Assembly (NCBI RefSeq): GCF_947090775.1
Contig: NZ_OX352321.1
Span: 806,001 to 870,000, forward strand
DNA length: 64,000 nucleotides
DNA from: Pseudarthrobacter sp. MM222
Lineage (GTDB): Bacteria; Actinomycetota; Actinomycetes; Actinomycetales; Micrococcaceae
Reading direction: 5' to 3'
Part shown: positions 1 to 64,000 of the stretch, one piece after another
How positions within the stretch are numbered: position 1 is the first letter of the stretch
Layout of the letters: every line of letters begins with the position of its first letter
Program-made: the position numbers and the translations under genes
Notes under the pieces: generated by a model
Databases searched by the model: none
What the model was told of the DNA's origin: nothing
The model's input: the letters and a program-made list of their open reading frames with translations, nothing else

Positions 1-99
1 GCGAAGCGTCACGACGCCGCAGGCATCACCTCCGAAGCCGAAGCTGACGACGCCAACGCCGCCGGCGAACGGGAGGGCGCGGAGCTGCAGGGGGCCTAG
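1..99 (+). CDS. 3' end of an unidentified gene (partial)
   Basis: The window opens inside a reading frame that ends with TAG at 97-99. Only the last 32 residues are visible; they are rich in Ala, Glu and Asp and end in ELQGA. A strong terminator hairpin follows 18 nt later, which supports this being a genuine gene end. Nothing in the tail identifies a family, so no function is assigned. Confidence 0.5.
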   Translation, partial: AKRHDAAGITSEAEADDANAAGEREGAELQGA

Positions 100-117
100 C
101 GCCCCTGACGGCAGTGC

Positions 118-170
118 GGAGAACGACGGCGACGGCGGCACCTTGAGTGCCGCCGTCGCCGTCGTTCTCC
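118..170 (+). terminator. Strong intrinsic terminator hairpin
   Basis: A 23-bp perfect inverted repeat (118-140 with 148-170) encloses a 7-nt loop, just after the stop of the partial upstream gene. There is no long T run, as is common in high-GC actinobacteria. It separates the upstream gene from the inositol-type ABC operon. Confidence 0.8.
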
Positions 171-267
171 GGCAGTTGGGCGGCCGCGGACGAGCCTTCC
201 ACCGGTATTTCTTTACAGACCGACGGGTATTCATTACGTGATTACATCCTAATGTCAGGACAAACTC

Positions 268-296
268 TTGACATGAGTGAGCTAAGTCACCATGAT
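268..296 (+). promoter_or_regulatory. Promoter of the ABC importer operon
   Basis: A perfect -35 box TTGACA (268-273), a 17-nt spacer and the -10 box CATGAT (291-296, 4/6) are present about 70 nt before the lipoprotein start. The spacer holds an imperfect dyad GTGAGCTAAGTCAC (277-290). That dyad could be an operator for the GntR regulator encoded at 7478-8287; the link is inference. Confidence 0.6.
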
Positions 297-366
297 CAGT
301 TGTAGATGGCTCACGGACTGACGCGATGAAGCGGTCGGCGTGGCCCGGAATCAAAGGAGATTAATC

Positions 367-1362
367 GTGACCAAGTTCTCGTGGCGGAAGACGGCCCTCG
401 TGGCGGCCGTAGTACCCATGCTGGCCCTGAGCGCGTGTTCCAGCACCGGTGGCAAGCCCGCAGACTCAGGCAATGCGGCAGGCGGCGGCCAAGTCGCCTC
501 CACGGAGCGGATCAAGATTGCCCTGATCACCCACGCCGCAGCAGGTGACACCTTCTGGGACATCGTCCGCAAGGGTGCCGAGGAGGCATCGGCTAAGGAC
601 AACGTTGAGCTCCTCTACACGTCCGACCCCGAAGCCGGGCGCCAGGCGCAGCTCGTCCAGCAGGCGATTGACCAGAAGGTCAACGGCATCGCCGTTACGC
701 TCGCCACACCGGATGCCCTCAAAGACGTCCTAAAGAAAGCCACCGACGCCGGCATCCCGGTTGTGAGCCTCAACGCCGGCGAGGGTGTCTCGGCGCAGCT
801 GGGGGCGTTTACCCACTTCGGCTCGAACGAACAGCTCGCCGGTGAGGCAGTCGGGACCCGGCTCGCGGCGGAAAACTTCAAGCACCCGGTCTGCGTGATC
901 CAGCAGCAGGGCCACGTCGGACTCGAAGCACGTTGCGCCGGCGTCAAGGCGAAGGTGCCTGGAACGGAGATTCTCTACGTCGAGGGCAAGGACATGACCT
1001 CCGTCCAGTCGACCGCGACGGCCAAGCTCCAGGCTTCTAAGGACGCCGACGTCATCATCGGCCTCGGCGCCCCCATCACCCTGACTCTCCTCAAGTCGGT
1101 CACGGACGCCGGCAGCTCTGCCAAGGTTGCAAGTTTCGACCTGAACGCGGATCTCGCCCAGAAGATCGTTGATGGTGCAGTTCTGTTCACCGTGGACCAG
1201 CAGCCGTGGCTGCAGGGCTACATGTCAGTCGACGCTATCTGGCAGAACAAGCGCGGCGGCTACAGCATTGGCGGCGGCAAGTCGGTCCTCACGGGCCCGA
1301 GCCTCGTCGACAAATCAAATGCAGCCGATGTCCTGACCTTCGCCCAGCAGGGCATCCGCTAA
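367..1362 (+). CDS. Sugar/polyol ABC transporter substrate-binding lipoprotein (probably inositol)
   Basis: This 331-aa protein is a periplasmic-binding-protein-like domain of the ribose/inositol class (Peripla_BP_4). It captures ligand outside the membrane for the permease and ATPase encoded next. The N-terminus is a lipoprotein signal: basic residues, a hydrophobic stretch and lipobox LSAC with the lipidated Cys at residue 24. The GTG at 367 is preferred because AAAGGAGA lies 6 nt before it; an in-frame GTG at 340 has no ribosome site and would add nine residues. An inositol ligand is inferred from the neighbouring IolG- and IolB-like genes; another polyol or sugar is possible. Confidence 0.85.
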   Translation: MTKFSWRKTALVAAVVPMLALSACSSTGGKPADSGNAAGGGQVASTERIKIALITHAAAGDTFWDIVRKGAEEASAKDNVELLYTSDPEAGRQAQLVQQAIDQKVNGIAVTLATPDALKDVLKKATDAGIPVVSLNAGEGVSAQLGAFTHFGSNEQLAGEAVGTRLAAENFKHPVCVIQQQGHVGLEARCAGVKAKVPGTEILYVEGKDMTSVQSTATAKLQASKDADVIIGLGAPITLTLLKSVTDAGSSAKVASFDLNADLAQKIVDGAVLFTVDQQPWLQGYMSVDAIWQNKRGGYSIGGGKSVLTGPSLVDKSNAADVLTFAQQGIR

Positions 1363-1372
1363 CAGTCCGCTG

Positions 1373-1398
1373 GCCGGGCCGGCCAACGCCGGCCCGGC
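1373..1398 (+). promoter_or_regulatory. Intercistronic GC hairpin after the binding-protein gene
   Basis: A 10-bp perfect stem (1373-1382 with 1389-1398) with a 6-nt loop sits between the binding-protein stop and the permease ribosome site. Such hairpins commonly stabilise the upstream mRNA or attenuate read-through, so the binding protein is made in excess over the membrane parts. That role is inferred here. Confidence 0.5.
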
Positions 1399-1414
1399 AG
1401 CAAGGAGAATCATC

Positions 1415-2473
1415 ATGACCATCACCCAGACAACAAAGACAAAGACAAGGTCGGCTGCGGCCGATGAGCGTGTCGCCAGGCGCAGTCCGTTCCAGAAACT
1501 CCTCGGCCGGCCTGAGATCGGTGCCCTGGTGGGCGCAATCGTCCTGTTCGTCTTCTTCGCGTTGGTTTCCCCGACGTTTACCCAGCCGAATGCCTTCGCG
1601 ACCGTGCTGTACGGTTCCTCCACGATCGGGATCATGGCCGTGGGGGTGTCCTTGCTGATGATTGGCGGGGAGTTCGACCTTTCCACCGGTGTCGCCGTGA
1701 TCTCCTCGGCGCTGACGGCGTCCATGTTCAGCTGGTACTTCAGCACGAACGTCTGGGTCGGTGTCGGCCTGGCGCTGCTGGTGTCGGTGGGCATCGGCTA
1801 CATCAACGGCTGGATCCTGATGAAGACCAAGCTGCCCAGCTTCATCGTCACCCTGGCCACCTTCCTGATGCTGACCGGCCTGAACCTGGGCCTGACCCGG
1901 CTGATCGGCGGCGGGGTGTCCTCCCCCTCGATTTCGAACATGGACGGTTTCAAGTCCGCGCAGGCGGTGTTTGCCTCCTCGGTGAGGATTGCCGGCGTTG
2001 ACGTCAAAATCACGGTGTTCATCTGGTTCGCGCTGGTCGCGGTGGCCACCTGGGTGCTGATGCGGACCAAGGTGGGGAACTGGATCTTCGCCGTCGGCGG
2101 CGACGAGAACGCGGCCCGCGCCGTGGGCGTGCCGGTCAAGGCCACCAAGATCGGTCTCTTCATGGGCGTGGGTTTCTGCGGCTGGATCCTGGGCATGCAC
2201 AACCTCTTCGCGTTCGATGCAGTGCAGTCCGGTGAGGGTGTGGGCAACGAATTCCTTTACATCATCGCCGCGGTCATCGGCGGCTGCCTCCTGACCGGCG
2301 GCTACGGCTCCGCGATCGGCGGCGCGATCGGCGCGTTCATCTTCGGCATGGCCAACAAGGGCATCGTCTACGCGCAGTGGAACCCGGACTGGTTCAAGTT
2401 CTTCCTGGGCCTGATGCTGCTGCTGGCCACCATCGTCAACCTCATCGTCAAGCGCCGCGCGGAACTCAAGTAA
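1415..2473 (+). CDS. Sugar/polyol ABC transporter permease (RbsC-like)
   Basis: This is a 352-aa polytopic membrane protein of the BPD_transp_2 (RbsC/AraH/XylH) family. It forms the translocation channel for the ligand delivered by the preceding lipoprotein. Roughly ten hydrophobic segments follow a polar N-terminus of about 40 residues. The central GGEFDLSTG and the later [19 protein letters not shown] are family-like motifs. ATG at 1415 has AAGGAG 7-8 nt upstream. It lies 52 nt after the binding protein and 13 nt before the ATPase, so the three genes form one operon. Confidence 0.88.
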
Positions 2474-2486
2474 AGGGGCCAGAGAA

Positions 2487-3404
2487 ATGAATGCCAACGA
2501 GATCGACCAGCAAACGCTGCTCCAGCACGAAAAAGATCCCCTTACCCACACCCCGGTTCACCTGCTCTCCCTGGAAGGGGTCGGCAAGCACTACGGCAAC
2601 ATCATCGCCCTGTCCGATGTCACCATGGCCGTGGACAACGGCCGCGTCACCTGCGTGCTGGGCGACAACGGCGCCGGCAAATCCACCCTTATCAAGATCA
2701 TCGCCGGCCTGCACCAGCACGACGCCGGGATCCTGAACATCATGGGCGAGGAACGGAAATTCTCCTCGCCCCGCGACGCCCTGGACGCCGGCATCGCCAC
2801 CGTCTACCAGGACCTCGCCGTGGTGCCCCTGATGCCGATCTGGCGGAACTTCTTCCTCGGCTCGGAGCTCACTTCCGGCTTCGGCCCGTTCAAAAGCATG
2901 GACGTCGAGAAGATGAAGGAGATCACACTCAAGGAACTCGCCGAGATGGGCATCGACCTCCGCGACGTGGAGCAGCCCATCGGCCAGCTCTCCGGCGGTG
3001 AACGCCAGTGCGTCGCGATCGCCCGGGCCGTGTACTTCGGCGCGAAGGTCCTGATCCTGGACGAGCCCACCGCGGCCCTGGGCGTCAAGCAGTCCGGCGT
3101 GGTGCTCCGCTACATCCTGCAGGCCCGCGACCGCGGCCTCGGGGTCATCTTCATCACCCACAATCCGCACCACGCCTTCCCCGTGGGCGACCGGTTCCTG
3201 CTGCTCAAGCGCGGCAAATCGATCGGTTACTACGACAAGAAGGACATCACCCTCGACGAGCTCACCGCGCAAATGGCCGGCGGCGCTGAACTCGCCGAAC
3301 TCGCGCACGAACTCGAACAACTCGGCGGCCACGGAGACATCGTCAAGGAAGTCCAGAGCGAAGTCGCCGGCGTGGCCCAGACAACCGGCAAAACCTACAA
3401 GTAG
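2487..3404 (+). CDS. Sugar/polyol ABC transporter ATP-binding protein
   Basis: This 305-aa cytoplasmic ATPase energises the importer. Walker A is GDNGAGKST (residues 59-67), the signature is LSGGERQ and Walker B is LILDEP, so both ATP half-sites can form in a homodimer. It has one nucleotide-binding domain, unlike the tandem RbsA/XylG type of about 500 aa, as in IatA-like or FrcA-like systems. The C-terminal 50 residues form a charged Glu-rich tail. It is downstream of the permease in the same operon and is followed 31 nt later by a dehydrogenase gene. Confidence 0.88.
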
Positions 3405-3435
3405 CAGCCGACCCGATTCTTGAAAGGACAAGCCT

Positions 3436-4539
3436 TTGGCTTACCTGAACCGCAACCCGTCCGACGCCGCCCTGCCCGTACGGATCGGACTGATCGGCTC
3501 CGGCTGGATGGGCGCCTTCCACGCCGAGAGCATCGCCCGCCGCGTCCCAAGCGCCGACCTCGCGGCCATCGCGGATCCCAACCTTGAGTCCGCCACCGCG
3601 CTGGCAGCCGCCCTGGGCGCCGGCAAGGTGACGGCCGACGCCGCCGACATCCTCGCCGATCCGGAGATCGACGCCGTGATCATTGCGAGCCCTGCCCGCT
3701 TCCACTCGTCCCTGATTGGCCAGGCCGCCCGCGCCGGAAAGCACGTGTTCTGCGAGAAGCCGGCCGGACTCGGGCTCGACGAGCTCGACGCCGCCCTGGC
3801 CGCCGTGGAGGCAGCCGGGGTGCACTTCCAGGTGGGCTTCAACCGCCGGTACGCGGAGGACTTCCAGGTTGCCAAGAAGGACCTCGCCTCCGGAACTGTC
3901 GGGACGCCGCAACTGCTGCGCTCGCTGACCCGGGATCCGGGCACGGGCAGCATTCCGCACGCCGCCCGGGTTCCGGCGTGGACCGTCTTCCTGGAAACCC
4001 TGATCCACGATTTCGACACCCTGAACTGGTTCAACGAAGGGGCCGAGCCGGTGGAGGTCTACGCCATCGCCGATGCGCTCGTGGAGCCCGGGCTGCGGGA
4101 CCAGGGCTTCCTGGACACGGCCGTCGTGACCGTCCGCTACAGCAACGGTGCCATCGCCGTCGCCGAGGCAAGCTTCAGCGCCCTCTACGGCTACGACATC
4201 CGCGGGGAGGTTTTCGGTTCCAAGGGCATGGTGCAGGCCGGGCGCGCCACCGAAACCGCCGCCCGCCGGTACACCGCCGAGGGGATGTCGGCGCACACCC
4301 CACGGCTCAATGTCGAGCTCTTCCGGCAGGCCTACACGGACGAACTTGTCGACTTCACCGACGCCGTGCGCGCGCGGCGGAGCGGCTTGACGCCTCCGTC
4401 GGCCGGCTACACACTCACGCCCGGGGCAGCGGATGCCCGGCGTGCACTGGCCGTCGCGCTGGCCTGCATCGAATCGGTCAAACGTGGGACTCCAGTGGCC
4501 GTCAACACGGTGGCCGTCAACGAGGCGGCTGTCCTCTGA
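3436..4539 (+). CDS. Gfo/Idh/MocA-family oxidoreductase (inositol dehydrogenase-like)
   Basis: This 367-aa NAD(P)-dependent dehydrogenase has an N-terminal Rossmann fold (GSGWMG at residues 21-26). The family EKP motif follows, with its catalytic-type Lys at about 108, and then the C-terminal alpha/beta substrate domain (LIHDFDTLNWF). The start is TTG at 3436, with AAAGGA about 7 nt upstream; no better in-frame start exists. Its stop overlaps the next ATG by one base, implying coupling. It is a paralogue of the gene at 5330, so the two probably act on different inositol isomers or on an inositol and an inosose. The exact substrate is not readable. Confidence 0.82.
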   Translation: MAYLNRNPSDAALPVRIGLIGSGWMGAFHAESIARRVPSADLAAIADPNLESATALAAALGAGKVTADAADILADPEIDAVIIASPARFHSSLIGQAARAGKHVFCEKPAGLGLDELDAALAAVEAAGVHFQVGFNRRYAEDFQVAKKDLASGTVGTPQLLRSLTRDPGTGSIPHAARVPAWTVFLETLIHDFDTLNWFNEGAEPVEVYAIADALVEPGLRDQGFLDTAVVTVRYSNGAIAVAEASFSALYGYDIRGEVFGSKGMVQAGRATETAARRYTAEGMSAHTPRLNVELFRQAYTDELVDFTDAVRARRSGLTPPSAGYTLTPGAADARRALAVALACIESVKRGTPVAVNTVAVNEAAVL

Positions 4540-5333
4540 TGCGCCTTGCCGTATGCGCGGAGATGGTTTTCACCGACCTCCCGTTCACTGAGCGCGTGCG
4601 CCGGATCCACGAGGCCGGCTTCGACGTCGAACTCTGGGACTCGCGGACCAAGGACCTCGCTGCCCTGAAGGCCACCGGGGCGGTGTTTTCCTCCATGACG
4701 GGCTACACCGCCGGCAGCCTGGTGGACCCGGACACGGCCGATGAGGTGGTGCGGACGGCGGAGTCCCTGATCCCCACCGCCCTGGAGCTCGGCGTGAGCC
4801 GGATGGTGGTGCACCCGGCCGAACTCATCGATGGAAAGGCGGCCCGTCCCGTCTACCGGTCCAACGGACACATGTGGAGCACGGGGGCGCAGACCCTCGA
4901 ACGGCTCGGCCGGCTCGGCGAGAAGTACGGGGTGACCTTTTGCCTGGAGAACCTCAACACCGTGCTCGACCACCCCGGCATCCCGCTTGCCCGGGCTAAG
5001 GACACCGTGGCGCTCGTGGCAGCTGCCGGCCATCCCAATGTGAAACTCATGCTGGACCTGTATCACGCCCAGTTGGGGGAGGGGAACCTCATTGAACTGG
5101 TTCGGACCGCCATGCCGCACCTCGGCGAGATCCAGGTGGCCGACGTTCCGGGACGCTGCGAACCCGGGACCGGGGAAATCAACTACGCGGCGGTCGCGAA
5201 GGCACTCGCGGCGGCAGGCTACGACGGCACTGTGGGCATGGAAGCGTGGGCCAGCGGCGACAGCTTTGCCGCGCTGGAAGCTTTCCGGGCCGCATTCACC
5301 GTGCCCGCACTACGCGCGGGAGTAGAAGCATGA
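4539..5333 (+). CDS. Sugar phosphate isomerase/epimerase, hydroxypyruvate isomerase-like TIM barrel
   Basis: The product is 264 aa and belongs to the AP-endonuclease-2/xylose-isomerase-like TIM barrels. Motifs FCLENLNTV, KLMLDLYHAQ and VPGRCEPGTGEINY resemble hydroxypyruvate isomerase, with acidic and His residues suited to a divalent metal. The frame is open much further upstream, but the ATG at 4539 overlaps the previous stop (TGATG), and upstream sequence reads as the preceding gene in another frame. It ends by overlapping the start of the next dehydrogenase by 4 nt. In inositol loci such proteins act as inosose isomerases or epimerases; that assignment is inference. Confidence 0.8.
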   Translation: MRLAVCAEMVFTDLPFTERVRRIHEAGFDVELWDSRTKDLAALKATGAVFSSMTGYTAGSLVDPDTADEVVRTAESLIPTALELGVSRMVVHPAELIDGKAARPVYRSNGHMWSTGAQTLERLGRLGEKYGVTFCLENLNTVLDHPGIPLARAKDTVALVAAAGHPNVKLMLDLYHAQLGEGNLIELVRTAMPHLGEIQVADVPGRCEPGTGEINYAAVAKALAAAGYDGTVGMEAWASGDSFAALEAFRAAFTVPALRAGVEA

Positions 5334-6364
5334 AAGACGTAATCCTCGGACTGGTCGGGGTGGGGCGGATCGGCGTCATGCATGCCAACAACATCGCCGG
5401 GCTTAACGACGTCCTGAACCCGCAGGGCATCAACGTCCGGCTCCGGCTCACCGACGTCGCCCAAGACCATGCCCGGGCCATCGCCGCCGGGCTCGGCGCC
5501 GAATTCCTGCCCACCGTGGAGGCGCTGCTCGCTTCCGGGCTGGACGGACTCGTCATCGCCACGGGAACCGGAACCCACCCGGACCTGATCAAGGCCGGAG
5601 TGGACGCCGGAATCCCGGTCTTCTGCGAGAAGCCCGTGGCCCTGAATGTGGCAGACGCCCTGCCCGTCCTCGACTACATCCGTGACCGCCAAGGCGTCGT
5701 CCAGATCGGCCACCAGCGCCGCTTCGACGCCGGCTACCAGGAAGCCCGACGCGCCTACCAGGCCGGGGAACTGGGCTGGATCCACTCGCTCCGCGCCGTC
5801 ACGTGCGACATGGCACCGCCGCCGGTCGAGTTCCTGGCCAGCTCCGGCGGACTGTTCCGGGACTGCTCGGTCCACGATTTCGACATCCTGCGCTGGCTCA
5901 CGGGCCGCGAAATCGTCGAGGTGTACGCGAGGGGCTCCAACAACGGGGACCCCGCCATCGAAGAAGCCGGCGATGTGGACACGGCCCTCGCGCTCGTGAC
6001 GTTCGACGACGGCACCGTGGGAACCGTCTCGGCCACGCGGTACAACGGGGCGGGCCACGACGTGAGACTGGAAATCCAGGGGTCCCGCCGTTCGCTGATG
6101 GTCGGGCTGGACGACAAGACGGCGCTTGCCTCGGCGGAGGCCGGGATTCCGTTCCCGGCCGGAGAACCGCACCGGACCTTCGCCGAGCGGTTCCACCAGG
6201 CCTACCGCTCGGAGCTGGCCGCCTTCATCGAGTTGATCCTGGGCCGCCGGGAAAACCCCTGCACCCCGGAGGATGCCGTGGCCGCCTCCCGGGTGGCGGA
6301 CGCCGCCCAGGAATCCCTCGCGACCGGCGTGCCGGTCCGGGTGGTCCAGACCGTCGCCCGCTAA
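5330..6364 (+). CDS. iolG: Inositol 2-dehydrogenase (IolG-like)
   Basis: This 344-aa Gfo/Idh/MocA enzyme would oxidise myo-inositol (or an isomer) to 2-keto-myo-inositol with NAD+, the first step of inositol catabolism. The Rossmann glycine motif is near residues 8-14 (GLVGVGRIG) and EKP has Lys at 101. HDFDILRWL near residue 180 matches the IolG substrate region. ATG at 5330 overlaps the previous stop in an ATGA; the frame is open further upstream but this start fits coupling. It is the last gene of the operon and is followed by a strong hairpin. The IolG label rests on motif pattern and on IolB nearby. Confidence 0.82.
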   Translation: MKDVILGLVGVGRIGVMHANNIAGLNDVLNPQGINVRLRLTDVAQDHARAIAAGLGAEFLPTVEALLASGLDGLVIATGTGTHPDLIKAGVDAGIPVFCEKPVALNVADALPVLDYIRDRQGVVQIGHQRRFDAGYQEARRAYQAGELGWIHSLRAVTCDMAPPPVEFLASSGGLFRDCSVHDFDILRWLTGREIVEVYARGSNNGDPAIEEAGDVDTALALVTFDDGTVGTVSATRYNGAGHDVRLEIQGSRRSLMVGLDDKTALASAEAGIPFPAGEPHRTFAERFHQAYRSELAAFIELILGRRENPCTPEDAVAASRVADAAQESLATGVPVRVVQTVAR

Positions 6365-6383
6365 GCGGGTACCTAGCAGCGCA

Positions 6384-6426
6384 AGAAACCCCCGGGGACC
6401 AGTTCACAAGGGCCCCGGGGGTTTCT
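6384..6426. terminator. Bidirectional terminator between convergent iolG and iolB
   Basis: A 14-bp perfect stem (6384-6397 with 6413-6426) carries A-rich and T-rich ends, so it can terminate both the plus-strand iolG operon and the minus-strand iolB operon. Confidence 0.8.
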
Positions 6427-6451
6427 GTCGTCTGCGTCCGACCGTGCCGCG

Positions 6452-7348
6452 TCAGGCGCCGAACGGCAGCCGCGGGTCGATGTCCTGGCCCGTCCAGGTC
6501 TGCCGGATCCAGCCGTGGTGCGGGTCGTCGCTGATGAGCCAGTTCCGGACCGGGCCGGGCCCCGCCATCACGTTGAGGTAGTACATGTCGTAGCCGGGGG
6601 CAGCCATTGCCGGGCCGTGCCAGCCGTAGGGCACCAGTACGACGTCGCCGGTGCGCACTTCCGCGGAGACATCGATGGGCCGCTCATCCGAGGCGTAGAC
6701 GCGCTGGTAGCCGATCGCATCGTCACTTCCCGGCCGGGCCGGGGCGCCGGGGGCAACCCGGGTCTCGAAGTAGTAGATCTCTTCCAGGCTGGTCTCGCCG
6801 TCCGTCTCCTCGTCATGCTTGTGCGGGGGATAGGAGGACCAGTTGCCCGCCGGCGTGAGGACCTCGCAGACGATGAACCGGTCCGCTTCCAGCGCCGCGG
6901 GCGTGCCGAAATTGTGGACCTGGCGGGAGCAGTTGCCGGCACCGCGAAGTTCAACCGGAGTCTCCGAGGCCGTGATGAGGCGGGTCGGGTAGGAGGCTTT
7001 GGCCGGGGCGGTGGCCACGGCGACGCGTCCGCCGTCGACCGAACTGATGATCACGGACTTGCCGGTCCCCGTGTAGAGGACGTCGCTGGGACCGTTGAAG
7101 ACGCTGTCCCGGCCGGCCAGCCGGTAGTCCTCGCCGTCGACGGACACTGTGAAAGAACCGTTGAGCGGAACCACAATGCGTTCCTCGTCCGCGGCGGGAA
7201 GATCGACGGCGGCCGCGGCACCCAGCGTGGCGACCTTCAACCCGGTGTGGGCCCAGCCCTCCACCTCCAGCGCGGAATCGGACGTGCCCAGGGAGACGTC
7301 CCATTCGCCTTGGGCGGCGGTGCCGAGCGGATAGACCCAGTTGGCCAT
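6452..7348 (-). CDS. iolB: 5-deoxy-glucuronate isomerase
   Basis: The 298-aa product matches IolB, a cupin-type enzyme that converts 5-deoxy-D-glucuronate to 2-deoxy-5-keto-gluconate in myo-inositol catabolism. The metal-binding cupin motif HKHDEE lies at residues 176-181, after SSYPP. The later segment GDVVLVPYGWHGP gives the second cupin motif with its His. The length is normal for the family. ATG at 7348 has GAAAGGG upstream. It is the most diagnostic gene of the locus and ties the neighbouring transporter and dehydrogenases to inositol. Confidence 0.92.
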   Translation of the reverse strand: MANWVYPLGTAAQGEWDVSLGTSDSALEVEGWAHTGLKVATLGAAAAVDLPAADEERIVVPLNGSFTVSVDGEDYRLAGRDSVFNGPSDVLYTGTGKSVIISSVDGGRVAVATAPAKASYPTRLITASETPVELRGAGNCSRQVHNFGTPAALEADRFIVCEVLTPAGNWSSYPPHKHDEETDGETSLEEIYYFETRVAPGAPARPGSDDAIGYQRVYASDERPIDVSAEVRTGDVVLVPYGWHGPAMAAPGYDMYYLNVMAGPGPVRNWLISDDPHHGWIRQTWTGQDIDPRLPFGA

Positions 7349-7477
7349 GAGTTCTGCCCTTTCGTTGTCGCGCCGGAGGAAGGCGCGGGTGGTTACGGGG
7401 GGGTGGAGGTGATCACGACGGCGGAGCGCGCAACGCCCAACGGCAACCGCCGTCGCCCGGCGCCGAAGTCTGGACTC

Positions 7478-8287
7478 TTATCTTTGGACCAGTGTCATTT
7501 CGAAGCTGTAGGAATCCGCGCGGTAGACGTGGTGGCCGGTCTCCACCTGGCGCCCGGTGTCGTCGACCGCGGTGCGCTCCATGGTGACGAGGGCGGAGCC
7601 CGGGGTGGTTTCCAGCAGGGGGGCCTGGTAGTCGTTGGCGATCATGGCGCCGATCCGCTGAGAGGCGAGCCGGAAGTTCACGCCGCCGTTGCGGAGGATC
7701 CCGTAGAGGCCTTGTGAGCCCAGGAGCGCCTCGTCGATGGTGGTGATGTCATCGCGCACCCAGTTTTCCATCAGGGCCAGCGGTTTTCCGCCAACCTTCC
7801 GGAGCCGGGTGAAGTGGTAAACCTTGGCGCCGGCCGGGAGCTGGAGTGCGGCCCGGGTGGCGGCGTCGGCCTCATCGTGGGAGAAGCTCAGCACCTCGGT
7901 GGTGGGCTTGCTGCCGTTGTTGCTGAGGTCATCGAAGAGGCTGGAGAGTTCGAGCGGGCGGCGCACCTGGCTGGAGACCACCTGGGTGCCGACGCCGCGC
8001 TTGCGCACCAGCAGGCCCGAGCGGACCAGTTCGTCCATGGCCTTGCGCATGGTGGGGCGGGAGAGGTTCAGCTGGGCCGCAAGGTCGATCTCGTTGTCGA
8101 GCCGGCTGCCGGGCGGCAGTACGCCACCGTGGATCGCGGCCTCGATGCCCTGGACCACCTGGTGGTAGAGCGGCACGGGGGAGGACCGGTCGATGCTGAG
8201 ATTTAGCGGATTAGCCACTTTTTGAATAACCACTGTTGAAGCGCTCCCTTGTGCCCCGGACCGGAGCCCGGTGGGGCCATCAGTCAT
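7478..8287 (-). CDS. GntR-family (HutC-type) transcriptional regulator
   Basis: This 269-aa protein has an N-terminal winged helix (about residues 33-105, with PVPLYHQVVQGIE and LSRPTMRKAMDELVRSGLLVRKRGVGT). A UTRA-like effector domain follows at about 120-265. UTRA domains bind sugar phosphates or related small molecules. It lies 129 nt upstream of iolB on the same strand and is the likely regulator of the inositol genes; that target is inferred from position. The ATG at 8287 is weakly supported. An in-frame GTG 18 codons downstream, preceded by AAGGGAG, is an alternative start. Confidence 0.85.
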   Translation of the reverse strand: MTDGPTGLRSGAQGSASTVVIQKVANPLNLSIDRSSPVPLYHQVVQGIEAAIHGGVLPPGSRLDNEIDLAAQLNLSRPTMRKAMDELVRSGLLVRKRGVGTQVVSSQVRRPLELSSLFDDLSNNGSKPTTEVLSFSHDEADAATRAALQLPAGAKVYHFTRLRKVGGKPLALMENWVRDDITTIDEALLGSQGLYGILRNGGVNFRLASQRIGAMIANDYQAPLLETTPGSALVTMERTAVDDTGRQVETGHHVYRADSYSFEMTLVQR

Positions 8288-8357
8288 TTGTCCGGCGCAT
8301 GTTCGCTTGATAGGACATACTGCCTAAGTTGATAGTAGCAGGGGACTGCTGGGGATG

Positions 8358-9137
8358 TCAGGAGAAGATGCGCTCCATTCCATGGCTCCGGCAGATCTCG
8401 ACAAAGGCCCGGAACGGGGCCAGCCGTTCTTCGGCCGGGAGTTCCCGGGCCTCGGGGTGCCACTGCACGGACGCCACCCAGCGCTCCGGGTCCTCCAGCG
8501 CCTCGATGGTACCGTCCCCGGCGACCGCCGTCACCACGAGTCCTTCGCCGACCCTGGCCACGGCCTGGTGGTGGTCGGAGGCAATCTTGACCGTGACCTC
8601 GGCGGCGCCGTTGCCCCCGCCGCCGTACAGTCCGGCAACCTTGGTGCCGCCCTGCACCTCCACCTCGTGCCAGGCCCACGGGCCGGCTCCGTCCACGGGT
8701 TCGGGCTCCCGGTGCGCCACCGTACCCGGATCCATGTCCTGGATCAGCGTGCCGCCGTAGAGGACGTTGAGCAACTGGTGACCCCGGCAGACGCCGAGCA
8801 CCGGCAGCCCGGCATCGATCGACAACCGTGCCACGGCCAGGTCCAGTTCGTCCTGGGCGCGGCTGACGTCGTAACACGCCCCGCCGGGCTCCTCGCCGTA
8901 GAGCCGCGGGTCCAGGTCGCCGCCGCCCGGAAGGACGACGCCGTCGAGCGCCTCGAGCGGCTCGTCCGGTGCGGTGAGCACTACCGGTTCACCGCCGCCG
9001 TCGCGTACCAGATCTACGATGTAGTCGAAGAGGGCGTTGGCCTCCGCAACCCTCGGATCCGCGTCCGTGGAGCTGCTGAGGCGGACGGGAATGCCGATGC
9101 GGGGCCGGCTGCTGCGGGGGAGGGGCGGAGTCTGCAT
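8358..9137 (-). CDS. Gamma-glutamyl-gamma-aminobutyrate hydrolase-like class-I glutamine amidotransferase (peptidase C26)
   Basis: The 259-aa protein has the PuuD/C26 layout: LPGGGDLDPRLY near residue 70, the nucleophile elbow GVCRGHQ with Cys117, and VQWHPEA supplying the His-Glu pair. Family members hydrolyse gamma-glutamyl amides such as gamma-glutamyl-GABA in the cytoplasm. It is 70 nt upstream of the GntR gene on the same strand; a link to inositol use is not obvious. The -10-like box CAGAAT lies about 5 nt before the ATG, suggesting a leaderless transcript divergent from the next gene. Confidence 0.87.
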   Translation of the reverse strand: MQTPPLPRSSRPRIGIPVRLSSSTDADPRVAEANALFDYIVDLVRDGGGEPVVLTAPDEPLEALDGVVLPGGGDLDPRLYGEEPGGACYDVSRAQDELDLAVARLSIDAGLPVLGVCRGHQLLNVLYGGTLIQDMDPGTVAHREPEPVDGAGPWAWHEVEVQGGTKVAGLYGGGGNGAAEVTVKIASDHHQAVARVGEGLVVTAVAGDGTIEALEDPERWVASVQWHPEARELPAEERLAPFRAFVEICRSHGMERIFS

Positions 9138-9178
9138 GCTTTATTCTGCAACACAACTTCTGGATCACGACGCAGGTC

Positions 9179-9190
9179 TAGGATTGCCGG
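9179..9190 (+). promoter_or_regulatory. Leaderless -10 element
   Basis: TAGGAT (9179-9184) lies exactly 6 nt before the ATG at 9191, placing transcription initiation at or beside the start codon. No ribosome site or convincing -35 box is present. Confidence 0.5.
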
Positions 9191-9676
9191 ATGACCAACA
9201 GATACCTCGTGTCCCGCAGCCGCTTCATCGCGGCCGCTCCGGAAGCCATTTTCGAGCTGCTTGCCACCCCGGCGCTGCACAGCGCGATTGATGGCTCGGA
9301 CACCGTCAAGGGCGCCCAGCCCCGCGGCCCCGAGCGGCTGGCCCTCGGGGCGAAGTTCGGCATGGAGATGAACATGCGGGTGGACTACAAGATCCTCAAC
9401 ACGGTCTGCGAGTTCGAGGAAGGCCGCCGCATCGCCTGGCGGCACTTCTACGGACACGTCTGGCGCTACCTCCTGGAGCCCGCCACGGACGACGCCGGCA
9501 GGGCCGGCACTATGGTCACCGAACAGTGGGACGCCCGCCAGGTCCGCGGCAAGTTCCTGCTGCGGCTCGCGGGCTATCTGCGCCGGCACCCTGCCAACCT
9601 GGAAAAGACCCTGGCCAAGCTGGAGGCCTACCTTGCGGACTCCGGCCGCGATTCCGACAACGCCCAGGTTTCCTGA
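9191..9676 (+). CDS. SRPBCC-family (polyketide cyclase/dehydrase-like) protein
   Basis: The 161-aa protein looks like a START/Bet v1-type fold: an initial strand and helix (SRSRFIAAAPEAIFELLATP), a central HFYGHVWRYLLEP strand pair, and a C-terminal helix. Such proteins bind hydrophobic ligands in a cavity; no ligand can be named. It is divergent from the peptidase C26 gene with only 53 nt between them. The start appears leaderless. A 13-bp tandem repeat begins 17 nt after its stop. Confidence 0.75.
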   Translation: MTNRYLVSRSRFIAAAPEAIFELLATPALHSAIDGSDTVKGAQPRGPERLALGAKFGMEMNMRVDYKILNTVCEFEEGRRIAWRHFYGHVWRYLLEPATDDAGRAGTMVTEQWDARQVRGKFLLRLAGYLRRHPANLEKTLAKLEAYLADSGRDSDNAQVS

Positions 9677-9693
9677 CGCCAGGGAGCTGCTCC

Positions 9694-9758
9694 GGGCCGT
9701 GCCGCCGGGCCGTGCCGCCGGGCGGTACCGCCAGGCCGTGCCGCCGGGCCGTGCCGCT
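9694..9758. repeat. Five tandem 13-bp units
   Basis: Five head-to-tail units of consensus GGGCCGTGCCGCC occupy 9694-9758. The third unit contains the perfect palindrome GGCGGTACCGCC. It lies between the SRPBCC gene and the FadR-type regulator and may act as a terminator, a protein-binding array or a neutral minisatellite. Confidence 0.85.
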
Positions 9759-9839
9759 AGAAGGTGCCGGTCCCTCCCGCTGCTTCTGTAATGTGGATGG
9801 CAACGGGAGCAACAAGCAAGATTGAAGGTGGGAACCGCG

Positions 9840-10547
9840 ATGGGCCGCAGGACACTCGTCGACGACCTCGTCGACGGCCTGCTCGCCGACATCCTGGACG
9901 GCAAACTGCAGCCCCACGAGGCCATTCCGCCCGAGGCAGACATCGCCAAGGCGTACGACGTCAGCCGCCTCACGGTGCGCGAAGCGTTGAAGGCCTTGCG
10001 GGCGCAGAACATCCTCTACGTGAAAGCCGGCCGCGGAACCTTCGTGAATCCGTCCGACAACTGGACCGGGCTGGACGCAATTTTCAAGGCCGCTTCGCAC
10101 GGCAGCGGAGCGGAGCAGGTTGCCGTGGGGCTCATCGAAATGCGCCGCATGGTGGAAACCGGGGCGGCCGCGCTGGCCGCCAAACGCCACACCCCTGAGC
10201 ATGCCCAGCTGATGCGGGAGTGCATCGCGGACATGAAGCGCTTCCATGATTCCGGCGACCTGGATGCCTTCGTGGCAGCGGACATCGGCTTCCATGACGC
10301 TGTCCTGAAGGCCTCCGGCAATCCTTTTATCCGGGCGTTGTTCGTGCAGCTGGGTCAGCTTCTTTACGCGAAGCGGCGCGAGACGTCAGCCGTCGAGGAG
10401 ATCCAACTGCACGCCATTGAATTCCACCAAAAGGTCATGGACAGCATCCTCAGCGGCGACGCCGAGCAGGCCCGCCGCGCCATGGACGAACACATGGACC
10501 AGACGTACCGGGACTACGAGCGTTACGTCCACCACGCAGCATCCTGA
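9840..10547 (+). CDS. FadR-subfamily GntR transcriptional regulator (FCD domain)
   Basis: This is a 235-aa protein with an N-terminal winged helix (TLVDDLVDGLLADILDGKL, then DVSRLTVREALKALRAQNIL). The C-terminus is an all-helical FCD domain (about residues 90-225) with the usual metal-ligand pattern (DIGFHDAVLKASGN and a late EFHQKVMDSI). FCD regulators usually repress catabolic genes and release DNA on binding a small acid or sugar acid. ATG at 9840 has AAGGTGG 8 nt before it; an in-frame TTG at 9822 is less likely. The operator-like palindrome at 10621 has the GT-N3-AC core expected for this subfamily, so it probably controls the MFS-SDR pair downstream. Confidence 0.87.
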   Translation: MGRRTLVDDLVDGLLADILDGKLQPHEAIPPEADIAKAYDVSRLTVREALKALRAQNILYVKAGRGTFVNPSDNWTGLDAIFKAASHGSGAEQVAVGLIEMRRMVETGAAALAAKRHTPEHAQLMRECIADMKRFHDSGDLDAFVAADIGFHDAVLKASGNPFIRALFVQLGQLLYAKRRETSAVEEIQLHAIEFHQKVMDSILSGDAEQARRAMDEHMDQTYRDYERYVHHAAS

Positions 10548-10573
10548 CGGCGCGAACCCCCAGCAGCAGGGGC

Positions 10574-10603
10574 TTGACGTAATCCACATCACTCTTCTAT
10601 GCT
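10574..10603 (+). promoter_or_regulatory. Promoter of the MFS-SDR operon
   Basis: TTGACG (10574-10579) and TATGCT (10598-10603) are separated by 18 nt. The predicted start is near 10610, immediately before a perfect palindrome, which suits a repressor blocking initiation. Confidence 0.6.
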
Positions 10604-10620
10604 TTCTCTCATGCTTTGCC

Positions 10621-10641
10621 GTCAGATGTCAGACATCTGAC
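10621..10641. promoter_or_regulatory. Perfect 21-bp operator palindrome with a GT-N3-AC core
   Basis: Arms GTCAGATGTC (10621-10630) and GACATCTGAC (10632-10641) flank a central A. The centre reads TGTCAGACA, which fits the GT-N3-AC core known for FadR-type GntR regulators. It lies just downstream of the predicted transcription start, so binding would repress. The likely binder is the regulator at 9840-10547. Confidence 0.7.
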
Positions 10642-10744
10642 TCAACTACGGATTCAGTTCCAGCCGGCTGAGCCTCCCAAAATATCCCTACGGATTTCCG
10701 GACACCATCACAGGTGCCGGCCTCCGTTAGACAGAAGGTCGAAG

Positions 10745-12130
10745 ATGACTTCACACTCCTTAAAGTCCGCAGGACTCGGCGAACTGGGTGAGCGTACGCT
10801 CCGCAAGGTCCGCCGCCGCGTCATGCCGCTGATTGTCCTGCTCTACTTCGTCGCCTACCTTGACCGCAATAACGTGGGCTTCGCCAAACTCACCATGAGC
10901 GAGGACATCGGCCTTAACGCCGCCGCTTACGGACTCGGCGCCGGAATTTTCTTCCTCGGCTACGCGCTCCTCGAGGTCCCAAGCAACGCCGGAATGTACC
11001 GGTTCGGCGCCCGCAAGTGGTTGGCCCGCATCCTCATTACCTGGGGCATCTTCGCCACGGCGATGTGCCTGGTGAACGGTGAAACCACCTATTACGTCAT
11101 CCGATTCCTGCTGGGGGCGGCCGAGGCCGGGTTCTTCCCCGCCATCCTCTTCTACCTGACGCTCTGGTTCCCGGCCGCGCAGCGGGTGACGGTGCTCGGC
11201 ATCTTCATCCTCGCCCAGCCCGTCTCTAACGCCCTCGGCGCTCCGGTCTCCGGCCTGCTCCTGCAGATGGACGGCGTTCTGGGCCTGCAGGGCTGGCAGT
11301 GGCTGTACATCATCGAAGGCATCCCGGCCATCCTCCTGGGCCTGCTCACCCCCATCCTCATGACCGACCGCCCGCGGGATGCCAAATGGCTCAACCCGGA
11401 CGAGCGCGACTGGCTCGCGACCACCATGGACAAGGAACTGGCCGTCAAGTCCGGCGCCGGCAACCACAACTTCCTGGCCGGCCTCAAGGATAAGCGCACC
11501 CTGACCTACTCGGCTCTCTACTTCGGACTGGTCTGCGGCATCTATGGCCTTGGCCTGTGGATGCCCACCATCGTCTCCGCCCTGGGCAAGTTCTCCACGG
11601 CCCAGATCGGCTTCATCGTGTTGATCCCCTACACAATTGCGGCAGTATTCGTGTACTTCTGGAGCAAGCGCGCGGACCGGACCGGCAAACGTGCCTGGCA
11701 TACCGCCGTCAGCATGGTGCTGGCGGGGATGGGCTTGCTGGCCGCAGGATACCTGCTGCCCGTCAACCCGATTCTGGCCATGATCGGACTCACGGCCTCG
11801 GCCATGGGTATCTACGGCGCCATCGCCCCGTTCCTTTCCATGCCCTCGGCAGCGCTGACAGGGGCGGCCGCTGCATCCGGCCTGGCCCTGATCAACTCCC
11901 TGGGCAACCTGGGCGGTTTCGTGGCCCCGTACGCCGTCGGACTCCTGAACGACGCCACGGGCAACAACCAGAGCGGCCTGCTGTTCCTGTCCCTCTGCCT
12001 CTGCATCACCGCCGTGGCAACCTATCTCTACGCCCGCAGGCGCCCCGAAGGCGATGCCGCCCTGGATCCCGCAGTTGCCGCCACGGTCATAGGGACCCCC
12101 GACGCCACGGCGCCCGCCAAAACCTTCTGA
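10745..12130 (+). CDS. MFS transporter, anion:cation symporter (ACS) type
   Basis: The 461-aa protein has about 12 membrane segments and the ACS-family opening VAYLDRNNVGFAKL, followed by GAGIFFLGYALLEVPSN and RFLLGAAEAGFFPAILFYL. Relatives import organic acids such as sugar acids, phthalate or 4-hydroxyphenylacetate with protons. The frame is open upstream, but ATG 10745 is preferred: it has AGAAGG before it and the leader lies behind an operator. It is 30 nt from the SDR gene in one operon. It is clearly paralogous to the transporter at 47993. Confidence 0.85.
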   Translation: MTSHSLKSAGLGELGERTLRKVRRRVMPLIVLLYFVAYLDRNNVGFAKLTMSEDIGLNAAAYGLGAGIFFLGYALLEVPSNAGMYRFGARKWLARILITWGIFATAMCLVNGETTYYVIRFLLGAAEAGFFPAILFYLTLWFPAAQRVTVLGIFILAQPVSNALGAPVSGLLLQMDGVLGLQGWQWLYIIEGIPAILLGLLTPILMTDRPRDAKWLNPDERDWLATTMDKELAVKSGAGNHNFLAGLKDKRTLTYSALYFGLVCGIYGLGLWMPTIVSALGKFSTAQIGFIVLIPYTIAAVFVYFWSKRADRTGKRAWHTAVSMVLAGMGLLAAGYLLPVNPILAMIGLTASAMGIYGAIAPFLSMPSAALTGAAAASGLALINSLGNLGGFVAPYAVGLLNDATGNNQSGLLFLSLCLCITAVATYLYARRRPEGDAALDPAVAATVIGTPDATAPAKTF

Positions 12131-12160
12131 TACCCAGATCTGCAAAGGAAACACCAAAAA

Positions 12161-12934
12161 ATGACTGCAAGCACGTTCCCCTCCGAACGCACCGTTGTCC
12201 TCACCGGCGCCGCGTCGGCCCGCGGCATCGGCCGCGCCGCCGCCGACCGGATGGCCAGCGAAGGATGGTCCATCGCCATCCTTGACATCAACGCGGAGGA
12301 CGCCAAGGCTGCCGCCGCGGAGATCGGCGCCAACCGGGCCGTCAAAGCCATCGGAGTCGGAGCCGACGTGTCCGACGAGGCGTCCGTTGACCGGGCGATC
12401 ACGGAGATCGAAGCCTCGCTCCCGCCGATCGTTGCCCTCGCAAACCTCGCCGGAATCAGCTCGCCCACCACATTCATGGAAACCACCGTGGCGGAGTGGG
12501 ACAAGGTGTTCGCCATCAACATGCGCGGAACCTTCATCGTGTCCCAGCGGGTCCTCAAGGGCATGATCGAGCGCAAGCTCGGGCGCATCGTCAGCATCTC
12601 GTCCATTTCCGCCCAGCGCGGCGGCGGCACGTTCTCGAAGGTTGCCTACAGCGCCACCAAGGCCGGGATCCTCGGATTCACCCGCGCACTGGCCCGCGAA
12701 GTCGGCGAGTTCGGGATCACGGTCAATGCGATTGCCCCCGGCCCGATCGACACCGACATCATGGGTGGCACCCTCACCGATGAGCGCAAGGAACAGCTGT
12801 CCGAGGGCATCATGATGGGCCGCGTCGGCACCCGCGAGGAAGTGGCGGCCCTGATCGCCTTCCTGCTCGGCCAGGACGCGGGCTACATCACCGCCGCGAC
12901 GTATGACATCAACGGCGGCCTCCAGGTCTCCTGA
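12161..12934 (+). CDS. SDR-family NAD(P)-dependent oxidoreductase
   Basis: This 257-aa classical short-chain dehydrogenase has a cofactor-binding loop TGAASARGIG near residues 13-22. An NLAG-type strand follows, then the catalytic Ser in SISSIS and YSATK with Tyr163 and Lys167. The substrate is probably a polyol or hydroxy acid imported by the preceding MFS protein (inference). It shares long identical stretches with the SDR at 47018, for example AQRGGGTFSK and GPIDTDIMGGTL, so the two are recent paralogues. Aaagga precedes the ATG by a normal distance, and the gene is closed by a strong terminator. Confidence 0.87.
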   Translation: MTASTFPSERTVVLTGAASARGIGRAAADRMASEGWSIAILDINAEDAKAAAAEIGANRAVKAIGVGADVSDEASVDRAITEIEASLPPIVALANLAGISSPTTFMETTVAEWDKVFAINMRGTFIVSQRVLKGMIERKLGRIVSISSISAQRGGGTFSKVAYSATKAGILGFTRALAREVGEFGITVNAIAPGPIDTDIMGGTLTDERKEQLSEGIMMGRVGTREEVAALIAFLLGQDAGYITAATYDINGGLQVS

Positions 12935-12949
12935 CCGGGACCAGCACGA

Positions 12950-12983
12950 AGGTGCCCCCGCCGGTTTTCCGGCGGGGGCACCT
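12950..12983 (+). terminator. Intrinsic terminator after the MFS-SDR operon
   Basis: A 15-bp perfect stem (12950-12964 with 12969-12983) closes on a TTTT loop, 15 nt after the SDR stop codon. Confidence 0.85.
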
Positions 12984-13066
12984 CCAATTAACGCCGGGCC
13001 CTCGGATTCCCGGGCTCCTGGACATCCCGGCTCAGGTACATGCCCGGCGGAGCCCGGACCGAAGTC

Positions 13067-13072
13067 TAGGCT
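13067..13072 (+). promoter_or_regulatory. Leaderless -10 element of the LOG-like gene
   Basis: TAGGCT lies 6 nt before the ATG at 13079, the spacing expected when transcription starts on the initiation codon. No ribosome site is visible. Confidence 0.45.
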
Positions 13073-13078
13073 GGCACT

Positions 13079-14212
13079 ATGAACGCCGCCCCAAGCCTGC
13101 ACCCCAGCCCGCGCACGCTGGAGGTAGAGACCCTCGAGCGCTTCGACCGGCTGGTCGCTGCCGGGGCGCGAACCATGCACGCCTGGCATGCGCAATCGCT
13201 GGACCTGCGCGGACGAACGGAGCCGCTCGCGGCCCTGGACGTCCAGGGTGCGATCTTCCTCGGATGCACGTTCGACGACGGGGTGGAGGATGTTCTGCGC
13301 AGCCGCGGCGCGCTGATCTTCCCCAGGCTCGAGGCGCTGCCGTTCAATCCTTACCGCGGCCAGTTGTACACACCGCAGGAGCTCTATGCGGGCATTGCCG
13401 GTTCCAGCTACGAGGACACGCCGGACGCCCAGGTGTACCAGTGGAGCATCCTGCCCGGCCAGCGGCACCGCCTTGACGCCACGCTGGCCTCTGCCCTCCA
13501 TGACCATGCGATCGGGAACGCCCTCGACGACCTGACCCGGTCCCAGATGTGGGCCGGACGCGCCATGGTCGGCGTGATGGGCGGCCATGCGGCCGGCCGG
13601 GGTTCGCCGGTCTTCGCGGAGGCCGCGCTGCTGGGCCGGCTGCTGGCACGGAGTGGCAAGGTGGTCGCCACCGGCGGCGGCCCGGGGGCGATGGAGGCCG
13701 CGAACCTGGGAGCCTACCTCAGCGAGGCGCCGGACCGGCAGTTCCGGCAGGCGCTGGCCGCGCTGGCCGCCGTCCCGGGATTCCGGCCTTCCGTGTCGGC
13801 GTGGGCGCGCGCCGCTGCCGGCGTCGTCGAGCGCCATCCGGACGGTACACCGTCGCTGGGAATCCCCACCTGGTTCTATGGGCACGAGCCGCCGAACTTC
13901 TTCGCCACCCACATCGCGAAGTACTTCGCGAACGCCGTCCGCGAAGCCATCCTGCTGGAGCTGTGCCACGGCGGCATCGTCTTCCTGCCCGGCTCGGGCG
14001 GGACGGTGCAGGAGATCTTCCAGGACGCCTGCGAAAACTACTACGGCGCCCCGGAAACCATCACCCCGATGGTGCTGGTAGGGCGGGATCACTGGCTGAA
14101 ACGCTACCCGGCGTGGCCGCTCCTGCAGAGCCTGGCCTCAGGCCGGCCGATGGCGGACCGGATCTTTTTGGTCGATACGGTGGAGGAAGCGCTCGCCGTC
14201 CTGCCCGCGTAG
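13079..14212 (+). CDS. LOG family-like nucleotide-binding protein
   Basis: This 377-aa protein carries a Rossmann-like lysine-decarboxylase-like/LOG domain in its C-terminal half: VGVMGGHAAGRG, VVATGGGPGAMEAANLGAY and LPGSGGTVQEIFQDA. The usual LOG signature PGGxGTxxE is here PGSGGTVQE, so the second Gly is Ser. The N-terminal 150 residues are an extra domain not found in short LOG phosphoribohydrolases of about 190 aa. Nucleotide or nucleoside-monophosphate binding is likely; cytokinin-type activity is not established. It is a single gene, convergent with the protease gene. Confidence 0.72.
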   Translation: MNAAPSLHPSPRTLEVETLERFDRLVAAGARTMHAWHAQSLDLRGRTEPLAALDVQGAIFLGCTFDDGVEDVLRSRGALIFPRLEALPFNPYRGQLYTPQELYAGIAGSSYEDTPDAQVYQWSILPGQRHRLDATLASALHDHAIGNALDDLTRSQMWAGRAMVGVMGGHAAGRGSPVFAEAALLGRLLARSGKVVATGGGPGAMEAANLGAYLSEAPDRQFRQALAALAAVPGFRPSVSAWARAAAGVVERHPDGTPSLGIPTWFYGHEPPNFFATHIAKYFANAVREAILLELCHGGIVFLPGSGGTVQEIFQDACENYYGAPETITPMVLVGRDHWLKRYPAWPLLQSLASGRPMADRIFLVDTVEEALAVLPA

Positions 14213-14228
14213 CCACTGGACGCGGGCA
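14202..14228. terminator. Convergent-gene hairpin
   Basis: A 9-bp perfect stem (14202-14210 with 14220-14228) overlaps the LOG-like stop codon and lies directly before the end of the minus-strand protease gene. It can serve both directions. Confidence 0.5.
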
Positions 14229-14231
14229 AGG

Positions 14232-15170
14232 CTACAAATCCTTGCGGCACTGGGCGCGGCCCAGCTCGTGCAGGCCGTTCAGGTCGCCGTCGGCCAGGCC
14301 GTCGGGGGTGCCGATCTCCGGGTACATGAGCTGCAGCGGGTCATCCACATGTTCCAGCCCCATGACATGGCCGAGTTCGTGCAGGATCACGGCGGTGGCA
14401 TACTCGGCGCCGGCCGCCCGGCGGAGGTCCTCGGTGATTTGCGGGGCGTCGAGCTCCAGACTGCCGGTGACGAAGCTTTTGGGGCCGTCGCCGAAGCTGA
14501 AGTGTGTGCTCCCTCCGGTCCCGATGACGGGGCCCCGGAGCTGCGGGGCCTGGTCCGGGGTGGTCCACGCGATCAGCAGCGGGGCCCACCGCTCGCCATA
14601 GACGTCCTTTTGATACGGCGCGCGCGACTGGGTGGGCGCCTCGGTGGTGGCGCCGTCGTTGATGAATTTGATGCCGGTAGCGCGGGACATCGAGTCGATG
14701 GCGTCCTCCACGAGGCGCTCCGCGCCTTCGGGCTCGAGTTCGGAGTTGACCACATAGTGCAGCGGGCGGCATGGCGAGTAGCCCACTGGCGTGCCGTCGT
14801 CATTCGTGGCGAGGAATTTGTACGAATCGCTGGCGGTGGCCGGTGTCTCGGGCTGGCCGATCGGCCGGGCTTGTTCCTCGAACCCGGGTGGGGGCGCGCC
14901 GTTTCCGGGGACGGTGGCCGGAACCCCCGGTTGTTGGCCGGCCTGCCCGGTGGCGGGCCGGGCGGTGTCCGGATCCACCCGAGCGTCCGCTCCGGCGCCG
15001 CGGTTAACCTCGAAAAGCCCCACGAAGCGGGGGTCCCCGTAAATGAGTCCGGCGGCCAGGAAGGCGGCACCGGCGATCACGGCGGCGGCCGCCAGGTCGC
15101 GGAAGATCCGCCAGGCGGTGCGTGAGCGGCTGTGCCGCGGCGTCCGGTCCCGGAAGTCAGGACCGTCCAC
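14232..15170 (-). CDS. Membrane-anchored matrixin-like (metzincin) metalloprotease
   Basis: The 312-aa protein has one N-terminal membrane segment (about residues 27-46), a Pro/Gly/Ala-rich linker and a C-terminal peptidase domain. The zinc site HELGHVMGLEH gives His264, Glu265, His268 and His274, and LMYP downstream supplies the Met-turn, so the catalytic set is complete. The domain would face the outside. Its GTG start shares one base with the stop of the ferritin-VIT gene, indicating coupled translation. The substrate is unknown. Confidence 0.82.
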   Translation of the reverse strand: MDGPDFRDRTPRHSRSRTAWRIFRDLAAAAVIAGAAFLAAGLIYGDPRFVGLFEVNRGAGADARVDPDTARPATGQAGQQPGVPATVPGNGAPPPGFEEQARPIGQPETPATASDSYKFLATNDDGTPVGYSPCRPLHYVVNSELEPEGAERLVEDAIDSMSRATGIKFINDGATTEAPTQSRAPYQKDVYGERWAPLLIAWTTPDQAPQLRGPVIGTGGSTHFSFGDGPKSFVTGSLELDAPQITEDLRRAAGAEYATAVILHELGHVMGLEHVDDPLQLMYPEIGTPDGLADGDLNGLHELGRAQCRKDL

Positions 15171-16345
15171 TAAGCGACCACCGCGCCGAACGCCATCCCC
15201 AGCAGGTAGGTCACACCCGCAGCGCCCATGCCGATGGCCAGCTGCCGGACTCCGCGGGAGGTCGGGGAGGTGCCGGACAGCAGTCCGACGATTCCGCCGG
15301 TGAGCAGCAGCGCCACACCTACCAGCACGGCGGAGACCACCAGGGCGGCGAGGCCGGTCATGCCGAGGAGGAAGGGGATGATCGGCACGATGGCGCCGGA
15401 AGCGAAGAAGCAGAAGCTCGACGCCGCCGCCCCCCAGGCGGTGCCGACGGCCTCGTGCTGGTCCTGGCTCTCGGGCAGCTCGGGATGCAGTGAGAGGCTG
15501 GGGTCGCAGTCGCAGTCCAGCAGGCCCATCCGCTCGGCAACGCGGTGCTCCGCCGCTTCCCGGGACATGCCGCGGGCAAGGTAGACGAGCAGGAGCTCAT
15601 TGTGCTCGATGTCCAGCGACGGCGCGGCGGCCAGGGTGATCTGGGTGGGGCGCGTCGCGGCGAGCAGTTCCCGCTGGGAGCGGACGGAGATGAACTCCCC
15701 GGCGCCCATCGACAGGGCTCCGGCCAGCAGCCCGGCCACCCCGCTGAGGAGGACCACGGAGCTTCCCACCCCCGAGGCGGCCATACCCATCACGAGGGAA
15801 AGGTTGCTGACCAGCCCGTCGTTGGCCCCGAAAACGGCCGCGCGGAACGTGCCGGCGAGGCGGTTGCGGCCGCGCGTGGCGAGCCCCCGGACAACTTCCT
15901 CGTGGATCTGTTCGTCTGCGACCATGGCCGGGGTGGCGGACGGGTCGGTGGCGTACGGCGAGCGGCTTTCGGCGCGCTGGGCGAGGGCCAGAACGAAGAC
16001 GGAACCGAAATGGCGTGCCAGGAAGCCGAGCAACTGGCTGCGGAGCGACGCGGGGCGGGGCCGGCCGGCCTGGTCGCCCAGCAGCGTGAGCCAGTGTGCC
16101 TCGTGGCGGCCCTCGGCCTCGGCCAGGGCGAGCAGAATGGCCCGTTCCTCGCCGGTGCGGTTCTGCGCCAGGTCCCGGTAGACGGCGGCTTCGGCACGTT
16201 CGTCCGCGAGGTACTGCCGCCACCGCTTGATGTCCGCGGTGCTCGGCGAAGCGTCCGACTGCCCGGCGCGGCCGGGCAGGCCGGCGGCGGGTTCGGAAAC
16301 GTGGTGGTCCGGGTTGTGCGGGTCAGATTTGGCGTGCTGAGACAC
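15170..16345 (-). CDS. Ferritin-like/VIT1 fusion metal transporter (MbfA-like)
   Basis: The product has an N-terminal rubrerythrin/ferritin-like helical bundle with repeated Glu and His (RAEAAVYRDLAQ, AEGRHEAHWLTLLGD). A C-terminal VIT1/CCC1 membrane domain begins GANDGLVSNLSLVMGMA and has about five segments. Such fusions export or sequester Fe(II)/Mn(II) across the membrane. The GTG at 16345 is chosen because AGGAG lies 5 nt before it; an in-frame ATG at 16384 would add 13 residues without a ribosome site. It is coupled to the downstream protease gene. Metal specificity is inferred from the family. Confidence 0.82.
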   Translation of the reverse strand: MSQHAKSDPHNPDHHVSEPAAGLPGRAGQSDASPSTADIKRWRQYLADERAEAAVYRDLAQNRTGEERAILLALAEAEGRHEAHWLTLLGDQAGRPRPASLRSQLLGFLARHFGSVFVLALAQRAESRSPYATDPSATPAMVADEQIHEEVVRGLATRGRNRLAGTFRAAVFGANDGLVSNLSLVMGMAASGVGSSVVLLSGVAGLLAGALSMGAGEFISVRSQRELLAATRPTQITLAAAPSLDIEHNELLLVYLARGMSREAAEHRVAERMGLLDCDCDPSLSLHPELPESQDQHEAVGTAWGAAASSFCFFASGAIVPIIPFLLGMTGLAALVVSAVLVGVALLLTGGIVGLLSGTSPTSRGVRQLAIGMGAAGVTYLLGMAFGAVVA

Positions 16346-16605
16346 GGAAACTCCTGGGCTTGATAGGGCATGGTTCGGCCCCATTGCCCACCCAGCCTAC
16401 CGCGGATTTCCGCGGATTTTCGGCTGGCAATCCTCAGCGGAAAGTTTAGGTGGACCGCAAAGCTCGCACTTTCACGGCGCCTCCGGCAGGCGCTCACCCC
16501 GCCGCTGCGGGGACCCTTGACCCCCGGGGTTCCCGGTGTTCGAATGAAAACCCAGGGCGGGTTCACCCGAACCATTGCCGTCAGCCCGAGCATGGAGGTT
16601 TCACC

Positions 16606-16839
16606 ATGGACAGCACCGGATCACTTCCAATCCAGCCGGCCAGGGATTCCCTCGAGTCGGATCCCGCGTACGACTATGCCGATGACGCCCCCGTGGACGC
16701 TGCGGAGACCGAAGAGGAGGAACTGCTCGACGAGGCTGAACGCCGGGTTCCGCTGGACGAGGACGACTTCCTCGGCGATGAGCAGACAGTGGTGCCGCTG
16801 GACGGTGACGAATTCCTCGAACCCGACGAAGAGGAGTGA
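16606..16839 (+). CDS. Small, highly acidic hypothetical protein
   Basis: The 77-aa protein is dominated by Asp and Glu, with almost no basic residues and no hydrophobic segment. It begins MDSTGSLPIQ and ends in an acidic EPDEEE tail. GGAGG lies 7-8 nt before the ATG at 16606, and a strong terminator follows the stop by 18 nt, so it looks like a real monocistronic gene. Three short motifs of the form VPLDxDxF recur. No family is recognised; a role as an acidic modulator or cation-binding protein is possible but unproved. Confidence 0.65.
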   Translation: MDSTGSLPIQPARDSLESDPAYDYADDAPVDAAETEEEELLDEAERRVPLDEDDFLGDEQTVVPLDGDEFLEPDEEE

Positions 16840-16857
16840 GAACATTCTCGGGAACGA

Positions 16858-16897
16858 CGACGGCGGTGCCTCCCCGGTTGGGGAGGCACCGCCGTCG
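16858..16897. terminator. Strong bidirectional terminator
   Basis: An 18-bp stem (16858-16875 with 16880-16897) with a GGTT loop separates the acidic-protein gene from the convergent sodium:solute symporter gene. Confidence 0.85.
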
Positions 16898-16936
16898 AAC
16901 TTTCCACCGGACACAGCGCCTAAGCGGCGCGCGTCC

Positions 16937-18460
16937 TTAGCGGGACGGTACCGGGACCGCTTCTTCCGTGACGGCACCGCCGGCCACCCGCCGGCGCCAG
17001 TTCGCCATAACCGCAGGGTCCGTCGGCTTGGTCAGCAGGGACACCGCGACGTAGACAACCGCTGAGGCGGCCAGGCCGTAGTAGATCGGTTCGTTGGCGT
17101 AGATCCCGTCGAGCGGAACCGCGGCGTTGATCTCGAGGACGATCATGGTGCCTAGGGTGATCACGGAACCGACGGCCATTGAGGCCGCGGCGGCCACACC
17201 GGTGCCGCGCTTCCAGACCAGCCCGCCGAGAATGGCGACCAGGAGACCGCCGACGAGGATGTCGTACGCGATGGTGAGCGCCGCGACGACGTCCTTGGTG
17301 ATGATGGCGATGACGATGGCCACGACACCCAGGCCCAGGACCCACATCCGGTTGGCCTTGACGTCATGTTCCGGGTTGTCCGAATCGTCGGTGTTGATGT
17401 CCTTGCCGAACCAGCTGGCGACGAACGGGAGCACGTCGGCGCGGGCCACCGTGGCGGCGGCGATCAGGGCGCCGGACGCCGTGGACATCATGGCGGCGAC
17501 GGCCGCGGCCAGCACGAGGCCGCCAATGCCGATCGGCAGGAGGTTGGTGGCCACCTCGGCGTAGACCACGTCCTTGCCGAGGCTGGCGACGTCGATGTCC
17601 GGCAGTGCGACCCGGGCCCCGAGGCCGATCAGGGCGCCGGCGGCGCCGTAGAGGATGCAGTAGACACCGGCCGTGGCGCCGCCCCAGCGGGCCACTGTGG
17701 GGGTCTTGGCGGTGAAGACGCGCTGCCAGATGTCCTGGCCGATCAAGAGGCCCAGTGTGTAGACCACGAAATAGGTGATGATCGTCTGGACGCCGATGCC
17801 GTCAATCTGGAAGAAGCTGGCGTCCACCCGGGCGCGGATGCCGTCCAGGCCGCCGGCGGCGTTGAGCGTGAAGGGCAGCATCAGGAAAAAGATTCCGACC
17901 GTCTTGATCACGAACTGGACCTGGTCGGCGAGGGTGATGGACCACATGCCTCCGATGGTCGAGTAAACCAGGACGATGGCGCCGCCGATGGCGATGGCCA
18001 AGGCACGGTCCCAGCCGAACAGCACCACGAAGATGGTGGCGTACGCGCCGGTGGACGTGGCACACAGCATCAGGGTGTACGCCAGCATCACGATGCCGGA
18101 GGTCTGGGTGGCGTGGCTGCCGTAACGGAGGCTCAGCATCTGCGAGACCGTGTAGATCTTCAGTTTCTGGATGGTGCTGGCGAAAAGCAGGCTCAGCAGC
18201 AGCACGCCCGCGCCGATCGCGACGACGAGCCACATGCCGGAGATGCCGAACTTGTAGCCCAGGCCCACACCGCCGACCGTTGACGCGCCGCCGAGCACGA
18301 CGGCGGCCATGGTGCCGGTGTAGAGGAACGGGCCGAGCCGGCGGCCGGCGACGAGGAAGTCGCTATTGTTCTTGGTGCGGGATTTACCCCACCACCCGAA
18401 CGCCAGCATGGCGACCAGGTACACCACCACGATGGCGATGTTGACGAAATTTGCGTCCAT
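16937..18460 (-). CDS. Sodium:solute symporter family protein
   Basis: This 507-aa integral membrane protein of the SSS (SLC5-like) family has about 13 hydrophobic segments. It opens with a periplasmic-type N-terminus and has the conserved NSDFLVAGRRLGPFLYTGTM and GGASTVGGVGLGYKFG regions. Members couple Na+ entry to uptake of sugars, amino acids, carboxylates or polyamine-like compounds. ATG at 18460 has GAGGAG upstream. It is divergent from an XRE-cupin regulator across a 302-nt region with clustered half-sites, so it is probably regulated by it. A guanidino or amino-acid substrate is suggested by the genes that follow the regulator. Confidence 0.87.
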   Translation of the reverse strand: MDANFVNIAIVVVYLVAMLAFGWWGKSRTKNNSDFLVAGRRLGPFLYTGTMAAVVLGGASTVGGVGLGYKFGISGMWLVVAIGAGVLLLSLLFASTIQKLKIYTVSQMLSLRYGSHATQTSGIVMLAYTLMLCATSTGAYATIFVVLFGWDRALAIAIGGAIVLVYSTIGGMWSITLADQVQFVIKTVGIFFLMLPFTLNAAGGLDGIRARVDASFFQIDGIGVQTIITYFVVYTLGLLIGQDIWQRVFTAKTPTVARWGGATAGVYCILYGAAGALIGLGARVALPDIDVASLGKDVVYAEVATNLLPIGIGGLVLAAAVAAMMSTASGALIAAATVARADVLPFVASWFGKDINTDDSDNPEHDVKANRMWVLGLGVVAIVIAIITKDVVAALTIAYDILVGGLLVAILGGLVWKRGTGVAAAASMAVGSVITLGTMIVLEINAAVPLDGIYANEPIYYGLAASAVVYVAVSLLTKPTDPAVMANWRRRVAGGAVTEEAVPVPSR

Positions 18461-18601
18461 AAAAAGGGCTCCTCGGAGCTGTTCGGAGCAGTGCCGAACC
18501 TTCGCTGCATACCAGCGCGAACGGGGTTCCGCTGCTTCATAACGGATTGTGGGGTGGTTCCCGGGCGGTTCTCAGTGGTGAATCGCCTTGGGAACCGGTA
18601 T

Positions 18602-18627
18602 TTGCCTTATAGGCAACACTTGTTGCC
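18602..18627. promoter_or_regulatory. Overlapping TTGCC/GGCAA operator in the divergent promoter region
   Basis: TTGCCTTATAGGCAA (18602-18616, 6-bp arms) overlaps GGCAACACTTGTTGCC (18612-18627, 7-bp arms), giving three alternating TTGCC half-sites. On the minus strand TATAAG inside it may be the -10 box of the symporter gene. The rest of 18461-18762 shows only a TAGTAT -10-like box (18712-18717) facing the regulator gene. The XRE-cupin regulator is the probable ligand. Confidence 0.6.
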
Positions 18628-18762
18628 AAAAGAGTATGCTGTGATCCGGGTAACAGTCAAGACTCATTGCGTGCCGGTGTCACTTCCGGCGCCGGCGGGC
18701 ATCCGCCCCGCTAGTATGGCTCCAATGATGGGGCCGAGCGGCCGGCCGTGAAAGGTTCCACA

Positions 18763-19338
18763 ATGAAGGCTCTACCAGTAGAACCAAGCAATGTTCCCGT
18801 TGCTATCGGTTCCCGGATCCGTGCCGCCCGGCAGTCGCAGCGGCTGACCATCGAGCAGGTGGCCGACGCCACCGGTTTGACCAAGGGCTTCCTCAGCCGG
18901 GTCGAGCGCGACCTGACCTCGCCTTCCGTTGCCTCGCTCGTGACGCTGTGCCAGGTGCTCTCCATTTCGATCGGTGACCTTTTTGCTGCCCCCGAAACGC
19001 ACCTGACCAAGCAGAATGAAGGTCCCCGGATCTCCCTGGGCGGTGAGGGGATCGTCGAGCGGCTGCTGACTGCCCGCTCGGAGCGCCGGGTCCAGATCAT
19101 CCAGGCGGTGATCGAGCCGCGGGGCCGCGGCGAATCGGAGCTGTACGCCGTGGACTGCGACGTCGATGTGTTGCACGTGATCAAGGGCACCATTCGGCTG
19201 ATCCTCACTAATGAGGAGTTCGAGCTTAACGCCGGAGACACCGTGACGTTCCCCGGCCGGGAGCCGCACACCTGGGTGAACCCCACGGACGACGCCGTCG
19301 AGGTCCTCTGGGTGCTGGTCCCCGCCGCGAGCCGCTAG
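18763..19338 (+). CDS. XRE-family transcriptional regulator with C-terminal cupin
   Basis: The 191-aa protein has an N-terminal helix-turn-helix (about residues 8-63; LTIEQVADATGLTKGFLSRVERDLTSP split across the two helices) and a C-terminal cupin_2 effector domain (about 110-185, with FELNAGDTVTFPGREPHTW). This architecture is shared with PuuR/SutR-like regulators of amine and amino-acid use. ATG at 18763 has GAAAGG 7 nt before it; an in-frame GTG at 18748 is less likely. It is divergent from the symporter and probably controls it and the ureohydrolase operon. Confidence 0.87.
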   Translation: MKALPVEPSNVPVAIGSRIRAARQSQRLTIEQVADATGLTKGFLSRVERDLTSPSVASLVTLCQVLSISIGDLFAAPETHLTKQNEGPRISLGGEGIVERLLTARSERRVQIIQAVIEPRGRGESELYAVDCDVDVLHVIKGTIRLILTNEEFELNAGDTVTFPGREPHTWVNPTDDAVEVLWVLVPAASR

Positions 19339-19376
19339 CTCTTCTTCAGTCCGCTTTTCAGTCCACCGGGGGTCAA

Positions 19377-20165
19377 ATGAACAAGTCCAGGATCGTCTTC
19401 CTCTCCGCCGCGCTCGCCGCGGGCGTCGGCCTCAGTTCGTGCGGTGCGGCCGGGCAGGCGGGGCAAACCGGTCAGGGCTCCACCGCGCCATCCTCGGCCG
19501 CGACAGGGCAGTCGGACCCGTCCTCGTCCGCGACGCCCACGTCCTCCCCGACTAAGGCGGCCCCCTCGACGGGCTCAGCCTCGGCTTCGGCCACTCCGTC
19601 CGACGACGCGAAGCCCGCGGCGACGCCGAGTCCGGACGCCTCGGCCGCCCTCACATCGTTTACCTTCCCCGACGGGCATGTGTCCTTTTCCTATCCCAAG
19701 AACTGGACCGTCCGGGTGGAGGAGGCCGCACCGTCGGCCAACCAGCCCCCGGGGGTCGATCCTGTGCTGGCGGTGGTGGCCGACGAGACCGGCAATGAAC
19801 TGCTCGCCATCACCAGCAATGCCTACGGCCCCGGCGCGTCGGGGCCCGTGCTCCGCACCGTACTCGATAACGCCCCGGTCCCCGGCCTCAAGGACACGTC
19901 CGGCGAGCAGCTGGACTTCGGCTTCGCTTTCGACTCCTTCGCCGACCACCCGGAGTTCCACATGGGCATCCGGAAGAGCCGCGAATTCGAGCCCTCGCCG
20001 GAGAGCTCGGGATCCACCCACGTGCCGTTGGCCAACGGGCTCCTGGACACCCACGTTCTCTTCGACACTCCGGCCTTCCCCTCGATCGACGCGGCGAAGG
20101 CGTGGATGGCGACAAAGCAGTACGGCGAGCTGAAACAGCTGCTGCTCAGCGTTAAATACCAGTGA
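19377..20165 (+). CDS. Hypothetical lipoprotein
   Basis: The 262-aa protein starts with a lipoprotein signal ending in LSSC (lipidated Cys near residue 22). A low-complexity Ser/Thr/Pro/Ala linker follows to about residue 92, then a globular domain containing FSYPKNWTVRVEE. The domain resembles the PsbP/LpqN-like fold used by several actinobacterial lipoproteins, but this is a loose resemblance. GGGG and a short gap precede the ATG. It lies 38 nt after the XRE gene. A function cannot be assigned. Confidence 0.7.
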   Translation: MNKSRIVFLSAALAAGVGLSSCGAAGQAGQTGQGSTAPSSAATGQSDPSSSATPTSSPTKAAPSTGSASASATPSDDAKPAATPSPDASAALTSFTFPDGHVSFSYPKNWTVRVEEAAPSANQPPGVDPVLAVVADETGNELLAITSNAYGPGASGPVLRTVLDNAPVPGLKDTSGEQLDFGFAFDSFADHPEFHMGIRKSREFEPSPESSGSTHVPLANGLLDTHVLFDTPAFPSIDAAKAWMATKQYGELKQLLLSVKYQ

Positions 20166-20261
20166 TTCTGGGTGGGGCGCAGGTCCGAACGGGGACACCG
20201 GCCAGCGCTGCCCCAACAGGGCTTATGTAAACAAAGGGTGCGCAATACGAAACTTCGAGTG

Positions 20262-20267
20262 TATGAT
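20262..20267 (+). promoter_or_regulatory. Probable -10 box of the ureohydrolase operon
   Basis: TATGAT lies 45 nt before the TTG start of the ureohydrolase gene. The small dyad CGAAACTTCG (20248-20257) sits just upstream where a regulator could act. No convincing -35 box is seen. Confidence 0.4.
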
Positions 20268-20311
20268 GGCTGTCACACCCGTCGGTCAATCCTCGAAGGA
20301 GAGGCTTTCTT

Positions 20312-21400
20312 TTGGAAGAGCTGCGCATCGAGGCCAATGGCAACCTTGGCCCCATCGATTCATCCCGTATCCCGCGCTACGCCGGAGCTGCCACCTACGC
20401 CCGCCTGCCGCGGCTGGACCAGGTGGCCAAGGCCGACGTCACGGTGGTCGGGGTCCCTTTCGACTCCGGCGTCTCCTACCGGCCCGGTGCCCGTTTCGGG
20501 TCCAACCACATCCGCGAAGCCAGCCGACTGCTGCGCCCGTACAACCCGGCGTGGGACGTCAGCCCCTTCGAGAACATCCAGGTTGCCGATGCCGGTGACA
20601 TGGCGGTCAACCCCTTCAACATCAACGATGCCATCGAGACCATCCAGCAGAACGCGCTGGACCTGACAGCCTCCGGCAGCAAACTGCTGACCCTTGGCGG
20701 CGACCATACGATTGCGCTGCCGCTGCTGCGGGCCGCCGCGGAACGCGCCGGCCAGCCCGTGGCCATGCTCCACTTCGACGCGCACCTGGACACCTGGGAC
20801 ACCTACTTCGGCGCCGAATACACCCACGGAACGCCTTTCCGCCGCGCCGTCGAGGAAGGCATCCTGGATACCGAGGCGATCAGCCACATCGGTACCCGCG
20901 GCCCGCTGTACGGCAAGAAGGACCTCGACGACGACCACCGCTTCGGCTTCGGCATCGTCACCTCTGCCGACGTCTACTACCAGGGCGTGCTGGAGACTGT
21001 TGCCAAGGTCCGGGACCGGATCGGCAACCGCCCCCTCTACATCTCGGTGGACATCGACGTCCTGGATCCGGCGCACGCACCGGGTACCGGAACGCCGGAA
21101 GCCGGCGGCATCACCAGCCGCGAACTGCTGGAAATCATCCGCGGCTTCCGCGGCATGAACCTGGTGGGCGCCGACGTCGTCGAGGTCGCCCCCGCCTACG
21201 ACCACGCCGACATCACGGGTGTCGCTGCCAGCCACGTCGCCTATGAACTCGTCACCTTGATGGCGGACAGCGCCGTGCCGGGGGACAGGGTCGGCGCAGC
21301 CACCGGCTACGCCGCGCAGGCCCTCGGCCAGGAATCCCGCCGTCCGGCCGGTTTCGCGGCGCCTGCTCCCCAGCGCGTCGAAAGCGGTGTCTCCCAGTGA
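20312..21400 (+). CDS. Agmatinase/guanidinobutyrase-family ureohydrolase
   Basis: This 362-aa manganese enzyme hydrolyses a guanidino group to urea and an amine. The binuclear metal ligands are all visible: GGDH (His132), DAHLD (Asp156, His158, Asp160) and SVDIDVLDP (Asp247, Asp249). The start is TTG at 20312 with GAAGGAGAGG 7-10 nt upstream. Its stop overlaps the GTG of the ThDP enzyme (GTGA), so the two are co-translated. Agmatinase is the usual family label. The paired ThDP enzyme makes 4-guanidinobutyrate hydrolysis in an arginine-transaminase-type route an attractive alternative. Confidence 0.85.
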
Positions 21401-23061
21401 CCGGCGTCCGCAACGGCGGCGACCTCGTCGTCGAAACCCTCGAGGCGCTCGGCGCGAAAACCGTCTTCGGCATCCCGGGCCAGCATGCGCTGGGACTGTT
21501 TGACGCCATGGGACGCGGGAACCTGCACTTCGTCTCCTCCCGGGTGGAAAACAACTCGGCCTTTGCCGCCGACGGATACTCCCGGGCCACCGGCGAGGTA
21601 GGCGTCCTGTTCCTCTCCACCGGCCCGGGCGCCCTGACCTCGCTGGCCGGCCTGCAGGAGGCCTACGCCACCGGCGTGCCGATGGTCGTGGTCGCCAGCC
21701 AAATTCCGCTCGAAGGGCTCGGGGCCCGCCGCAAGGGCATGCTTCACCAGCTTGACGACCAGAAGGCCTCGGCCGCGAACGTCACCAAGAGCCAGCGGCT
21801 TATCCAGCATGCCTCCGGCATTCCCTCTGCCATCCAGGATGCCTGGACCGAGGCGATCTCCTCACCGCAGGGTCCGGTTTGGCTCGAAATCCCGCAGAAC
21901 GTACTCCTGGACCCCATCATGGTGCCCCCGGTGGAGGACGCCCTCGCCGAAGCGGCGGACAACCCGCCCCGGGTGGAGCTGGTCCGCGAAGCAGTCAAGT
22001 GGCTCTCGACGGCGGAACGTCCCGTGATCATCGCCGGCGGCGGCGCCCGCCGCGGCCGGGCCGAGAAGTCGCTGCTCGCGATCGCCGAGAAGCTCCGCGC
22101 GCCAGTGATCTGCACCCCGGGCGGCAACGGTGCGTTCCCTTGGAACCACGAGCTCTCACTCCAGTCCTGGATCGAGGACCAGTACATGACGGACCTGCTC
22201 GAGGACGCCGACGTGCTGATCGTCATCGGCTCCTCGCTCGGCGAAGTCACGTCCAACTACTTCACCTTCGAACCGCGCGGCCGGATCATCCAGATCGACG
22301 CCGAACCCCGCGTGCTCGAATCCAACCGCCCCGGCCTGGGCATCCGGGCCGACGCCGGACAGGCGCTCGCCGCCCTCAATGAGGCGCTCGTTGAACCGCA
22401 CGGCGAACGCGCCGACTGGCACGGCACCGCGCCCGAGGCCCTGGTCAAGGAGACCCTGGCCAAGGTAACGGCCCGGCTGGAGTCCCAGGATCTGGCCAAG
22501 GAACTGAAGTTCATGGCAGACATCCGCGAGGCCGTGCCCGCTGACATGCAAACGTTCTGGGACATGACGATCTCCGCTTACTGGGCCTGGAGCTGCTGGG
22601 ATGCCCGCGAGGGCCAGTTCCACTCCGCGCAGGGCGCCGGCGGGCTGGGCTTCGGCTTCCCCGCGGCGATCGGCGGCGCTGTCGGTCTCGAGACCACGGG
22701 CAAGCCGGGCGGTTCGGCCCGGGTGCTGGCCGTCTCCGGCGACGGCTCCGCGATGTACTCCATCTCCGAGCTGGCCACCGCCAAACAGCACAACGTCCCG
22801 GTCACCTGGCTGATCGTGGACGACGGCGGCTACGGCATCCTTCGTGAATACATGGTGGGAGCCTTCGGCAAGGCAACCGCCACGGAGCTCGCCCGCCCCG
22901 ACTTCGTCAAACTGGCCGAGGCCTTCGGCGTCCCCGCCGTCCGGGTGGCTCCGGAGAACGTGGGGGAGGCGCTCAAGGCGGGCTTCGCCGCCGACGGCCC
23001 GAACGTCGTCGTCGTCGAGACCCTGCTGAAGATGTTCGCCCCTACCCACGTGGACGACTGA
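21397..23061 (+). CDS. Thiamine pyrophosphate-dependent enzyme (acetolactate synthase/2-ketoarginine decarboxylase-like)
   Basis: The 554-aa protein has the three-domain layout of 2-oxo-acid-acting ThDP enzymes. It has the catalytic Glu51 in the PYR domain ([14 protein letters not shown]), a central nucleotide-type domain and the PP domain with GDGS near residue 448. VDDGGYG follows in place of the usual N at the end of the ThDP motif. GTG at 21397 overlaps the ureohydrolase stop. Size and pairing recall AruI, the 2-ketoarginine decarboxylase whose product becomes 4-guanidinobutyrate. That is inference; ALS-like or other oxo-acid decarboxylase activity is possible. Confidence 0.82.
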
Positions 23062-23084
23062 GCCCCTCCAAAGCAACGCACCCG

Positions 23085-23120
23085 AGCGCGAATCGGCAGC
23101 TCACGCTGCCGGTTCGCGCT
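23085..23120 (+). terminator. Terminator after the ThDP enzyme gene
   Basis: A 16-bp stem (23085-23100 with 23105-23120) with one G-U pair and a TCAC loop follows the stop by 24 nt. Confidence 0.75.
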
Positions 23121-23161
23121 TGGCGTTTAAGCGCAGGCTCCGCCTTCGCTGGCATATTAGT

Positions 23162-23190
23162 TTCCCAAAGTAACTACTTTAAGTTATAGT
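23162..23190 (+). promoter_or_regulatory. Promoter and probable operator of the MarR-efflux operon
   Basis: TTCCCA (23162-23167) and TATAGT (23185-23190) are spaced by 17 nt. The spacer is occupied by the palindrome AAAGTAACTACTTT (23167-23180). A MarR dimer bound there would block RNA polymerase, suggesting autorepression of the regulator and the pump. Confidence 0.6.
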
Positions 23191-23217
23191 TGCCTAAAGC
23201 AATCAAAGGGGTGCATC

Positions 23218-23703
23218 ATGTCAGTTCAGCCAGGCACCGCGGCCGATCTCGTGTACCGGATCTTCGACCTCCAGCGCGCCGTCCGCTGCGTCGCCGCGAT
23301 GAACGTGCGCGGCCAGGACACCGGAGTGGCGCTGCAGGGAGTCCTGCGGTTCGTCGGGGAAGGCGAGTCCCGGGCCACCCAGCTCGCGGATCGGCTCGGC
23401 GTCAGCGCCCCGGTCCTCAGCCGGCACATCGCCGAACTGGAGGAGCACGGCTTCGTGGTCCGCCGCCCGGATCCCTTGGACGGGCGGGCCCAGCTGGTCG
23501 CACTCTCCCCGTCCGGAATCGAGAAGCTGCGCGCCATCGAGGACCAGCGGACCGCCACCCTGCAGGGGCTCCTGCAGGGCTGGACCGAGGACGACGCCGA
23601 AGAAACGGCACGCACCCTGAGGAAGCTTGCTGAGTCCCTCCGGACTGCAGCCCGGGCAAAGACGGCCGGATCCACCACCACGACCACCGTTGCTGAGGAG
23701 TAA
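23218..23703 (+). CDS. MarR-family transcriptional regulator
   Basis: This 161-aa winged-helix regulator has the MarR core at about residues 38-110, with ATQLADRLGVSAPVLSRHI as the recognition region and RRPDPLDGRAQLVALS as the wing. Dimerisation helices flank the core. AAAGGGG precedes the ATG. It is 4 nt upstream of a DHA2 efflux gene, a standard arrangement in which a drug-like ligand relieves repression. The promoter spacer holds a palindrome that fits an autoregulatory operator. Confidence 0.88.
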   Translation: MSVQPGTAADLVYRIFDLQRAVRCVAAMNVRGQDTGVALQGVLRFVGEGESRATQLADRLGVSAPVLSRHIAELEEHGFVVRRPDPLDGRAQLVALSPSGIEKLRAIEDQRTATLQGLLQGWTEDDAEETARTLRKLAESLRTAARAKTAGSTTTTTVAEE

Positions 23704-23707
23704 ACAC

Positions 23708-25852
23708 ATGGCAAGCCACGCTGCCGCCACCGGGCCCTCACCCGCCCCGTCTCCGGCCCCCGTCCCGCACCCGCCGGCCGCCCCCGCTGCCCCGATGACC
23801 CACCGCCAGATCATGGAGGCCCTCACCGGGCTGCTGGCCGCGTTTTTCACCGCGATCCTGAGCAGCACCATTGTGGCCAACGCCCTGCCGACCATCATGT
23901 CCGAGCTCAGGGGCACCCAGACCGACTTCGCCTGGGTCATCACGGCGGCGCTGCTGGCCAACGCCGCGACGACGCCGATCTGGGGCAAGCTGGCGGACCT
24001 GTTCGACAAGAAAGTCCTCGTCCAGCTGAGCATCGTGATCTTTGTGGCCGGCTCCGTCATGGCGGGCCTGTCCGAGACCATTCCGCTGCTGCTCATCGCC
24101 CGCGTCATCCAGGGCATCGCCATGGGCGGGCTGACCGCCCTGGCCCAGGCCATCATCGGTTCCATCATTCCGCCGCGGGACCGCGGGAAATACTCCGGCT
24201 ACATGGGCGGCGTCATGGCCGTGGGTACCGCTGGCGGCCCGCTGCTTGGCGGCTTCATCGTGGACAGCCCGCTCGGCTGGCGCTGGACGTTCTTCGTCTG
24301 CGTCCCGCTGGCCGTCGTCGCCCTGATCCTGCTGCAGATCACTCTTAAGATTCCGCACATCAAGCGCCCGGCGAAGATCGACTGGCTCGGTTCCGTTCTG
24401 CTCACCTCCGGCGTGAGCCTGCTCCTGATCTGGGTCTCCTTCGCCGGCAACCCTGAGTACTACGACTGGTGGTCCTGGCAGACCGCCGCCATGGTCGGCG
24501 GCGGGGTGGGGCTCCTCGCGCTGCTCGTCGTGGTGGAATCGCGGGTCGCGCAGCCCATCATTCCGCTGAAAATCATCTCGGAGCGGACCACCGCCCTGGC
24601 CATCCTGGCCTCGGTCGCCGTCGGCGTCGGCATGTTCGGTTCTTCCACGTTCCTGGGCCAGTACTTCCAGGTTGCCCGCGGCGCTTCCCCCACCGAAGCC
24701 GGCCTGCTGACCCTGCCGATGATCGCCGGCAACCTCATCGGCTCGGTCTTGTCCGGGCAGCTCATCAGCCGCACCGGAAAATGGAAGCGCTACCTTGTCG
24801 CCGGCGCGGTCCTGCTGATCGGTGGGCTCGGCCTGGCCGGGACCATCGACCACACCACTGAACTCTGGCTCACCGGCCTCTACACCGGGATCCTCGGTCT
24901 CGGCCTCGGGCTGCTGATGCAGAACCTGGTCCTGGCCGTGCAGAACACCGTCCGGGCGACCGACATCGGCACCGCCAGCGCCTCCGTTGCCTTCTTCCGC
25001 TCGGTCGGCGGCGCCATCGGCGTCTCGGTGCTCGGCGCCATCCTCGGCAACCGCGTCAAGGAACTTGCCACAGCAGGCCTCGCCACCGCCGGGATTCCCG
25101 TCGCCGGCGGATCAGCCGGCGCCAGCCTGGACCTCCAGGACATGCCCGCCCCGGTCCGGGACATCATGCGGGCCGCGTACGGTGACGCGACGGCGGAGAT
25201 CTTCCTGATCTCGGCGGTCATCGGGATCGTGGCGCTCGTCGCGATCCTCTTCATCAAGGAGCAGCCGCTGCGGCGCACCGTGGACATCCAGCCGGAGTCC
25301 GCAACGGCGTCGCCCATGACCGGTGCCGGCCCCGTTTCGGGTGCCGGGCCGGGCACCGCCGCCGGCACCGCCCCGGGTGCCGGGCCGGACACGGGTGCCG
25401 GGTCGGACACCTCCGCCGGTGCTGCGGCACCGGCGGGAAGCAGCCACGTTCCGGGAACCGGGATCGTCGATCTGGACCGGGAGTTCATCGAGGTCCTCAG
25501 CCGCCAGCGTGCCGGCGAGACCCGGACGGCAGACCGCGACGGTGCCCGGACCCGGGCACGCACGATGCTGGCGGAGGCTGGTGCGGAAGCAGCCGACGTC
25601 GTCCCGGTGCTGCTTCAGACCCAGAAACTGCTGGCCGAACAACAGCTCCAGCTGTCTGCTGCCCTGCGGGCCGTTCAGCAGCAGACGGCGGTCCAGCGTG
25701 ACATTGCCGCCGAGCAGGGACGTGTCAGCGCCGAGCAGGCAGGAGTCAGCGCCGAGCTGACCGCCCTGCGCCGCCGGCTCGCCAAGGAGCGGAAGCTGCA
25801 GCGTGCGGCGGCGGATTACATCGCAACGCACGGCCGGCACCGCAGACAATAG
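23708..25852 (+). CDS. DHA2-family MFS multidrug efflux transporter with long C-terminal tail
   Basis: This is a 714-aa proton-driven drug exporter with about 14 membrane segments. Motif A is GKLADLFDKK and motif C-like glycine sequences follow (GGPLLGGFIVD). The real start is ATG 23708, with GAGGAG 7 nt upstream, although the frame is open earlier. After the last membrane segment (about residue 525) it has a Gly/Ala/Pro/Thr linker (about 535-581). A charged helical tail to the end, with recurring AEQ and VSAE repeats, looks like a coiled coil. The tail is about 170 residues longer than usual for the family. Confidence 0.87.
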   Translation: MASHAAATGPSPAPSPAPVPHPPAAPAAPMTHRQIMEALTGLLAAFFTAILSSTIVANALPTIMSELRGTQTDFAWVITAALLANAATTPIWGKLADLFDKKVLVQLSIVIFVAGSVMAGLSETIPLLLIARVIQGIAMGGLTALAQAIIGSIIPPRDRGKYSGYMGGVMAVGTAGGPLLGGFIVDSPLGWRWTFFVCVPLAVVALILLQITLKIPHIKRPAKIDWLGSVLLTSGVSLLLIWVSFAGNPEYYDWWSWQTAAMVGGGVGLLALLVVVESRVAQPIIPLKIISERTTALAILASVAVGVGMFGSSTFLGQYFQVARGASPTEAGLLTLPMIAGNLIGSVLSGQLISRTGKWKRYLVAGAVLLIGGLGLAGTIDHTTELWLTGLYTGILGLGLGLLMQNLVLAVQNTVRATDIGTASASVAFFRSVGGAIGVSVLGAILGNRVKELATAGLATAGIPVAGGSAGASLDLQDMPAPVRDIMRAAYGDATAEIFLISAVIGIVALVAILFIKEQPLRRTVDIQPESATASPMTGAGPVSGAGPGTAAGTAPGAGPDTGAGSDTSAGAAAPAGSSHVPGTGIVDLDREFIEVLSRQRAGETRTADRDGARTRARTMLAEAGAEAADVVPVLLQTQKLLAEQQLQLSAALRAVQQQTAVQRDIAAEQGRVSAEQAGVSAELTALRRRLAKERKLQRAAADYIATHGRHRRQ

Positions 25853-25905
25853 AGCCTCGCACGGTAACCGGCGACCGGCCCCGAGGCTCTCCCTGCAGGG
25901 AGAGC
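25852..25905. terminator. Hairpin plus 20-bp perfect palindrome after the efflux gene
   Basis: An 8-bp stem (25852-25859 with 25882-25889) overlaps a loop-less 20-bp palindrome centred on CTGCAG (25886-25905). The two are mutually exclusive structures. They may end the MarR-DHA2 transcript, or the palindrome may be a protein site. The 260-nt gap to the ABC gene holds no gene. Confidence 0.5.
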
Positions 25906-26111
25906 AGCGGTGCCGGGCCGTCCCCGCGGCGGCCGTACCCCCTGGGGATGATTTTTGGTGTCGGTGTTCCCCGCCCGGCGAGGGATTTCGTAGAGTGGGG
26001 GAGGGCTAAGGCTGTCAGCCCCCTCTGCTAATACTTGGAGCAACGATTCATTGTTCCTCTCCAGTCTTCTCGCCAGCCTCATCTATTCGGTATTCCAAAG
26101 GACGCGTGGGC

Positions 26112-27845
26112 ATGCTTGTCACCCTCATACGGCGCTATTCCAAGCCGTATCTGCCGTATATCGCGGCAGTCATCATCTTCCAGCTGGCATCGACCATCGC
26201 CGCCCTCTACCTGCCCAGCCTCAACGCGCAGATCATCGATGAGGGCGTCTCCCGCGGCGACACCGACTACATCTGGCGGACCGGCGGAGTCATGCTCGGC
26301 GTCGCCCTGATCCAGGTCGCCACGGCAATCGCCGGGGTCTATTACGGCTCCAAGGCCGCGATGGCGTTCGGCCGCGACCTCCGACGGGGAGTGTTCCGCA
26401 AGGTCACCAGCTTCTCCGCCAAGGACGTCAACGTCTTCGGCGCGCCGACGCTCATCACCCGCGGCACCAACGATGTCCAGCAGGTCCAGATGCTCATGCT
26501 GATGGGTCTCAACTTCATGGTGGCCACGCCCATCATGTGCATCGGCGGCATCTTCATGGCCCTCCGCGAGGACCTGAACCTGTCCTGGCTGGTCTGGGTT
26601 TCGGTGCCGGTGCTGGTAGTGGTCGTGGGATACCTCGTGGTCCGGCTGATGCCGCTCTTCCGATCCATGCAGACGAAAATCGACCGGCTCAACGGCATCC
26701 TCCGCGAGCAGATAATCGGCATCCGCGTGGTCCGCGCCTTCGTGCGCGAACCGCACGAAGCCGAACGCTTCGGCGCGGCCAACAAGGAGCTCACCGACGT
26801 CTCGCTGAAGATCGGTGCCTTGTTCGTGCTGATGTTCCCTGTCATCGGCATGATCCTGCACGTCTCCACGGCCGCCGTGCTGTGGTTCGGCGGACAGCGG
26901 GTGGACGCCGGGGACATGCAGGTCGGATCGCTGACGGCCTTCCTGCAGTACCTGCTGCAGATCCTGATGGCCGTCATGATGGGCACCTTCATGGCCATGA
27001 TGATTCCACGCGCCTCGGTCTGCGCGGACCGCATCGGCGAGGTCCTCGACGTCGAGCCCTCCATCCACGAGCCGCTCACCCCGGTTCCGCCGGTAGAAAA
27101 GGCAGGCCGCGTCGAGTTCCGGAACGTGTCCTTCGCCTACCCCGGCGCCGAAGCGCCGGTGCTGAGTGACATCAGCTTCACCGCCGAGCCAGGCCAGACC
27201 GTGGCCATCATCGGCTCCACCGGCGCGGGCAAGACCAGTCTGCTGGCCCTGCTGCCACGCCTATACGACGCCGCCTCGGGTGAGGTACTGCTCGACGGCG
27301 TCCCCGTCACCAACCTCGACCGCTCGGACATCACGCAGCGCGTCGCCATGGTGCCACAACGCCCCTACCTGTTCTCCGGGACTATCGAGCACAACCTCCG
27401 CTTCGGTAAGCCCGAGGCCACGGACGAGGAACTGTGGGAGGCGCTGACCGTAGCCCAGGCCGCGGACTTCGTGCGGGATAAGCAGAACGGGCTCGCTGCA
27501 CGCATCGCGCAGGGCGGCACCAACGTCTCCGGCGGCCAGCGGCAACGGCTCTGCATCGCGCGGGCACTCGTCACCGAACCCAAGGTCTTCCTCTTTGATG
27601 ACTCGTTCTCGGCACTCGACGTCGCCACCGACGCGAGGCTCCGCCGTGCGCTGAAGGCAAAGACCGCGGACGCGACAGTGATCATCGTCGGCCAGCGCGT
27701 TTCCACCATCGCCGACGCCGACCAGATCCTGGTCCTGGACAATGGCCGGATCGTGGACCGCGGCACCCACGAGGAACTCCTGGAGACCTCCAGCACCTAC
27801 CAGGAAATCGTCGAATCCCAGCTGAGCGCGGAGGCAGTCGCATGA
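26112..27845 (+). CDS. ABC exporter subunit with degenerate ATP site (TMD-NBD half-transporter)
   Basis: The 577-aa protein has an exporter-type six-segment membrane domain (to about residue 320) and a nucleotide-binding domain. Walker A is GSTGAGKTS near residue 366 and the signature is VSGGQRQ. Walker B is FLFDDSFSALD, in which the catalytic Glu is replaced by Asp. This is the pattern of the degenerate half of heterodimeric exporters such as BmrCD or TM287/288. ATG 26112 is chosen over GTG 26106 because AAAGGA is 9 nt away. It overlaps the partner gene by 4 nt (ATGA). Substrate unknown, perhaps a drug or lipid. Confidence 0.87.
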   Translation: MLVTLIRRYSKPYLPYIAAVIIFQLASTIAALYLPSLNAQIIDEGVSRGDTDYIWRTGGVMLGVALIQVATAIAGVYYGSKAAMAFGRDLRRGVFRKVTSFSAKDVNVFGAPTLITRGTNDVQQVQMLMLMGLNFMVATPIMCIGGIFMALREDLNLSWLVWVSVPVLVVVVGYLVVRLMPLFRSMQTKIDRLNGILREQIIGIRVVRAFVREPHEAERFGAANKELTDVSLKIGALFVLMFPVIGMILHVSTAAVLWFGGQRVDAGDMQVGSLTAFLQYLLQILMAVMMGTFMAMMIPRASVCADRIGEVLDVEPSIHEPLTPVPPVEKAGRVEFRNVSFAYPGAEAPVLSDISFTAEPGQTVAIIGSTGAGKTSLLALLPRLYDAASGEVLLDGVPVTNLDRSDITQRVAMVPQRPYLFSGTIEHNLRFGKPEATDEELWEALTVAQAADFVRDKQNGLAARIAQGGTNVSGGQRQRLCIARALVTEPKVFLFDDSFSALDVATDARLRRALKAKTADATVIIVGQRVSTIADADQILVLDNGRIVDRGTHEELLETSSTYQEIVESQLSAEAVA

Positions 27846-29884
27846 GCACCAACGAGAAAGTCGCTCCCACTACCCCGGACGCTGCACCGGACGACGATTT
27901 CTACGAGGAGGAGTACACCCCGGGCGAGGCCGACGGCGGCATGTTCGGTGCCGTTGCCTCCAAGAAGGCCGAGCACTTCTGGCCCTCCGCGAAGCGGCTG
28001 CTGGGCCTGCTGAAGCCCGAGCGGACCGGCGTCATCGTGGTCTTCTTCATGGTCGCCGTCGCAGTGGTGCTCAACGTGGTCGCGCCCCGGATCCTCGGCC
28101 AGGCGATGGACGTGATTTTCGGCGGAGTGGTGGGCAAGCAACTGCCCGCAGGGGTCACCAAGGACGAGTTCGTCGAGGGCCTGCGGACCCAGGGCGAGAA
28201 CAACTTCGCGGACATGCTCTCCAAGATGGACCTGGTCCCCGGCGTAGGCATCGACTTCCAGAAGCTCGGCTTCCTCATCAGCGTGGTGCTGGTGATGTAC
28301 TTCGTGGCCAATATCTTCCTCTGGCTGCAGGGGTACGTCCTGAACGTCCTCGTCATGCGCGTGGTCCGCCAACTGCGCGATGACACCGAGAAGAAGCTGA
28401 ACAGGCTGCCGCTGAACTACTTCGACACCCGGCAGCGCGGTGACATCCTCTCCCGCGTCACCAACGATGTGGACAACATCCAGCAGGCTCTCCAGCAGGC
28501 CTTCGCCCAGCTGGTGAACTCCGCGCTGACCGTCATCGGCATTGTGATCATGATGTTCATCGTGTCCTGGCAGCTGGCCCTGATCGCCCTCATTGCGCTG
28601 CCTCTCTCAGGCGTCGCCGCCGGCATCATCGGCTCCCGGAGCCAGAAGCTCTTCGCATCGCAGTGGAAGAACACCGGCGAACTCAACGGCCAGATCGAGG
28701 AATCCTTCTCCGGCCACGACCTGGTCCGCGTCTTCGGCCGCGACGGCGACATGCTGGCGCGCTTCGACGAACGCAACGAAGCCCTCTACAAGGCAAGCTT
28801 CGGCGCGCAGTTCGTCTCCGGCATGATCATGCCGGTCATGCAGTTTGTGTCGTACCTCAGCTACGTGGGCATCGCCGTCGTCGGCGGCCTGCGCGTCGCT
28901 TCCGGCGGAATGAGCCTGGGAGATGCCACCGCGTTCATCCAGTACTCCCGCGAGTTCACCCAGCCGCTGGGCCAGATGGCCGGCATGGCCAACATGCTGC
29001 AGTCCGGCGTCGCATCCGCGGAGCGGGTCTTTGAATTCCTCGACGCGGATGAGCAGGACGCAGAAACCGCCACCGAGCAGCTTCCGGCGAAGACTGACGG
29101 CCATGTCGGGTTCCGGCGCGTCACCTTCAGCTACACCCCGGACAAGCCGCTGATCGAGGATCTGTCCTTCACCGCCGAGCCCGGCCACACCGTGGCGATC
29201 GTTGGACCCACCGGGGCCGGCAAGACCACCTTGGTGAACCTGGTGATGCGCTTCTACGAACTCCAGGGCGGCAGCATCACTCTCGACGGCGTCGACATCA
29301 CCCAGCTGAGCCGCGCGGAACTGCGCTCCAAGGTCGGCATGGTGTTGCAGGACGCCTGGCTGTTCGGCGGGACCATCTACGAGAACATCCGCTACGGCAA
29401 CCTGGACGCCACCGAGGATCAGGTGATGGAGGCGGCCAAGGCCACCTTCGTCGACCGCTTCGTCCGGGCCCTACCGGACGGCTACAACACCGTCATCGAC
29501 GAGGAAGGCAACAACGTCAGCGCCGGCGAGAAGCAGCTGATCACCATCGCGCGGGCCTTCGTCGCGAACCCGTCGCTGTTGATCCTGGACGAGGCGACGA
29601 GTTCGGTGGATACCCGCACCGAGGTGCTGGTGCAGAAGGCCATGGCGGCGTTGCGCACGGACCGGACAAGTTTCGTGATCGCCCACCGCCTCTCCACCAT
29701 CCGCGACGCCGACACCATCCTGGTGATGGAGGCCGGCCGGATCGTCGAGCAAGGCCGTCACGCCGAACTGCTGGAGCTGAAGGGCGCCTACTACCGCCTG
29801 TACATGTCCCAGTTCGCCGGCGAGGACGCCGAGGCGGCCTTTTCGGAAAACACGGCCGACGATGCGACGGCGGTGCACAGCTGA
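27842..29884 (+). CDS. ABC exporter subunit with catalytic ATP site (TMD-NBD half-transporter)
   Basis: This 680-aa partner of the preceding subunit has a charged N-terminal extension of about 50 residues, a six-segment membrane domain with a large loop after the first segment, and a C-terminal ATPase domain. Walker A is GPTGAGKTTL near residue 455 and Walker B is LLILDEATSSVD with an intact Glu. The signature here is SAGEKQ rather than SGGQ. Together the pair has one competent and one degenerate ATP site. Overlapping start and stop codons support equimolar synthesis. Confidence 0.88.
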   Translation: MSTNEKVAPTTPDAAPDDDFYEEEYTPGEADGGMFGAVASKKAEHFWPSAKRLLGLLKPERTGVIVVFFMVAVAVVLNVVAPRILGQAMDVIFGGVVGKQLPAGVTKDEFVEGLRTQGENNFADMLSKMDLVPGVGIDFQKLGFLISVVLVMYFVANIFLWLQGYVLNVLVMRVVRQLRDDTEKKLNRLPLNYFDTRQRGDILSRVTNDVDNIQQALQQAFAQLVNSALTVIGIVIMMFIVSWQLALIALIALPLSGVAAGIIGSRSQKLFASQWKNTGELNGQIEESFSGHDLVRVFGRDGDMLARFDERNEALYKASFGAQFVSGMIMPVMQFVSYLSYVGIAVVGGLRVASGGMSLGDATAFIQYSREFTQPLGQMAGMANMLQSGVASAERVFEFLDADEQDAETATEQLPAKTDGHVGFRRVTFSYTPDKPLIEDLSFTAEPGHTVAIVGPTGAGKTTLVNLVMRFYELQGGSITLDGVDITQLSRAELRSKVGMVLQDAWLFGGTIYENIRYGNLDATEDQVMEAAKATFVDRFVRALPDGYNTVIDEEGNNVSAGEKQLITIARAFVANPSLLILDEATSSVDTRTEVLVQKAMAALRTDRTSFVIAHRLSTIRDADTILVMEAGRIVEQGRHAELLELKGAYYRLYMSQFAGEDAEAAFSENTADDATAVHS

Positions 29885-29937
29885 GTGCCGCCGGGCCGGC
29901 GGCTCCCGGAGCAGCCGTCGACCCCCAGCGCATCGAG

Positions 29938-30396
29938 GTGCAGGTGCCGATGCGGTGGGGGGACATGGACGCGTACGGCCACATTAACAACGTGCAGGTC
30001 GTCCGCATCCTCGAGGAGGCCCGCATTGCGGCGTTCGGTCCACCCCGCGGCGCCGGGTTGCCCGGGGTCGAGCCGCCGGTGCCGCTGTTCAACGAGGTCC
30101 CGGAGGGCACCCTCGCCCTCGTGGTGGAGCACAAGATCCGGTACGTTCGCACGCTCGAATACCGCAACGTTCCCGCGCTGGTGCAGCTCTGGATCGGCGC
30201 GGTAAAGGGAGCAAGCTTCGACATCCATTACCTGGTCCAGGACCCGGTCACCCGGGAGGACTGCGTCCGCGCCACGAGCCACCTTGCCTTCGTGGAAGAA
30301 GCCACCGGGCGGGTGCTGCGGCTTACCCCGGAGCAGAAGGAGACGCTGGCGCGGTTCACTCCCGCGCATCCGCACGCGGTCCGCGCTGCACCCTAG
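29938..30396 (+). CDS. Acyl-CoA thioesterase, hotdog fold (4HBT)
   Basis: The protein of about 152 aa begins with the 4HBT signature MRWGDMDAYGHINNVQ, whose Asp/His are the usual active-site residues, and continues through an HKIRYVRTLEYRN strand. Such enzymes hydrolyse acyl-CoA thioesters in the cytoplasm. The start is uncertain: GTG 29938 is the first standard codon, yet the frame is open for another 18 codons back to the ABC stop without one, and no clear ribosome site is seen. Translation may be reinitiation after the ABC gene. Confidence 0.78.
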   Translation: MQVPMRWGDMDAYGHINNVQVVRILEEARIAAFGPPRGAGLPGVEPPVPLFNEVPEGTLALVVEHKIRYVRTLEYRNVPALVQLWIGAVKGASFDIHYLVQDPVTREDCVRATSHLAFVEEATGRVLRLTPEQKETLARFTPAHPHAVRAAP

Positions 30397-30494
30397 ACTC
30401 GCCCGCGGCAACGTGGGGCTCTTCCTCGGCCTGCACGTCGGAGCCACTACCTCGGGCCACTATCTCGGGACTCTACCTAGGGCCGCGGATCGCC

Positions 30495-30500
30495 TCTAGA
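30495..30500 (+). promoter_or_regulatory. -10-like box before the small membrane protein gene
   Basis: A TAGAAT box lies in CTCTAGAATG about 55 nt upstream of the ATG at 30553. No -35 box is obvious. Confidence 0.35.
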
Positions 30501-30552
30501 ATGAACACCCGCATACGCAGCCACTCCCGCCGGAAGCAAGGAGTAACGACCA

Positions 30553-30804
30553 ATGACGAAGCGAAGCACGAAGAATGCCCGGAAGAAGTCCTGGGCCGAA
30601 CTCCCGCCGCTGGCGAAGTTCGGCACCATCACGGCGGCCGGCGTCCAGCTCTCACTCCTGTTCGCGGCGCAGCGTGACATCTCGCGCCGTCCGGCCGAGC
30701 AGATCCGCGGCAGCAAGGCGCTGTGGCGGGTGGCCACCCTGCTCAACTTCATCGGGCCGGCCAGCTATTTCACCTTCGGCGTCCGGCGCCACCCTGCGTC
30801 CTGA
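30553..30804 (+). CDS. Small membrane-associated protein
   Basis: The 83-aa protein has a lysine-rich N-terminus (residues 1-14), one hydrophobic helix (about 22-42), a basic middle, and a second hydrophobic stretch (LLNFIGPASYFTFGV) near the end. The layout resembles small PLDc_N-like membrane proteins common in Arthrobacter-type genomes. AAGGAG lies 8-9 nt before the ATG, a strong ribosome site. It is monocistronic between the thioesterase and McrB. No function can be given. Confidence 0.7.
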   Translation: MTKRSTKNARKKSWAELPPLAKFGTITAAGVQLSLLFAAQRDISRRPAEQIRGSKALWRVATLLNFIGPASYFTFGVRRHPAS

Positions 30805-30913
30805 CAGCAACCGGTCATTCCCGCCGGGTCCGTCCGCTGCCCGCGGGCTCCCTGCCCCGGGCCCTGACGCACCCTTGATGCGGGCGTTCAGTTTAAGCCT
30901 GTAAATTGAAGGG

Positions 30914-33142
30914 ATGACCCCAGCCAAAAAGCCTGCCATGCACCGCGCCCTCGGCATCTCCAAGGAGATTGAGGACGCGGCGTGGTTTGTCCTGGGGCCG
31001 GGGTTGCACGGCAAGGCTTCGGCCTTGGACGGACGCACGAAAACGTGGTCGGTGCCGGCCGCGGCGGAGCTGCTGGAACGCCTTGAGCGAGGTGTATCGG
31101 ACTCCAAGGCACCCATGATGACCAACCTCCGGGAGAACCTGGCGGATGCTTCCCGGGGAGCCAAGCAACTGGCAGTTGAACTGCTGTTTCTTCAGTCCCT
31201 TCCCTTGGCCCATGAGGTCAAATCCCTCAAGGTCAAACGCGCCCGGGTGGCAGAAGCCGCGACGTGGCTGGAACCGTCGTTGGAACTTCCGGATGAGCTG
31301 TATGCCGGAATGACCGACCACGGCGTCATCCGGGACCGCACCGCCGAGTTCAACTGGACCATCTGGGATCACCTGAAATGGCTCTGCCGCTTCGTCAAGC
31401 ACGTGGCCCAGGGGCCCGCGGGTGTCGTCGCCGCGGCCGTCAAGGACCCGCTGGCCTTCCACCTGCTGGTGGCGGGCACCCCGGATGACCAGCCGGCGAT
31501 CCGCCGCAGCATTGAATTCCTGGTCTGGCCGAGCTACTTCGAGCCAATTGTGGCGGACGTCGAGCGCCAGGAAATCCGCGACGCCTTTGCCTCCCTCGTT
31601 GGCGGGGCCAAGGGGGACAGCGACGAGGAAATCTCGGCCGACATCCACCGCATCCGCCTGCACCTGGACGAACAGGCCGGCCAGCGGATCGACTGGTACT
31701 CCCGCCAGCTCGTGAGCCAGTGGCGCAAGGTGGGAGACCCCGGCCGCCGCGCTTGGCTGCTGCGCACCCATCAGGACAACGCCGACTTGCTCGGTACCTG
31801 GCAGACTGACGAAAGAGTGACGCTCGACGTCGAACACCTTCGCCTGCTGGACCCCGGCGTCACTGCCGGGCTGGTCCAGCACGCCGTGGATGAGGACTAT
31901 AAACACCTCGGCTACGTGGAACGCGAGGACACCAAAACCGCCGTCTTTGCCTTCCTGACCGTGATGAAGCCCGGCGACCTGGCCCTGTACCAGAGCTCGG
32001 GCACCGTCCGGGTGGGCGTTGTCCTGGGTGAACCCGAACACCACGAGGACAATCGGCGGCTGCGCCGCAAGGTCCGCTGGTTCGACGAGACCCACAGCAT
32101 GTCGGAGCTGCCCCGGCACGTGCAGCGTCAGCTGGCGACCTCAGGAATCGTCGTCGACATCACCCGCGTGATCCAGGCGCTCGAGGCCCTCCTGCCCACC
32201 GAAGCGGAAGCGGAGGCCGGCGACGGCACCGAACCGGCCGCCGTCGTCGAACCCGCTTGTGAAGGTTTCCGCCCGCTCACACCGGAATTCGCCGCAGCGC
32301 TGCACATGGATCTGGAGCCGTTGCAGGAGATCGCGGAACTCCTCGAGGAGAACCGGCAGCTGGTGCTGTACGGCCCGCCCGGTACCGGCAAGACCTATCT
32401 GGCCAAGCACCTGGCGGCGCAACTTGCCGGCGATACCACCGACGAGCGGGTGAAGCTGGTGCAGTTCCACCCTTCGTACGCCTACGAGGACTTCTTCGAG
32501 GGTTTCCGGCCGGACAAAACGGACGAGGGACAAGTGTCCTTCAAACTGGTGGCCGGTCCGCTGCGCCGCATCGCCGAAGAGGCGGCCAAGCCCGGCAACG
32601 AGAGCAAGCCCTACTTCCTGATCATCGATGAGATGAACCGGGCAAACCTCGCGAAGGTCTTCGGCGAGCTGTACTTCCTGCTCGAGTACCGCGACGACCG
32701 AATCTACCTCCAGTACAGCCCCAACGAGCCCTTCACGCTGCCGGACAACCTGTACATCATCGGCACCATGAACACTGCGGACCGGTCCATCGCGATGATG
32801 GATGCCGCCATCCGGCGACGCTTCAACTTCATCGAGCTGCACCCCAAGACCGAGCCGGTGAAAGGCTCGCTGCTGCGCTTCCTGCAGGCCCGGGAGCTGG
32901 ACACCACGCCGGCGTTGCTGATGGACGCCCTCAACGATGCGATCGATGAGTGGGACCGCGACCTCATGATAGGGCCGTCCTACTTCATGAAGAAGTCCGC
33001 CCAGAGCCCCAAGGGCCTGCGCCGGATCTGGAAGTACGAGCTGATGCCGCTGCTTGAGGAGCACTATCACGGCCAGCTCAACCGGGCCCAGCTGGAGGAA
33101 CGGTTCGGGCTGGACCAACTGCTCGCCCGCCTTGAGTCCTAG
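30914..33142 (+). CDS. mcrB: McrB-like AAA+ GTPase subunit of a modification-dependent restriction system
   Basis: This 742-aa protein is the motor subunit of McrBC, which cleaves DNA carrying modified cytosine using GTP-driven translocation. The AAA+ domain (about residues 465-730) has GPPGTGKT (487-494), FLIIDEMNRA (568-577) and MNTADRS (619-625), the McrB hallmark. The long N-terminus is unlike E. coli McrB. Residues about 352-395 (GDLALYQSSGTVRVGVV, then RRKVRWF) look like an EVE/PUA-type base-reader fold. TAAATT lies 6 nt before the ATG, suggesting a leaderless mRNA. It overlaps mcrC. Confidence 0.9.
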   Translation: MTPAKKPAMHRALGISKEIEDAAWFVLGPGLHGKASALDGRTKTWSVPAAAELLERLERGVSDSKAPMMTNLRENLADASRGAKQLAVELLFLQSLPLAHEVKSLKVKRARVAEAATWLEPSLELPDELYAGMTDHGVIRDRTAEFNWTIWDHLKWLCRFVKHVAQGPAGVVAAAVKDPLAFHLLVAGTPDDQPAIRRSIEFLVWPSYFEPIVADVERQEIRDAFASLVGGAKGDSDEEISADIHRIRLHLDEQAGQRIDWYSRQLVSQWRKVGDPGRRAWLLRTHQDNADLLGTWQTDERVTLDVEHLRLLDPGVTAGLVQHAVDEDYKHLGYVEREDTKTAVFAFLTVMKPGDLALYQSSGTVRVGVVLGEPEHHEDNRRLRRKVRWFDETHSMSELPRHVQRQLATSGIVVDITRVIQALEALLPTEAEAEAGDGTEPAAVVEPACEGFRPLTPEFAAALHMDLEPLQEIAELLEENRQLVLYGPPGTGKTYLAKHLAAQLAGDTTDERVKLVQFHPSYAYEDFFEGFRPDKTDEGQVSFKLVAGPLRRIAEEAAKPGNESKPYFLIIDEMNRANLAKVFGELYFLLEYRDDRIYLQYSPNEPFTLPDNLYIIGTMNTADRSIAMMDAAIRRRFNFIELHPKTEPVKGSLLRFLQARELDTTPALLMDALNDAIDEWDRDLMIGPSYFMKKSAQSPKGLRRIWKYELMPLLEEHYHGQLNRAQLEERFGLDQLLARLES

Positions 33143-34385
33143 CCGGGGCGCCCGCGCCGGGGGCGCTGTTTCGCTGCGTCGGGTGGTGCTGGACGAGCTC
33201 TCCGTCGGAGTCGCGGAGCGCCTCGATCCGGCCAGCGCGGCGTACATCAACGGAAGCGGGCTGGCGAAGGCATCGCCGATGGGCATGGGGCTGTACCGCA
33301 TCGAGCCGGTCGGGAAGGTCGGGTCCGTTCGCACCCCCACGGTGCAGCTGGAGGTCCGGCCCAAGGAGCGGCTCGGTCTGAGCCGGCTGCTGTTCCTGCT
33401 GGGCTACGCGGGGGACCAGGGCTTCCGTGAGGATTCCGTCTCCGCCGTCGAGGAAAGTGACCTCTGGAGTGCCTTGGCCGAATCGCTGGCGCAACTCGCG
33501 GACCGCGCCCTCAGCCGCGGAGTCCTGCAGGGTTACCTGAACGTGGACGAATCCCTCCGGACGGTCAAGGGCAGGATCCGCATCTCGGATCAGATTTCCC
33601 GCCGGCCCGGCATGCTGGTTCCGCTGGAGGTGTCCTATGACGAATTCACCGAAGACATTGCCGAAAACCGGATCCTTCGGGCCGCGCTCGAGCGGATGTC
33701 CCAGGTGCCGGGGGTCCGCCCCGAAGTCCTCAGCAGGCTGCGACAGTTGAAGGGGAAGCTCGCCGCCGTAACCCGGCTGCAGTCCGGTGCGCCGCTGCCG
33801 GTGTGGCGGGCCAGCCGGATGAATGCCCGCTACCACGCAGCCCTGCGCCTCGCGGAACTGATCCTGCGCAACGCCTCCGCGGAAGCCGGCGACGGCAGGC
33901 AGCAGTCGGCGTCGTTTGTGGTGGACATGTCCAGCGTTTTCGAGGACTTCGTCGGGATCGCGCTGCGGGAGGCCATGACAGCGTTCCCGGGGGAGATGCG
34001 GCTGCGGTACAACGCCCTGCTCAACGAAGCTGTCCGCGATTCGGACCGCATCATTGTGCAACCGGGTGCCGTGCATCTGCTGGGCGGACGGCCGGTGATG
34101 GTCTACGACGCCAAGTACCAGGCGGCGTCCGACGTCGGGGCGTCGCTTTCCGGCGACCATTACCGCATGCTGGCGTACTGCACGTCGTTACGCGTCCCGA
34201 CAGCCTGGCTCATTTACCCGGGCGCAGGGGAAATCAAGCTACGCCGGATCCTGAATACGGACATCGACATCGTGGAATTTCCGCTGGATCTGTCCAAGTC
34301 GCCCGCCGAGATCCTGGCCTCCGTGGCGGATCTTGCACAACAGTCCTGGGGCGAAGTGGTGCGGCAAGCGACCATCAGCCGGTAA
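33132..34385 (+). CDS. mcrC: McrC-like nuclease subunit of the McrBC restriction system
   Basis: The protein of about 417 aa contains the McrC family core and a PD-(D/E)XK-type nuclease motif (VMVYDAKYQA), with SVFEDFVG upstream. It joins McrB rings and cuts DNA. The start is uncertain. TTG 33132 overlaps mcrB by 11 nt, while GTG 33183 (before VVLDEL) is a shorter choice; neither has a strong ribosome site. Tight overlap with mcrB supports a co-translated complex. Confidence 0.87.
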   Translation: MSPSRGARAGGAVSLRRVVLDELSVGVAERLDPASAAYINGSGLAKASPMGMGLYRIEPVGKVGSVRTPTVQLEVRPKERLGLSRLLFLLGYAGDQGFREDSVSAVEESDLWSALAESLAQLADRALSRGVLQGYLNVDESLRTVKGRIRISDQISRRPGMLVPLEVSYDEFTEDIAENRILRAALERMSQVPGVRPEVLSRLRQLKGKLAAVTRLQSGAPLPVWRASRMNARYHAALRLAELILRNASAEAGDGRQQSASFVVDMSSVFEDFVGIALREAMTAFPGEMRLRYNALLNEAVRDSDRIIVQPGAVHLLGGRPVMVYDAKYQAASDVGASLSGDHYRMLAYCTSLRVPTAWLIYPGAGEIKLRRILNTDIDIVEFPLDLSKSPAEILASVADLAQQSWGEVVRQATISR

Positions 34386-34416
34386 ACGTGGCGTTGTGTT
34401 CGGTGGGTGCTGCCAC

Positions 34417-34716
34417 CTACCCTGCTTCGTCCTGCCGGTCGGACATTGAGATCAAGTGGCCCAGGAGCGCCTTTTCCGGCCGGCCGGGGTTTCGGGCAAC
34501 ATGCAGGCGAAGTTTTTCGCGCACCTCCGCCTCGTCCGGGGCGTTATCAGCGAGAATCGCATCAATGATCGTAGACACTTGCCGGCGCAGGGGCTCAAGA
34601 TCAGGGTCAACCGCTTTGGCCCGCCGGTAGTCGTTCAGACGGGCTACAGAGGACGAGGTGGGGCTGGGGCGCGGCGCGTCGGGAGTCAGCGACTCCTCTG
34701 ACGTCTGTTGCGACAT
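34417..34716 (-). CDS. Hypothetical small soluble protein
   Basis: The 99-aa protein is hydrophilic and helical, with a Ser/Pro/Thr-rich first 25 residues, then ARLNDYRRAK and several amphipathic helices. GGAG precedes its ATG by about 6 nt. It is convergent with mcrC (31 nt between) and divergent from the TetR gene. No family recognised; its position makes it a possible accessory of the restriction locus, without direct support. Confidence 0.6.
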   Translation of the reverse strand: MSQQTSEESLTPDAPRPSPTSSSVARLNDYRRAKAVDPDLEPLRRQVSTIIDAILADNAPDEAEVREKLRLHVARNPGRPEKALLGHLISMSDRQDEAG

Positions 34717-34833
34717 CTGGATCTCCGGGGTGGGTAGTAGTTCAAGTACAGCGGACTGCGGGTCCCCAGGCCCGAAATACGAACTCTACTCCGGGCAGAC
34801 CACTCTGTCTCGCGACGCGCTAGAATATCTTTG

Positions 34834-35463
34834 ATGTCGCTTTCAACGAATCCCGTCCGGAGATCGTCACCACCGCTCGTGGTGCCTAGCGGTGGGTCTG
34901 TCGCTGGCTCGGGTGTGCGGGAGCGGATTCTCGACGTCGCCTATGAGCTTTTCTCCCGGCGGGGAGTCCGGGATGTCGGTGTCAACGAACTGATCAGCCG
35001 CTCTGGAGTAGCCAAGGCGAGCTTCTACCGGCATTTCGCCTCTAAAGACGAGCTAGTGCTGGCTTTCCTCGAACGCAGGGACCAGCAGTGGACTGTGGAC
35101 AAGATTGTCTCAGAGGCCCGGCGCCGGGGCGCGACCCCGGAGGAGCAATTGCTCGCCATCTTCGACGTCTTTGCCGACTGGTTCGCGCGCGATGATTTCG
35201 AGGCCTGTTCGTTCGTGAACATCCTGCTCGAAATGGGCCCGGACCATCCCCTTGGCCAGGCGAGTATCGACTACCTCGCGAAAATCCGTACCCATGTTCA
35301 GCAACTGGCCGAAGAGGCAGGGCTGCGCGATCCGGAGAACTTCTCCCGGTCCTGGCACATCCTCATGAAGGGATCCATCGTCTCCGCCGCTGAGGGCGAC
35401 CGCGCCGCCGCAGGCCGCTCCCGCGAGATGGCCGGCTGGCTGATCGCCCACAACCGCGGTTGA
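34834..35463 (+). CDS. TetR/AcrR-family transcriptional regulator
   Basis: This 209-aa regulator has a TetR helix-turn-helix at about residues 25-70 (RILDVAYELFSRRG, then SGVAKASFYRHFASKDELV) and a ligand-binding helical C-terminus. The -10 box TAGAAT at 34821-34826 lies 7 nt before ATG 34834, so the transcript is probably leaderless; a TTG directly before it is less likely. It sits between mcrC and vsr but there is no evidence that it controls either. Confidence 0.87.
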   Translation: MSLSTNPVRRSSPPLVVPSGGSVAGSGVRERILDVAYELFSRRGVRDVGVNELISRSGVAKASFYRHFASKDELVLAFLERRDQQWTVDKIVSEARRRGATPEEQLLAIFDVFADWFARDDFEACSFVNILLEMGPDHPLGQASIDYLAKIRTHVQQLAEEAGLRDPENFSRSWHILMKGSIVSAAEGDRAAAGRSREMAGWLIAHNRG

Positions 35464-35506
35464 GGTGCGGGTTAGGCCTCGGCGATTGTCGGCGGGCGCC
35501 GGCTCC

Positions 35507-35587
35507 GCGATCTGCTCGGTGTGGCGGCTGCTTAGTGCGGTGGCTGCTTAGTGCTGCGATCTGCTCAGCGCGGCGGTTGCTGAGTAC
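35507..35587. repeat. Imperfect short direct repeats at the vsr 3' end
   Basis: GCGATCTGCTC occurs at 35507 and 35556, a 49-bp offset. A 16-bp motif GGYGGYTGCTKAGTRC occurs at 35523, 35539 and 35572. The last copies overlap the end of vsr, so its C-terminal residues are encoded by repeat sequence. Confidence 0.65.
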
Positions 35588-36005
35588 TGCTAAGGAACGC
35601 GTCCAGTTGCTGTTCCAAACTTACTGGGTCCTTGAGTTCGCACTCCCAGACCGTCAGCACTGTCCAGCCTGAGGCTTCCAGCTGATGGAGCTGCTCGGCA
35701 TCGCGGTTCCGCGTGCGCGTCCGCTTGGTTTCCCAAAATTCCGCATTGGCTTTGGGAGCGTGCTGGCCCACGCGGCAGTCGTGGAAGTGCCAGAAACAGC
35801 CGTTGACGAAGATGACTTTGTGGCGGCTGGCGAAGACCAGGTCGGGGTTGCCCGGGAGCTTGCCTCCGCGCGCCGTGCCGTGAAGCCGGTAGCGGTAACC
35901 CTTTGAATGGAGCAGCCTTCTCACCAGCAGTTCAGGTTTGGTGTTCTTGCCCCTGATGCGAGACATGTTCCAGCTGCGCCGCTCCGGAGTCAGCTTGTCC
36001 GCCAT
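35565..36005 (-). CDS. vsr: Very short patch repair endonuclease
   Basis: The 146-aa protein is a Vsr nuclease, which nicks 5' of the T in T:G mismatches arising from 5-methylcytosine deamination. Family features are MSRIRGKNTKPE at the start, then the catalytic Asp in GNPDLVF, VNGCFWH and the zinc-site Cys/His residues (CFWHFHDCRVG), and a WECEL near the end. No cytosine methyltransferase gene is next to it, which is unusual because vsr normally accompanies dcm-type genes. It is near mcrBC, which destroys methylated DNA. Confidence 0.93.
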   Translation of the reverse strand: MADKLTPERRSWNMSRIRGKNTKPELLVRRLLHSKGYRYRLHGTARGGKLPGNPDLVFASRHKVIFVNGCFWHFHDCRVGQHAPKANAEFWETKRTRTRNRDAEQLHQLEASGWTVLTVWECELKDPVSLEQQLDAFLSSTQQPPR

Positions 36006-36224
36006 GGTTTAAGTCTAGGCGGCGGGTGACATGGCGGGACGCGGGGCTCCCGTGCCACCCGCCTGGTTTTCTTCGCTCCAGGCAGTTTCACGTCTGTCCA
36101 CCTTGAGGTTGAGGGCGAACGGAAGGACTGTGGAAAACTCTGACGCCCCGGATGTGACGTCGGTTACCCTTAAGCCACTGTTTGGCTTCAGGCGTCTTGA
36201 TTTTCTATCGGGGAGTAGCTGACC

Positions 36225-36878
36225 ATGACATCTCGCACTTCGAGCTCCACCATCAAGCGCTCCTGGTCCGCTGCTCTGGTTGCCGCGCTTCTGATGTCTG
36301 CCGCCGCCTGTAGCGGGGGAGGAACGCAACCCGGCGCATCCCCGACGGCCGAATCGCAAAGCCCCTCTGCCGCGTCGACTCCGAGTGCCACCCCGACCCC
36401 AGCTCCGAGCTATAAGCCGGCCGACGCCTCAGGCAGGGCCCAGAACGTCCCCGTACCGGTGCTGCCCGAGGTCGCGAAATCGGAAACGAAGGAGGGACTT
36501 GAAGCCTTTGCGCGGTACTGGTTCCAGTTGTTGAGTTACGGGTACGAGACCGGCGATACAACGCCGTTGGACGCGATTACTACGCCTGGATGCGAACTTT
36601 GCTTGAACGTAACGCAAGCCATCAGCTCCAATTACGAAAGCGGGAAGTGGCTGGCAGGGGGACGTGTTGAAACGCCTTCCGTTAGTACGTCGTATGCTGA
36701 GCAGCCTGACGGTCAATACCAAGTCGTAGTCCAAGTGCAGCAGGCAATGATTTCGTACATTGGCCCCGGAGGAACTGAGTTCAGAACGCCGACGCCGCCC
36801 TCGGATACTGGCAACGTCATGATCGCCGAGTTCGCTAGCGGCGCGTGGCGACTCACGGGGCTTCATCCCATCCGATGA
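36225..36878 (+). CDS. DUF6318-like lipoprotein
   Basis: The 217-aa protein has a lipoprotein signal with Cys in SAAAC near residue 29, a Ser/Pro/Thr-rich linker, and a domain containing FARYWFQLLSYGYETGD and a CELC pair. That pattern resembles the DUF6318 family of actinobacterial lipoproteins. GGGGAG precedes the ATG. Its stop overlaps the next start (ATGA), so the two products probably work together at the cell surface. Molecular function unknown. Confidence 0.78.
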   Translation: MTSRTSSSTIKRSWSAALVAALLMSAAACSGGGTQPGASPTAESQSPSAASTPSATPTPAPSYKPADASGRAQNVPVPVLPEVAKSETKEGLEAFARYWFQLLSYGYETGDTTPLDAITTPGCELCLNVTQAISSNYESGKWLAGGRVETPSVSTSYAEQPDGQYQVVVQVQQAMISYIGPGGTEFRTPTPPSDTGNVMIAEFASGAWRLTGLHPIR

Positions 36879-37822
36879 GCCGATCAAGCAAACGGTTTCG
36901 GGAGCACGTCATCAGAATTGCCGCGGCATTTCTAATCGTGGCGGTCACTCTCCTTCTTCCTTGTGTCGCATCCGCGGATGAGAACGGTGTCGACGCCGGA
37001 TTTGGAAATCAAGGGGTCAATGTCGGGGGATGGAGGATCGACCCCGCCACGGGGAAATTCGTTGCCCTCCAACCCGGAGCCCCAAGTGCGGATCCCTACC
37101 AGTACAAGTACGAGCTGCAATGTCACCTCGGCGGCGGGGACTTCGACACCGATTGCCTGGCAGTTCTTGTCGACTGCAAGAACGGACCGGACGGTAAAGA
37201 GGGGATTCCGGTCCTGTGGCTGAAAGCGCCGGCCGGAGTGCCGAACCCCTCGTGGACCTATCACTCCGGCCCGACTTGTCTTTTCGATCCCAGACCTGAG
37301 GATTTGCTGCCCCGCATCGCGGCTATGATCCAGACGGAGTTCCAGCGGCTGCCAGTCGCAGCCGGCACCGTTACAGCCCAGCCGAGCCCGCATACCCTGC
37401 GCGGCGCGGAAACGAACTTTTTCGGGAATGCAGCGGAACAACAATTCGACATCACCATCCTGGCCCAACGCGTGCATGTGGTAGCAAAGCCCGTGGAGTA
37501 CTCGTGGAACTACGGCGACGGCGCGGTGCTCGGTCCCCAGGCGGCGGCCGGCGGTCCGCTTCCGCAAGAACGCTGGGGCGAGAAAACCCTCACCAGTCAC
37601 GTCTACGCCCAGACGGGGGATTTCGCGGTGGTGCTGACCACCCATTTCAAGGGCACATATTCCGTCAATGGCGGCCCGCCGCTTCCCATTCCGGGGCAAG
37701 GCTCCTTCAGCTCCCCGCCACAGCCTGTCAGTGTGTGGCGCTCGATCACCAGGAACTACGCGGACGATTGCCTCCAGAACCCACAGGGTCAGGGATGCCC
37801 CGCCGCTCCTCCCGCACCGTGA
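36875..37822 (+). CDS. Secreted protein with PKD-like domain
   Basis: The 315-aa protein has a signal-type hydrophobic segment (about residues 10-32, ending ASADE). The extracellular part has paired cysteines, and a C-terminal PKD-like beta-sandwich motif YSWNYGDG is followed later by TSHVYAQTGDFAVVLTT. It is coupled by a 4-nt overlap to the preceding lipoprotein. No enzyme motif is seen; adhesion or surface-complex roles are possible. The frame is open 10 codons further, but ATG 36875 fits the overlap. Confidence 0.72.
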   Translation: MSRSSKRFREHVIRIAAAFLIVAVTLLLPCVASADENGVDAGFGNQGVNVGGWRIDPATGKFVALQPGAPSADPYQYKYELQCHLGGGDFDTDCLAVLVDCKNGPDGKEGIPVLWLKAPAGVPNPSWTYHSGPTCLFDPRPEDLLPRIAAMIQTEFQRLPVAAGTVTAQPSPHTLRGAETNFFGNAAEQQFDITILAQRVHVVAKPVEYSWNYGDGAVLGPQAAAGGPLPQERWGEKTLTSHVYAQTGDFAVVLTTHFKGTYSVNGGPPLPIPGQGSFSSPPQPVSVWRSITRNYADDCLQNPQGQGCPAAPPAP

Positions 37823-37918
37823 GCGTCTCACGATAGTGATCCGAGTCGCACGCGGAATAGTTGCAAGCGCCGCGCAGTTACACCATGCGAACCCAATCCC
37901 TTGTGAAAGGAACTGCGC

Positions 37919-38989
37919 ATGCTGTTTTCCCCGATGACCCTCGGTGAGCTGGAACTGCCCAACCGTCTTGTGATGGCGCCGCTTACCCGCGTCCGCTCCG
38001 GCCAAGAAGGAGTCCCCGGCCCGCTGGTCGTCGAGCACTACCGGCAGCGGGCGTCGCTCGGCTTGATTGTAAGTGAGGGAACCTACCCCAGCCGGGCAGG
38101 CCGAGGCTTCCCTGGCCAGCCCGGGCTCGTGACCGACGAACAGCTGGAGGGCTGGGCCAACGTGACCGCCGCGGTCCACGCTGAGGGTGGTCGCATTTTC
38201 GCCCAGGTCATGCATGCTGGCCGTGTCACCCATGAGGACACTACGGGGGGCTACGAGGTAGTCGCACCCAGTGCCATTGCCATCGACGGTGAGACCCGCA
38301 CGTACAAGGGCAAGAAACCGTTCCCTGTTCCCCGCGCCCTGACGACCGAGGAACTGCCGGCCATCCTTCAGGAATTCGTGACGGCATCACGCAAGGCAGT
38401 AGAGGCAGGGTTCGACGGCGTCGAGCTGCACTCCGCGAACGGCTACCTGCTGCACGAGTTCCTCACTCCAGCCGCCAACCAGCGCGACGACGTCTATGGC
38501 GGCTCGCCTGAGAACCGCGCACGCTTCGTGATCGAAGTAGCCCAGGCCGTGGTGGACGCCATCGGGGCGGACCGCGTTGGCATCCGCATCTCGCCCGAGC
38601 ACAACGTTCAGGGCGCAACTGAACTTGATGCAGCAGACGTCCGGGCCACCTATGCCCACCTCGTAGACGCTCTGGCCCCGCTGGAACTGGCCTACCTCAG
38701 CATTCTGCACAAGGAACCCACCAGCGAGCTGGTCCAGGATCTGCGCGCACGGTTCAAGGGTACGTTCCTGATCAACACCGGCTTCGGCGTTGTCACCACC
38801 GGTGAGGAGGCCAAAGCCTTGGTCGCGGACGGCCACGCTGACGCCGTCGTTGTCGGACGCCCCGCCATCGCCAACCCGGACCTGGTCCGCCGCTGGCGTG
38901 AAGGCCTGCCGGTCAACGAGGCAGATCCGACCACGTTCTACACTGACGGTGCCGAAGGCTACACGGACTACCCGGCCTACCAGAACTAG
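37919..38989 (+). CDS. Alkene reductase, Old Yellow Enzyme family
   Basis: This 356-aa FMN-dependent TIM-barrel reductase reduces activated C=C bonds or nitro esters with NAD(P)H. Family features are LPNRLVMAPLTRVRS at the FMN site, FAQVMHAGR, the catalytic region GFDGVELHSANGYLLHEF, and the phosphate-binding ADAVVVGRPAIANPD. GAAAGGAA precedes the ATG. The length is typical of NemA/YqjM-like enzymes. It stands alone, followed by a repeat-rich intergenic region. Confidence 0.9.
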   Translation: MLFSPMTLGELELPNRLVMAPLTRVRSGQEGVPGPLVVEHYRQRASLGLIVSEGTYPSRAGRGFPGQPGLVTDEQLEGWANVTAAVHAEGGRIFAQVMHAGRVTHEDTTGGYEVVAPSAIAIDGETRTYKGKKPFPVPRALTTEELPAILQEFVTASRKAVEAGFDGVELHSANGYLLHEFLTPAANQRDDVYGGSPENRARFVIEVAQAVVDAIGADRVGIRISPEHNVQGATELDAADVRATYAHLVDALAPLELAYLSILHKEPTSELVQDLRARFKGTFLINTGFGVVTTGEEAKALVADGHADAVVVGRPAIANPDLVRRWREGLPVNEADPTTFYTDGAEGYTDYPAYQN

Positions 38990-39013
38990 GCCCGGACAGC
39001 AGCTCACCCGGCG

Positions 39014-39263
39014 GGGACATGCCCCGTCGCAGCCACGAAGAGTGGGCAGAATGCCATTCTGCCCACTCTCCGCTCTTAAGAATGAGCATGTCGCTCGGTC
39101 GGGGGACCGGCGAAGGGACATGTTCCCCGTTGGGACCCGGGAATGGGCATGTCCTTCGGCCGGGGGGTGGCGGGGCCCGGGGATGAGCATGTCCCTTGGC
39201 GGGGCCCGGGCAAGGGGCATGTCCCTCGGACGCAGGGCGCGTGCCCGGCGAATGGGCATGTCC
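39014..39263. repeat. Array of GGGCATGTCC-type motifs with one hairpin element
   Basis: Seven copies of RGCATGTC or its complement start at 39014, 39084, 39115, 39145, 39185, 39215 and 39254. The steps (70, 31, 30, 40, 30, 39) are near multiples of 10 bp. The first 80 bp form an element with inverted ends GGGACATGC and GCATGTC and a perfect 29-bp internal palindrome (39040-39068). The same element is tandemly repeated at 50228-50613. The array ends at the promoter of the GntR gene. No gene is seen in 38990-39282. Confidence 0.8.
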
Positions 39264-39265
39264 TC

Positions 39266-39276
39266 TCCTATAGGAT
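39266..39276 (+). promoter_or_regulatory. Operator TCCTATAGGA overlapping the gntR leaderless -10 box
   Basis: The 10-bp palindrome (39266-39275) overlaps TAGGAT (39271-39276), which lies 6 nt before ATG 39283. This is the first of three such sites in the tetritol locus and suggests autorepression. Confidence 0.65.
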
Positions 39277-39282
39277 CTGAAC

Positions 39283-39993
39283 ATGCAATCAGCTTCCTCC
39301 GGGAGTCGCCCTGAGGGCCACCACACGGGCCGACCCGTCAGCCGCCAGGTCCTCGCCGACCACGTCTATGAGGAGCTTCTTGCCTCGCTCATCGACGGGC
39401 GGCTCGAACCCGGGGCCGCGGTGAGCATTGACGGAACCGCCAGGGAGCTCGATGTTTCCCCGACGCCGGTCCGCGAGGCCCTTGCCCGGCTCGAACACAC
39501 CGGAATGGTTCGCCGCGTCGCGCTCAAGGGCTATCGGGTTGCGCCGATGTTCACCCAGGAGGACTTCGCCGAGCTCATGGAAGCGCGGCTTGCAATCGAG
39601 CCCGTCAACGCCCGCTTGGCGTGCGCCAGGCTGACACCCGCGCACCATGCCGAGCTGTCCGCGGCTGTGGCCGACCTCAAGAAGGCTCCGCGGGGCCCGT
39701 CGTTTGCCGAATTCCGCGACTATCTGGAGGCCGATGAACGGTTCCACCGGCTGATCGCGGAGCAGACCGGCAACCAGTTCATGGTTGCCGCCTATGCCGC
39801 CCTCGGCGGGCAGGTCCAGCGCTTCCGCCTCTTTGGGGGCGTGGGCATCACGGACGCGGAACAGGCGATCGCCGAGCACCAGGCGGTCCTGGACGCGCTT
39901 TCCTCCGGCGATCCGGAGAAGGCCGCAGCTGCCATGGCAGAGCATGTGCAGAAGGTGCGCGGCCGCGCCATTGCCGACGCGCCGGCAGACTAG
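39283..39993 (+). CDS. GntR-family regulator with FCD domain (tetritol locus)
   Basis: This 236-aa regulator has a winged helix (about residues 22-90; HVYEELLASLIDGRLEPG, then ELDVSPTPVREALARLEHTGMV) and an FCD domain (about 98-225; DYLEADERFHRLIAEQTGN with metal-type residues). It is transcribed from a leaderless promoter containing TCCTATAGGA. The same palindrome precedes the transporter gene at 40135 and the isomerase gene at 42656, so it is probably the local repressor of the tetritol genes. The inducer is unknown, likely a tetritol or tetrulose phosphate. Confidence 0.87.
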   Translation: MQSASSGSRPEGHHTGRPVSRQVLADHVYEELLASLIDGRLEPGAAVSIDGTARELDVSPTPVREALARLEHTGMVRRVALKGYRVAPMFTQEDFAELMEARLAIEPVNARLACARLTPAHHAELSAAVADLKKAPRGPSFAEFRDYLEADERFHRLIAEQTGNQFMVAAYAALGGQVQRFRLFGGVGITDAEQAIAEHQAVLDALSSGDPEKAAAAMAEHVQKVRGRAIADAPAD

Positions 39994-40049
39994 TTCTCCT
40001 TCAGCAGGCCAGCGCAGCAAACGTAAAGCGCGTCTTTTTTGTGACCCCC

Positions 40050-40079
40050 TTCACAACTGGATCAAAGACCCTATAGGAT
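40050..40079 (+). promoter_or_regulatory. Promoter with CCTATAGG operator before the first MFS gene
   Basis: TTCACA (40050-40055) and TAGGAT (40074-40079) are 18 nt apart. CCTATAGG (40070-40077) overlaps the -10 box exactly as in the gntR promoter. Transcription should start near 40086. Confidence 0.65.
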
Positions 40080-40134
40080 CTTCGATTGTGACGGCTACGA
40101 TGCCGACACCGGGTGAGTCACAAGGGAGTGAACA

Positions 40135-41463
40135 GTGCAAACAGAAACTTTGGCCACAGGCCCTAAGGAATCAGCAACACGCCGCACCATCAAAAATCTG
40201 CGATGGTGGATCCTAGGCTGGGCGCTGGCCGCAGGCATCATCAACTACATGGACCGCAGCGCGATCTCCATCGCCGCTCCGCAGCTCATCAAAGAATTCG
40301 GCATGACCCGGACGGACATTGGCCTCCTGGGCACCGTGTTCTCCTGGACCTACGCTTTTGCCCAGCTGCCGGCCGGCTGGCTCGTGGACAAGCTCGGCGC
40401 CCGCCGGATGTATTTCCTCGCCATCGCGGGCTGGAGCATCGCTACCGCGCTGATGGCCATCGGCGGCAAGATGTGGCAGTTCATCACCTTCCGTTTCCTG
40501 CTCGGCGTCACCGAAGCCCCGAACGGACCGGCATCGGCAAAACTCACCGCCGACTGGTTCCCCCGCACCGAGCGCGGACAGGCCACCGCCATCTGGGACA
40601 GCGGCTCCAAGTGGGGACCCGCTATTGCCCCGCCCGTTCTGACCGCCATCATGCTCACCTTCGGCTGGCAGGCCATCTTCCTCTTCCTCGGCGTCGCGGG
40701 CCTTGTGCTGGCACTGGCCTTCTTCATCTACTACCGCGCTCCTGAAGAGCACAAGCGCATCAGCGCGCAGGAACTGGACTACATCGAAAGCCAGCGCGCC
40801 ACGCAGGTCCTGAGTGCCAAGAAGGTCTCCTGGTTGGGTCTCTTCAAGCACCGCCAGATCTGGGGAATGATGGCAGGCTTCTTCTGCGTCATCTGGATCT
40901 GGAACATCTTCATCGTCTTCCTCCCGCTGTACCTGCAGGAAGAGCGCGGCGTCAGCATCGCAAACTCCGGCTGGCTGGCTGCTGTCCCGTACTTGGGTGC
41001 GGCTATCCTGGGCATCACCGGCGGCTGGGTCATGACACGCTACGCCAAGAAGGCGGGCCGCGATCCGCTGCTGGCCAAGCGCCACGTGATGTCCGTCGCC
41101 GCCGTGATCGCCGGCATCCTGATCTGCCTGATCCCGTTTGTAGATTCCCTCCCGCTCGCCCTCGCCGTGATGACCGTGGCGCTGGGCTTCGTCGCCACCA
41201 TGCAGGCAGCCGCCTGGGCCATGCCCGGCGATATCGTGGACAACTCCCAGGTGGCATCCGTCGGTGCCATCCAGAACTTCGGCGGCTACTTCGGCGGTGC
41301 CTTCGCACCGCTGCTGACCGGCGTGATCGCCGATGCAACCGGGTCCTACGCGCCGTCGTTCGTCATCGGCGGCGTCATCGCGGCCCTGGCCGCCGTGGCC
41401 TACACCGTGCTGGTCCGCGAGCCCATCCGGGACAAGACCGCAGCAACGCAGACAGAAAGCTGA
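40135..41463 (+). CDS. MFS transporter (ACS type) of the tetritol locus
   Basis: The 442-aa protein has 12 predicted segments and ACS-family features: INYMDRSAISIAAPQLIKEFG, LGTVFSWTYAFAQLPAGWL and RFLLGVTEAPNGP. It most resembles hexuronate/glucarate-type symporters and would import a sugar acid or polyol-derived acid. GTG 40135 follows AAGGGAG by about 6 nt. The upstream promoter carries the local operator. The next gene, a 2-hydroxyacid dehydrogenase, starts 8 nt downstream, which favours an acid as substrate. Confidence 0.85.
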   Translation: MQTETLATGPKESATRRTIKNLRWWILGWALAAGIINYMDRSAISIAAPQLIKEFGMTRTDIGLLGTVFSWTYAFAQLPAGWLVDKLGARRMYFLAIAGWSIATALMAIGGKMWQFITFRFLLGVTEAPNGPASAKLTADWFPRTERGQATAIWDSGSKWGPAIAPPVLTAIMLTFGWQAIFLFLGVAGLVLALAFFIYYRAPEEHKRISAQELDYIESQRATQVLSAKKVSWLGLFKHRQIWGMMAGFFCVIWIWNIFIVFLPLYLQEERGVSIANSGWLAAVPYLGAAILGITGGWVMTRYAKKAGRDPLLAKRHVMSVAAVIAGILICLIPFVDSLPLALAVMTVALGFVATMQAAAWAMPGDIVDNSQVASVGAIQNFGGYFGGAFAPLLTGVIADATGSYAPSFVIGGVIAALAAVAYTVLVREPIRDKTAATQTES

Positions 41464-41471
41464 ACCGACGC

Positions 41472-42578
41472 ATGAGCACAGCAACAAATGAATTGACGAC
41501 GGCGGCCGCCAGCGAGGCGGCCGCCAGCGAGGCGGCCGCCCCGGCGGCGGGCGCCACCCACCCGCCCTTCACCGTGGCGGTCACGGCCGACGCTGCCCGA
41601 CCTGACGGCAGCTCCGTCCACGGAGACCTCGGACTGCAACGACTCAGCGACAAAGGCATCAGCTGGGGCGTCCTGCCCAGCTACACGGATCCGGTTCCGT
41701 TGGCCGATCTTGCCGGCGTCCACGCTGTTCTGTCGCTGGGGCACATCGCCTTCGATTCGCGCACTGTGGACCACGCCCCGGACCTGAGGCTGATCGCCCG
41801 GTTCGGTGCAGGCTACGAAACCATTGACTTGGACGCCTGCACCCGCGCCGGCGTCGTCGTTACGAACACCCCGGACGCCATTCGCCGCCCGCTGGCTGTG
41901 GCCGGGCTGACCCTTTTGTTGGCTCTCTCGCACAAGCTCCTGGCCAAGGACCGGCTGACGCGGACCTCCGACTGGGCGCAGCGCGAGCACTACCGGGGCG
42001 CGCCGCTGGTTGGACAGACGGTCGGCATCGTGGGCTTCGGCAGCGTGGGCGCCGAGCTCGCCCGCCTGCTGGCCCCGCTCGGAATGAAGGTGGTGGGCAA
42101 CAACCGCAGCGGCCGCCATGCGGAGGCTGCGGAGCTCGGCGTCGAGCTGCTGGGCCTGAACGAGCTCCTGGAGCGCTCGGACTACGTGGTGCTCTGCGCC
42201 GCGCTCACACCGGCGACCAAAAAGCTGATCAACGCCGAGGCCTTGGCCCGGATGAGGCCAAGTGCCTATCTGATCAACATCGGCCGGGGAAAGCTCGTGG
42301 ACACGGATGCCCTCCGGGATGCCCTGCGGGACGGCCGGATCGCCGGCGCCGGGCTGGATGTCTTCGAGCCGGAACCCCTGCTTCCGGACGACGAGCTCCT
42401 GACCTTCGACAACGTGGTGCTTTCCCCGCATTCGCTGTGCTGGACCGAAGATTTCACCCGGGACGTGGCGGCCGGCGCCATCTCGTCGATCCTGGCGGTG
42501 GCAGGAGGGGAGCGCCCCGCCAACGTCCTGAATCCGGAGGTCTTCGCCACCGCGGCCTTCGCTGCGAAGCAGCCCTAG
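41472..42578 (+). CDS. D-isomer-specific 2-hydroxyacid dehydrogenase
   Basis: This 368-aa NAD(P)-dependent enzyme has the GFGSVGAEL nucleotide motif. The catalytic triad of the family is present: Arg in NIGRGKLVD, Glu in DVFEPEP and His in SPHS. It has an unusual 30-residue Ala/Thr-rich leader encoded partly by GAGGCGGCCGCCAGC-type repeats. It interconverts a 2-oxo and a 2-hydroxy acid; in this locus a tetronate or hydroxypyruvate-like acid is plausible. It is co-transcribed with the MFS gene. Confidence 0.83.
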   Translation: MSTATNELTTAAASEAAASEAAAPAAGATHPPFTVAVTADAARPDGSSVHGDLGLQRLSDKGISWGVLPSYTDPVPLADLAGVHAVLSLGHIAFDSRTVDHAPDLRLIARFGAGYETIDLDACTRAGVVVTNTPDAIRRPLAVAGLTLLLALSHKLLAKDRLTRTSDWAQREHYRGAPLVGQTVGIVGFGSVGAELARLLAPLGMKVVGNNRSGRHAEAAELGVELLGLNELLERSDYVVLCAALTPATKKLINAEALARMRPSAYLINIGRGKLVDTDALRDALRDGRIAGAGLDVFEPEPLLPDDELLTFDNVVLSPHSLCWTEDFTRDVAAGAISSILAVAGGERPANVLNPEVFATAAFAAKQP

Positions 42579-42592
42579 CCCAGAATGTGACA

Positions 42593-42628
42593 TTGACAAC
42601 ATTGAGTCGAATGGTAGATCCTATAGGA
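42593..42628 (+). promoter_or_regulatory. Promoter and TCCTATAGGA operator before the TIM-barrel gene
   Basis: TTGACA (42593-42598) is followed after 16 nt by TAGATC (42615-42620). The perfect palindrome TCCTATAGGA covers 42619-42628, at the predicted start site. It is the third copy of the locus operator and indicates a second transcription unit. Confidence 0.65.
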
Positions 42629-42655
42629 AACAGGATCTCACGAAGGAGTGACCCC

Positions 42656-43660
42656 ATGGCTTACACAGCCGAAAACTGGCCCATCACCGCGGCTCTGCTG
42701 CAGTTCCCGGGAACCGACGCCCAGGGCAACCACATCAACGACGCCGAGGCCTCCGCCTGGGCCGAGGTCCTCACCGAGGTCAAGGAAGCAGGCTTTTCCG
42801 ACGCCGACCTCACGGACAGCTGGGTCCGCCCCGGCGACCTGAGCGCCGCCCGGCTCGCCGAGTTCAAGCAGACCGCCGACAACGTGGGCATCGGCATTCC
42901 CGTCATCTCCGCGATCCGGCGCAGCGTCATCGAGGAAGGGAACTGGGAAGCCAACCTGGCCTACAGCCACCGCACCATCGACGCCGCGGCCGAACTGGGC
43001 TGCGAGGTGGTCTCGGTCGGACTGCACCAGGCCATCACCGCCGAGCAGCAGAAGCAGCTGTGGTTCTGGACGGTCGAGGGCTACAAGGACCCGGTGGGGG
43101 ACAAGGAAACCTGGGGCAAGGCCGTCACACGCCTGCGCGAACTCGGCCAGCACGCGGCGGAGGTCGGCGTGCTGCTCTCGCTCGAAATGTACGAGGACAC
43201 CTACCTCGGCACCGCGGACCAGTCCGTCCAGCTGGTCCAGGACATCGGCCTGGCCAACGTCGGCCTCAACCCGGACATCGGCAACCTGGTCCGGCTGCAC
43301 CGACCGATCGAGGACTGGCGCGAAATGGTCGCCAAGACCCTCCCGTACTCCAACTACTGGCACATGAAGAACTACATCCGCGACGAGGACGTGGCTCGCG
43401 ACACCTACGTGGCCATGCCGGCCCCGATGGAAAGCGGTCTGATCAACTACCGCGAGGCATTCAAGGTCGCCCTGTCCGTGGGCTTCCAGGGCATCCTCTG
43501 CACTGAGCACTACGGCGGCGACGGCCTGTCCGTCACCGCCAGCAACCAGGACTACCTCCGCCGCCAGGTCCTGCCGAAGACCGACGGCTACGCCCTCGGC
43601 CAGAGCAAAGTTGCGCAGGGCCGGCAGCAGCCCGCAACCACGGCACTCGCCAGCATCTGA
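42656..43660 (+). CDS. Sugar phosphate isomerase/epimerase-type TIM barrel (EryC-like candidate)
   Basis: The 334-aa protein belongs to the xylose-isomerase-like TIM barrels. Metal-site residues are spread over VVSVGLHQ, LSLEMYEDTY, VGLNPDIGNLV, YWHMKNY and LCTEHYGGDG. The ATG has GAAGGAG 7 nt upstream; the frame is open into the previous gene but this start is clear. In erythritol pathways a TIM-barrel enzyme racemises tetrulose phosphates, so an EryC-like role is reasonable but not proven by sequence. Confidence 0.78.
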   Translation: MAYTAENWPITAALLQFPGTDAQGNHINDAEASAWAEVLTEVKEAGFSDADLTDSWVRPGDLSAARLAEFKQTADNVGIGIPVISAIRRSVIEEGNWEANLAYSHRTIDAAAELGCEVVSVGLHQAITAEQQKQLWFWTVEGYKDPVGDKETWGKAVTRLRELGQHAAEVGVLLSLEMYEDTYLGTADQSVQLVQDIGLANVGLNPDIGNLVRLHRPIEDWREMVAKTLPYSNYWHMKNYIRDEDVARDTYVAMPAPMESGLINYREAFKVALSVGFQGILCTEHYGGDGLSVTASNQDYLRRQVLPKTDGYALGQSKVAQGRQQPATTALASI

Positions 43661-43670
43661 TTCGGCGATG

Positions 43671-43706
43671 GGTGCGGCCGTCAAGCTATTTGGGGGCGGC
43701 CGCACC
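43671..43706 (+). terminator. Hairpin between the TIM-barrel and kinase genes
   Basis: A 10-bp perfect stem (43671-43680 with 43697-43706) with a 16-nt loop follows the stop by 10 nt. It may be a partial terminator or mRNA-stabilising element, as the genes downstream have no obvious separate promoter. Confidence 0.5.
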
Positions 43707-43772
43707 ACCCCAGCTCCAACTCAGTTCTCTGCCCACAGCATTAGTTCTCCAACACGGATTCAATGAGGAACC

Positions 43773-45509
43773 ATGACCCAGATCTTCGACAATCCCGCTG
43801 ATTTCGCGGATGAGGCTTTGGACGGCTTCGTGGCGGCCAACCGGGGCTATGTGGCCCGGGTGGACGGCGGCGTGGTCCGCTCCACCGAGGTCCCGGCCGG
43901 GCAGGTGGCCCTGGTGGTCGGCGGCGGCTCCGGGCATTACCCGGCCTTCGCCGGCCTGGTCGGGCCGGGCCTTGCCGCGGGCTCGGCGTGCGGGAACATG
44001 TTCGCCTCGCCGGCGGCCGGGCAGGTCTACCGGGTGGCGAAGGCCGCCAACGCCGGCGGCGGGGTGCTGCTGAGCTACGGGAACTACGCCGGGGACGTGC
44101 TGCACTTCGGCCAGGCCCAGCTGCGGCTGAACGCCGAGGGCATCGAGACCCGCACGGTGCTGGTCACCGACGACATCGCCTCCGCCCCGCTGGAGCAGAT
44201 CGGGAAGCGCCGCGGGATCGCCGGGGACCTGACGGTCTTCAAGATCGCCGGCGCCGCCGCCGAGGCCGGGCTCAGCCTGGACGACGTCGAACGGCTCGCC
44301 GTCAAAACCAATTACCGCACCCGCTCCCTGGGCGTGGCGTTCGGCGGCTGCACCCTGCCGGGCGCGGACGCCCCGCTGTTCACCGTCCCGGCCGGGCAGA
44401 TGTCCCTGGGCCTGGGCATCCACGGCGAACCGGGCATCTCCGAACACCCGATGCCGACCGCCTCCGAACTCGCCGCCCTTCTGGTGTCCCGGCTGCTCGA
44501 GGACAAGCCGGAGGACGCCGGCACCCGCGTGGTGGCCATCGTGAACGGCCTGGGCACGGTCAAGTACGACGAGCTGTTCCTGCTCTTCGGCAAGATCGAA
44601 AAGCTCCTCGCCTCCGCCGGTCTGACCGTGGTGGAGCCCGAATGCGGGGAGCTGGTCACCAGCCTGGACATGTCCGGGCTTTCCCTGACCCTGCTCTGGC
44701 TCGATGCGGAACTCGAACAGTACTGGGCCGCCCCGGCTGACACCCCGGCGTTCCGCAAGGGCAACCTCGCCCCCCGGGCCCGCCGCGAACTCACCGGCCC
44801 CGACGAGGCCGCCGCCGAGGAGCTTGAACACACCACCGCAGCGGCGGCAGCCCTCGGCCGGCTGGCGGCCGACCTGCTCGGCCAGGTGCAGCACGTGATC
44901 ATCGAGCATGAGGAGGAACTCGGCAACCTGGACGCGATCGCCGGGGACGGGGACCACGGCATCGGGATGCGCCGCGGCGTGGACGCGGCCGTCGCCGCCG
45001 CCCGGCACGCGCTGGAACAGGAAGGCGGCGCGTCGCCGTCGCGGGTCCTGACCGCAGCCGGGGAAGCCTGGAGCGAACGCGCCGGCGGCACCTCCGGCGC
45101 GCTCTGGGGCTCGGCGGTCATCGCCGCCGGCCTCGCGCTGGGCAACCGGGACAGCTACTCCGGCGGGGACGCCGCCGCCGCCGTCACCGCGTTCGTCGAC
45201 GCGATCACCGAGCTCGGCAAGGCCGAGTTGGGCGACAAGACCATGGTGGATGCCCTCCTGCCGTTCCGGGACACCTTCCTCAACGCCTTCGACGCCGGAA
45301 CCTCAGTGGCTGACTCGCTCGCCGCAGCAGCGGAAGCCGCTACCGCCGCCGCCAGCCGGACGGCCGATCTCCGCCCGCTCAAGGGCCGCGCCCGTCCGCT
45401 CGCGGAAAAGAGCCTCGGCCACCCCGACCCCGGCGCAGTGTCCTTCGCACTCATCGCCACACGGATTTCTACCCACATCGAAACTTCCAGCACAGGAGCA
45501 AAAGCATGA
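43773..45509 (+). CDS. Dihydroxyacetone/erythrulose kinase, fused DhaK-DhaL
   Basis: This 578-aa ATP-dependent kinase combines DhaK (about residues 1-330) and DhaL (about 370-570). DhaK shows [12 protein letters not shown] and the substrate-binding His in [10 protein letters not shown] near residue 217. DhaL has [12 protein letters not shown] near residue 390 for Mg-ATP. The fusion marks the ATP type rather than the PTS type. With the RpiB- and TPI-like genes beside it, erythrulose is the most likely substrate, as in mycobacterial threitol/erythritol pathways. It overlaps the next gene by 4 nt. Confidence 0.88.
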
Positions 45510-45988
45510 GCACAACAACAGGCTGGCGCGTCGTCGTCGGCAACGATGAGGCAGGCGTCGAATACAAGAACGCCCTGAAGGCCCTGCTCGAAGCCGACCC
45601 CCGCGTCGCCTCCGTAGAGGACATCGGCGTCGGCGCCAACGACTCCACCGCCTACCCGCACGTGGCCGTCGACGCGGCCCGCAAGATCGCCGAGGGCGAC
45701 GCCGACCGGGCCCTGCTGATCTGCGGCACCGGGCTCGGCGTGGCCATCGCGGCCAACAAGGTCCCCGGCATCCGGGCCGTCACCGCGCACGACAGCTACT
45801 CGGTGGAACGCTCGGTCCTGAGCAACAACGCCCAGGTCCTCACCATGGGCCAGCGAGTCATCGGCCTGGAACTGGCCAAGAAGCTCGTCGGCGAATGGCT
45901 CAGCCACCGCTTCGACGAAAACTCCTCCTCCGCCGCCAAGGTGGACGCCATTTGCTCGTACGAGCCCGAATACACGAAGGCAGTCTGA
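45506..45988 (+). CDS. RpiB/LacAB-family sugar-phosphate isomerase (D-erythrulose-4-phosphate isomerase candidate)
   Basis: The 160-aa enzyme has the family catalytic Cys73 in [15 protein letters not shown], an [10 protein letters not shown] loop and [14 protein letters not shown]. RpiB relatives isomerise ribose-5-phosphate, but in tetritol loci (DerI/EryI) they convert erythrulose-4-phosphate to erythrose-4-phosphate. ATGA overlap with the kinase stop implies coupling and a shared pathway. The acidic-basic C-terminus is slightly longer than in E. coli RpiB. Confidence 0.87.
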
Positions 45989-45990
45989 AC

Positions 45991-46977
45991 ATGACCGAAT
46001 CAACAGATACCGCGGCCGCCATCAACGCCGCCCGTAAGATTGCCGTCGTCGGCTCCGGCTACATGGGCGGCGGCATCGCCCAGGTCCTGGCGCTCGGCGG
46101 GGCCCGGGTTGCCCTGGCGGACGTGTCCGCCGAAGTAGCGCAGAAGAACTACGAGCGTCTGCTCACGGAATCCGACCAGTTCGTCGCCGACGGGCTGTTC
46201 CCGGAAGGCTCCACGGCCATCCTGAAGGAAAACCTCTGGGCCGCCAAGAACATCGAGGAAGCCGTCGCGGACGCCGACTTCATCGAGGAAGCCGTCCCCG
46301 AGGTCATCGCCATCAAGCACGAGACACTGGCCCGGATCAGCGCCGCCGCCCGCCCCGACGCCATCATCGGCTCCAACACCTCCACCATCTCCATCGCCGA
46401 CCTGTCCGAGCCGGTGACCAACCCGGAACGGTTCCTCGGCGTGCACTTCTCCAACCCGTCCCCCTTCATCCCCGGCGTCGAGATCATCCCCCACGCCGGC
46501 ACCTCGGCGGCCACGGTCGGCGCCGTCCGCGACCTCGTGCACGCGGCCAACAAGCAGACCGCCGTCGTCAAGGACGTCACCGGATTCGTACTCAACCGGC
46601 TCCAGTACGCCCTCTTCCACGAGGCCGCCCAACTGGTGGAACAGGACATCGCGACTGCGGAGGACGTCGACACCCTGGTCCGCACCACCTTCGGCTTCCG
46701 GCTGCCGTTCTTCGGCCCGTTCGCGATCGCCGACATGGCGGGCCTGGACGTCTACAACTTCTGCTACAAGTCCCTGCAGACCGACTTCCCGGAACGCTTC
46801 GCCACCCCGAAAATCCTCAGCGACCTGGTCGAGGCCGGCAAGCTGGGCACCAAAACGGGAGCCGGCTTCCTCAACGTCCCCGCCGAACGCACCCCCGAGC
46901 TCATCGCCTACCGCAACAAGGCCTACGTGGCCATGCAGAAGCTCCTCAACGAGCTCGGCCCTGCCCCCATCAACTGA
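45991..46977 (+). CDS. 3-hydroxyacyl-CoA dehydrogenase-family NAD-dependent oxidoreductase
   Basis: The 328-aa protein has the 3HCDH Rossmann motif GSGYMGGGIA (residues 21-30), the VPEVIAIKHETLARIS region, GSNTSTISI, and the C-terminal helical domain beginning FVLNRLQYALFHEA. Besides beta-oxidation enzymes, this superfamily includes L-gulonate 3-dehydrogenase and carnitine dehydrogenase. In a polyol locus a hydroxy-acid substrate is more likely than a CoA ester. ATG 45991 is 2 nt after the rpiB-like stop. Confidence 0.82.
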   Translation: MTESTDTAAAINAARKIAVVGSGYMGGGIAQVLALGGARVALADVSAEVAQKNYERLLTESDQFVADGLFPEGSTAILKENLWAAKNIEEAVADADFIEEAVPEVIAIKHETLARISAAARPDAIIGSNTSTISIADLSEPVTNPERFLGVHFSNPSPFIPGVEIIPHAGTSAATVGAVRDLVHAANKQTAVVKDVTGFVLNRLQYALFHEAAQLVEQDIATAEDVDTLVRTTFGFRLPFFGPFAIADMAGLDVYNFCYKSLQTDFPERFATPKILSDLVEAGKLGTKTGAGFLNVPAERTPELIAYRNKAYVAMQKLLNELGPAPIN

Positions 46978-47017
46978 ACTGCATCGTTCACTTCCACCTT
47001 TCTTCAGGAGCGCACCC

Positions 47018-47785
47018 ATGAGTACATTCCCCGCAGAACGCACCGCGATTATCACCGGTGCCGTGTCCGAGCGAGGCATCGGCCGCGGCACCGCCAACTA
47101 CCTGGCGGCCGAGGGCTGGAACATCGGCATCATCGATCTCGATGACGCACGCTGCAAGGCTGCCGCCAAGGAAATCGCCGCCGAGCACGGCGTTCAGGCC
47201 TTCGGCGCCGGTGCCAACGTCTCCGACGAAGGCTCGGTCCGTGCAGCGATCGACGCCATCGAAGCGGAGCTGCCGCAGATCGTGGCCCTCGCCAACGTGG
47301 CCGGCGTCAGCTCACCGGTGCCCTACCTGGAGCTCGACGCAGCCGAATGGGACCGCGTGCTCAACATCAACCTCAACGGCGTCCACTACGCCACCCGCCG
47401 CGTCGCAGAATCCATGGTGAAGAACAGGATCGGGCGCATCGTGAATATCTCCTCGGTCTCCGCGCAGCGGGGCGGCGGCACATTCTCCAAGACGCCGTAC
47501 TCGGTGGCGAAGGCCGGCGTGATCGGCCTGACCCGCGCCACGGCCCGCGAACTGGGCGAGTACGACATCACCGTCAACGCCATCTCACCTGGCCCCATCG
47601 ACACCGACATCATGGGCGGCACCCTCAGCGAGGAACGCAAGGACGAACTCACCAAAGACCTCGTCGTCAACCGGGTCGGCTCGACCCGGGACATCGCAGC
47701 AGCCATCGCCTTCCTCATCAGCGAGGACGCCGGGTACATCTCCGGCCAGACGCTGAATGTGGATGGCGGACTCTACATGCACTAA
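47018..47785 (+). CDS. SDR-family dehydrogenase (tetritol dehydrogenase candidate)
   Basis: The 255-aa short-chain dehydrogenase has TGAVSERGIGRG at the cofactor site, the catalytic Ser in NISSVS and YSVAK with Tyr161 and Lys165. It closely resembles the SDR at 12161. It probably oxidises a tetritol such as erythritol or threitol to erythrulose. Its stop codon is part of TAAGGAGG, which serves as the ribosome site of the small protein gene that follows. Confidence 0.87.
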   Translation: MSTFPAERTAIITGAVSERGIGRGTANYLAAEGWNIGIIDLDDARCKAAAKEIAAEHGVQAFGAGANVSDEGSVRAAIDAIEAELPQIVALANVAGVSSPVPYLELDAAEWDRVLNINLNGVHYATRRVAESMVKNRIGRIVNISSVSAQRGGGTFSKTPYSVAKAGVIGLTRATARELGEYDITVNAISPGPIDTDIMGGTLSEERKDELTKDLVVNRVGSTRDIAAAIAFLISEDAGYISGQTLNVDGGLYMH

Positions 47786-47797
47786 GGAGGAAGCATC

Positions 47798-47926
47798 GTG
47801 GCACAACACAGCCAGACCCGCGCCGCCTCCCGATTCGCATCCTGGAGCAAGGGACGGAAGATCTACCTCGCCGTCGGCATCCTGGCCTGCCTGGCCGGGG
47901 TAATGATGATCGCTTTTTCGCGCTAG
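47798..47926 (+). CDS. 42-aa single-pass membrane protein next to an MFS gene
   Basis: A GTG at 47798 preceded by a near-perfect TAAGGAGG opens a 42-residue frame ending TAG at 47926. The N-terminal half is polar and basic (SRFASWSKGRK); the C-terminal half is one hydrophobic helix (YLAVGILACLAGVMMIAF). It lies between the SDR and the MFS transporter genes in the same direction, so it may be a small subunit of the transporter. It is below common annotation cut-offs. Confidence 0.65.
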   Translation: MAQHSQTRAASRFASWSKGRKIYLAVGILACLAGVMMIAFSR

Positions 47927-47992
47927 ACGTTTCCCCCGCAACTGAATCACTGCACCGAGTTACACCACTGATTGCTCGACGAGGAGTTTTTG

Positions 47993-49342
47993 ATGTCCGT
48001 AACAACAACGTCCACCCGGGACCTACTGGAGACGCCGGTCCTTAAATCGGCCATCTCCAAGGCCTCCCGCCGGCTGATGCCCATGCTGGTGATCCTTTAT
48101 GTGGTCGCCTTCCTGGACCGCACCAACGTGGGCTTCGCCGAGGCCGCCTTAGGCGTGGACAAGGGCATCACAGCCGGCGCCTACGCCCTGGGCGCCGGGA
48201 TCTTCTTCATCGGCTACGCCCTGTTCGAGATCCCGAGCAACCTGCTCCTGACCAAGTTCGGCGCGAAGGTGTGGCTGGCCCGCATTGCCATCACCTGGGG
48301 CATCGTCTCCGCCTGCTTCGCATTCGTCCAGGGTGAGACGTCATTCATCATCCTGCGGTTCCTGCTGGGTGTCACCGAGGCCGGGCTGTTCCCGGGCGTC
48401 ATCATGTTCCTGGCGGCGTGGTTCCCCAACAAGGTCCGCGTCAAGATGTTCGCCATCTTCTATCTGGCCCAGCCGTTTTCCCAGATGATGGGCGCCCCGT
48501 TGTCCGGCTGGCTGATCAACATCGGCGACCAGGTGCCCGGGGTCCAGGGCTGGCAGGTCATGTTCTTCGTCGAGGGCATGCTGGCGGTGGTCGCCGGTAT
48601 CGCCGCGTACTTCTTCCTGATCAACAGCCCGCAGGACGCCAAATTCCTGACCAAGGACGAGAAGAACGCGCTCCTTGAAGTCATGGCACTGGAAGACACT
48701 GTCAAGGAAGAGTCCGGCCCGCGCGGCGTCCTGGCCGCCATGAAGAACGGCAAGGTCTGGTACTTCACCGTCATCTACTTCTGCCTGCAGATCGCCGTCT
48801 ACGGTGTGACGTTCTACCTGCCGCAGCAGGTGGCGCAGCTGACCGGCCAGAAGGTGGGCATCGCCGTCGGCCTGATGGCAGCCATCCCGTGGTTCTTCGG
48901 CATCTTCGCCTGCTACTTCATCGGCAAGGCCGCCAACACCGTGGTCCGCCGCAGGGTCTGGGGCACCGGGCTGTTCATTTCCACCGGACTTTGCATCTTC
49001 GGCTCCGCGTGGGCCGGCGCGAATCACATTCCGGCGCTCGGCATCATGTTCATCACCCTCGCCGTGTGCAGCTTCCTCTCGATCGGCCCCATCGCCTGGT
49101 CCTACCCGACGGCGTTCCTCACCGGAACGGCCGCAGCCGCGGGAATTGGGCTGATCAACTCGCTCGGTAACCTTGGCGGCTTCGTGGCCCCGATCCTGCG
49201 GACCTCGGTCAACCAGATCACCGCCTCAGACACGGGAACCATGGGGGTCTATGCCCTGGGCGTGCTCCCGTTCCTGGCCGCGGCCATGATGTTCGCGACC
49301 CGCCGCTTCAAGAACAAGGCCGACGAGCTGCTGGAGCAGTAG
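47993..49342 (+). CDS. MFS transporter (ACS type), second carrier of the tetritol locus
   Basis: The 449-aa protein has about 12 segments and the ACS-family start VAFLDRTNVGFAEAAL, with GAGIFFIGYALFEIPSNLLL and RFLLGVTEAGLFPGVIMFL. It is the paralogue of the transporter at 10745, and each has an adjacent paralogous SDR gene. ATG 47993 has GAGGAG 6 nt upstream; the frame extends 7 codons further without a better start. It likely imports the pathway substrate; the identity of the polyol or acid is unknown. Confidence 0.85.
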   Translation: MSVTTTSTRDLLETPVLKSAISKASRRLMPMLVILYVVAFLDRTNVGFAEAALGVDKGITAGAYALGAGIFFIGYALFEIPSNLLLTKFGAKVWLARIAITWGIVSACFAFVQGETSFIILRFLLGVTEAGLFPGVIMFLAAWFPNKVRVKMFAIFYLAQPFSQMMGAPLSGWLINIGDQVPGVQGWQVMFFVEGMLAVVAGIAAYFFLINSPQDAKFLTKDEKNALLEVMALEDTVKEESGPRGVLAAMKNGKVWYFTVIYFCLQIAVYGVTFYLPQQVAQLTGQKVGIAVGLMAAIPWFFGIFACYFIGKAANTVVRRRVWGTGLFISTGLCIFGSAWAGANHIPALGIMFITLAVCSFLSIGPIAWSYPTAFLTGTAAAAGIGLINSLGNLGGFVAPILRTSVNQITASDTGTMGVYALGVLPFLAAAMMFATRRFKNKADELLEQ

Positions 49343-49388
49343 GGTCTTCCAGCGCCCATCAACTGGATCCAGCAGAAAGCACCAACAT

Positions 49389-50252
49389 ATGCAGCAGCGC
49401 CCCGGCAGCCAAACCGCCAGCACCCGCATCCTCGTGGGGGTTAGCACCAAGATGTACCTCGGCTACAGGGACAGCCTGGACTGGCTGGAGCGGCTGCGGC
49501 ATGAAGTGGATACCCGTCCGGCCCTCGCGGCCGGGCGGGTTGTCCCGTTTGTCATTCCGTCCTTCCCGGTCCTGCCCGCGGCGGCCCGCCTCCTCGCGGG
49601 TTCACCGGTGCTGCTCGGGGCGCAGAACTGCGGCTGGGCGGACGGACCCTGGACCGGGGAGGTGGCCCCGTCCATGCTCGCGGAACTTGGTGTCCGGATC
49701 GTGGAGATCGGCCATGCCGAACGCCGGCGGCATTTCAACGAAGACGAGGCCATGGTGTCCCTCAAGGTCCGGGCCGCGGACGACGCCGGGCTCACGCCGC
49801 TGCTGTGCGTGGGCGAGCCCGACTCCGGGCAGCCGGCGGGCGCTGCGGACTTTGTGTACCGTCAGATCGAATCGGCCGTCGACGGCGACTGGGAGCTCAC
49901 CGGCCGGCTCACCATCGCGTACGAACCGGTCTGGGCCATTGGAACGGCGGAGCCCGCCGCGGCCGCGTATGTGTCTGACGTCGTCCAACGGCTCCGGACG
50001 CAGCTCGCGCTGGCTGGCGTGCGGGAGTTGCCGGTGATCTATGGCGGCTCGGCCAAGCCCGGACTGCTGCCAACCCTCGACGGCGTCTCCGGTCTGTTCC
50101 TGGGCCGTTTTGCGCACGACCCCGCGAACTTCGGCGCCGTGCTGGATGAGGCATTCCGGCTGGACAATGCACTCTTGCTGGATGAGGGCTTCCCCGCGGC
50201 CGGCACCGCCACCGATACCGCCATGGATGGACATGCTCCGCCCTGGTCATGA
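49389..50252 (+). CDS. Triosephosphate isomerase-like tetrulose-phosphate isomerase (LerI/EryH candidate)
   Basis: The 287-aa TIM barrel keeps the TPI catalytic set: Lys21 in STKMYLG, His near 109 in EIGHAERR and Glu near 179 in AYEPVWAIGT. GHSERR of true TPI is GHAERR here, a substitution compatible with a different ligand. In erythritol and L-threitol pathways such proteins convert L-erythrulose-1-phosphate to D-erythrulose-4-phosphate. The last eight residues and the stop lie inside the first 112-bp tandem repeat. Confidence 0.83.
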   Translation: MQQRPGSQTASTRILVGVSTKMYLGYRDSLDWLERLRHEVDTRPALAAGRVVPFVIPSFPVLPAAARLLAGSPVLLGAQNCGWADGPWTGEVAPSMLAELGVRIVEIGHAERRRHFNEDEAMVSLKVRAADDAGLTPLLCVGEPDSGQPAGAADFVYRQIESAVDGDWELTGRLTIAYEPVWAIGTAEPAAAAYVSDVVQRLRTQLALAGVRELPVIYGGSAKPGLLPTLDGVSGLFLGRFAHDPANFGAVLDEAFRLDNALLLDEGFPAAGTATDTAMDGHAPPWS

Positions 50253-50613
50253 GCAATGGGCAGAACACCACTATGCCCACTGGAAGCATCTAAGAATGGG
50301 CATGTCCCCTCTGGAGATGGGCCGGTAATGGGCCGCTGGTGGACATGCTCCGCCCTGGTCGTGAGCAGTGGGCAGAACACCACTATGCCCACTGGAGGCA
50401 TCTAAGAATGGGCATGTCCCCCCTGGAGATGGGCCGGTAATGGGCCACCGATGGACATGCTCCGCCCTGGTCATGAGCAATGGGCAGAACACCACTATGC
50501 CCACTGGAGGCATCTAAGAATGGGCATGTCCCCCCTGGCAATGGGCCGGTAATGGGCCACCGATGGACACGCCCCACCCTGGTTATGAGCAGTGGGCATG
50601 TTCCCCCGGCTAA
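50228..50613. repeat. 112-bp tandem repeat, three full copies and a partial fourth
   Basis: Units begin at 50228, 50340, 50452 and 50564, an exact 112-bp period. Each contains inverted ends GGACATGC and GCATGTCC 69 bp apart (for example 50229 and 50298). Between them is a TGGGCA/TGCCCA hairpin, and CTAAGAATGG precedes the right end. The fourth unit is internally deleted. The same element occurs once at 39014-39093. No spacers separate the units. The array lies between convergent genes and overlaps the preceding stop codon. Confidence 0.92.
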
Positions 50614-50617
50614 GTCG

Positions 50618-53600
50618 TCAGGAAGACACCGAGCGCTGGCACAGGCCGATGAAGCCGCCCAGCTGTTCCATGCCCTCCGGGTGGGCGGGCAAGTAGTTGG
50701 TTAGTTCCGTGGCGCGGACCAGCACGGCCCGCCACTGCCCGCGCGAGACCGCCACGTTGATCCGGTTGCGCGAGAGCAGGAACTCCATGCCGCGCGGAGC
50801 CTCGGCCACGGCCGAACAGGCCATCGACACGATCACCACCGCCGCTTCCTGCCCCTGGAACTTGTCCACCGTCCCGACCCGCACCCCTGACAGGTCGGCA
50901 ACCTCGAGCGCGTCGCGGATAACGTTGACCTGAGCGTTGTAGGCCGCAACCACCATGACGTCGTCTGCACCCAGGGGCCGGGTGCCTGTTTCGGTGTGCC
51001 ACTGCAGCCCGAGATGTCGCCGCACCTGTCGGACCACCTCCAAAGCTTCCTCGGCCGAGGACGTGGTGTTGCCGCTGTGTTCGACGTACACGGTTTCGAT
51101 CCCGGCCGGAACACCGTCAAGCCGCCGGAGATCGGCGGCAGGTGCAGACCGGAGCTGCCCCTCGTAGGACAGTTCGGACACGGCCCGGCACAGCTCCGAG
51201 GTCATCCGCCACGAGTCGGCCAGGAAATACCCCAATGCCGGCGGCAGCGTGGCATGTCCTGCGGAGATCCAGCCCAGGGCGGACTCGTCCACGGGCTCGG
51301 GATGCGAGCCCTGGCTGACCTGCGGCAACTGCTGGGGATCGCCCAGCAACAGCAGCCGGCTGCTGGCCTGCGCCACCGCCAGAGTATTGGCGAGGGAGAA
51401 CTGCCCGGCCTCGTCGATCACCAGCAGGTCCAGCGATCCGGCAGGGACATTGGCTCCCGTCATGGTCCACGCGGTGCCGCCAACGAGCGCCCCGCCGGGG
51501 GAGCCGAGGAGCCGGGCAACGTCCTTGGCTGTGCGTTGCTCCCAAGGGAGGGGATCCGCGTGTTTCACGTCCTTGGCCACGATGGACGGATCAATTCCGG
51601 CGCCGGTCACGGCAGTCTTGAGCAGGTTTTCTACGACGGCATGGGACTGGCCCACCACCCCGACCTTCCAGCCGCGGGCCACCAGCCGGGCGATGACGTG
51701 GGAACCCACATAGGTCTTGCCGGTGCCGGGAGGTCCCTGCACCGCCAGGTACGAGTGATCCAGGTGCAGAACGGCCTCGGTAATGACATCGATGAAACGG
51801 TCCGGCCCCGCACCGGGCTGCGGCAAAGAGTGTCCGCTAATCAGCCGTGGCGGCAGACGCCGGACGAGATCCAGCGCAGGATGGCGGGGAATCGCCGAGG
51901 ATCTCAGGCCGGCCGCGACCTTCTCAGCCAGCGAAGCCAGTGATTCCTCGAGGCTCTTGGTCGCGAGCGGCTGGTCCTCTGTCAGTGCGATGGGGAGATC
52001 ATTGTGGGGCGACACCTTCCGGTGCAGCCGGTCCCGGATGATGACCGTGTCGCTACCGTCATCGTGTCCCAGCTCCAGGACTTCCGTCCCGAACCAACCG
52101 TTCCGTCCGCTTCCGTCTTTGCCGGTGCCCTCCAGCCCGGCAGGAAGAGGGCGGTCATACATCCGGAACCATTTGCTGCCTTCGCGCAGATCGGAGCCGG
52201 GACTCACGGTGCCAGTCAGTTTGACCCGGCGTTCGGGGAGTTTAGTGCCTTCCTGCTGCCAGTCGTCCAGTATCTCGGCGGACTCGACGAGAAAGACGTT
52301 TCGGTCCCGGACGTGGGTGTCCGGGCCCTGTTCGCACCGGTCGAAGTGCGCCCACCAGAAGGCCTTGCGCTCGCGGCGGTGATAGCTCACGGCCGCCGCC
52401 AGCATTGATAAAGCCTTTCGGTCGTCTTCCGGAAGCCCGGTCCCCGGCGCGGCGAACTCCTTCAGTGCGAGTTCGGCTGGGCTCAGGGCATCCTCCGTTT
52501 CCGGGTCTGCGTCGGCGGACCCACTCGGAGTGCCGGCGCTTGGGAAGGCGTCAGCCCGGCCGCTCCCGCCCTGACCGCCCAGCGTGATCCCGCGGTCCTG
52601 CGCCAGGCCCAGGAGCCAGTTCCGGAGCTGGAGTGTGGACAGGCAATCGTACTCGTTGTAGTCCGAGATCCCGGCGAGGATTGTGTCCGCCTCCGCAGAA
52701 CGATTGTTGTCGCGCGCTTCGCAGTAATGGGCGTAGGCAACCACGGACGCGCCGGCGTCTTTCACGTCTCCCGAGCGCAGGTGCGTGCCCATGTAGAGCG
52801 GCTCGAGCTTCTTAATGCTGTAGGAGTTCTCGGAGATCCGGATGCTGTTGCGGACCGTCTGGTACAGGTCCACCAGGAGCCCGTCGCGGAGCCACTGGTC
52901 CACGGTGTCCTCACCTGCCACGTGCATGACGGAGAGCTTGCGCAGGGCGGTCTTCTCGTAGGCGGCGTAGTGGTAGACGTGCATGTCCGGGTAGTCCTGC
53001 CGGCGCTTCTCCACGTAGGCGAGGAAATCCAGGAAGGCCTGCTTTTCCGCCTCCCGGCTATGGGCCCAGAAGGGCTTGAACACTCCCGGGGTGCCGGCGT
53101 CTACTGGTGCCTCGATGACGCCGAACAGATATTCCAGCCCCCAGACGCCCGTGGCGCTTTCCTGCCAGAGCGGGTCGCCCTCGAAATCGAAGAAGATGTC
53201 GCCCTTGCTGGGCGGCGGGAGCTCGGCCAGGGTGTTGTCCGGGATCACGGCGTAGCGGAGGGAATGCTCCTCGCCGTCCTTGACGTACCGGACGCCGCCG
53301 TCGGCTCCGCCGGTCCCGCTCTGCATCTTGGCCTGCTGCTGTAGGCGCAGGAGCGAGGGGGTGGGGCTGACCAAAGTGGCTTCCGCGAGCTCCGTGACCG
53401 TCCGAATGCCGTCGGCGTGCAATTTCTTGCGTTGCGCGGAGTTCATCCTCGCCACCAAGAGGAGATCGTCGGTGGCCTTGGCCATCTCCTGGCAGTAGTC
53501 GCAGCGGCCACAGGCGGAGACGCCCGCCGCACCCCACCTGACGGTGCCGGGCTGCGCGACGTGCCCGGAGGTCAGGGCGAGGAAGCGCTCCCGGCGTTCC

Positions 53601-54238
53601 CGGAACACCGGGAGGAGTTCGGAGAGTTTGTGGTGGCTCTGGACATATTCGAAACCGCCTCCCGGCAATGGAACGGTGGCGCCGAGGACCAGCGTTACGG
53701 CCGGGTCCGGCGTGATCCCGGCCTTCAGGAGCTGGTCTCCGTAGGCAGCAAGTTGGAGGAGCGCCGTCACCTTGGCATGGCGGGCCAGCTTGGTGTCGAA
53801 CACGGCATAGCTGCCGTCAGCCTGCCGGACCAGGAAATCGGAGCGCCCATGGAACTGGCCGTCAAAGAAAGCGGCCTGGAACACCACGTCCGCTCCCGAG
53901 CGCAGCGCTTCAATGGACTCGGAATGCTTGGCAAGCAACGTGGCGCGGTCCATGCTTTCGGCCGGCACGACGTCGTACACGCCCCGGCCTGTCCCGGGAT
54001 CCCACATCCCGAACTCGTCGACGAAGCCGTCCAGGACCCTGCGCTCGTGAACGTCGCCCAGCTTGGCGGCGTGCTCCAGCATCTCATCGACGCCGAAATC
54101 AGGCCTGGGAGAGCGGCCCAGCCGCTCGTCGAGCTTCCGGAGCAGCTGGTACTCGCAGCCGGCCGCGATCACCAGGTCGCTCGCGGAGAAGACCAGATCC
54201 GGTCCGGAGTCCGGCACTTCCGGTTCAAGAAAAAACAC
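50618..54238 (-). CDS. TM0106-type RecB-like nuclease fused to a superfamily I helicase
   Basis: This 1206-aa protein has an N-terminal RecB-like nuclease (FSASDLVIAAGCEYQL, then VFDTKLARHAKVTALLQLAAY) and a cysteine cluster (CGRCDYC) that may hold an iron-sulphur site. A predicted RNase H-like segment (IFFDFEGDP) follows. The C-terminal DNA2/UPF1-like helicase has VQGPPGTGKT, LLVIDEAGQFS, GDPQQLPQVS and DKFQGQEA. It probably resects or degrades DNA in repair or defence. The start is GTG at 54238 without a strong ribosome site. It is divergent from tex. Confidence 0.87.
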   Translation of the reverse strand: MFFLEPEVPDSGPDLVFSASDLVIAAGCEYQLLRKLDERLGRSPRPDFGVDEMLEHAAKLGDVHERRVLDGFVDEFGMWDPGTGRGVYDVVPAESMDRATLLAKHSESIEALRSGADVVFQAAFFDGQFHGRSDFLVRQADGSYAVFDTKLARHAKVTALLQLAAYGDQLLKAGITPDPAVTLVLGATVPLPGGGFEYVQSHHKLSELLPVFRERRERFLALTSGHVAQPGTVRWGAAGVSACGRCDYCQEMAKATDDLLLVARMNSAQRKKLHADGIRTVTELAEATLVSPTPSLLRLQQQAKMQSGTGGADGGVRYVKDGEEHSLRYAVIPDNTLAELPPPSKGDIFFDFEGDPLWQESATGVWGLEYLFGVIEAPVDAGTPGVFKPFWAHSREAEKQAFLDFLAYVEKRRQDYPDMHVYHYAAYEKTALRKLSVMHVAGEDTVDQWLRDGLLVDLYQTVRNSIRISENSYSIKKLEPLYMGTHLRSGDVKDAGASVVAYAHYCEARDNNRSAEADTILAGISDYNEYDCLSTLQLRNWLLGLAQDRGITLGGQGGSGRADAFPSAGTPSGSADADPETEDALSPAELALKEFAAPGTGLPEDDRKALSMLAAAVSYHRRERKAFWWAHFDRCEQGPDTHVRDRNVFLVESAEILDDWQQEGTKLPERRVKLTGTVSPGSDLREGSKWFRMYDRPLPAGLEGTGKDGSGRNGWFGTEVLELGHDDGSDTVIIRDRLHRKVSPHNDLPIALTEDQPLATKSLEESLASLAEKVAAGLRSSAIPRHPALDLVRRLPPRLISGHSLPQPGAGPDRFIDVITEAVLHLDHSYLAVQGPPGTGKTYVGSHVIARLVARGWKVGVVGQSHAVVENLLKTAVTGAGIDPSIVAKDVKHADPLPWEQRTAKDVARLLGSPGGALVGGTAWTMTGANVPAGSLDLLVIDEAGQFSLANTLAVAQASSRLLLLGDPQQLPQVSQGSHPEPVDESALGWISAGHATLPPALGYFLADSWRMTSELCRAVSELSYEGQLRSAPAADLRRLDGVPAGIETVYVEHSGNTTSSAEEALEVVRQVRRHLGLQWHTETGTRPLGADDVMVVAAYNAQVNVIRDALEVADLSGVRVGTVDKFQGQEAAVVIVSMACSAVAEAPRGMEFLLSRNRINVAVSRGQWRAVLVRATELTNYLPAHPEGMEQLGGFIGLCQRSVSS

Positions 54239-54403
54239 TGCGCCCCCGATGTCGTGGCTCTGTCTGCTGGCTGCGGCTCTGTCTGGTCTGGCCCGCTCGC
54301 CAGTGCTGATAATCGCCGTTGATGTCTTCCTGCCAAGCTATCAAAGCCCTCTGACAATCTGGCCCCGCGAACCTGCCGGCCGTCACGGCACCGCCCCGTG
54401 AGG

Positions 54404-54409
54404 CAAAAT
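54404..54409 (+). promoter_or_regulatory. Leaderless -10 element of tex
   Basis: CAAAAT lies 6 nt before GTG 54416, the spacing seen at other leaderless genes in the window. It supports this start over the in-frame GTG at 54398. Confidence 0.45.
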
Positions 54410-54415
54410 AGCAGG

Positions 54416-56869
54416 GTGACCCAACTCCCGCAGCGCCCCGCCTCGCCCGCCGCCAGCCCGTCGCCGAAGACCGGCACGCCACAGACCCAGGAGTCCGGCA
54501 TCGCCGCCCAGATCGCCGGCGAACTCGGCGTCCAGGCCTGGCAGGTCAAGGCCGCCGTGGACTTGCTGGACGCCGGATCCACGGTCCCGTTCATCGCCCG
54601 CTACCGCAAGGAAGCCACCGGCACCCTGGACGACACCCAGCTCCGCGAACTCGAGGAACGGCTGCGGTACCTTCGTGAACTCGAAGACCGCCGGCGGACC
54701 ATCCTGGAAGCGATAGCCGCGCAGGGTGCGCTGACCCCGGAACTGCAGGCCGCCGTCGTCGGCGCCGACACCAAGTCCCGGCTCGAGGACATCTACCTCC
54801 CCTTCAAGACCAAGCGGCGCACCAAGGCCCAGATCGCCCGGGAAGCCGGGCTGGAGCCGCTCGCGGATGCGCTGCTCAAGCGCCCGGAGCTGGATCCGGA
54901 GCGCGAAGGCGCCAAGTACCTCAACGCGGAGCACGCCATCGGGGACGCGGCCGCGGCGCTCGCCGGTGCCCGCGCCATCCTCGTGGAACGGGTCGCGCAG
55001 GATGCAGACCTGGCCGCGACGCTGCGGGAGCGGCTCTGGAGCCAGGGAAGGATGGTCTCGCGGGTCAAGAAGGGCAAGGAAGCCGAGGGCCAGAAGTTCA
55101 AGGACTACTTCGAGTTCTCCCAGCAACCGTCCGGGATGCCCTCGCACCGCGTCCTGGCGCTGTTGCGCGGCGAGAAGGACGGCGTGCTGGAGTTGGATCT
55201 CGCCGAAGCGGACCCGAACGACGACGCCGCCCTCACGGCCGCGCGCGGCCGGTACGAAGCCGCCGTGGCCAGGTTCCTTGGGGTGGCCGACCGCGGCCGG
55301 CCCGCCGACGCCTGGTTGCTGCAGACCGCGCAGCAGGCCTGGCGCTCGCGCGTGCTGGCCCGGCTGACCGCCGACTTGCGCAGCCGGATGTTCGCCGCCG
55401 CCGAGGACGAGGCCGTGCGGGTATTTGCTGCCAACCTGCGGGACGTGCTGCTCGCAGCCCCGGCCGGAAACCGCGCCACCCTGGGCCTGGACCCGGGGCT
55501 GCGGACCGGCGTGAAGGTCGCCGTCGTGGACGGCACGGGGAAGGTCGTCGCGACGGACACCATCTACCCTCACGCCCCGGCCCGGAAATGGGACGAGGCG
55601 CTGCGGACCCTTGTGAGCCTGGCGAAGAAGCACGGCGTCGAACTCGTGGCGATCGGCAACGGCACGGCCTCACGCGAAACGGACAAGCTCGCCGCCGAAC
55701 TGCTCAAGCAGCTCGCCGCAGTTTCGGAGCGCAAACCACAGAAAATCGTGGTGTCCGAGGCCGGCGCGTCGGTCTACTCGGCGTCGGCACTCGCCGCTGC
55801 CGAATTGCCGGGCATGGACGTCTCCCTGCGCGGCGCGGTCTCGATCGCGCGGCGGCTGCAGGACCCCCTCGCCGAGCTGGTGAAGATTGAGCCGAAGTCG
55901 ATCGGCGTCGGGCAGTATCAGCACGATGTCACCGCCACCAAGCTGGACCGCAGCCTCGACGCGGTGGTCGAGGACTGCGTGAACGCGGTGGGCGTGGACG
56001 TCAACACTGCCTCGCCCGCGCTGCTGAGCCGGGTGGCCGGCGTCGGGCCGCTGCTGAGCGAGAACATTGTGGCGTACCGGAACGAGCACGGACCCTTCGC
56101 CAAGCGCAGCGAACTGAAAAAGGTTCCGCGGTTGGGTGCCAAGGCGTTCGAGCAATGTGCCGGCTTCCTGCGGATCACCGGGGGAGCGGAGCCGTTGGAC
56201 GCGTCCAGCGTGCACCCGGAGGCCTACCCGGTGGCCCGCAAGATCAGGGCAGCCGCCGGGAGCGGCCCCTCGGGCGGAAATTACGCGGCGCTCAACCCGC
56301 AGGACTTCGTGGACGGCTCCTTCGGGCTGCCCACGGTGCAGGACATCATCGCCGAGCTGGAGAAACCCGGCAGGGACCCCCGTCCGGCCTTCGCAGCGGC
56401 GACGTTCTCCGAGGGCATCGAGAAGATCTCCGACCTCAGGCCCGGGATGGTGCTGGAGGGGACGGTGACCAATGTGGCGGCGTTCGGCGCGTTTGTCGAC
56501 GTCGGCGTGCACCAGGACGGGCTGGTGCACGTGTCCGCGCTGGCCAACCGCTTCGTCTCGGACCCCCGGGAGGTGGTGAAGTCCGGGCAGGTGGTCCGGG
56601 TCAAGGTGCTGGAAGCGGATCCCGACCGGAAACGCATTTCGTTGACCCTGAGGCTCGACGACGACCCCGGGACTTCCGGGGAAACCTCCCGGAAGGCGCC
56701 GCCGCAGGCCACTCCGTCGCAGCCGCGGCAGCCGCGGCAGCCGAACGCCCAGAAGGCGGCGGGAAGGCAGCCCCAGCCCAACCGGGCGCCCGCTCAGCCG
56801 CGGACGACGCCGTCGCCCGCAAACACCGCGATGGCAGAAGCTCTGCGGCAGGCGGGCCTAGCCAAGTAA
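54416..56869 (+). CDS. tex: Tex family RNA-binding transcription accessory protein
   Basis: The 817-aa protein has the Tex layout: an N-terminal helical part ([18 protein letters not shown]), a YqgF/RNase H-like fold ([17 protein letters not shown]), helix-hairpin-helix motifs ([18 protein letters not shown]) and a C-terminal S1 RNA-binding domain ([21 protein letters not shown]). A Pro/Gln/Arg-rich tail of about 60 residues follows. Tex binds nucleic acid and influences transcription and stress tolerance. GTG 54416 is preferred over GTG 54398 because of the leaderless -10 box. Confidence 0.92.
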
Positions 56870-57046
56870 CGCCCGGAGGGACCACCTGCCGGAGAATTGC
56901 TACCGCTCGTCGCGGCAACGGCACCGTTCGGCGCAGAGATAGGACGCTTACTTAGTATTTGCACCATGATTGCCGGAGGCAACGGCCCGGATTGAGCCCT
57001 TGCTATGTCCTGGCACCGCTGTCGTTGACGAGCAAAGGGAACAATC

Positions 57047-58438
57047 ATGGGCTGGCTGGATAGAGAACGAACCATCGCTCCACCGGGATTCAACCGCTGG
57101 CTGGTCCCTCCCGCAGCGCTCGCCGTGCATCTGTGCATCGGCCAGGCGTACGCGACGAGTGTCTACAAGACGGCGCTGGTGAAGCACTTCGGCGCCAGCC
57201 TCACGGAGATCGGCGTTATTTTCTCCATCGCGATCGTGATGCTTGGGCTGTCGGCGGCCATCATGGGGACCTGGGTGGATAAGAACGGTCCGCGCAAGGC
57301 GATGTTCACGTCAGCCGTCTTCTGGGCCAGCGGCTTCCTGATCGGCTCGCTCGGGATCTTCAGCGGGCAGCTCTGGCTCGTGTACCTCGGCTACGGTTTC
57401 ATCGGTGGAATTGGTTTGGGCATCGGCTACATCTCCCCGGTCTCCACCCTGATCAAGTGGTTCCCCGACCGTCCCGGACTGGCCACGGGTATGGCCATCA
57501 TGGGCTTCGGGGGCGGCGCCCTGATCGCCAGCCCGGTATCCACGGCCCTGCTCAAGATGTACGACCCCAACTCCGGCGCCAAGGGCTGGGTGGCCAGCGG
57601 CGACTCGGTGGGCAAGCTGTTCCTGACCCTCGCCGTCGTCTATCTGGCCTACATGCTGTTCGGCGCCTTCACCATCAAGGTCCCAGCCGAGGGCTGGAAG
57701 CCCGAAGGCTTCGACCAGTCCAAGGTCAAGGCCGCCAAGCTCGTCACCACGGAGAACGTCTCCGCCAAAAATGCGGTGAAGACCAGGCAGTTCTGGCTCG
57801 TCTGGATCGCGTTGTTCTGCAACGTGACAGCCGGCATCGGCATCCTGGAACAGGCAGCCCCCATGATCCAGGACTTCTTCCGCCAGTCCGACGGCGTGTC
57901 CCTGGTCAGCGCCGCCGTCGCCTCCGGGTTTGTGGGCCTCCTCTCGATCGGCAACATGTCCGGCCGCTTCGCCTGGTCCGCCACCTCGGACATCACCGGA
58001 CGCAAGCGCATCTACATGGTCTATCTCGGCGTCGGAGCCGTGCTGTACACGGTGCTGGCGCTGGCCGGCTCCACCACAACGTTCCTCTACGTGGCCCTCG
58101 CGTTTGTCATTATTTCCTTTTACGGCGGTGGCTTCGCGACCGTTCCGGCCTACCTGCGGGACCTCTTCGGCACCTTCCAGGTGGGGGCCATCCACGGCCG
58201 GCTGCTCACTGCTTGGTCCGCTGCCGGTATTGCCGGGCCGCTGATCGTCAACGCCTTTCTGGATGCCCAGGGCAAGCCCGGCCAGCTCAACGCAGCGTCA
58301 TACCAGCCCGCGCTGCTGACCATGGTGGGCCTGCTGGTCATTGGCTTCGTGGCCAACCTGCTGGTGAAGCCAGTGGACACCCGATTCCACGAACCCCATC
58401 CTGACCGCGTCACCGCAGAACCCGCCATGGAGGCATGA
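57047..58438 (+). CDS. OFA-family MFS transporter (oxalate/formate antiporter-like)
   Basis: This 463-aa carrier has 12 predicted segments and OFA-type features: AYATSVYKTALVKHFG near the start, GIGLGIGYISPVSTLIKWFPDRPGL split over two segments, and AMIGFG-type glycines. It transports organic anions; oxalate, formate or another carboxylate cannot be distinguished. ATG 57047 has AAAGGGAA upstream. The gene is followed after one base by a 43-aa membrane protein that is the usual companion of such carriers. A TAGTAT -10-like box is at 56953-56958. Confidence 0.85.
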   Translation: MGWLDRERTIAPPGFNRWLVPPAALAVHLCIGQAYATSVYKTALVKHFGASLTEIGVIFSIAIVMLGLSAAIMGTWVDKNGPRKAMFTSAVFWASGFLIGSLGIFSGQLWLVYLGYGFIGGIGLGIGYISPVSTLIKWFPDRPGLATGMAIMGFGGGALIASPVSTALLKMYDPNSGAKGWVASGDSVGKLFLTLAVVYLAYMLFGAFTIKVPAEGWKPEGFDQSKVKAAKLVTTENVSAKNAVKTRQFWLVWIALFCNVTAGIGILEQAAPMIQDFFRQSDGVSLVSAAVASGFVGLLSIGNMSGRFAWSATSDITGRKRIYMVYLGVGAVLYTVLALAGSTTTFLYVALAFVIISFYGGGFATVPAYLRDLFGTFQVGAIHGRLLTAWSAAGIAGPLIVNAFLDAQGKPGQLNAASYQPALLTMVGLLVIGFVANLLVKPVDTRFHEPHPDRVTAEPAMEA

Positions 58439-58439
58439 G

Positions 58440-58571
58440 ATGAGTGCAGCAAACGTTTCACCCGGAAAACCATCGACCGGAAAGCTGACGATTGCGTGGG
58501 CCCTTGTCGGCGTGCCGCTCGCCTACGGCGTGTACGAGACTCTCACCCGCGTCGCGGCCCTGTTCGGCTGA
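58440..58571 (+). CDS. MFS transporter small subunit (43-aa membrane protein)
   Basis: ATG 58440 follows the carrier's stop by one base, with GGAGG positioned in the carrier's last codons. The product is 43 residues: a polar N-terminus (SPGKPSTGK), then one hydrophobic helix (LTIAWALVGVPLAYGVYE), then a short amphipathic end (TLTRVAALFG). Comparable small proteins are encoded next to OFA-family transporters and are described as small subunits; their mechanism is not settled. Confidence 0.75.
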   Translation: MSAANVSPGKPSTGKLTIAWALVGVPLAYGVYETLTRVAALFG

Positions 58572-58590
58572 CTCGGTGTAAATGAAGTCG

Positions 58591-58623
58591 CTGGCGCCCG
58601 CCCCCGCGCGGAGCGGGCGCCAG
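58591..58623. terminator. Bidirectional terminator
   Basis: An 11-bp perfect stem (58591-58601 with 58613-58623) followed by AAAA lies between the convergent OFA small-subunit and UbiB-like genes. Confidence 0.75.
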
Positions 58624-58645
58624 AAAACCGGCGTCACCGGTTCGA

Positions 58646-60358
58646 TCAAAGTCCGCTGCGCCCAACCCACAGCGCATGCAGCAGCGGAAGCACCGACGCG
58701 ATCATCAGGACATTGCCGAGCACCGTGTCATCCGCGCGGACTACGGAACCGGAGACCAGCAGGGCGCCGAATATCAACGCCGACGCCGATCTTTGCGCCG
58801 TGCGGTCAAGCCGTCCCAGCTGCCGCTCGAGGCGCGGATTTGCCACCGACAGTGAACCGTCCTCGAGCCGGGTTAGCAGCCCATCCAGACGTTTCGGCAA
58901 GCCCAGTGCCATCCCGGCGGCATCGAGCGCCTGCCGGGCAACGTCCTGCGCGATGTTGCCTCGTTCGTCGCGGAGCAGCTGCGCCGCGTAGGGTTCGACC
59001 GAGTCCCACAGATTGAACCGGGGGTCCAGCGAACTGCACACCCCCGACGTAAGTGACATCGCCCGGATTATGAGCAGGAAGTTCTCCGGCATCTGGAACG
59101 GCAATGAGCGGACCACGTCACCGAACTCCACTGCAAAATCACGGAACTCCCGCGGGTCAACCTCGCGAAGCTCGGCGAAACCCATCCCGCCAAAACGGGC
59201 AAAGAGGTGCGTCATCGCCCGCTCAAGCTCCACTGTGTCGGCCGAGGGTACCAATACTCCGACATCGCTGATTGCGGTCATCAACCCCTTGCCGTCACGC
59301 GAGGCGGCCGCGATGAGCAGCTTCCGCAACCCGCTGCGGGTGCTGGCCGTAACCTCGCCCATCATGCCGAAGTCGATGAAGGTCAGCTTCCAGGCGCGCT
59401 CCGTGGATGGATCAGTATCCGGCGTGACAAAGATGTTGCCCGGGTGCGGATCCGCATGAAAAAAGCCGTTCATGAACATCTGGTCGAACATGACCGCGGC
59501 AAAAACCGGGGCGACCTGGGCCGGGTCAATGCCCGCCGCCAGCAGTGCCTTCGAGTCCGTGATCTTGATCGCCGTGACGTCTTCGAGGGTGAGTACGCGG
59601 CGGGTGGTCCGTTCCCAGACGACGTCGGGCACGTGCACCCGGCCATCGTCGGCGAAATCAGCAGCGAACCGCCCCGAATTCGCCGCCTCATTCAGGTAGT
59701 CGATCTCCTCGAGACTGGTCTGCGCAAACTCCTCGACCAGGGCGGGCATGTCGGCACGGTCGGACACCAGGCGCACGTGGCTGAGCCAGCCGCCCACTTT
59801 GCGCAGTGCCGCCAGGTCGACGTCGACAATGGCGTTGATGCCCGGCCGCTGCACCTTCAGCACCACGCGGTCCAGCCCGGTGTCGGCGGCGTCGCCCGGA
59901 CGAAGCCTCGCCCGGTGCGCCTGACCAAGGGACGCTGCTGCGATCGGTGTCTCCTCGACCGAGGCGAACACCTGCTCCAGCGGCGCGCCCAGCTCAGCTT
60001 CGGCGAGGGTGCGGATCGCAGAGAAGGCAACCGGAGGCACCTCATCCTGCAGCCCCTCAAGTTCCCTGGTGATCTCCGGCGGCAGCACGTCCAGCCTGGA
60101 GGACAGGAACTGACCCACCTTGATCATCAGCCCGCCAAGATCCACAGCCAGCACATGGAAGCGCTGCGCGAACCTTCGCATCCGTTTCGCCCTGGTGCGT
60201 TCGGCTATCCAAGCCAGCCCGAGGCGGGGGAGGAACAGCTCAAACCACCAGGTCACCGTGAGGTGCCATGCGGCGAAGCGCAGGATGCGGCGGTAACGGG
60301 CCCGGTGCTCCCCGGCGCCGGGTACCGGATCTGCGCGGTCCGGGTGAACCGACGACAC
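58646..60358 (-). CDS. AarF/UbiB (ABC1) family protein kinase-like protein
   Basis: The 570-aa protein belongs to the ABC1/ADCK/UbiB group. It has the KxGQ motif in MIKVGQFLSSR, an Ala-rich loop AAASLGQAHRA, the catalytic loop FHADPHPGNIFV and DFGMMGEV. Two hydrophobic segments near the C-terminus would anchor it in the membrane. UbiB relatives have ATPase activity linked to isoprenoid lipid metabolism, here perhaps menaquinone. GTG 60358 follows the PadR stop by 4 nt, so they are co-transcribed. Confidence 0.88.
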   Translation of the reverse strand: MSSVHPDRADPVPGAGEHRARYRRILRFAAWHLTVTWWFELFLPRLGLAWIAERTRAKRMRRFAQRFHVLAVDLGGLMIKVGQFLSSRLDVLPPEITRELEGLQDEVPPVAFSAIRTLAEAELGAPLEQVFASVEETPIAAASLGQAHRARLRPGDAADTGLDRVVLKVQRPGINAIVDVDLAALRKVGGWLSHVRLVSDRADMPALVEEFAQTSLEEIDYLNEAANSGRFAADFADDGRVHVPDVVWERTTRRVLTLEDVTAIKITDSKALLAAGIDPAQVAPVFAAVMFDQMFMNGFFHADPHPGNIFVTPDTDPSTERAWKLTFIDFGMMGEVTASTRSGLRKLLIAAASRDGKGLMTAISDVGVLVPSADTVELERAMTHLFARFGGMGFAELREVDPREFRDFAVEFGDVVRSLPFQMPENFLLIIRAMSLTSGVCSSLDPRFNLWDSVEPYAAQLLRDERGNIAQDVARQALDAAGMALGLPKRLDGLLTRLEDGSLSVANPRLERQLGRLDRTAQRSASALIFGALLVSGSVVRADDTVLGNVLMIASVLPLLHALWVGRSGL

Positions 60359-60362
60359 CCCG

Positions 60363-60893
60363 TCAGCCCTGGGCGAGGATCGCGTACAGCCGGCGGCGGG
60401 CGTCGTCGAGCACCGCCACAGCTTCCTGCACCTGCTCAGGCGTGCCGGTGCGGCCCACCTGCGCGGCGGCTTGTGCGAGCTCGACGCCCGCCTTCGGAAG
60501 TGCCGCGAACCCGGTCCCCGACGCCTCCCAGGGCGCGGATGTGCCGGCGCCGACTACTTCCTCGCGGCCCGCGTCGGTCAGGGAGTAGATTTTGCGGCCG
60601 TTGGATTCCTCGGCACTGATGAGGCCCTCATCGGCCAGTAGCTGGAGCGTGGGATAGACGGAGCCTGCGCTGGGCTTCCAGCTCCCGCCGCTGCGCTCCT
60701 CGATTTCACGAATGATCTGGTAGCCGTGCATCGGCCGCTCTGCGAGCAGAGCCAGCACGGCCGAGCGCACCTCGCCGCGACCCGCACGGGTACCTGCCCG
60801 CTTCTCGAACCTCGAGCGCAACTCTTCAACGGCCTGCCACATGCTGTCGACGTTGTTGCCGCGAAATCCGCCGACCGGGTATGAACTGCGCAT
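60363..60893 (-). CDS. PadR-family transcriptional regulator
   Basis: The 176-aa protein has the PadR winged helix: VLALLAERPMHGYQIIREIEE, GSVYPTLQLLADEGLI and a SLTDAGREEV wing. A C-terminal helical dimerisation region follows. ATG 60893 has AGAGGAG 6-7 nt upstream; an earlier in-frame start would add 31 residues of unlikely sequence. It probably represses its own operon, which includes the UbiB-like gene, through the repeats at 60921-60946. Confidence 0.88.
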   Translation of the reverse strand: MRSSYPVGGFRGNNVDSMWQAVEELRSRFEKRAGTRAGRGEVRSAVLALLAERPMHGYQIIREIEERSGGSWKPSAGSVYPTLQLLADEGLISAEESNGRKIYSLTDAGREEVVGAGTSAPWEASGTGFAALPKAGVELAQAAAQVGRTGTPEQVQEAVAVLDDARRRLYAILAQG

Positions 60894-60920
60894 CGTGCAC
60901 TCCTCTGGACAACCGCGGGC

Positions 60921-60946
60921 GATATATCTAACGATAGCCAACGATA
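60921..60946 (-). promoter_or_regulatory. Probable PadR operator region
   Basis: The palindrome GATATATC (60921-60928) is followed by two AACGATA direct repeats (60930-60936 and 60940-60946), one helical turn apart. It is an AT-rich island about 30 nt upstream of the padR start. Nothing else is recognised between 60947 and 61106. Confidence 0.5.
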
Positions 60947-61106
60947 CAGACGAACAGGCCCGAATCCAAGAGCCCCGGCGTGACACTGAGGGCCGGCAAA
61001 GATGCGCTGTCCATCCAGGGTTCTGGCTCAGCCTGGAATCTATATTTGGAATTCACGCTAACCCGACGCACTACTCAGTGAAATATCCACCGTTTGTCAG
61101 AATCGC

Positions 61107-61217
61107 CTAGCCAATAAGCCACTGGCCAACGCCATGCACCAGGATGATCGCCGACGCAAGGATTACGAAAGTAACCATACAAAAAACCGTTTTAATCTTG
61201 ACGGTTCTTCTGCCCAA
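61107..61217 (-). other. Possible small membrane-protein frame or gene remnant
   Basis: A frame ending TAG at 61107-61109 encodes a hydrophobic helix (FCMVTFVILASAIILVHGVG) near its C-terminus. It is open on the minus strand from the end of the putative immunity gene, but only a TTG at 61217 gives a standard start (36 aa). Base composition is lower in GC than the neighbours. It may be a decayed or frameshifted extension of the adjacent gene. A terminator-like hairpin inside argues against a full gene. Confidence 0.25.
61181..61206 (-). terminator. Intrinsic terminator of the RHS-immunity transcript
   Basis: On the minus strand, AACCGT, a 10-nt loop, ACGGTT and a run of T (the A run at 61181-61186) form a classic Rho-independent terminator. 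It lies about 110 nt after the stop of the putative immunity gene. The stem is short (6 bp). Confidence 0.5.
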
Positions 61218-61318
61218 CAGCAGGTCCTGCTCGCTAAGTGCTCCTAGCGGATCCTCATTGTCTGCGCCAGAACTCGCACTATCGCCCTCGACGGCGCCCG
61301 CAATTCTTGCTTGCTTAG

Positions 61319-62095
61319 CTAATGTGTCGTCAGGCGTGTTGCCTCAGCCTCGCTTCCAGTCACCCATTCCGGACCGAACGACGATGCCTCTGGGTTTCTG
61401 AAAAAATCAGCCAATGCCGCTTCAATCGAATCCACATCATGGACTAACCGGGAAGGCATGAAGCCTTTCACATCTCCCATTGGAACCTCCACCGACTCAT
61501 CCGCAACACCCGCAGACCGCACCAACACCGCCCATGAACCCTCGTTGGTGGCATCAGCATTCCGATGACAAACCATCCCCAGCCCAACACCACCGGCGAC
61601 TTCAAAACGTGCCGACCGATACTGAACAGCCAGCCGTCCACGGGACTTTCCGTCCAAGTCGTGGAGTGCAACACCAGCCGCTTCCCGGGCCTCCGCGACG
61701 GTGCTAAGACCCCGGCCATCAACAAGCCACTCCGCCTTTTCTGCGGTCTCCCGGGTCTGCTTAGCGGGCTTACGGCGCTTACTCGCATGCTGCCAGGCCA
61801 GTCCTGCCTGAGTGCCCGCAATAAACCCGCCGAACCACGCGATTCCGACTGGGCCCAACACCAAACACAGAACGAGGGATAGCACCAAAACCAACATGGC
61901 AAGCCATCGCCAGGGCGGCGAGAAACGCAGCAACCACGCACCCACGGCCAGACCTGCGAGTAATGCAACGACCTCCTGTGACACGTGGTCCTGAGGTCCT
62001 ACCAAGATCACCGCGACCGTGGCGCTCAACAACACGCCACTGAGGATCAGAGCATTCCTCACCGGATGCTCAGCTTTTCTTCCCACAACAACCAA
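61319..62095 (-). CDS. Membrane protein adjacent to RHS toxin tip; candidate immunity protein
   Basis: The 258-aa protein has three to four hydrophobic segments in its first 100 residues (ALILSGVLLSATVAVILVG; VALLAGLAVGAWLL; MLVLVLSLVLCLVLGPVG; FGGFIAGTQAGLA). A basic linker (KRRKPAKQTRE) and a soluble C-terminal domain of about 140 residues follow. No family is recognised. It begins 21 nt downstream of the RHS gene on the same strand, where immunity genes of polymorphic toxins are normally found, and a terminator follows. Immunity is inference from position. Confidence 0.6.
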   Translation of the reverse strand: MVVVGRKAEHPVRNALILSGVLLSATVAVILVGPQDHVSQEVVALLAGLAVGAWLLRFSPPWRWLAMLVLVLSLVLCLVLGPVGIAWFGGFIAGTQAGLAWQHASKRRKPAKQTRETAEKAEWLVDGRGLSTVAEAREAAGVALHDLDGKSRGRLAVQYRSARFEVAGGVGLGMVCHRNADATNEGSWAVLVRSAGVADESVEVPMGDVKGFMPSRLVHDVDSIEAALADFFRNPEASSFGPEWVTGSEAEATRLTTH

Positions 62096-62116
62096 CCCTT
62101 TCTAGGCCTGTTTTGC

Positions 62117-63163
62117 TCACCATCCGAGTGCGCTTTGCAGTTGGTCGCCACCGAAGCCGACAGTGCCACCTCCAAAGGCGCCTCCCCACAGTCCCACGGT
62201 ATTCGTCTGGTTGTAGTTGAACATGCCGTTCAAAGTCCGAGGAGCAAAGTATGGCATCTGCCTTAGGGTGCTCACGCCGGTCTGGTTGAACGCTGGTATA
62301 CGCCCCACCGGTATCGCGGCAGCACCCGCTCCAAACAGGCCTGTCGCGCCGGCCTTCACGGGGTCAATCGGCTTCCCTGCGACGACGTTCTCCAGCATCG
62401 AACCTGTCCCCGCGCCCACGCCACTGATGGCCATCGTTCCGGCCTTGGCAACCATGCCGGTCGACGACAATGACATCCCTCTGGCGAGGCTGCCACCGGC
62501 CGGCCCCGCCAGGCCGCCTACGGCACCGGCGAAGCCACTACCTGCGGTCTTCCCTGCAAAGTCCCAGCCGTTATTGATGCGCCATCCGTTCTGATAAAGG
62601 TAGCTCGCGGCGCCTGCGCCCGCACCTACGACGCCATTGGCGCCGGCACTGACTCCGATCGCGGCCGCGGCTTGGCCTGCCGGGGCACCCGCAATAATGC
62701 TCTTGGTCCACATGGCCGCGCCGCCACCTGCAGCGCCGGTGGCCGCGCCTACCGCAGTGTTGCCGAGGACCGACCACCAGTCGACCGAACCCTTTTGCGA
62801 TTTCTGGGAAAAGACCGAGAGGCCACCTGAGGTCAATGCCCCAGCGATAGCTCCTGCCGCGATGATGTTTAGCCCCGGCACGAACAACGCAGCGACGCCG
62901 ACGGTCACGGCAAGTCCCGCAGCAATGTATTCCCAGTGGCTCCCGGCCGATTTATCGTAGGCCTTCAGCTCGTCATCGGTGAGCGGACGCAGCCCGGTGG
63001 GGTCGGTGGTGTTGAGCGGGTTGTTGCCTGCGTAGGCGTAGGGGTTGCCGTCCCAGCCCGCGCCGAGGACGGGGGGAGGGGTCGGTGGAGAGGAAGCCTC
63101 GCGCGCCCGGGTCGTACGCCCTGGCACCGAGCCATTCCAGGCCCGCGATGTCCAGGCCTCCAT
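62117..63163 (-). CDS. RHS C-terminal region with variable tip (toxin candidate)
   Basis: Reading from about 63075 downward this frame encodes the end of the RHS core (GWDGNPYAYAGNNPLNTTDPTGL). A variable tip of about 290 residues follows. The tip has a hydrophobic stretch (YIAAGLAVTVGVAALFVPG), then long Gly/Ala-rich segments, and ends GFGGDQLQSALGW. No nuclease, deaminase or other catalytic motif is evident. Sequence before the homopolymer at 63071-63076 belongs to the other frame, so the first 30 or so residues of this frame are probably not translated as such. An intact gene would continue from the core frame. Confidence 0.7.
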   Translation of the reverse strand: MEAWTSRAWNGSVPGRTTRAREASSPPTPPPVLGAGWDGNPYAYAGNNPLNTTDPTGLRPLTDDELKAYDKSAGSHWEYIAAGLAVTVGVAALFVPGLNIIAAGAIAGALTSGGLSVFSQKSQKGSVDWWSVLGNTAVGAATGAAGGGAAMWTKSIIAGAPAGQAAAAIGVSAGANGVVGAGAGAASYLYQNGWRINNGWDFAGKTAGSGFAGAVGGLAGPAGGSLARGMSLSSTGMVAKAGTMAISGVGAGTGSMLENVVAGKPIDPVKAGATGLFGAGAAAIPVGRIPAFNQTGVSTLRQMPYFAPRTLNGMFNYNQTNTVGLWGGAFGGGTVGFGGDQLQSALGW

Positions 63164-64000
63164 TGCCGGTCAGGGTGATCCCGGCGGGCAGCACGCCCGC
63201 CAACCCGGGCACAGCACCCAGACCAGCGGCACCAGCACCGGCAGTGCCACCCGGACCCGGGTCAAGGACTGTCGGCGCGCCAATGACGGCCCAGGGGTCG
63301 GTCTGGTCGGTGGGGCGGGCGGCGCGCCAGCCCGGTGCGATCCAGGCGTCTCCGATCCCGGTAACACCACCGCGCAACGACAGAACCTGCCCGCCACCAA
63401 TGCCCGTGAGAGTGGGGACCGGGTTGGCGGTATCCCACCACAACTCGGACCCATCAATACCAGCCAGCTCGCCCAGGGCATCCACCCACAGCTCATGCCG
63501 GGAGGTTTCCATGCCGTCGGGCGTGCGGTCGGCAACGATCTTCAGCTGGCCGCTCTGGCCCCACGCATACTCGGTCCAAGACCCGTCCGGGTGGATCAGC
63601 CGGGTACGGCGGCCCAGGCCGTCGTGGACGTACTCCGTCCGGGTGCCGTCCGAGCCGGTGACGGCCAGGAGTTGCCCCGCGGCGTCGTACTCATAGGCCC
63701 GGGAACCGGACGGCGTGGATTCCCGGAGAAGGCGCCCGCCGGCGTCGTACACCCATTCCGAAACCAAAGCCGGCACCGAAACCGGCGCCGAAGTATCCGG
63801 AGTCCCATTGCGGGTAGTGGTGGCTGTGGTCATTTGCCCGGCGCCGTCGTACCCGTAACGGGTCACGACACCGGCCCGGGTCAGGGCCGTGATCCGGCCG
63901 TCCCCGTCCCGGCCGATCAGTGTGGCATCGGCTTTGTCCGGGTGGGCGCGGTCAGTGCGGCTGTGCTCGGACAGGCTCCCGTAGCGGTAAACCCATTCCT
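62973..64000 (-). CDS. RHS/YD-repeat core protein (partial, frameshifted)
   Basis: The frame is open from the window edge. It carries YD-type repeats (RYGYDGAGQMTTATTT, YEYDAAGQLLAVTGSDG, YVHDGLGRRTRLIHPDG), an RHSxxx-like LVSEWVYDAGGRLL region and the core sequence GLEWLGARAYDPGARGFLSTDP. It then loses homology at a run of six G on the plus strand (63071-63076) and reaches a stop at 62973. One extra base in that run would join it to the tip frame. The 5' part lies outside the window. RHS shells encapsulate and deliver toxins. Confidence 0.8.
   Translation of the reverse strand, partial: EWVYRYGSLSEHSRTDRAHPDKADATLIGRDGDGRITALTRAGVVTRYGYDGAGQMTTATTTRNGTPDTSAPVSVPALVSEWVYDAGGRLLRESTPSGSRAYEYDAAGQLLAVTGSDGTRTEYVHDGLGRRTRLIHPDGSWTEYAWGQSGQLKIVADRTPDGMETSRHELWVDALGELAGIDGSELWWDTANPVPTLTGIGGGQVLSLRGGVTGIGDAWIAPGWRAARPTDQTDPWAVIGAPTVLDPGPGGTAGAGAAGLGAVPGLAGVLPAGITLTGNGGLDIAGLEWLGARAYDPGARGFLSTDPSPRPRRGLGRQPLRLRRQQPAQHHRPHRAASAHR

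Follow-up and report, generated by a model that had tools for sequence, protein, structure and literature searches.

The window analysed here, a stretch of 64,000 nucleotides from Pseudarthrobacter sp. MM222 (contig NZ_OX352321.1), contains a tetritol catabolic block between two conserved neighbouring genes, and both gaps that separate the block from these neighbours are occupied by copies of a palindromic repeat, element A (Table 1). An earlier note had described an approximately 80-bp element with inverted ends and an inner palindrome at both block borders. This element is real, and corresponds to a 79-bp unit, present in one full copy on the 5′ side and three on the 3′ side, with the outer ends GGACATGC/GCATGTCC and the inner palindrome TGGGCA..TGCCCA. 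Element A at the 5′ border shares 72% identity with that at the 3′ border (family D3). The 5′ copy is found as that note described it, but five additional outer-type sites had been overlooked; their array ends 19 bp 5′ of the gntR start. The 3′ array has a tandem period of 112 bp, and its first full unit overlaps the stop codon and last codons of the TPI-like gene. Palindromic sites are spaced in quantised steps of 29–32 bp, and the motif GGRCATGYYC occurs 28 times in the window against 2.5 times expected from shuffles. At E ≤ 1e-3, the window contains the four full units and one weak match (39116–39194).

Table 1. Coordinates of the tetritol block, its neighbouring genes and element A copies in the window
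Feature	Position	Strand
OYE-family (Oxidored_FMN) gene, conserved left neighbour	37919..38989	+
Element A, full 79-bp unit in the gap preceding the block (OYE-family gene to gntR)	39015..39093	.
Five more outer-type sites (39116, 39145, 39185, 39215, 39254)	39116..39263	.
gntR/FCD regulator gene, first gene of the block	39283..39993	+
TPI-like gene, last gene of the block	49389..50252	+
First full element A unit in the 3′ array	50229..50307	.
Second full element A unit in the 3′ array	50341..50419	.
Third full element A unit in the 3′ array	50453..50531	.
Partial unit consisting of two sites at 29-bp spacing	50565..50603	.
RecB-like nuclease/IGHMBP2-like helicase gene, oriented convergently to the block; conserved right neighbour	50618..54238	-

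The observation that the element occurs nowhere else holds for the window, but not for the genome. A sequence model detected approximately 52 units (3 partial) at 29 places, a count based on 150 of 3763 first-look candidates. A composite pattern of two outer sites about 60 bp apart gave 54+38 genome matches, compared with 0+0 for the reversed control. All 26 of the places examined are intergenic, 11 of them lying between convergent genes, and many are found at gene 3′ ends. Scattered intergenic copies without any link to cluster borders, which had been named in advance as grounds for giving up the idea of module borders, are thus largely what the genome contains, except that the places are clumped (10 spacings below 15 kb vs. 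2.7 expected), and pairs around gene groups are therefore commoner than chance. Similarity between neighbouring places does not clearly exceed that between distant ones (0.68 vs. 0.65; permutation P 0.07), so local copying is not supported. In a set of 30 genes adjoining 20 of the 26 places or situated between them, Pfam matches revealed by eye no shared theme other than the sandwiched nuclease gene described below. The proposed likeness to a MITE or REP/BIME unit was right in kind: element A is a dispersed, mostly intergenic palindromic repeat that occurs in inverted pairs and tandem arrays, and its ends are inverted.

The location of many copies at gene 3′ ends could potentially be explained by an RNA-level hairpin acting as a terminator or mRNA-stability element. 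The paired share of 71%, which falls to 35–43% when the pairing partners are slid, is in keeping with such a hairpin, as it would be with any conserved palindrome. However, although complementary columns exist, the arms of element A show no covariation beyond column composition, the consensus fold of the element reaches only -1.5 kcal/mol, and Rfam returned no match up to an E-value of 1 across positions 38000–52000. A known RNA family was rejected on these grounds, and an RNA hairpin is very unlikely. As its arms do not covary, the element looks instead like a set of double-stranded protein sites.

The earlier note had also suggested that the repeats mark the borders of a horizontally transferred tetritol module. 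In favour of this suggestion, both block gaps bear the element in 12 genomes, the source genome included, and the places in the genome are clumped. Against it stand the copies throughout the genome and the history of the locus itself. Among 80 loci compared, 67 are element-free, and in 23 of these the block lies between the OYE-family and RecB-like genes; its position here is therefore ancestral. The gap between the TPI-like and RecB-like genes measures -152 to 105 bp (median -4) in 24 element-free loci, the genes being overlapping or close, whereas in 13 element-bearing loci it measures 72 to 2087 bp, and the repeat therefore entered an existing gap. In a quick tree of 75 of the 80 loci (5 were left out), the element at the block is restricted to one clade, and its copies have been kept at the same gaps through speciation. 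The gaps of the tetritol block were filled by the element in the ancestor of one Arthrobacter clade and then inherited, and the transferred-module reading is almost certainly wrong for this place.

A transposase with matching ends was sought in the Y1-type/RAYT/IS200 family (PF01797), which had no match in the genome of MM222, while 5 of 14 control genomes were positive; a RAYT/IS200 partner was accordingly rejected. With the Y1 family searched, the sole candidate is a gene outside the window, sandwiched by two element A arrays, that encodes a fusion of an AbiEi-type winged helix with a Vsr/homing-type nuclease. AbiEi_4 scores above the Pfam cut-off in P0001, and the AbiEi-type match is a structural alignment over residues 1–164 with a middling Z score, in which a winged helix-turn-helix and an antitoxin-type second domain are predicted. 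The structure model is that of P0014, which is 82% identical to P0001 and is not the protein of the source genome, and its structural relatives were taken from the VIA-align list, leaving room for families outside that list. The AbiEi part is followed by a predicted nuclease with a Vsr/DUF559-type fold and acidic active-site-type residues. In an alignment of 40 of the 70 translated members these acidic residues do not vary, and the MTES_1575 Vsr-type nuclease domain was detected below the Pfam cut-off in the members scanned. Near the gene in its own genome are TypA/BipA, an SH3_Rv0428c protein and two ORFs without a Pfam family; TypA/BipA is also found near the gene at locus L143. No AbiEii nucleotidyltransferase toxin gene lies beside the nuclease gene at these two loci, other loci having been compared by synteny only. 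No paper linking such repeats to an AbiEi-Vsr protein was found in the literature, in which subscription journals were sparsely covered. The repeat family appears to belong with the AbiEi-nuclease gene located between two of its copies.

This pairing recurs across genomes. Element A lies on both sides of the nuclease gene in all 30 homologous loci, which represent one common locus, as tblastx links the upstream flanks of 30/30 and the downstream flanks of 26 of the 28 with sequence. Among 150 congeneric genomes, and among the matches listed, every one of the 37 whose homologue reaches 67% identity contains element A, and such a homologue is found in 0 of the 104 without element matches. The 67% line was drawn post hoc at a gap in the list, where 67% is followed by a 61% fragment in genome G399 and then by values of at most 56%. 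Among the matches listed, a homologue at or above this line is lacking for nine element-bearing genomes: six contain 14–31 element matches (G304, G306, G333, G386, G389 and G399, of which G333 and G389 are incomplete) and three contain 2–4 (G017, G217 and G382). These searches (R1–R3) considered no more than 31–33 candidates in each genome, under stricter filters, and one unit can score on both strands; match counts are therefore saturated, and "element-free" denotes the absence of matches in them. The genomes are not independent, and element A and its gene seem to follow shared descent, from which the 37/37 association could arise alone.

A different repeat accompanies a diverged version of the gene. 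In 17 genomes, a B version of the nuclease, 46–53% identical, occupies the same locus, and a TGCGCA-type palindrome, repeat B, lies on both sides of it in 16 of the 17 and is also dispersed; the flank matches upstream at L139 and downstream at L144 are weak (E ~0.02). Matches to B were found without the B gene in 27 genomes, one of which has 9. A third gene-repeat pair, C, has a TGGCCC-type palindrome, with one family C match in the source genome, and paralogues at other loci are flanked by yet other repeats. Unit length is fixed within each repeat type, at 79, 69 and 75 bp. Training of the B and C models drew on sequence flanking the gene itself, and the loci used for training also served to define the flank copies; the R2 alignment omits 6 of 32 B flank copies (both at L137 and L139, downstream at L144 and upstream at L148). 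A model-free test missed 7/30 A, 8/17 B and 9/23 paralogue loci, and the two flanking A copies within one genome are hardly closer to each other (57% alike) than copies between genomes (54%).

The repeats could alternatively be MITE-like relics or passengers of another mobile element, with the nuclease gene linked to them through shared descent at one locus. The confinement of the element at the block to one clade, the identical nuclease locus in 30 element-A loci and the nine element-bearing genomes without a listed homologue of at least 67% are consistent with this. Yet at this locus in the other lineage the gene is flanked upstream and downstream by a distinct repeat, and paralogues elsewhere bear their own repeats, so that a chance link would have to have recurred; nor was a transposase of the Y1 family found in the genome. 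Hitchhiking is thus considered improbable.

A somewhat stronger competitor, although still unlikely, is that nothing is mobile, and that the AbiEi-nuclease or another protein binds the arrays to regulate genes or organise the chromosome, the copies adjoining the nuclease gene being its own operators. A streptococcal AbiEi represses its own operon via two 23-bp inverted repeats, according to passages of PMC3985639, and the quantised spacing of the palindromic sites, the lack of arm covariation and the persistence of copies in the same gaps through speciation all fit this explanation. However, gaps between convergent genes hold 11 of the 26 A places and, among 20 dispersed B/C copies examined, 12; the copies flank the nuclease gene on both sides rather than upstream alone, and the nuclease residues are invariant in the aligned members.

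The closest known systems are REPtrons, or REPIN-RAYT systems, in which TnpA_REP is paired with REP or BIME repeats, as defined in passages of PMC8266576 and PMC8049555. In those passages, as here, intergenic palindromic repeats are dispersed in pairs and tandem arrays, repeat copies adjoin a non-mobile gene, the repeat type changes with the gene type, and repeats also occur in genomes lacking the gene. The partner differs: in place of an HUH tyrosine transposase, absent here as a Y1/HUH (TnpA_REP) match, the repeats adjoin a Vsr-type nuclease that carries an AbiEi part for DNA binding in 30/30 loci. Moreover, no GTAG-type tetranucleotide lies beside the palindrome in the element A consensus (49 units, within units only), the units are double-stranded-type sites of fixed length, and arm covariation, assessed for A only, is lacking. 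Unlike the AbiE type IV toxin-antitoxin system, the AbiEi part is followed by a nuclease domain, no such toxin gene adjoins it, and repeats flank the gene on both sides and are dispersed through the genome. Whereas I-Bth0305I is a Vsr-like homing endonuclease, here the gene stays in place and short repeats are dispersed instead. The MTES_1575 domain, shared here at its below-cut-off score, is known from giant proteins with helicase and HEPN domains, and repeats go unmentioned in the passages concerned (PMC3710099). A table row for Arthrobacter livingstonensis in an excerpt of PMC12306157 gives 5,512 and 705, the column meaning not being identified there.

Taken together, element A is probably, with modest confidence, a copy of a clade-specific, genome-wide palindrome family whose proposed AbiEi-Vsr nuclease partner would recognise, cut and occasionally spread its own repeat. 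We infer binding, cutting and copying in a REPtron-like system with an unrelated nuclease. The AbiEi-type winged helix would recognise its own repeat at both the outer and the inner sites, where the nuclease domain would nick or cut. Through repair or strand transfer, a tolerated gap may now and then receive a further copy, and arrays could then be lengthened by tandem duplication.

The AbiEi-Vsr pairing suggests what may be a new way of spreading or using intergenic repeats. More tentatively, and just short of an even prospect, these nucleases may form a second, RAYT-independent class that spreads fixed-length double-stranded palindromes in lineages A, B, C and probably D, protein and repeat having changed together. 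The spread and persistence of REP-like repeats await explanation and are treated, in the literature found, with HUH transposases. The gene-repeat pairs at one syntenic locus, together with element-free sister genomes, would make it possible to test directly how the repeats are recognised and copied and whether the host benefits. Such repeats should not be taken as marks of horizontal transfer. If the proposal is true, the annotation "type IV antitoxin" would mask a family of repeat-dispersing nucleases, a possible function for proteins now named after their AbiEi antitoxin domain.

The 79-bp palindromic unit designated element A brackets the tetritol catabolic block (gntR to the TPI-like gene), where the earlier note had described an approximately 80-bp repeat with inverted ends and an internal hairpin; the window sequence bears this description out. 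The full unit of 79 bp comprises two palindromic outer decamers (consensus RGRCATGYYC), whose starts lie 69 bp apart, and a central 23-bp split inner palindrome (TGRRCA..TGYYCA). Additional outer sites that are absent from that note's list form arrays at 29-33 bp spacing, and the decamer occurs 28 times in the window versus 2.5 by chance. The arms have complementary columns, and their paired share falls from 71% to 35-43% when partners are slid. Over 49 units, however, arm pairing is 71.2% versus 72.6% with partners shuffled among units, and 486 of 500 shuffles paired at least as well as observed. The 18-pair arms show pairing in only 51% of cells, and RNAalifold returned -1.5 kcal/mol. Since real pairing is no better than that of shuffled partners, it appears to be site conservation that maintains the symmetry, in the manner of DNA bound by proteins, a reading with which a cruciform or single-strand form would remain compatible. 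Other repeats of the window are included in the table.

Locations of element A and of other features in the window, the own genome and a related genome
Feature	Location	Details
Element A, 5′ end of block	window 39015-39093	one unit
Additional outer sites	window 39116-39263	
Element A, 3′ end of block	window 50229-50531	three units
Inverted repeat	window 117-171	perfect, 25 bp, 5-nt loop
Short tandem array	window 9674-9751	13-bp period, TGCCGCCGGGCCG-like
MFS transporter and 2-hydroxyacid dehydrogenase	window 40135-42578	between gntR and TIM-barrel gene
Two arrays around nuclease gene	own genome 3150353 and 3151506	
Two long stretches without a listed place	own genome 1.4-2.06 and 2.14-3.15 Mb	
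Nuclease paralogue L151	G000:C1:4076330-4077127 (own genome)	32-34% identity; flanks with type-C-like repeats
Nuclease paralogue L173	G307:C1:249486-252280	31% identity; 46-bp repeat common to both flanks (z 14), yet another sequence

Across the 4.29-Mb genome, the decamer has 274+264 matches versus 42+44 for a reversed control, and the paired pattern 54+38 versus 0+0. A sequence-only model built from the 49 units (R1) placed about 52 units, of which 3 are partial, at 29 places, with 150 of 3763 first-look candidates scored. The 26 places that were fetched hold 185 sites in 12.2 kb versus 9.6 in shuffles, with site-to-site distances (n = 159) that include 69 bp (42), 32 bp (33) and 29 bp (22). 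A simple gene caller puts every one of the 26 between genes, in 11 convergent, 11 tandem and 4 divergent gaps; the 43 gaps of the window number 6, 32 and 5, respectively, convergent gaps thus being commoner at element places (Fisher P = 0.011). The distribution of the 29 places is clumped, with 10 spacings below 15 kb versus 2.7 expected (P = 5e-5), and one stretch without a listed place measures 1.0 Mb (P = 0.016).

Among the genes beside these places, the sole one standing alone between two arrays encodes a 269-aa protein with an AbiEi_4 domain above cut-off; its REase_MTES_1575 domain scored below cut-off in the scan and is listed for most relatives in a precomputed table. All of the 30 top-ranking homologous loci (a single locus per genome, with 74-100% identity) have element A on both sides of this nuclease gene; the distance is no more than 0.3 kb in 29 of them, and in the other (L120) one of the two sides is 0.9 kb away. 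These loci are syntenic and are therefore not independent insertions. A homologue of at least 67% identity is present in 37 of 150 genus genomes, all 37 of which carry element A, versus 9 of the 113 remaining genomes; the association (P = 6e-27) treats genomes as independent and thus overstates the evidence.

In 17 genomes, the same locus holds a version of the gene that is only 46-53% identical, between neighbours (one being TypA/BipA) that are 79-86% and 93-97% identical. Element A was not found at these 17 loci (E 0.01). A different 69-bp palindrome, B, with TGCGCA outer sites and inner TGCGCAGGGACWGTCCCTGCGCA, flanks the gene on both sides in 16 of the 17, about 935 bp apart, 2 of these 32 flanks being weak matches (E about 0.02); L150 has a weak downstream match only. 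The model built from these flanks (R2) matches in 21/21 genomes with the B gene, including two with partial or split genes (G006, G351), in 2/37 with the A gene and in 27 without the B gene, with no match in the own genome. All 17 gene-distant B copies that were selected and fetched are intergenic (25 bp overlap allowed).

Paralogues of about 34% identity occur with a 75-bp element C (ACTGGCCCGGTTTT..AAAACTGGGCCAGT), which a fixed pattern locates in both flanks at 12 of 17 loci, in a single flank at 3 and in neither at 2. Its model (R3) matches in 44/150 genomes; the gene locus gives the strongest matches, and some copies are dispersed (3/3 fetched are intergenic). The own genome has one type-C match only. 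Six more paralogue loci have other repeats, e.g., TTTCTGCACC or CAGCTGTCCC inverted repeats. Another nuclease lineage (L152, L168, L169, L170) is flanked by TTTCTGCACC / GGTGCAGAAA repeats. When the 300-bp flanks of each gene were compared against shuffles, without any repeat model, z exceeded 3 at 23/30 A, 9/17 B and 14/23 paralogue loci, versus 0/48 window genes.

One block protein retrieved 183 relatives, and the best 80 loci were kept, all from Arthrobacter, Pseudarthrobacter, Paenarthrobacter or Micrococcaceae by record except L093. Element A occupies both gaps in 11 of the 80 and in the window. In L032 and L035 it is known for the 3′ gap only, the OYE-family gene not being found and the 5′ gap being unjudgeable. 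No element A was found at the remaining 67, some of which end early at contig ends; in 23 of them the block sits between the OYE-family gene and the RecB-like gene. In 24 element-free loci the TPI-like gene overlaps the RecB-like gene or is near it (-152 to 105 bp, median -4), versus gaps of 72 to 2087 bp in 13 element-bearing loci. In a quickly built tree with 76 rows, from which 5 of the 80 loci were left out because genes were missing or short, all 14 element rows fall within one 15-member clade (SH-aLRT 99), whose one element-free row, L064, is a strain's second block without the usual neighbours. Across 12 genomes the 5′ copies have a best identity of 82%, and across 14 genomes the 3′ copies have one of 70%, versus a baseline of 65% between places of the own genome; 3′ and 5′ copies share 74% within a genome and 72% between genomes. 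Judged by their identity, the 5′ copies are clearly inherited; for inheritance of the 3′ copies, the support comes from the tree more than from identity. Inside the block, the tabulated MFS/2-hydroxyacid dehydrogenase pair is a two-gene difference, held at that position by only the window, L024, L025, L026 and L038 among 81 loci; no element was found adjoining it. L057 and L064 (strains ES3-54 and CC185) have a second HCDH-bearing gene group away from the usual neighbourhood, with no element match there.

The main rival explanation is that the same gene-repeat pair regulates genes or organises the chromosome; confidence in the preferred one, in which the pair spreads repeats, is slightly reduced by the 3′ copies, the weak flank matches and the loci missed when no repeat model was used. 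In REPtrons, as described in PMC8266576, the gene is mostly single copy, with repeats beside it whose abundance is often correlated with the gene, and the present pair fits much of that description. Neither the defining REPtron enzyme in the own genome nor the GTAG tag in the element A consensus was found, and the pair is therefore not classed as a REPtron. Most likely, each AbiEi-nuclease and the repeat of its own lineage are partners that spread the repeats. The AbiEi part would recognise that repeat and the nuclease part would nick or cut, after which repair would copy the repeat into new gaps; the gene would keep its place while the repeats spread, with local duplication of the copies afterwards.
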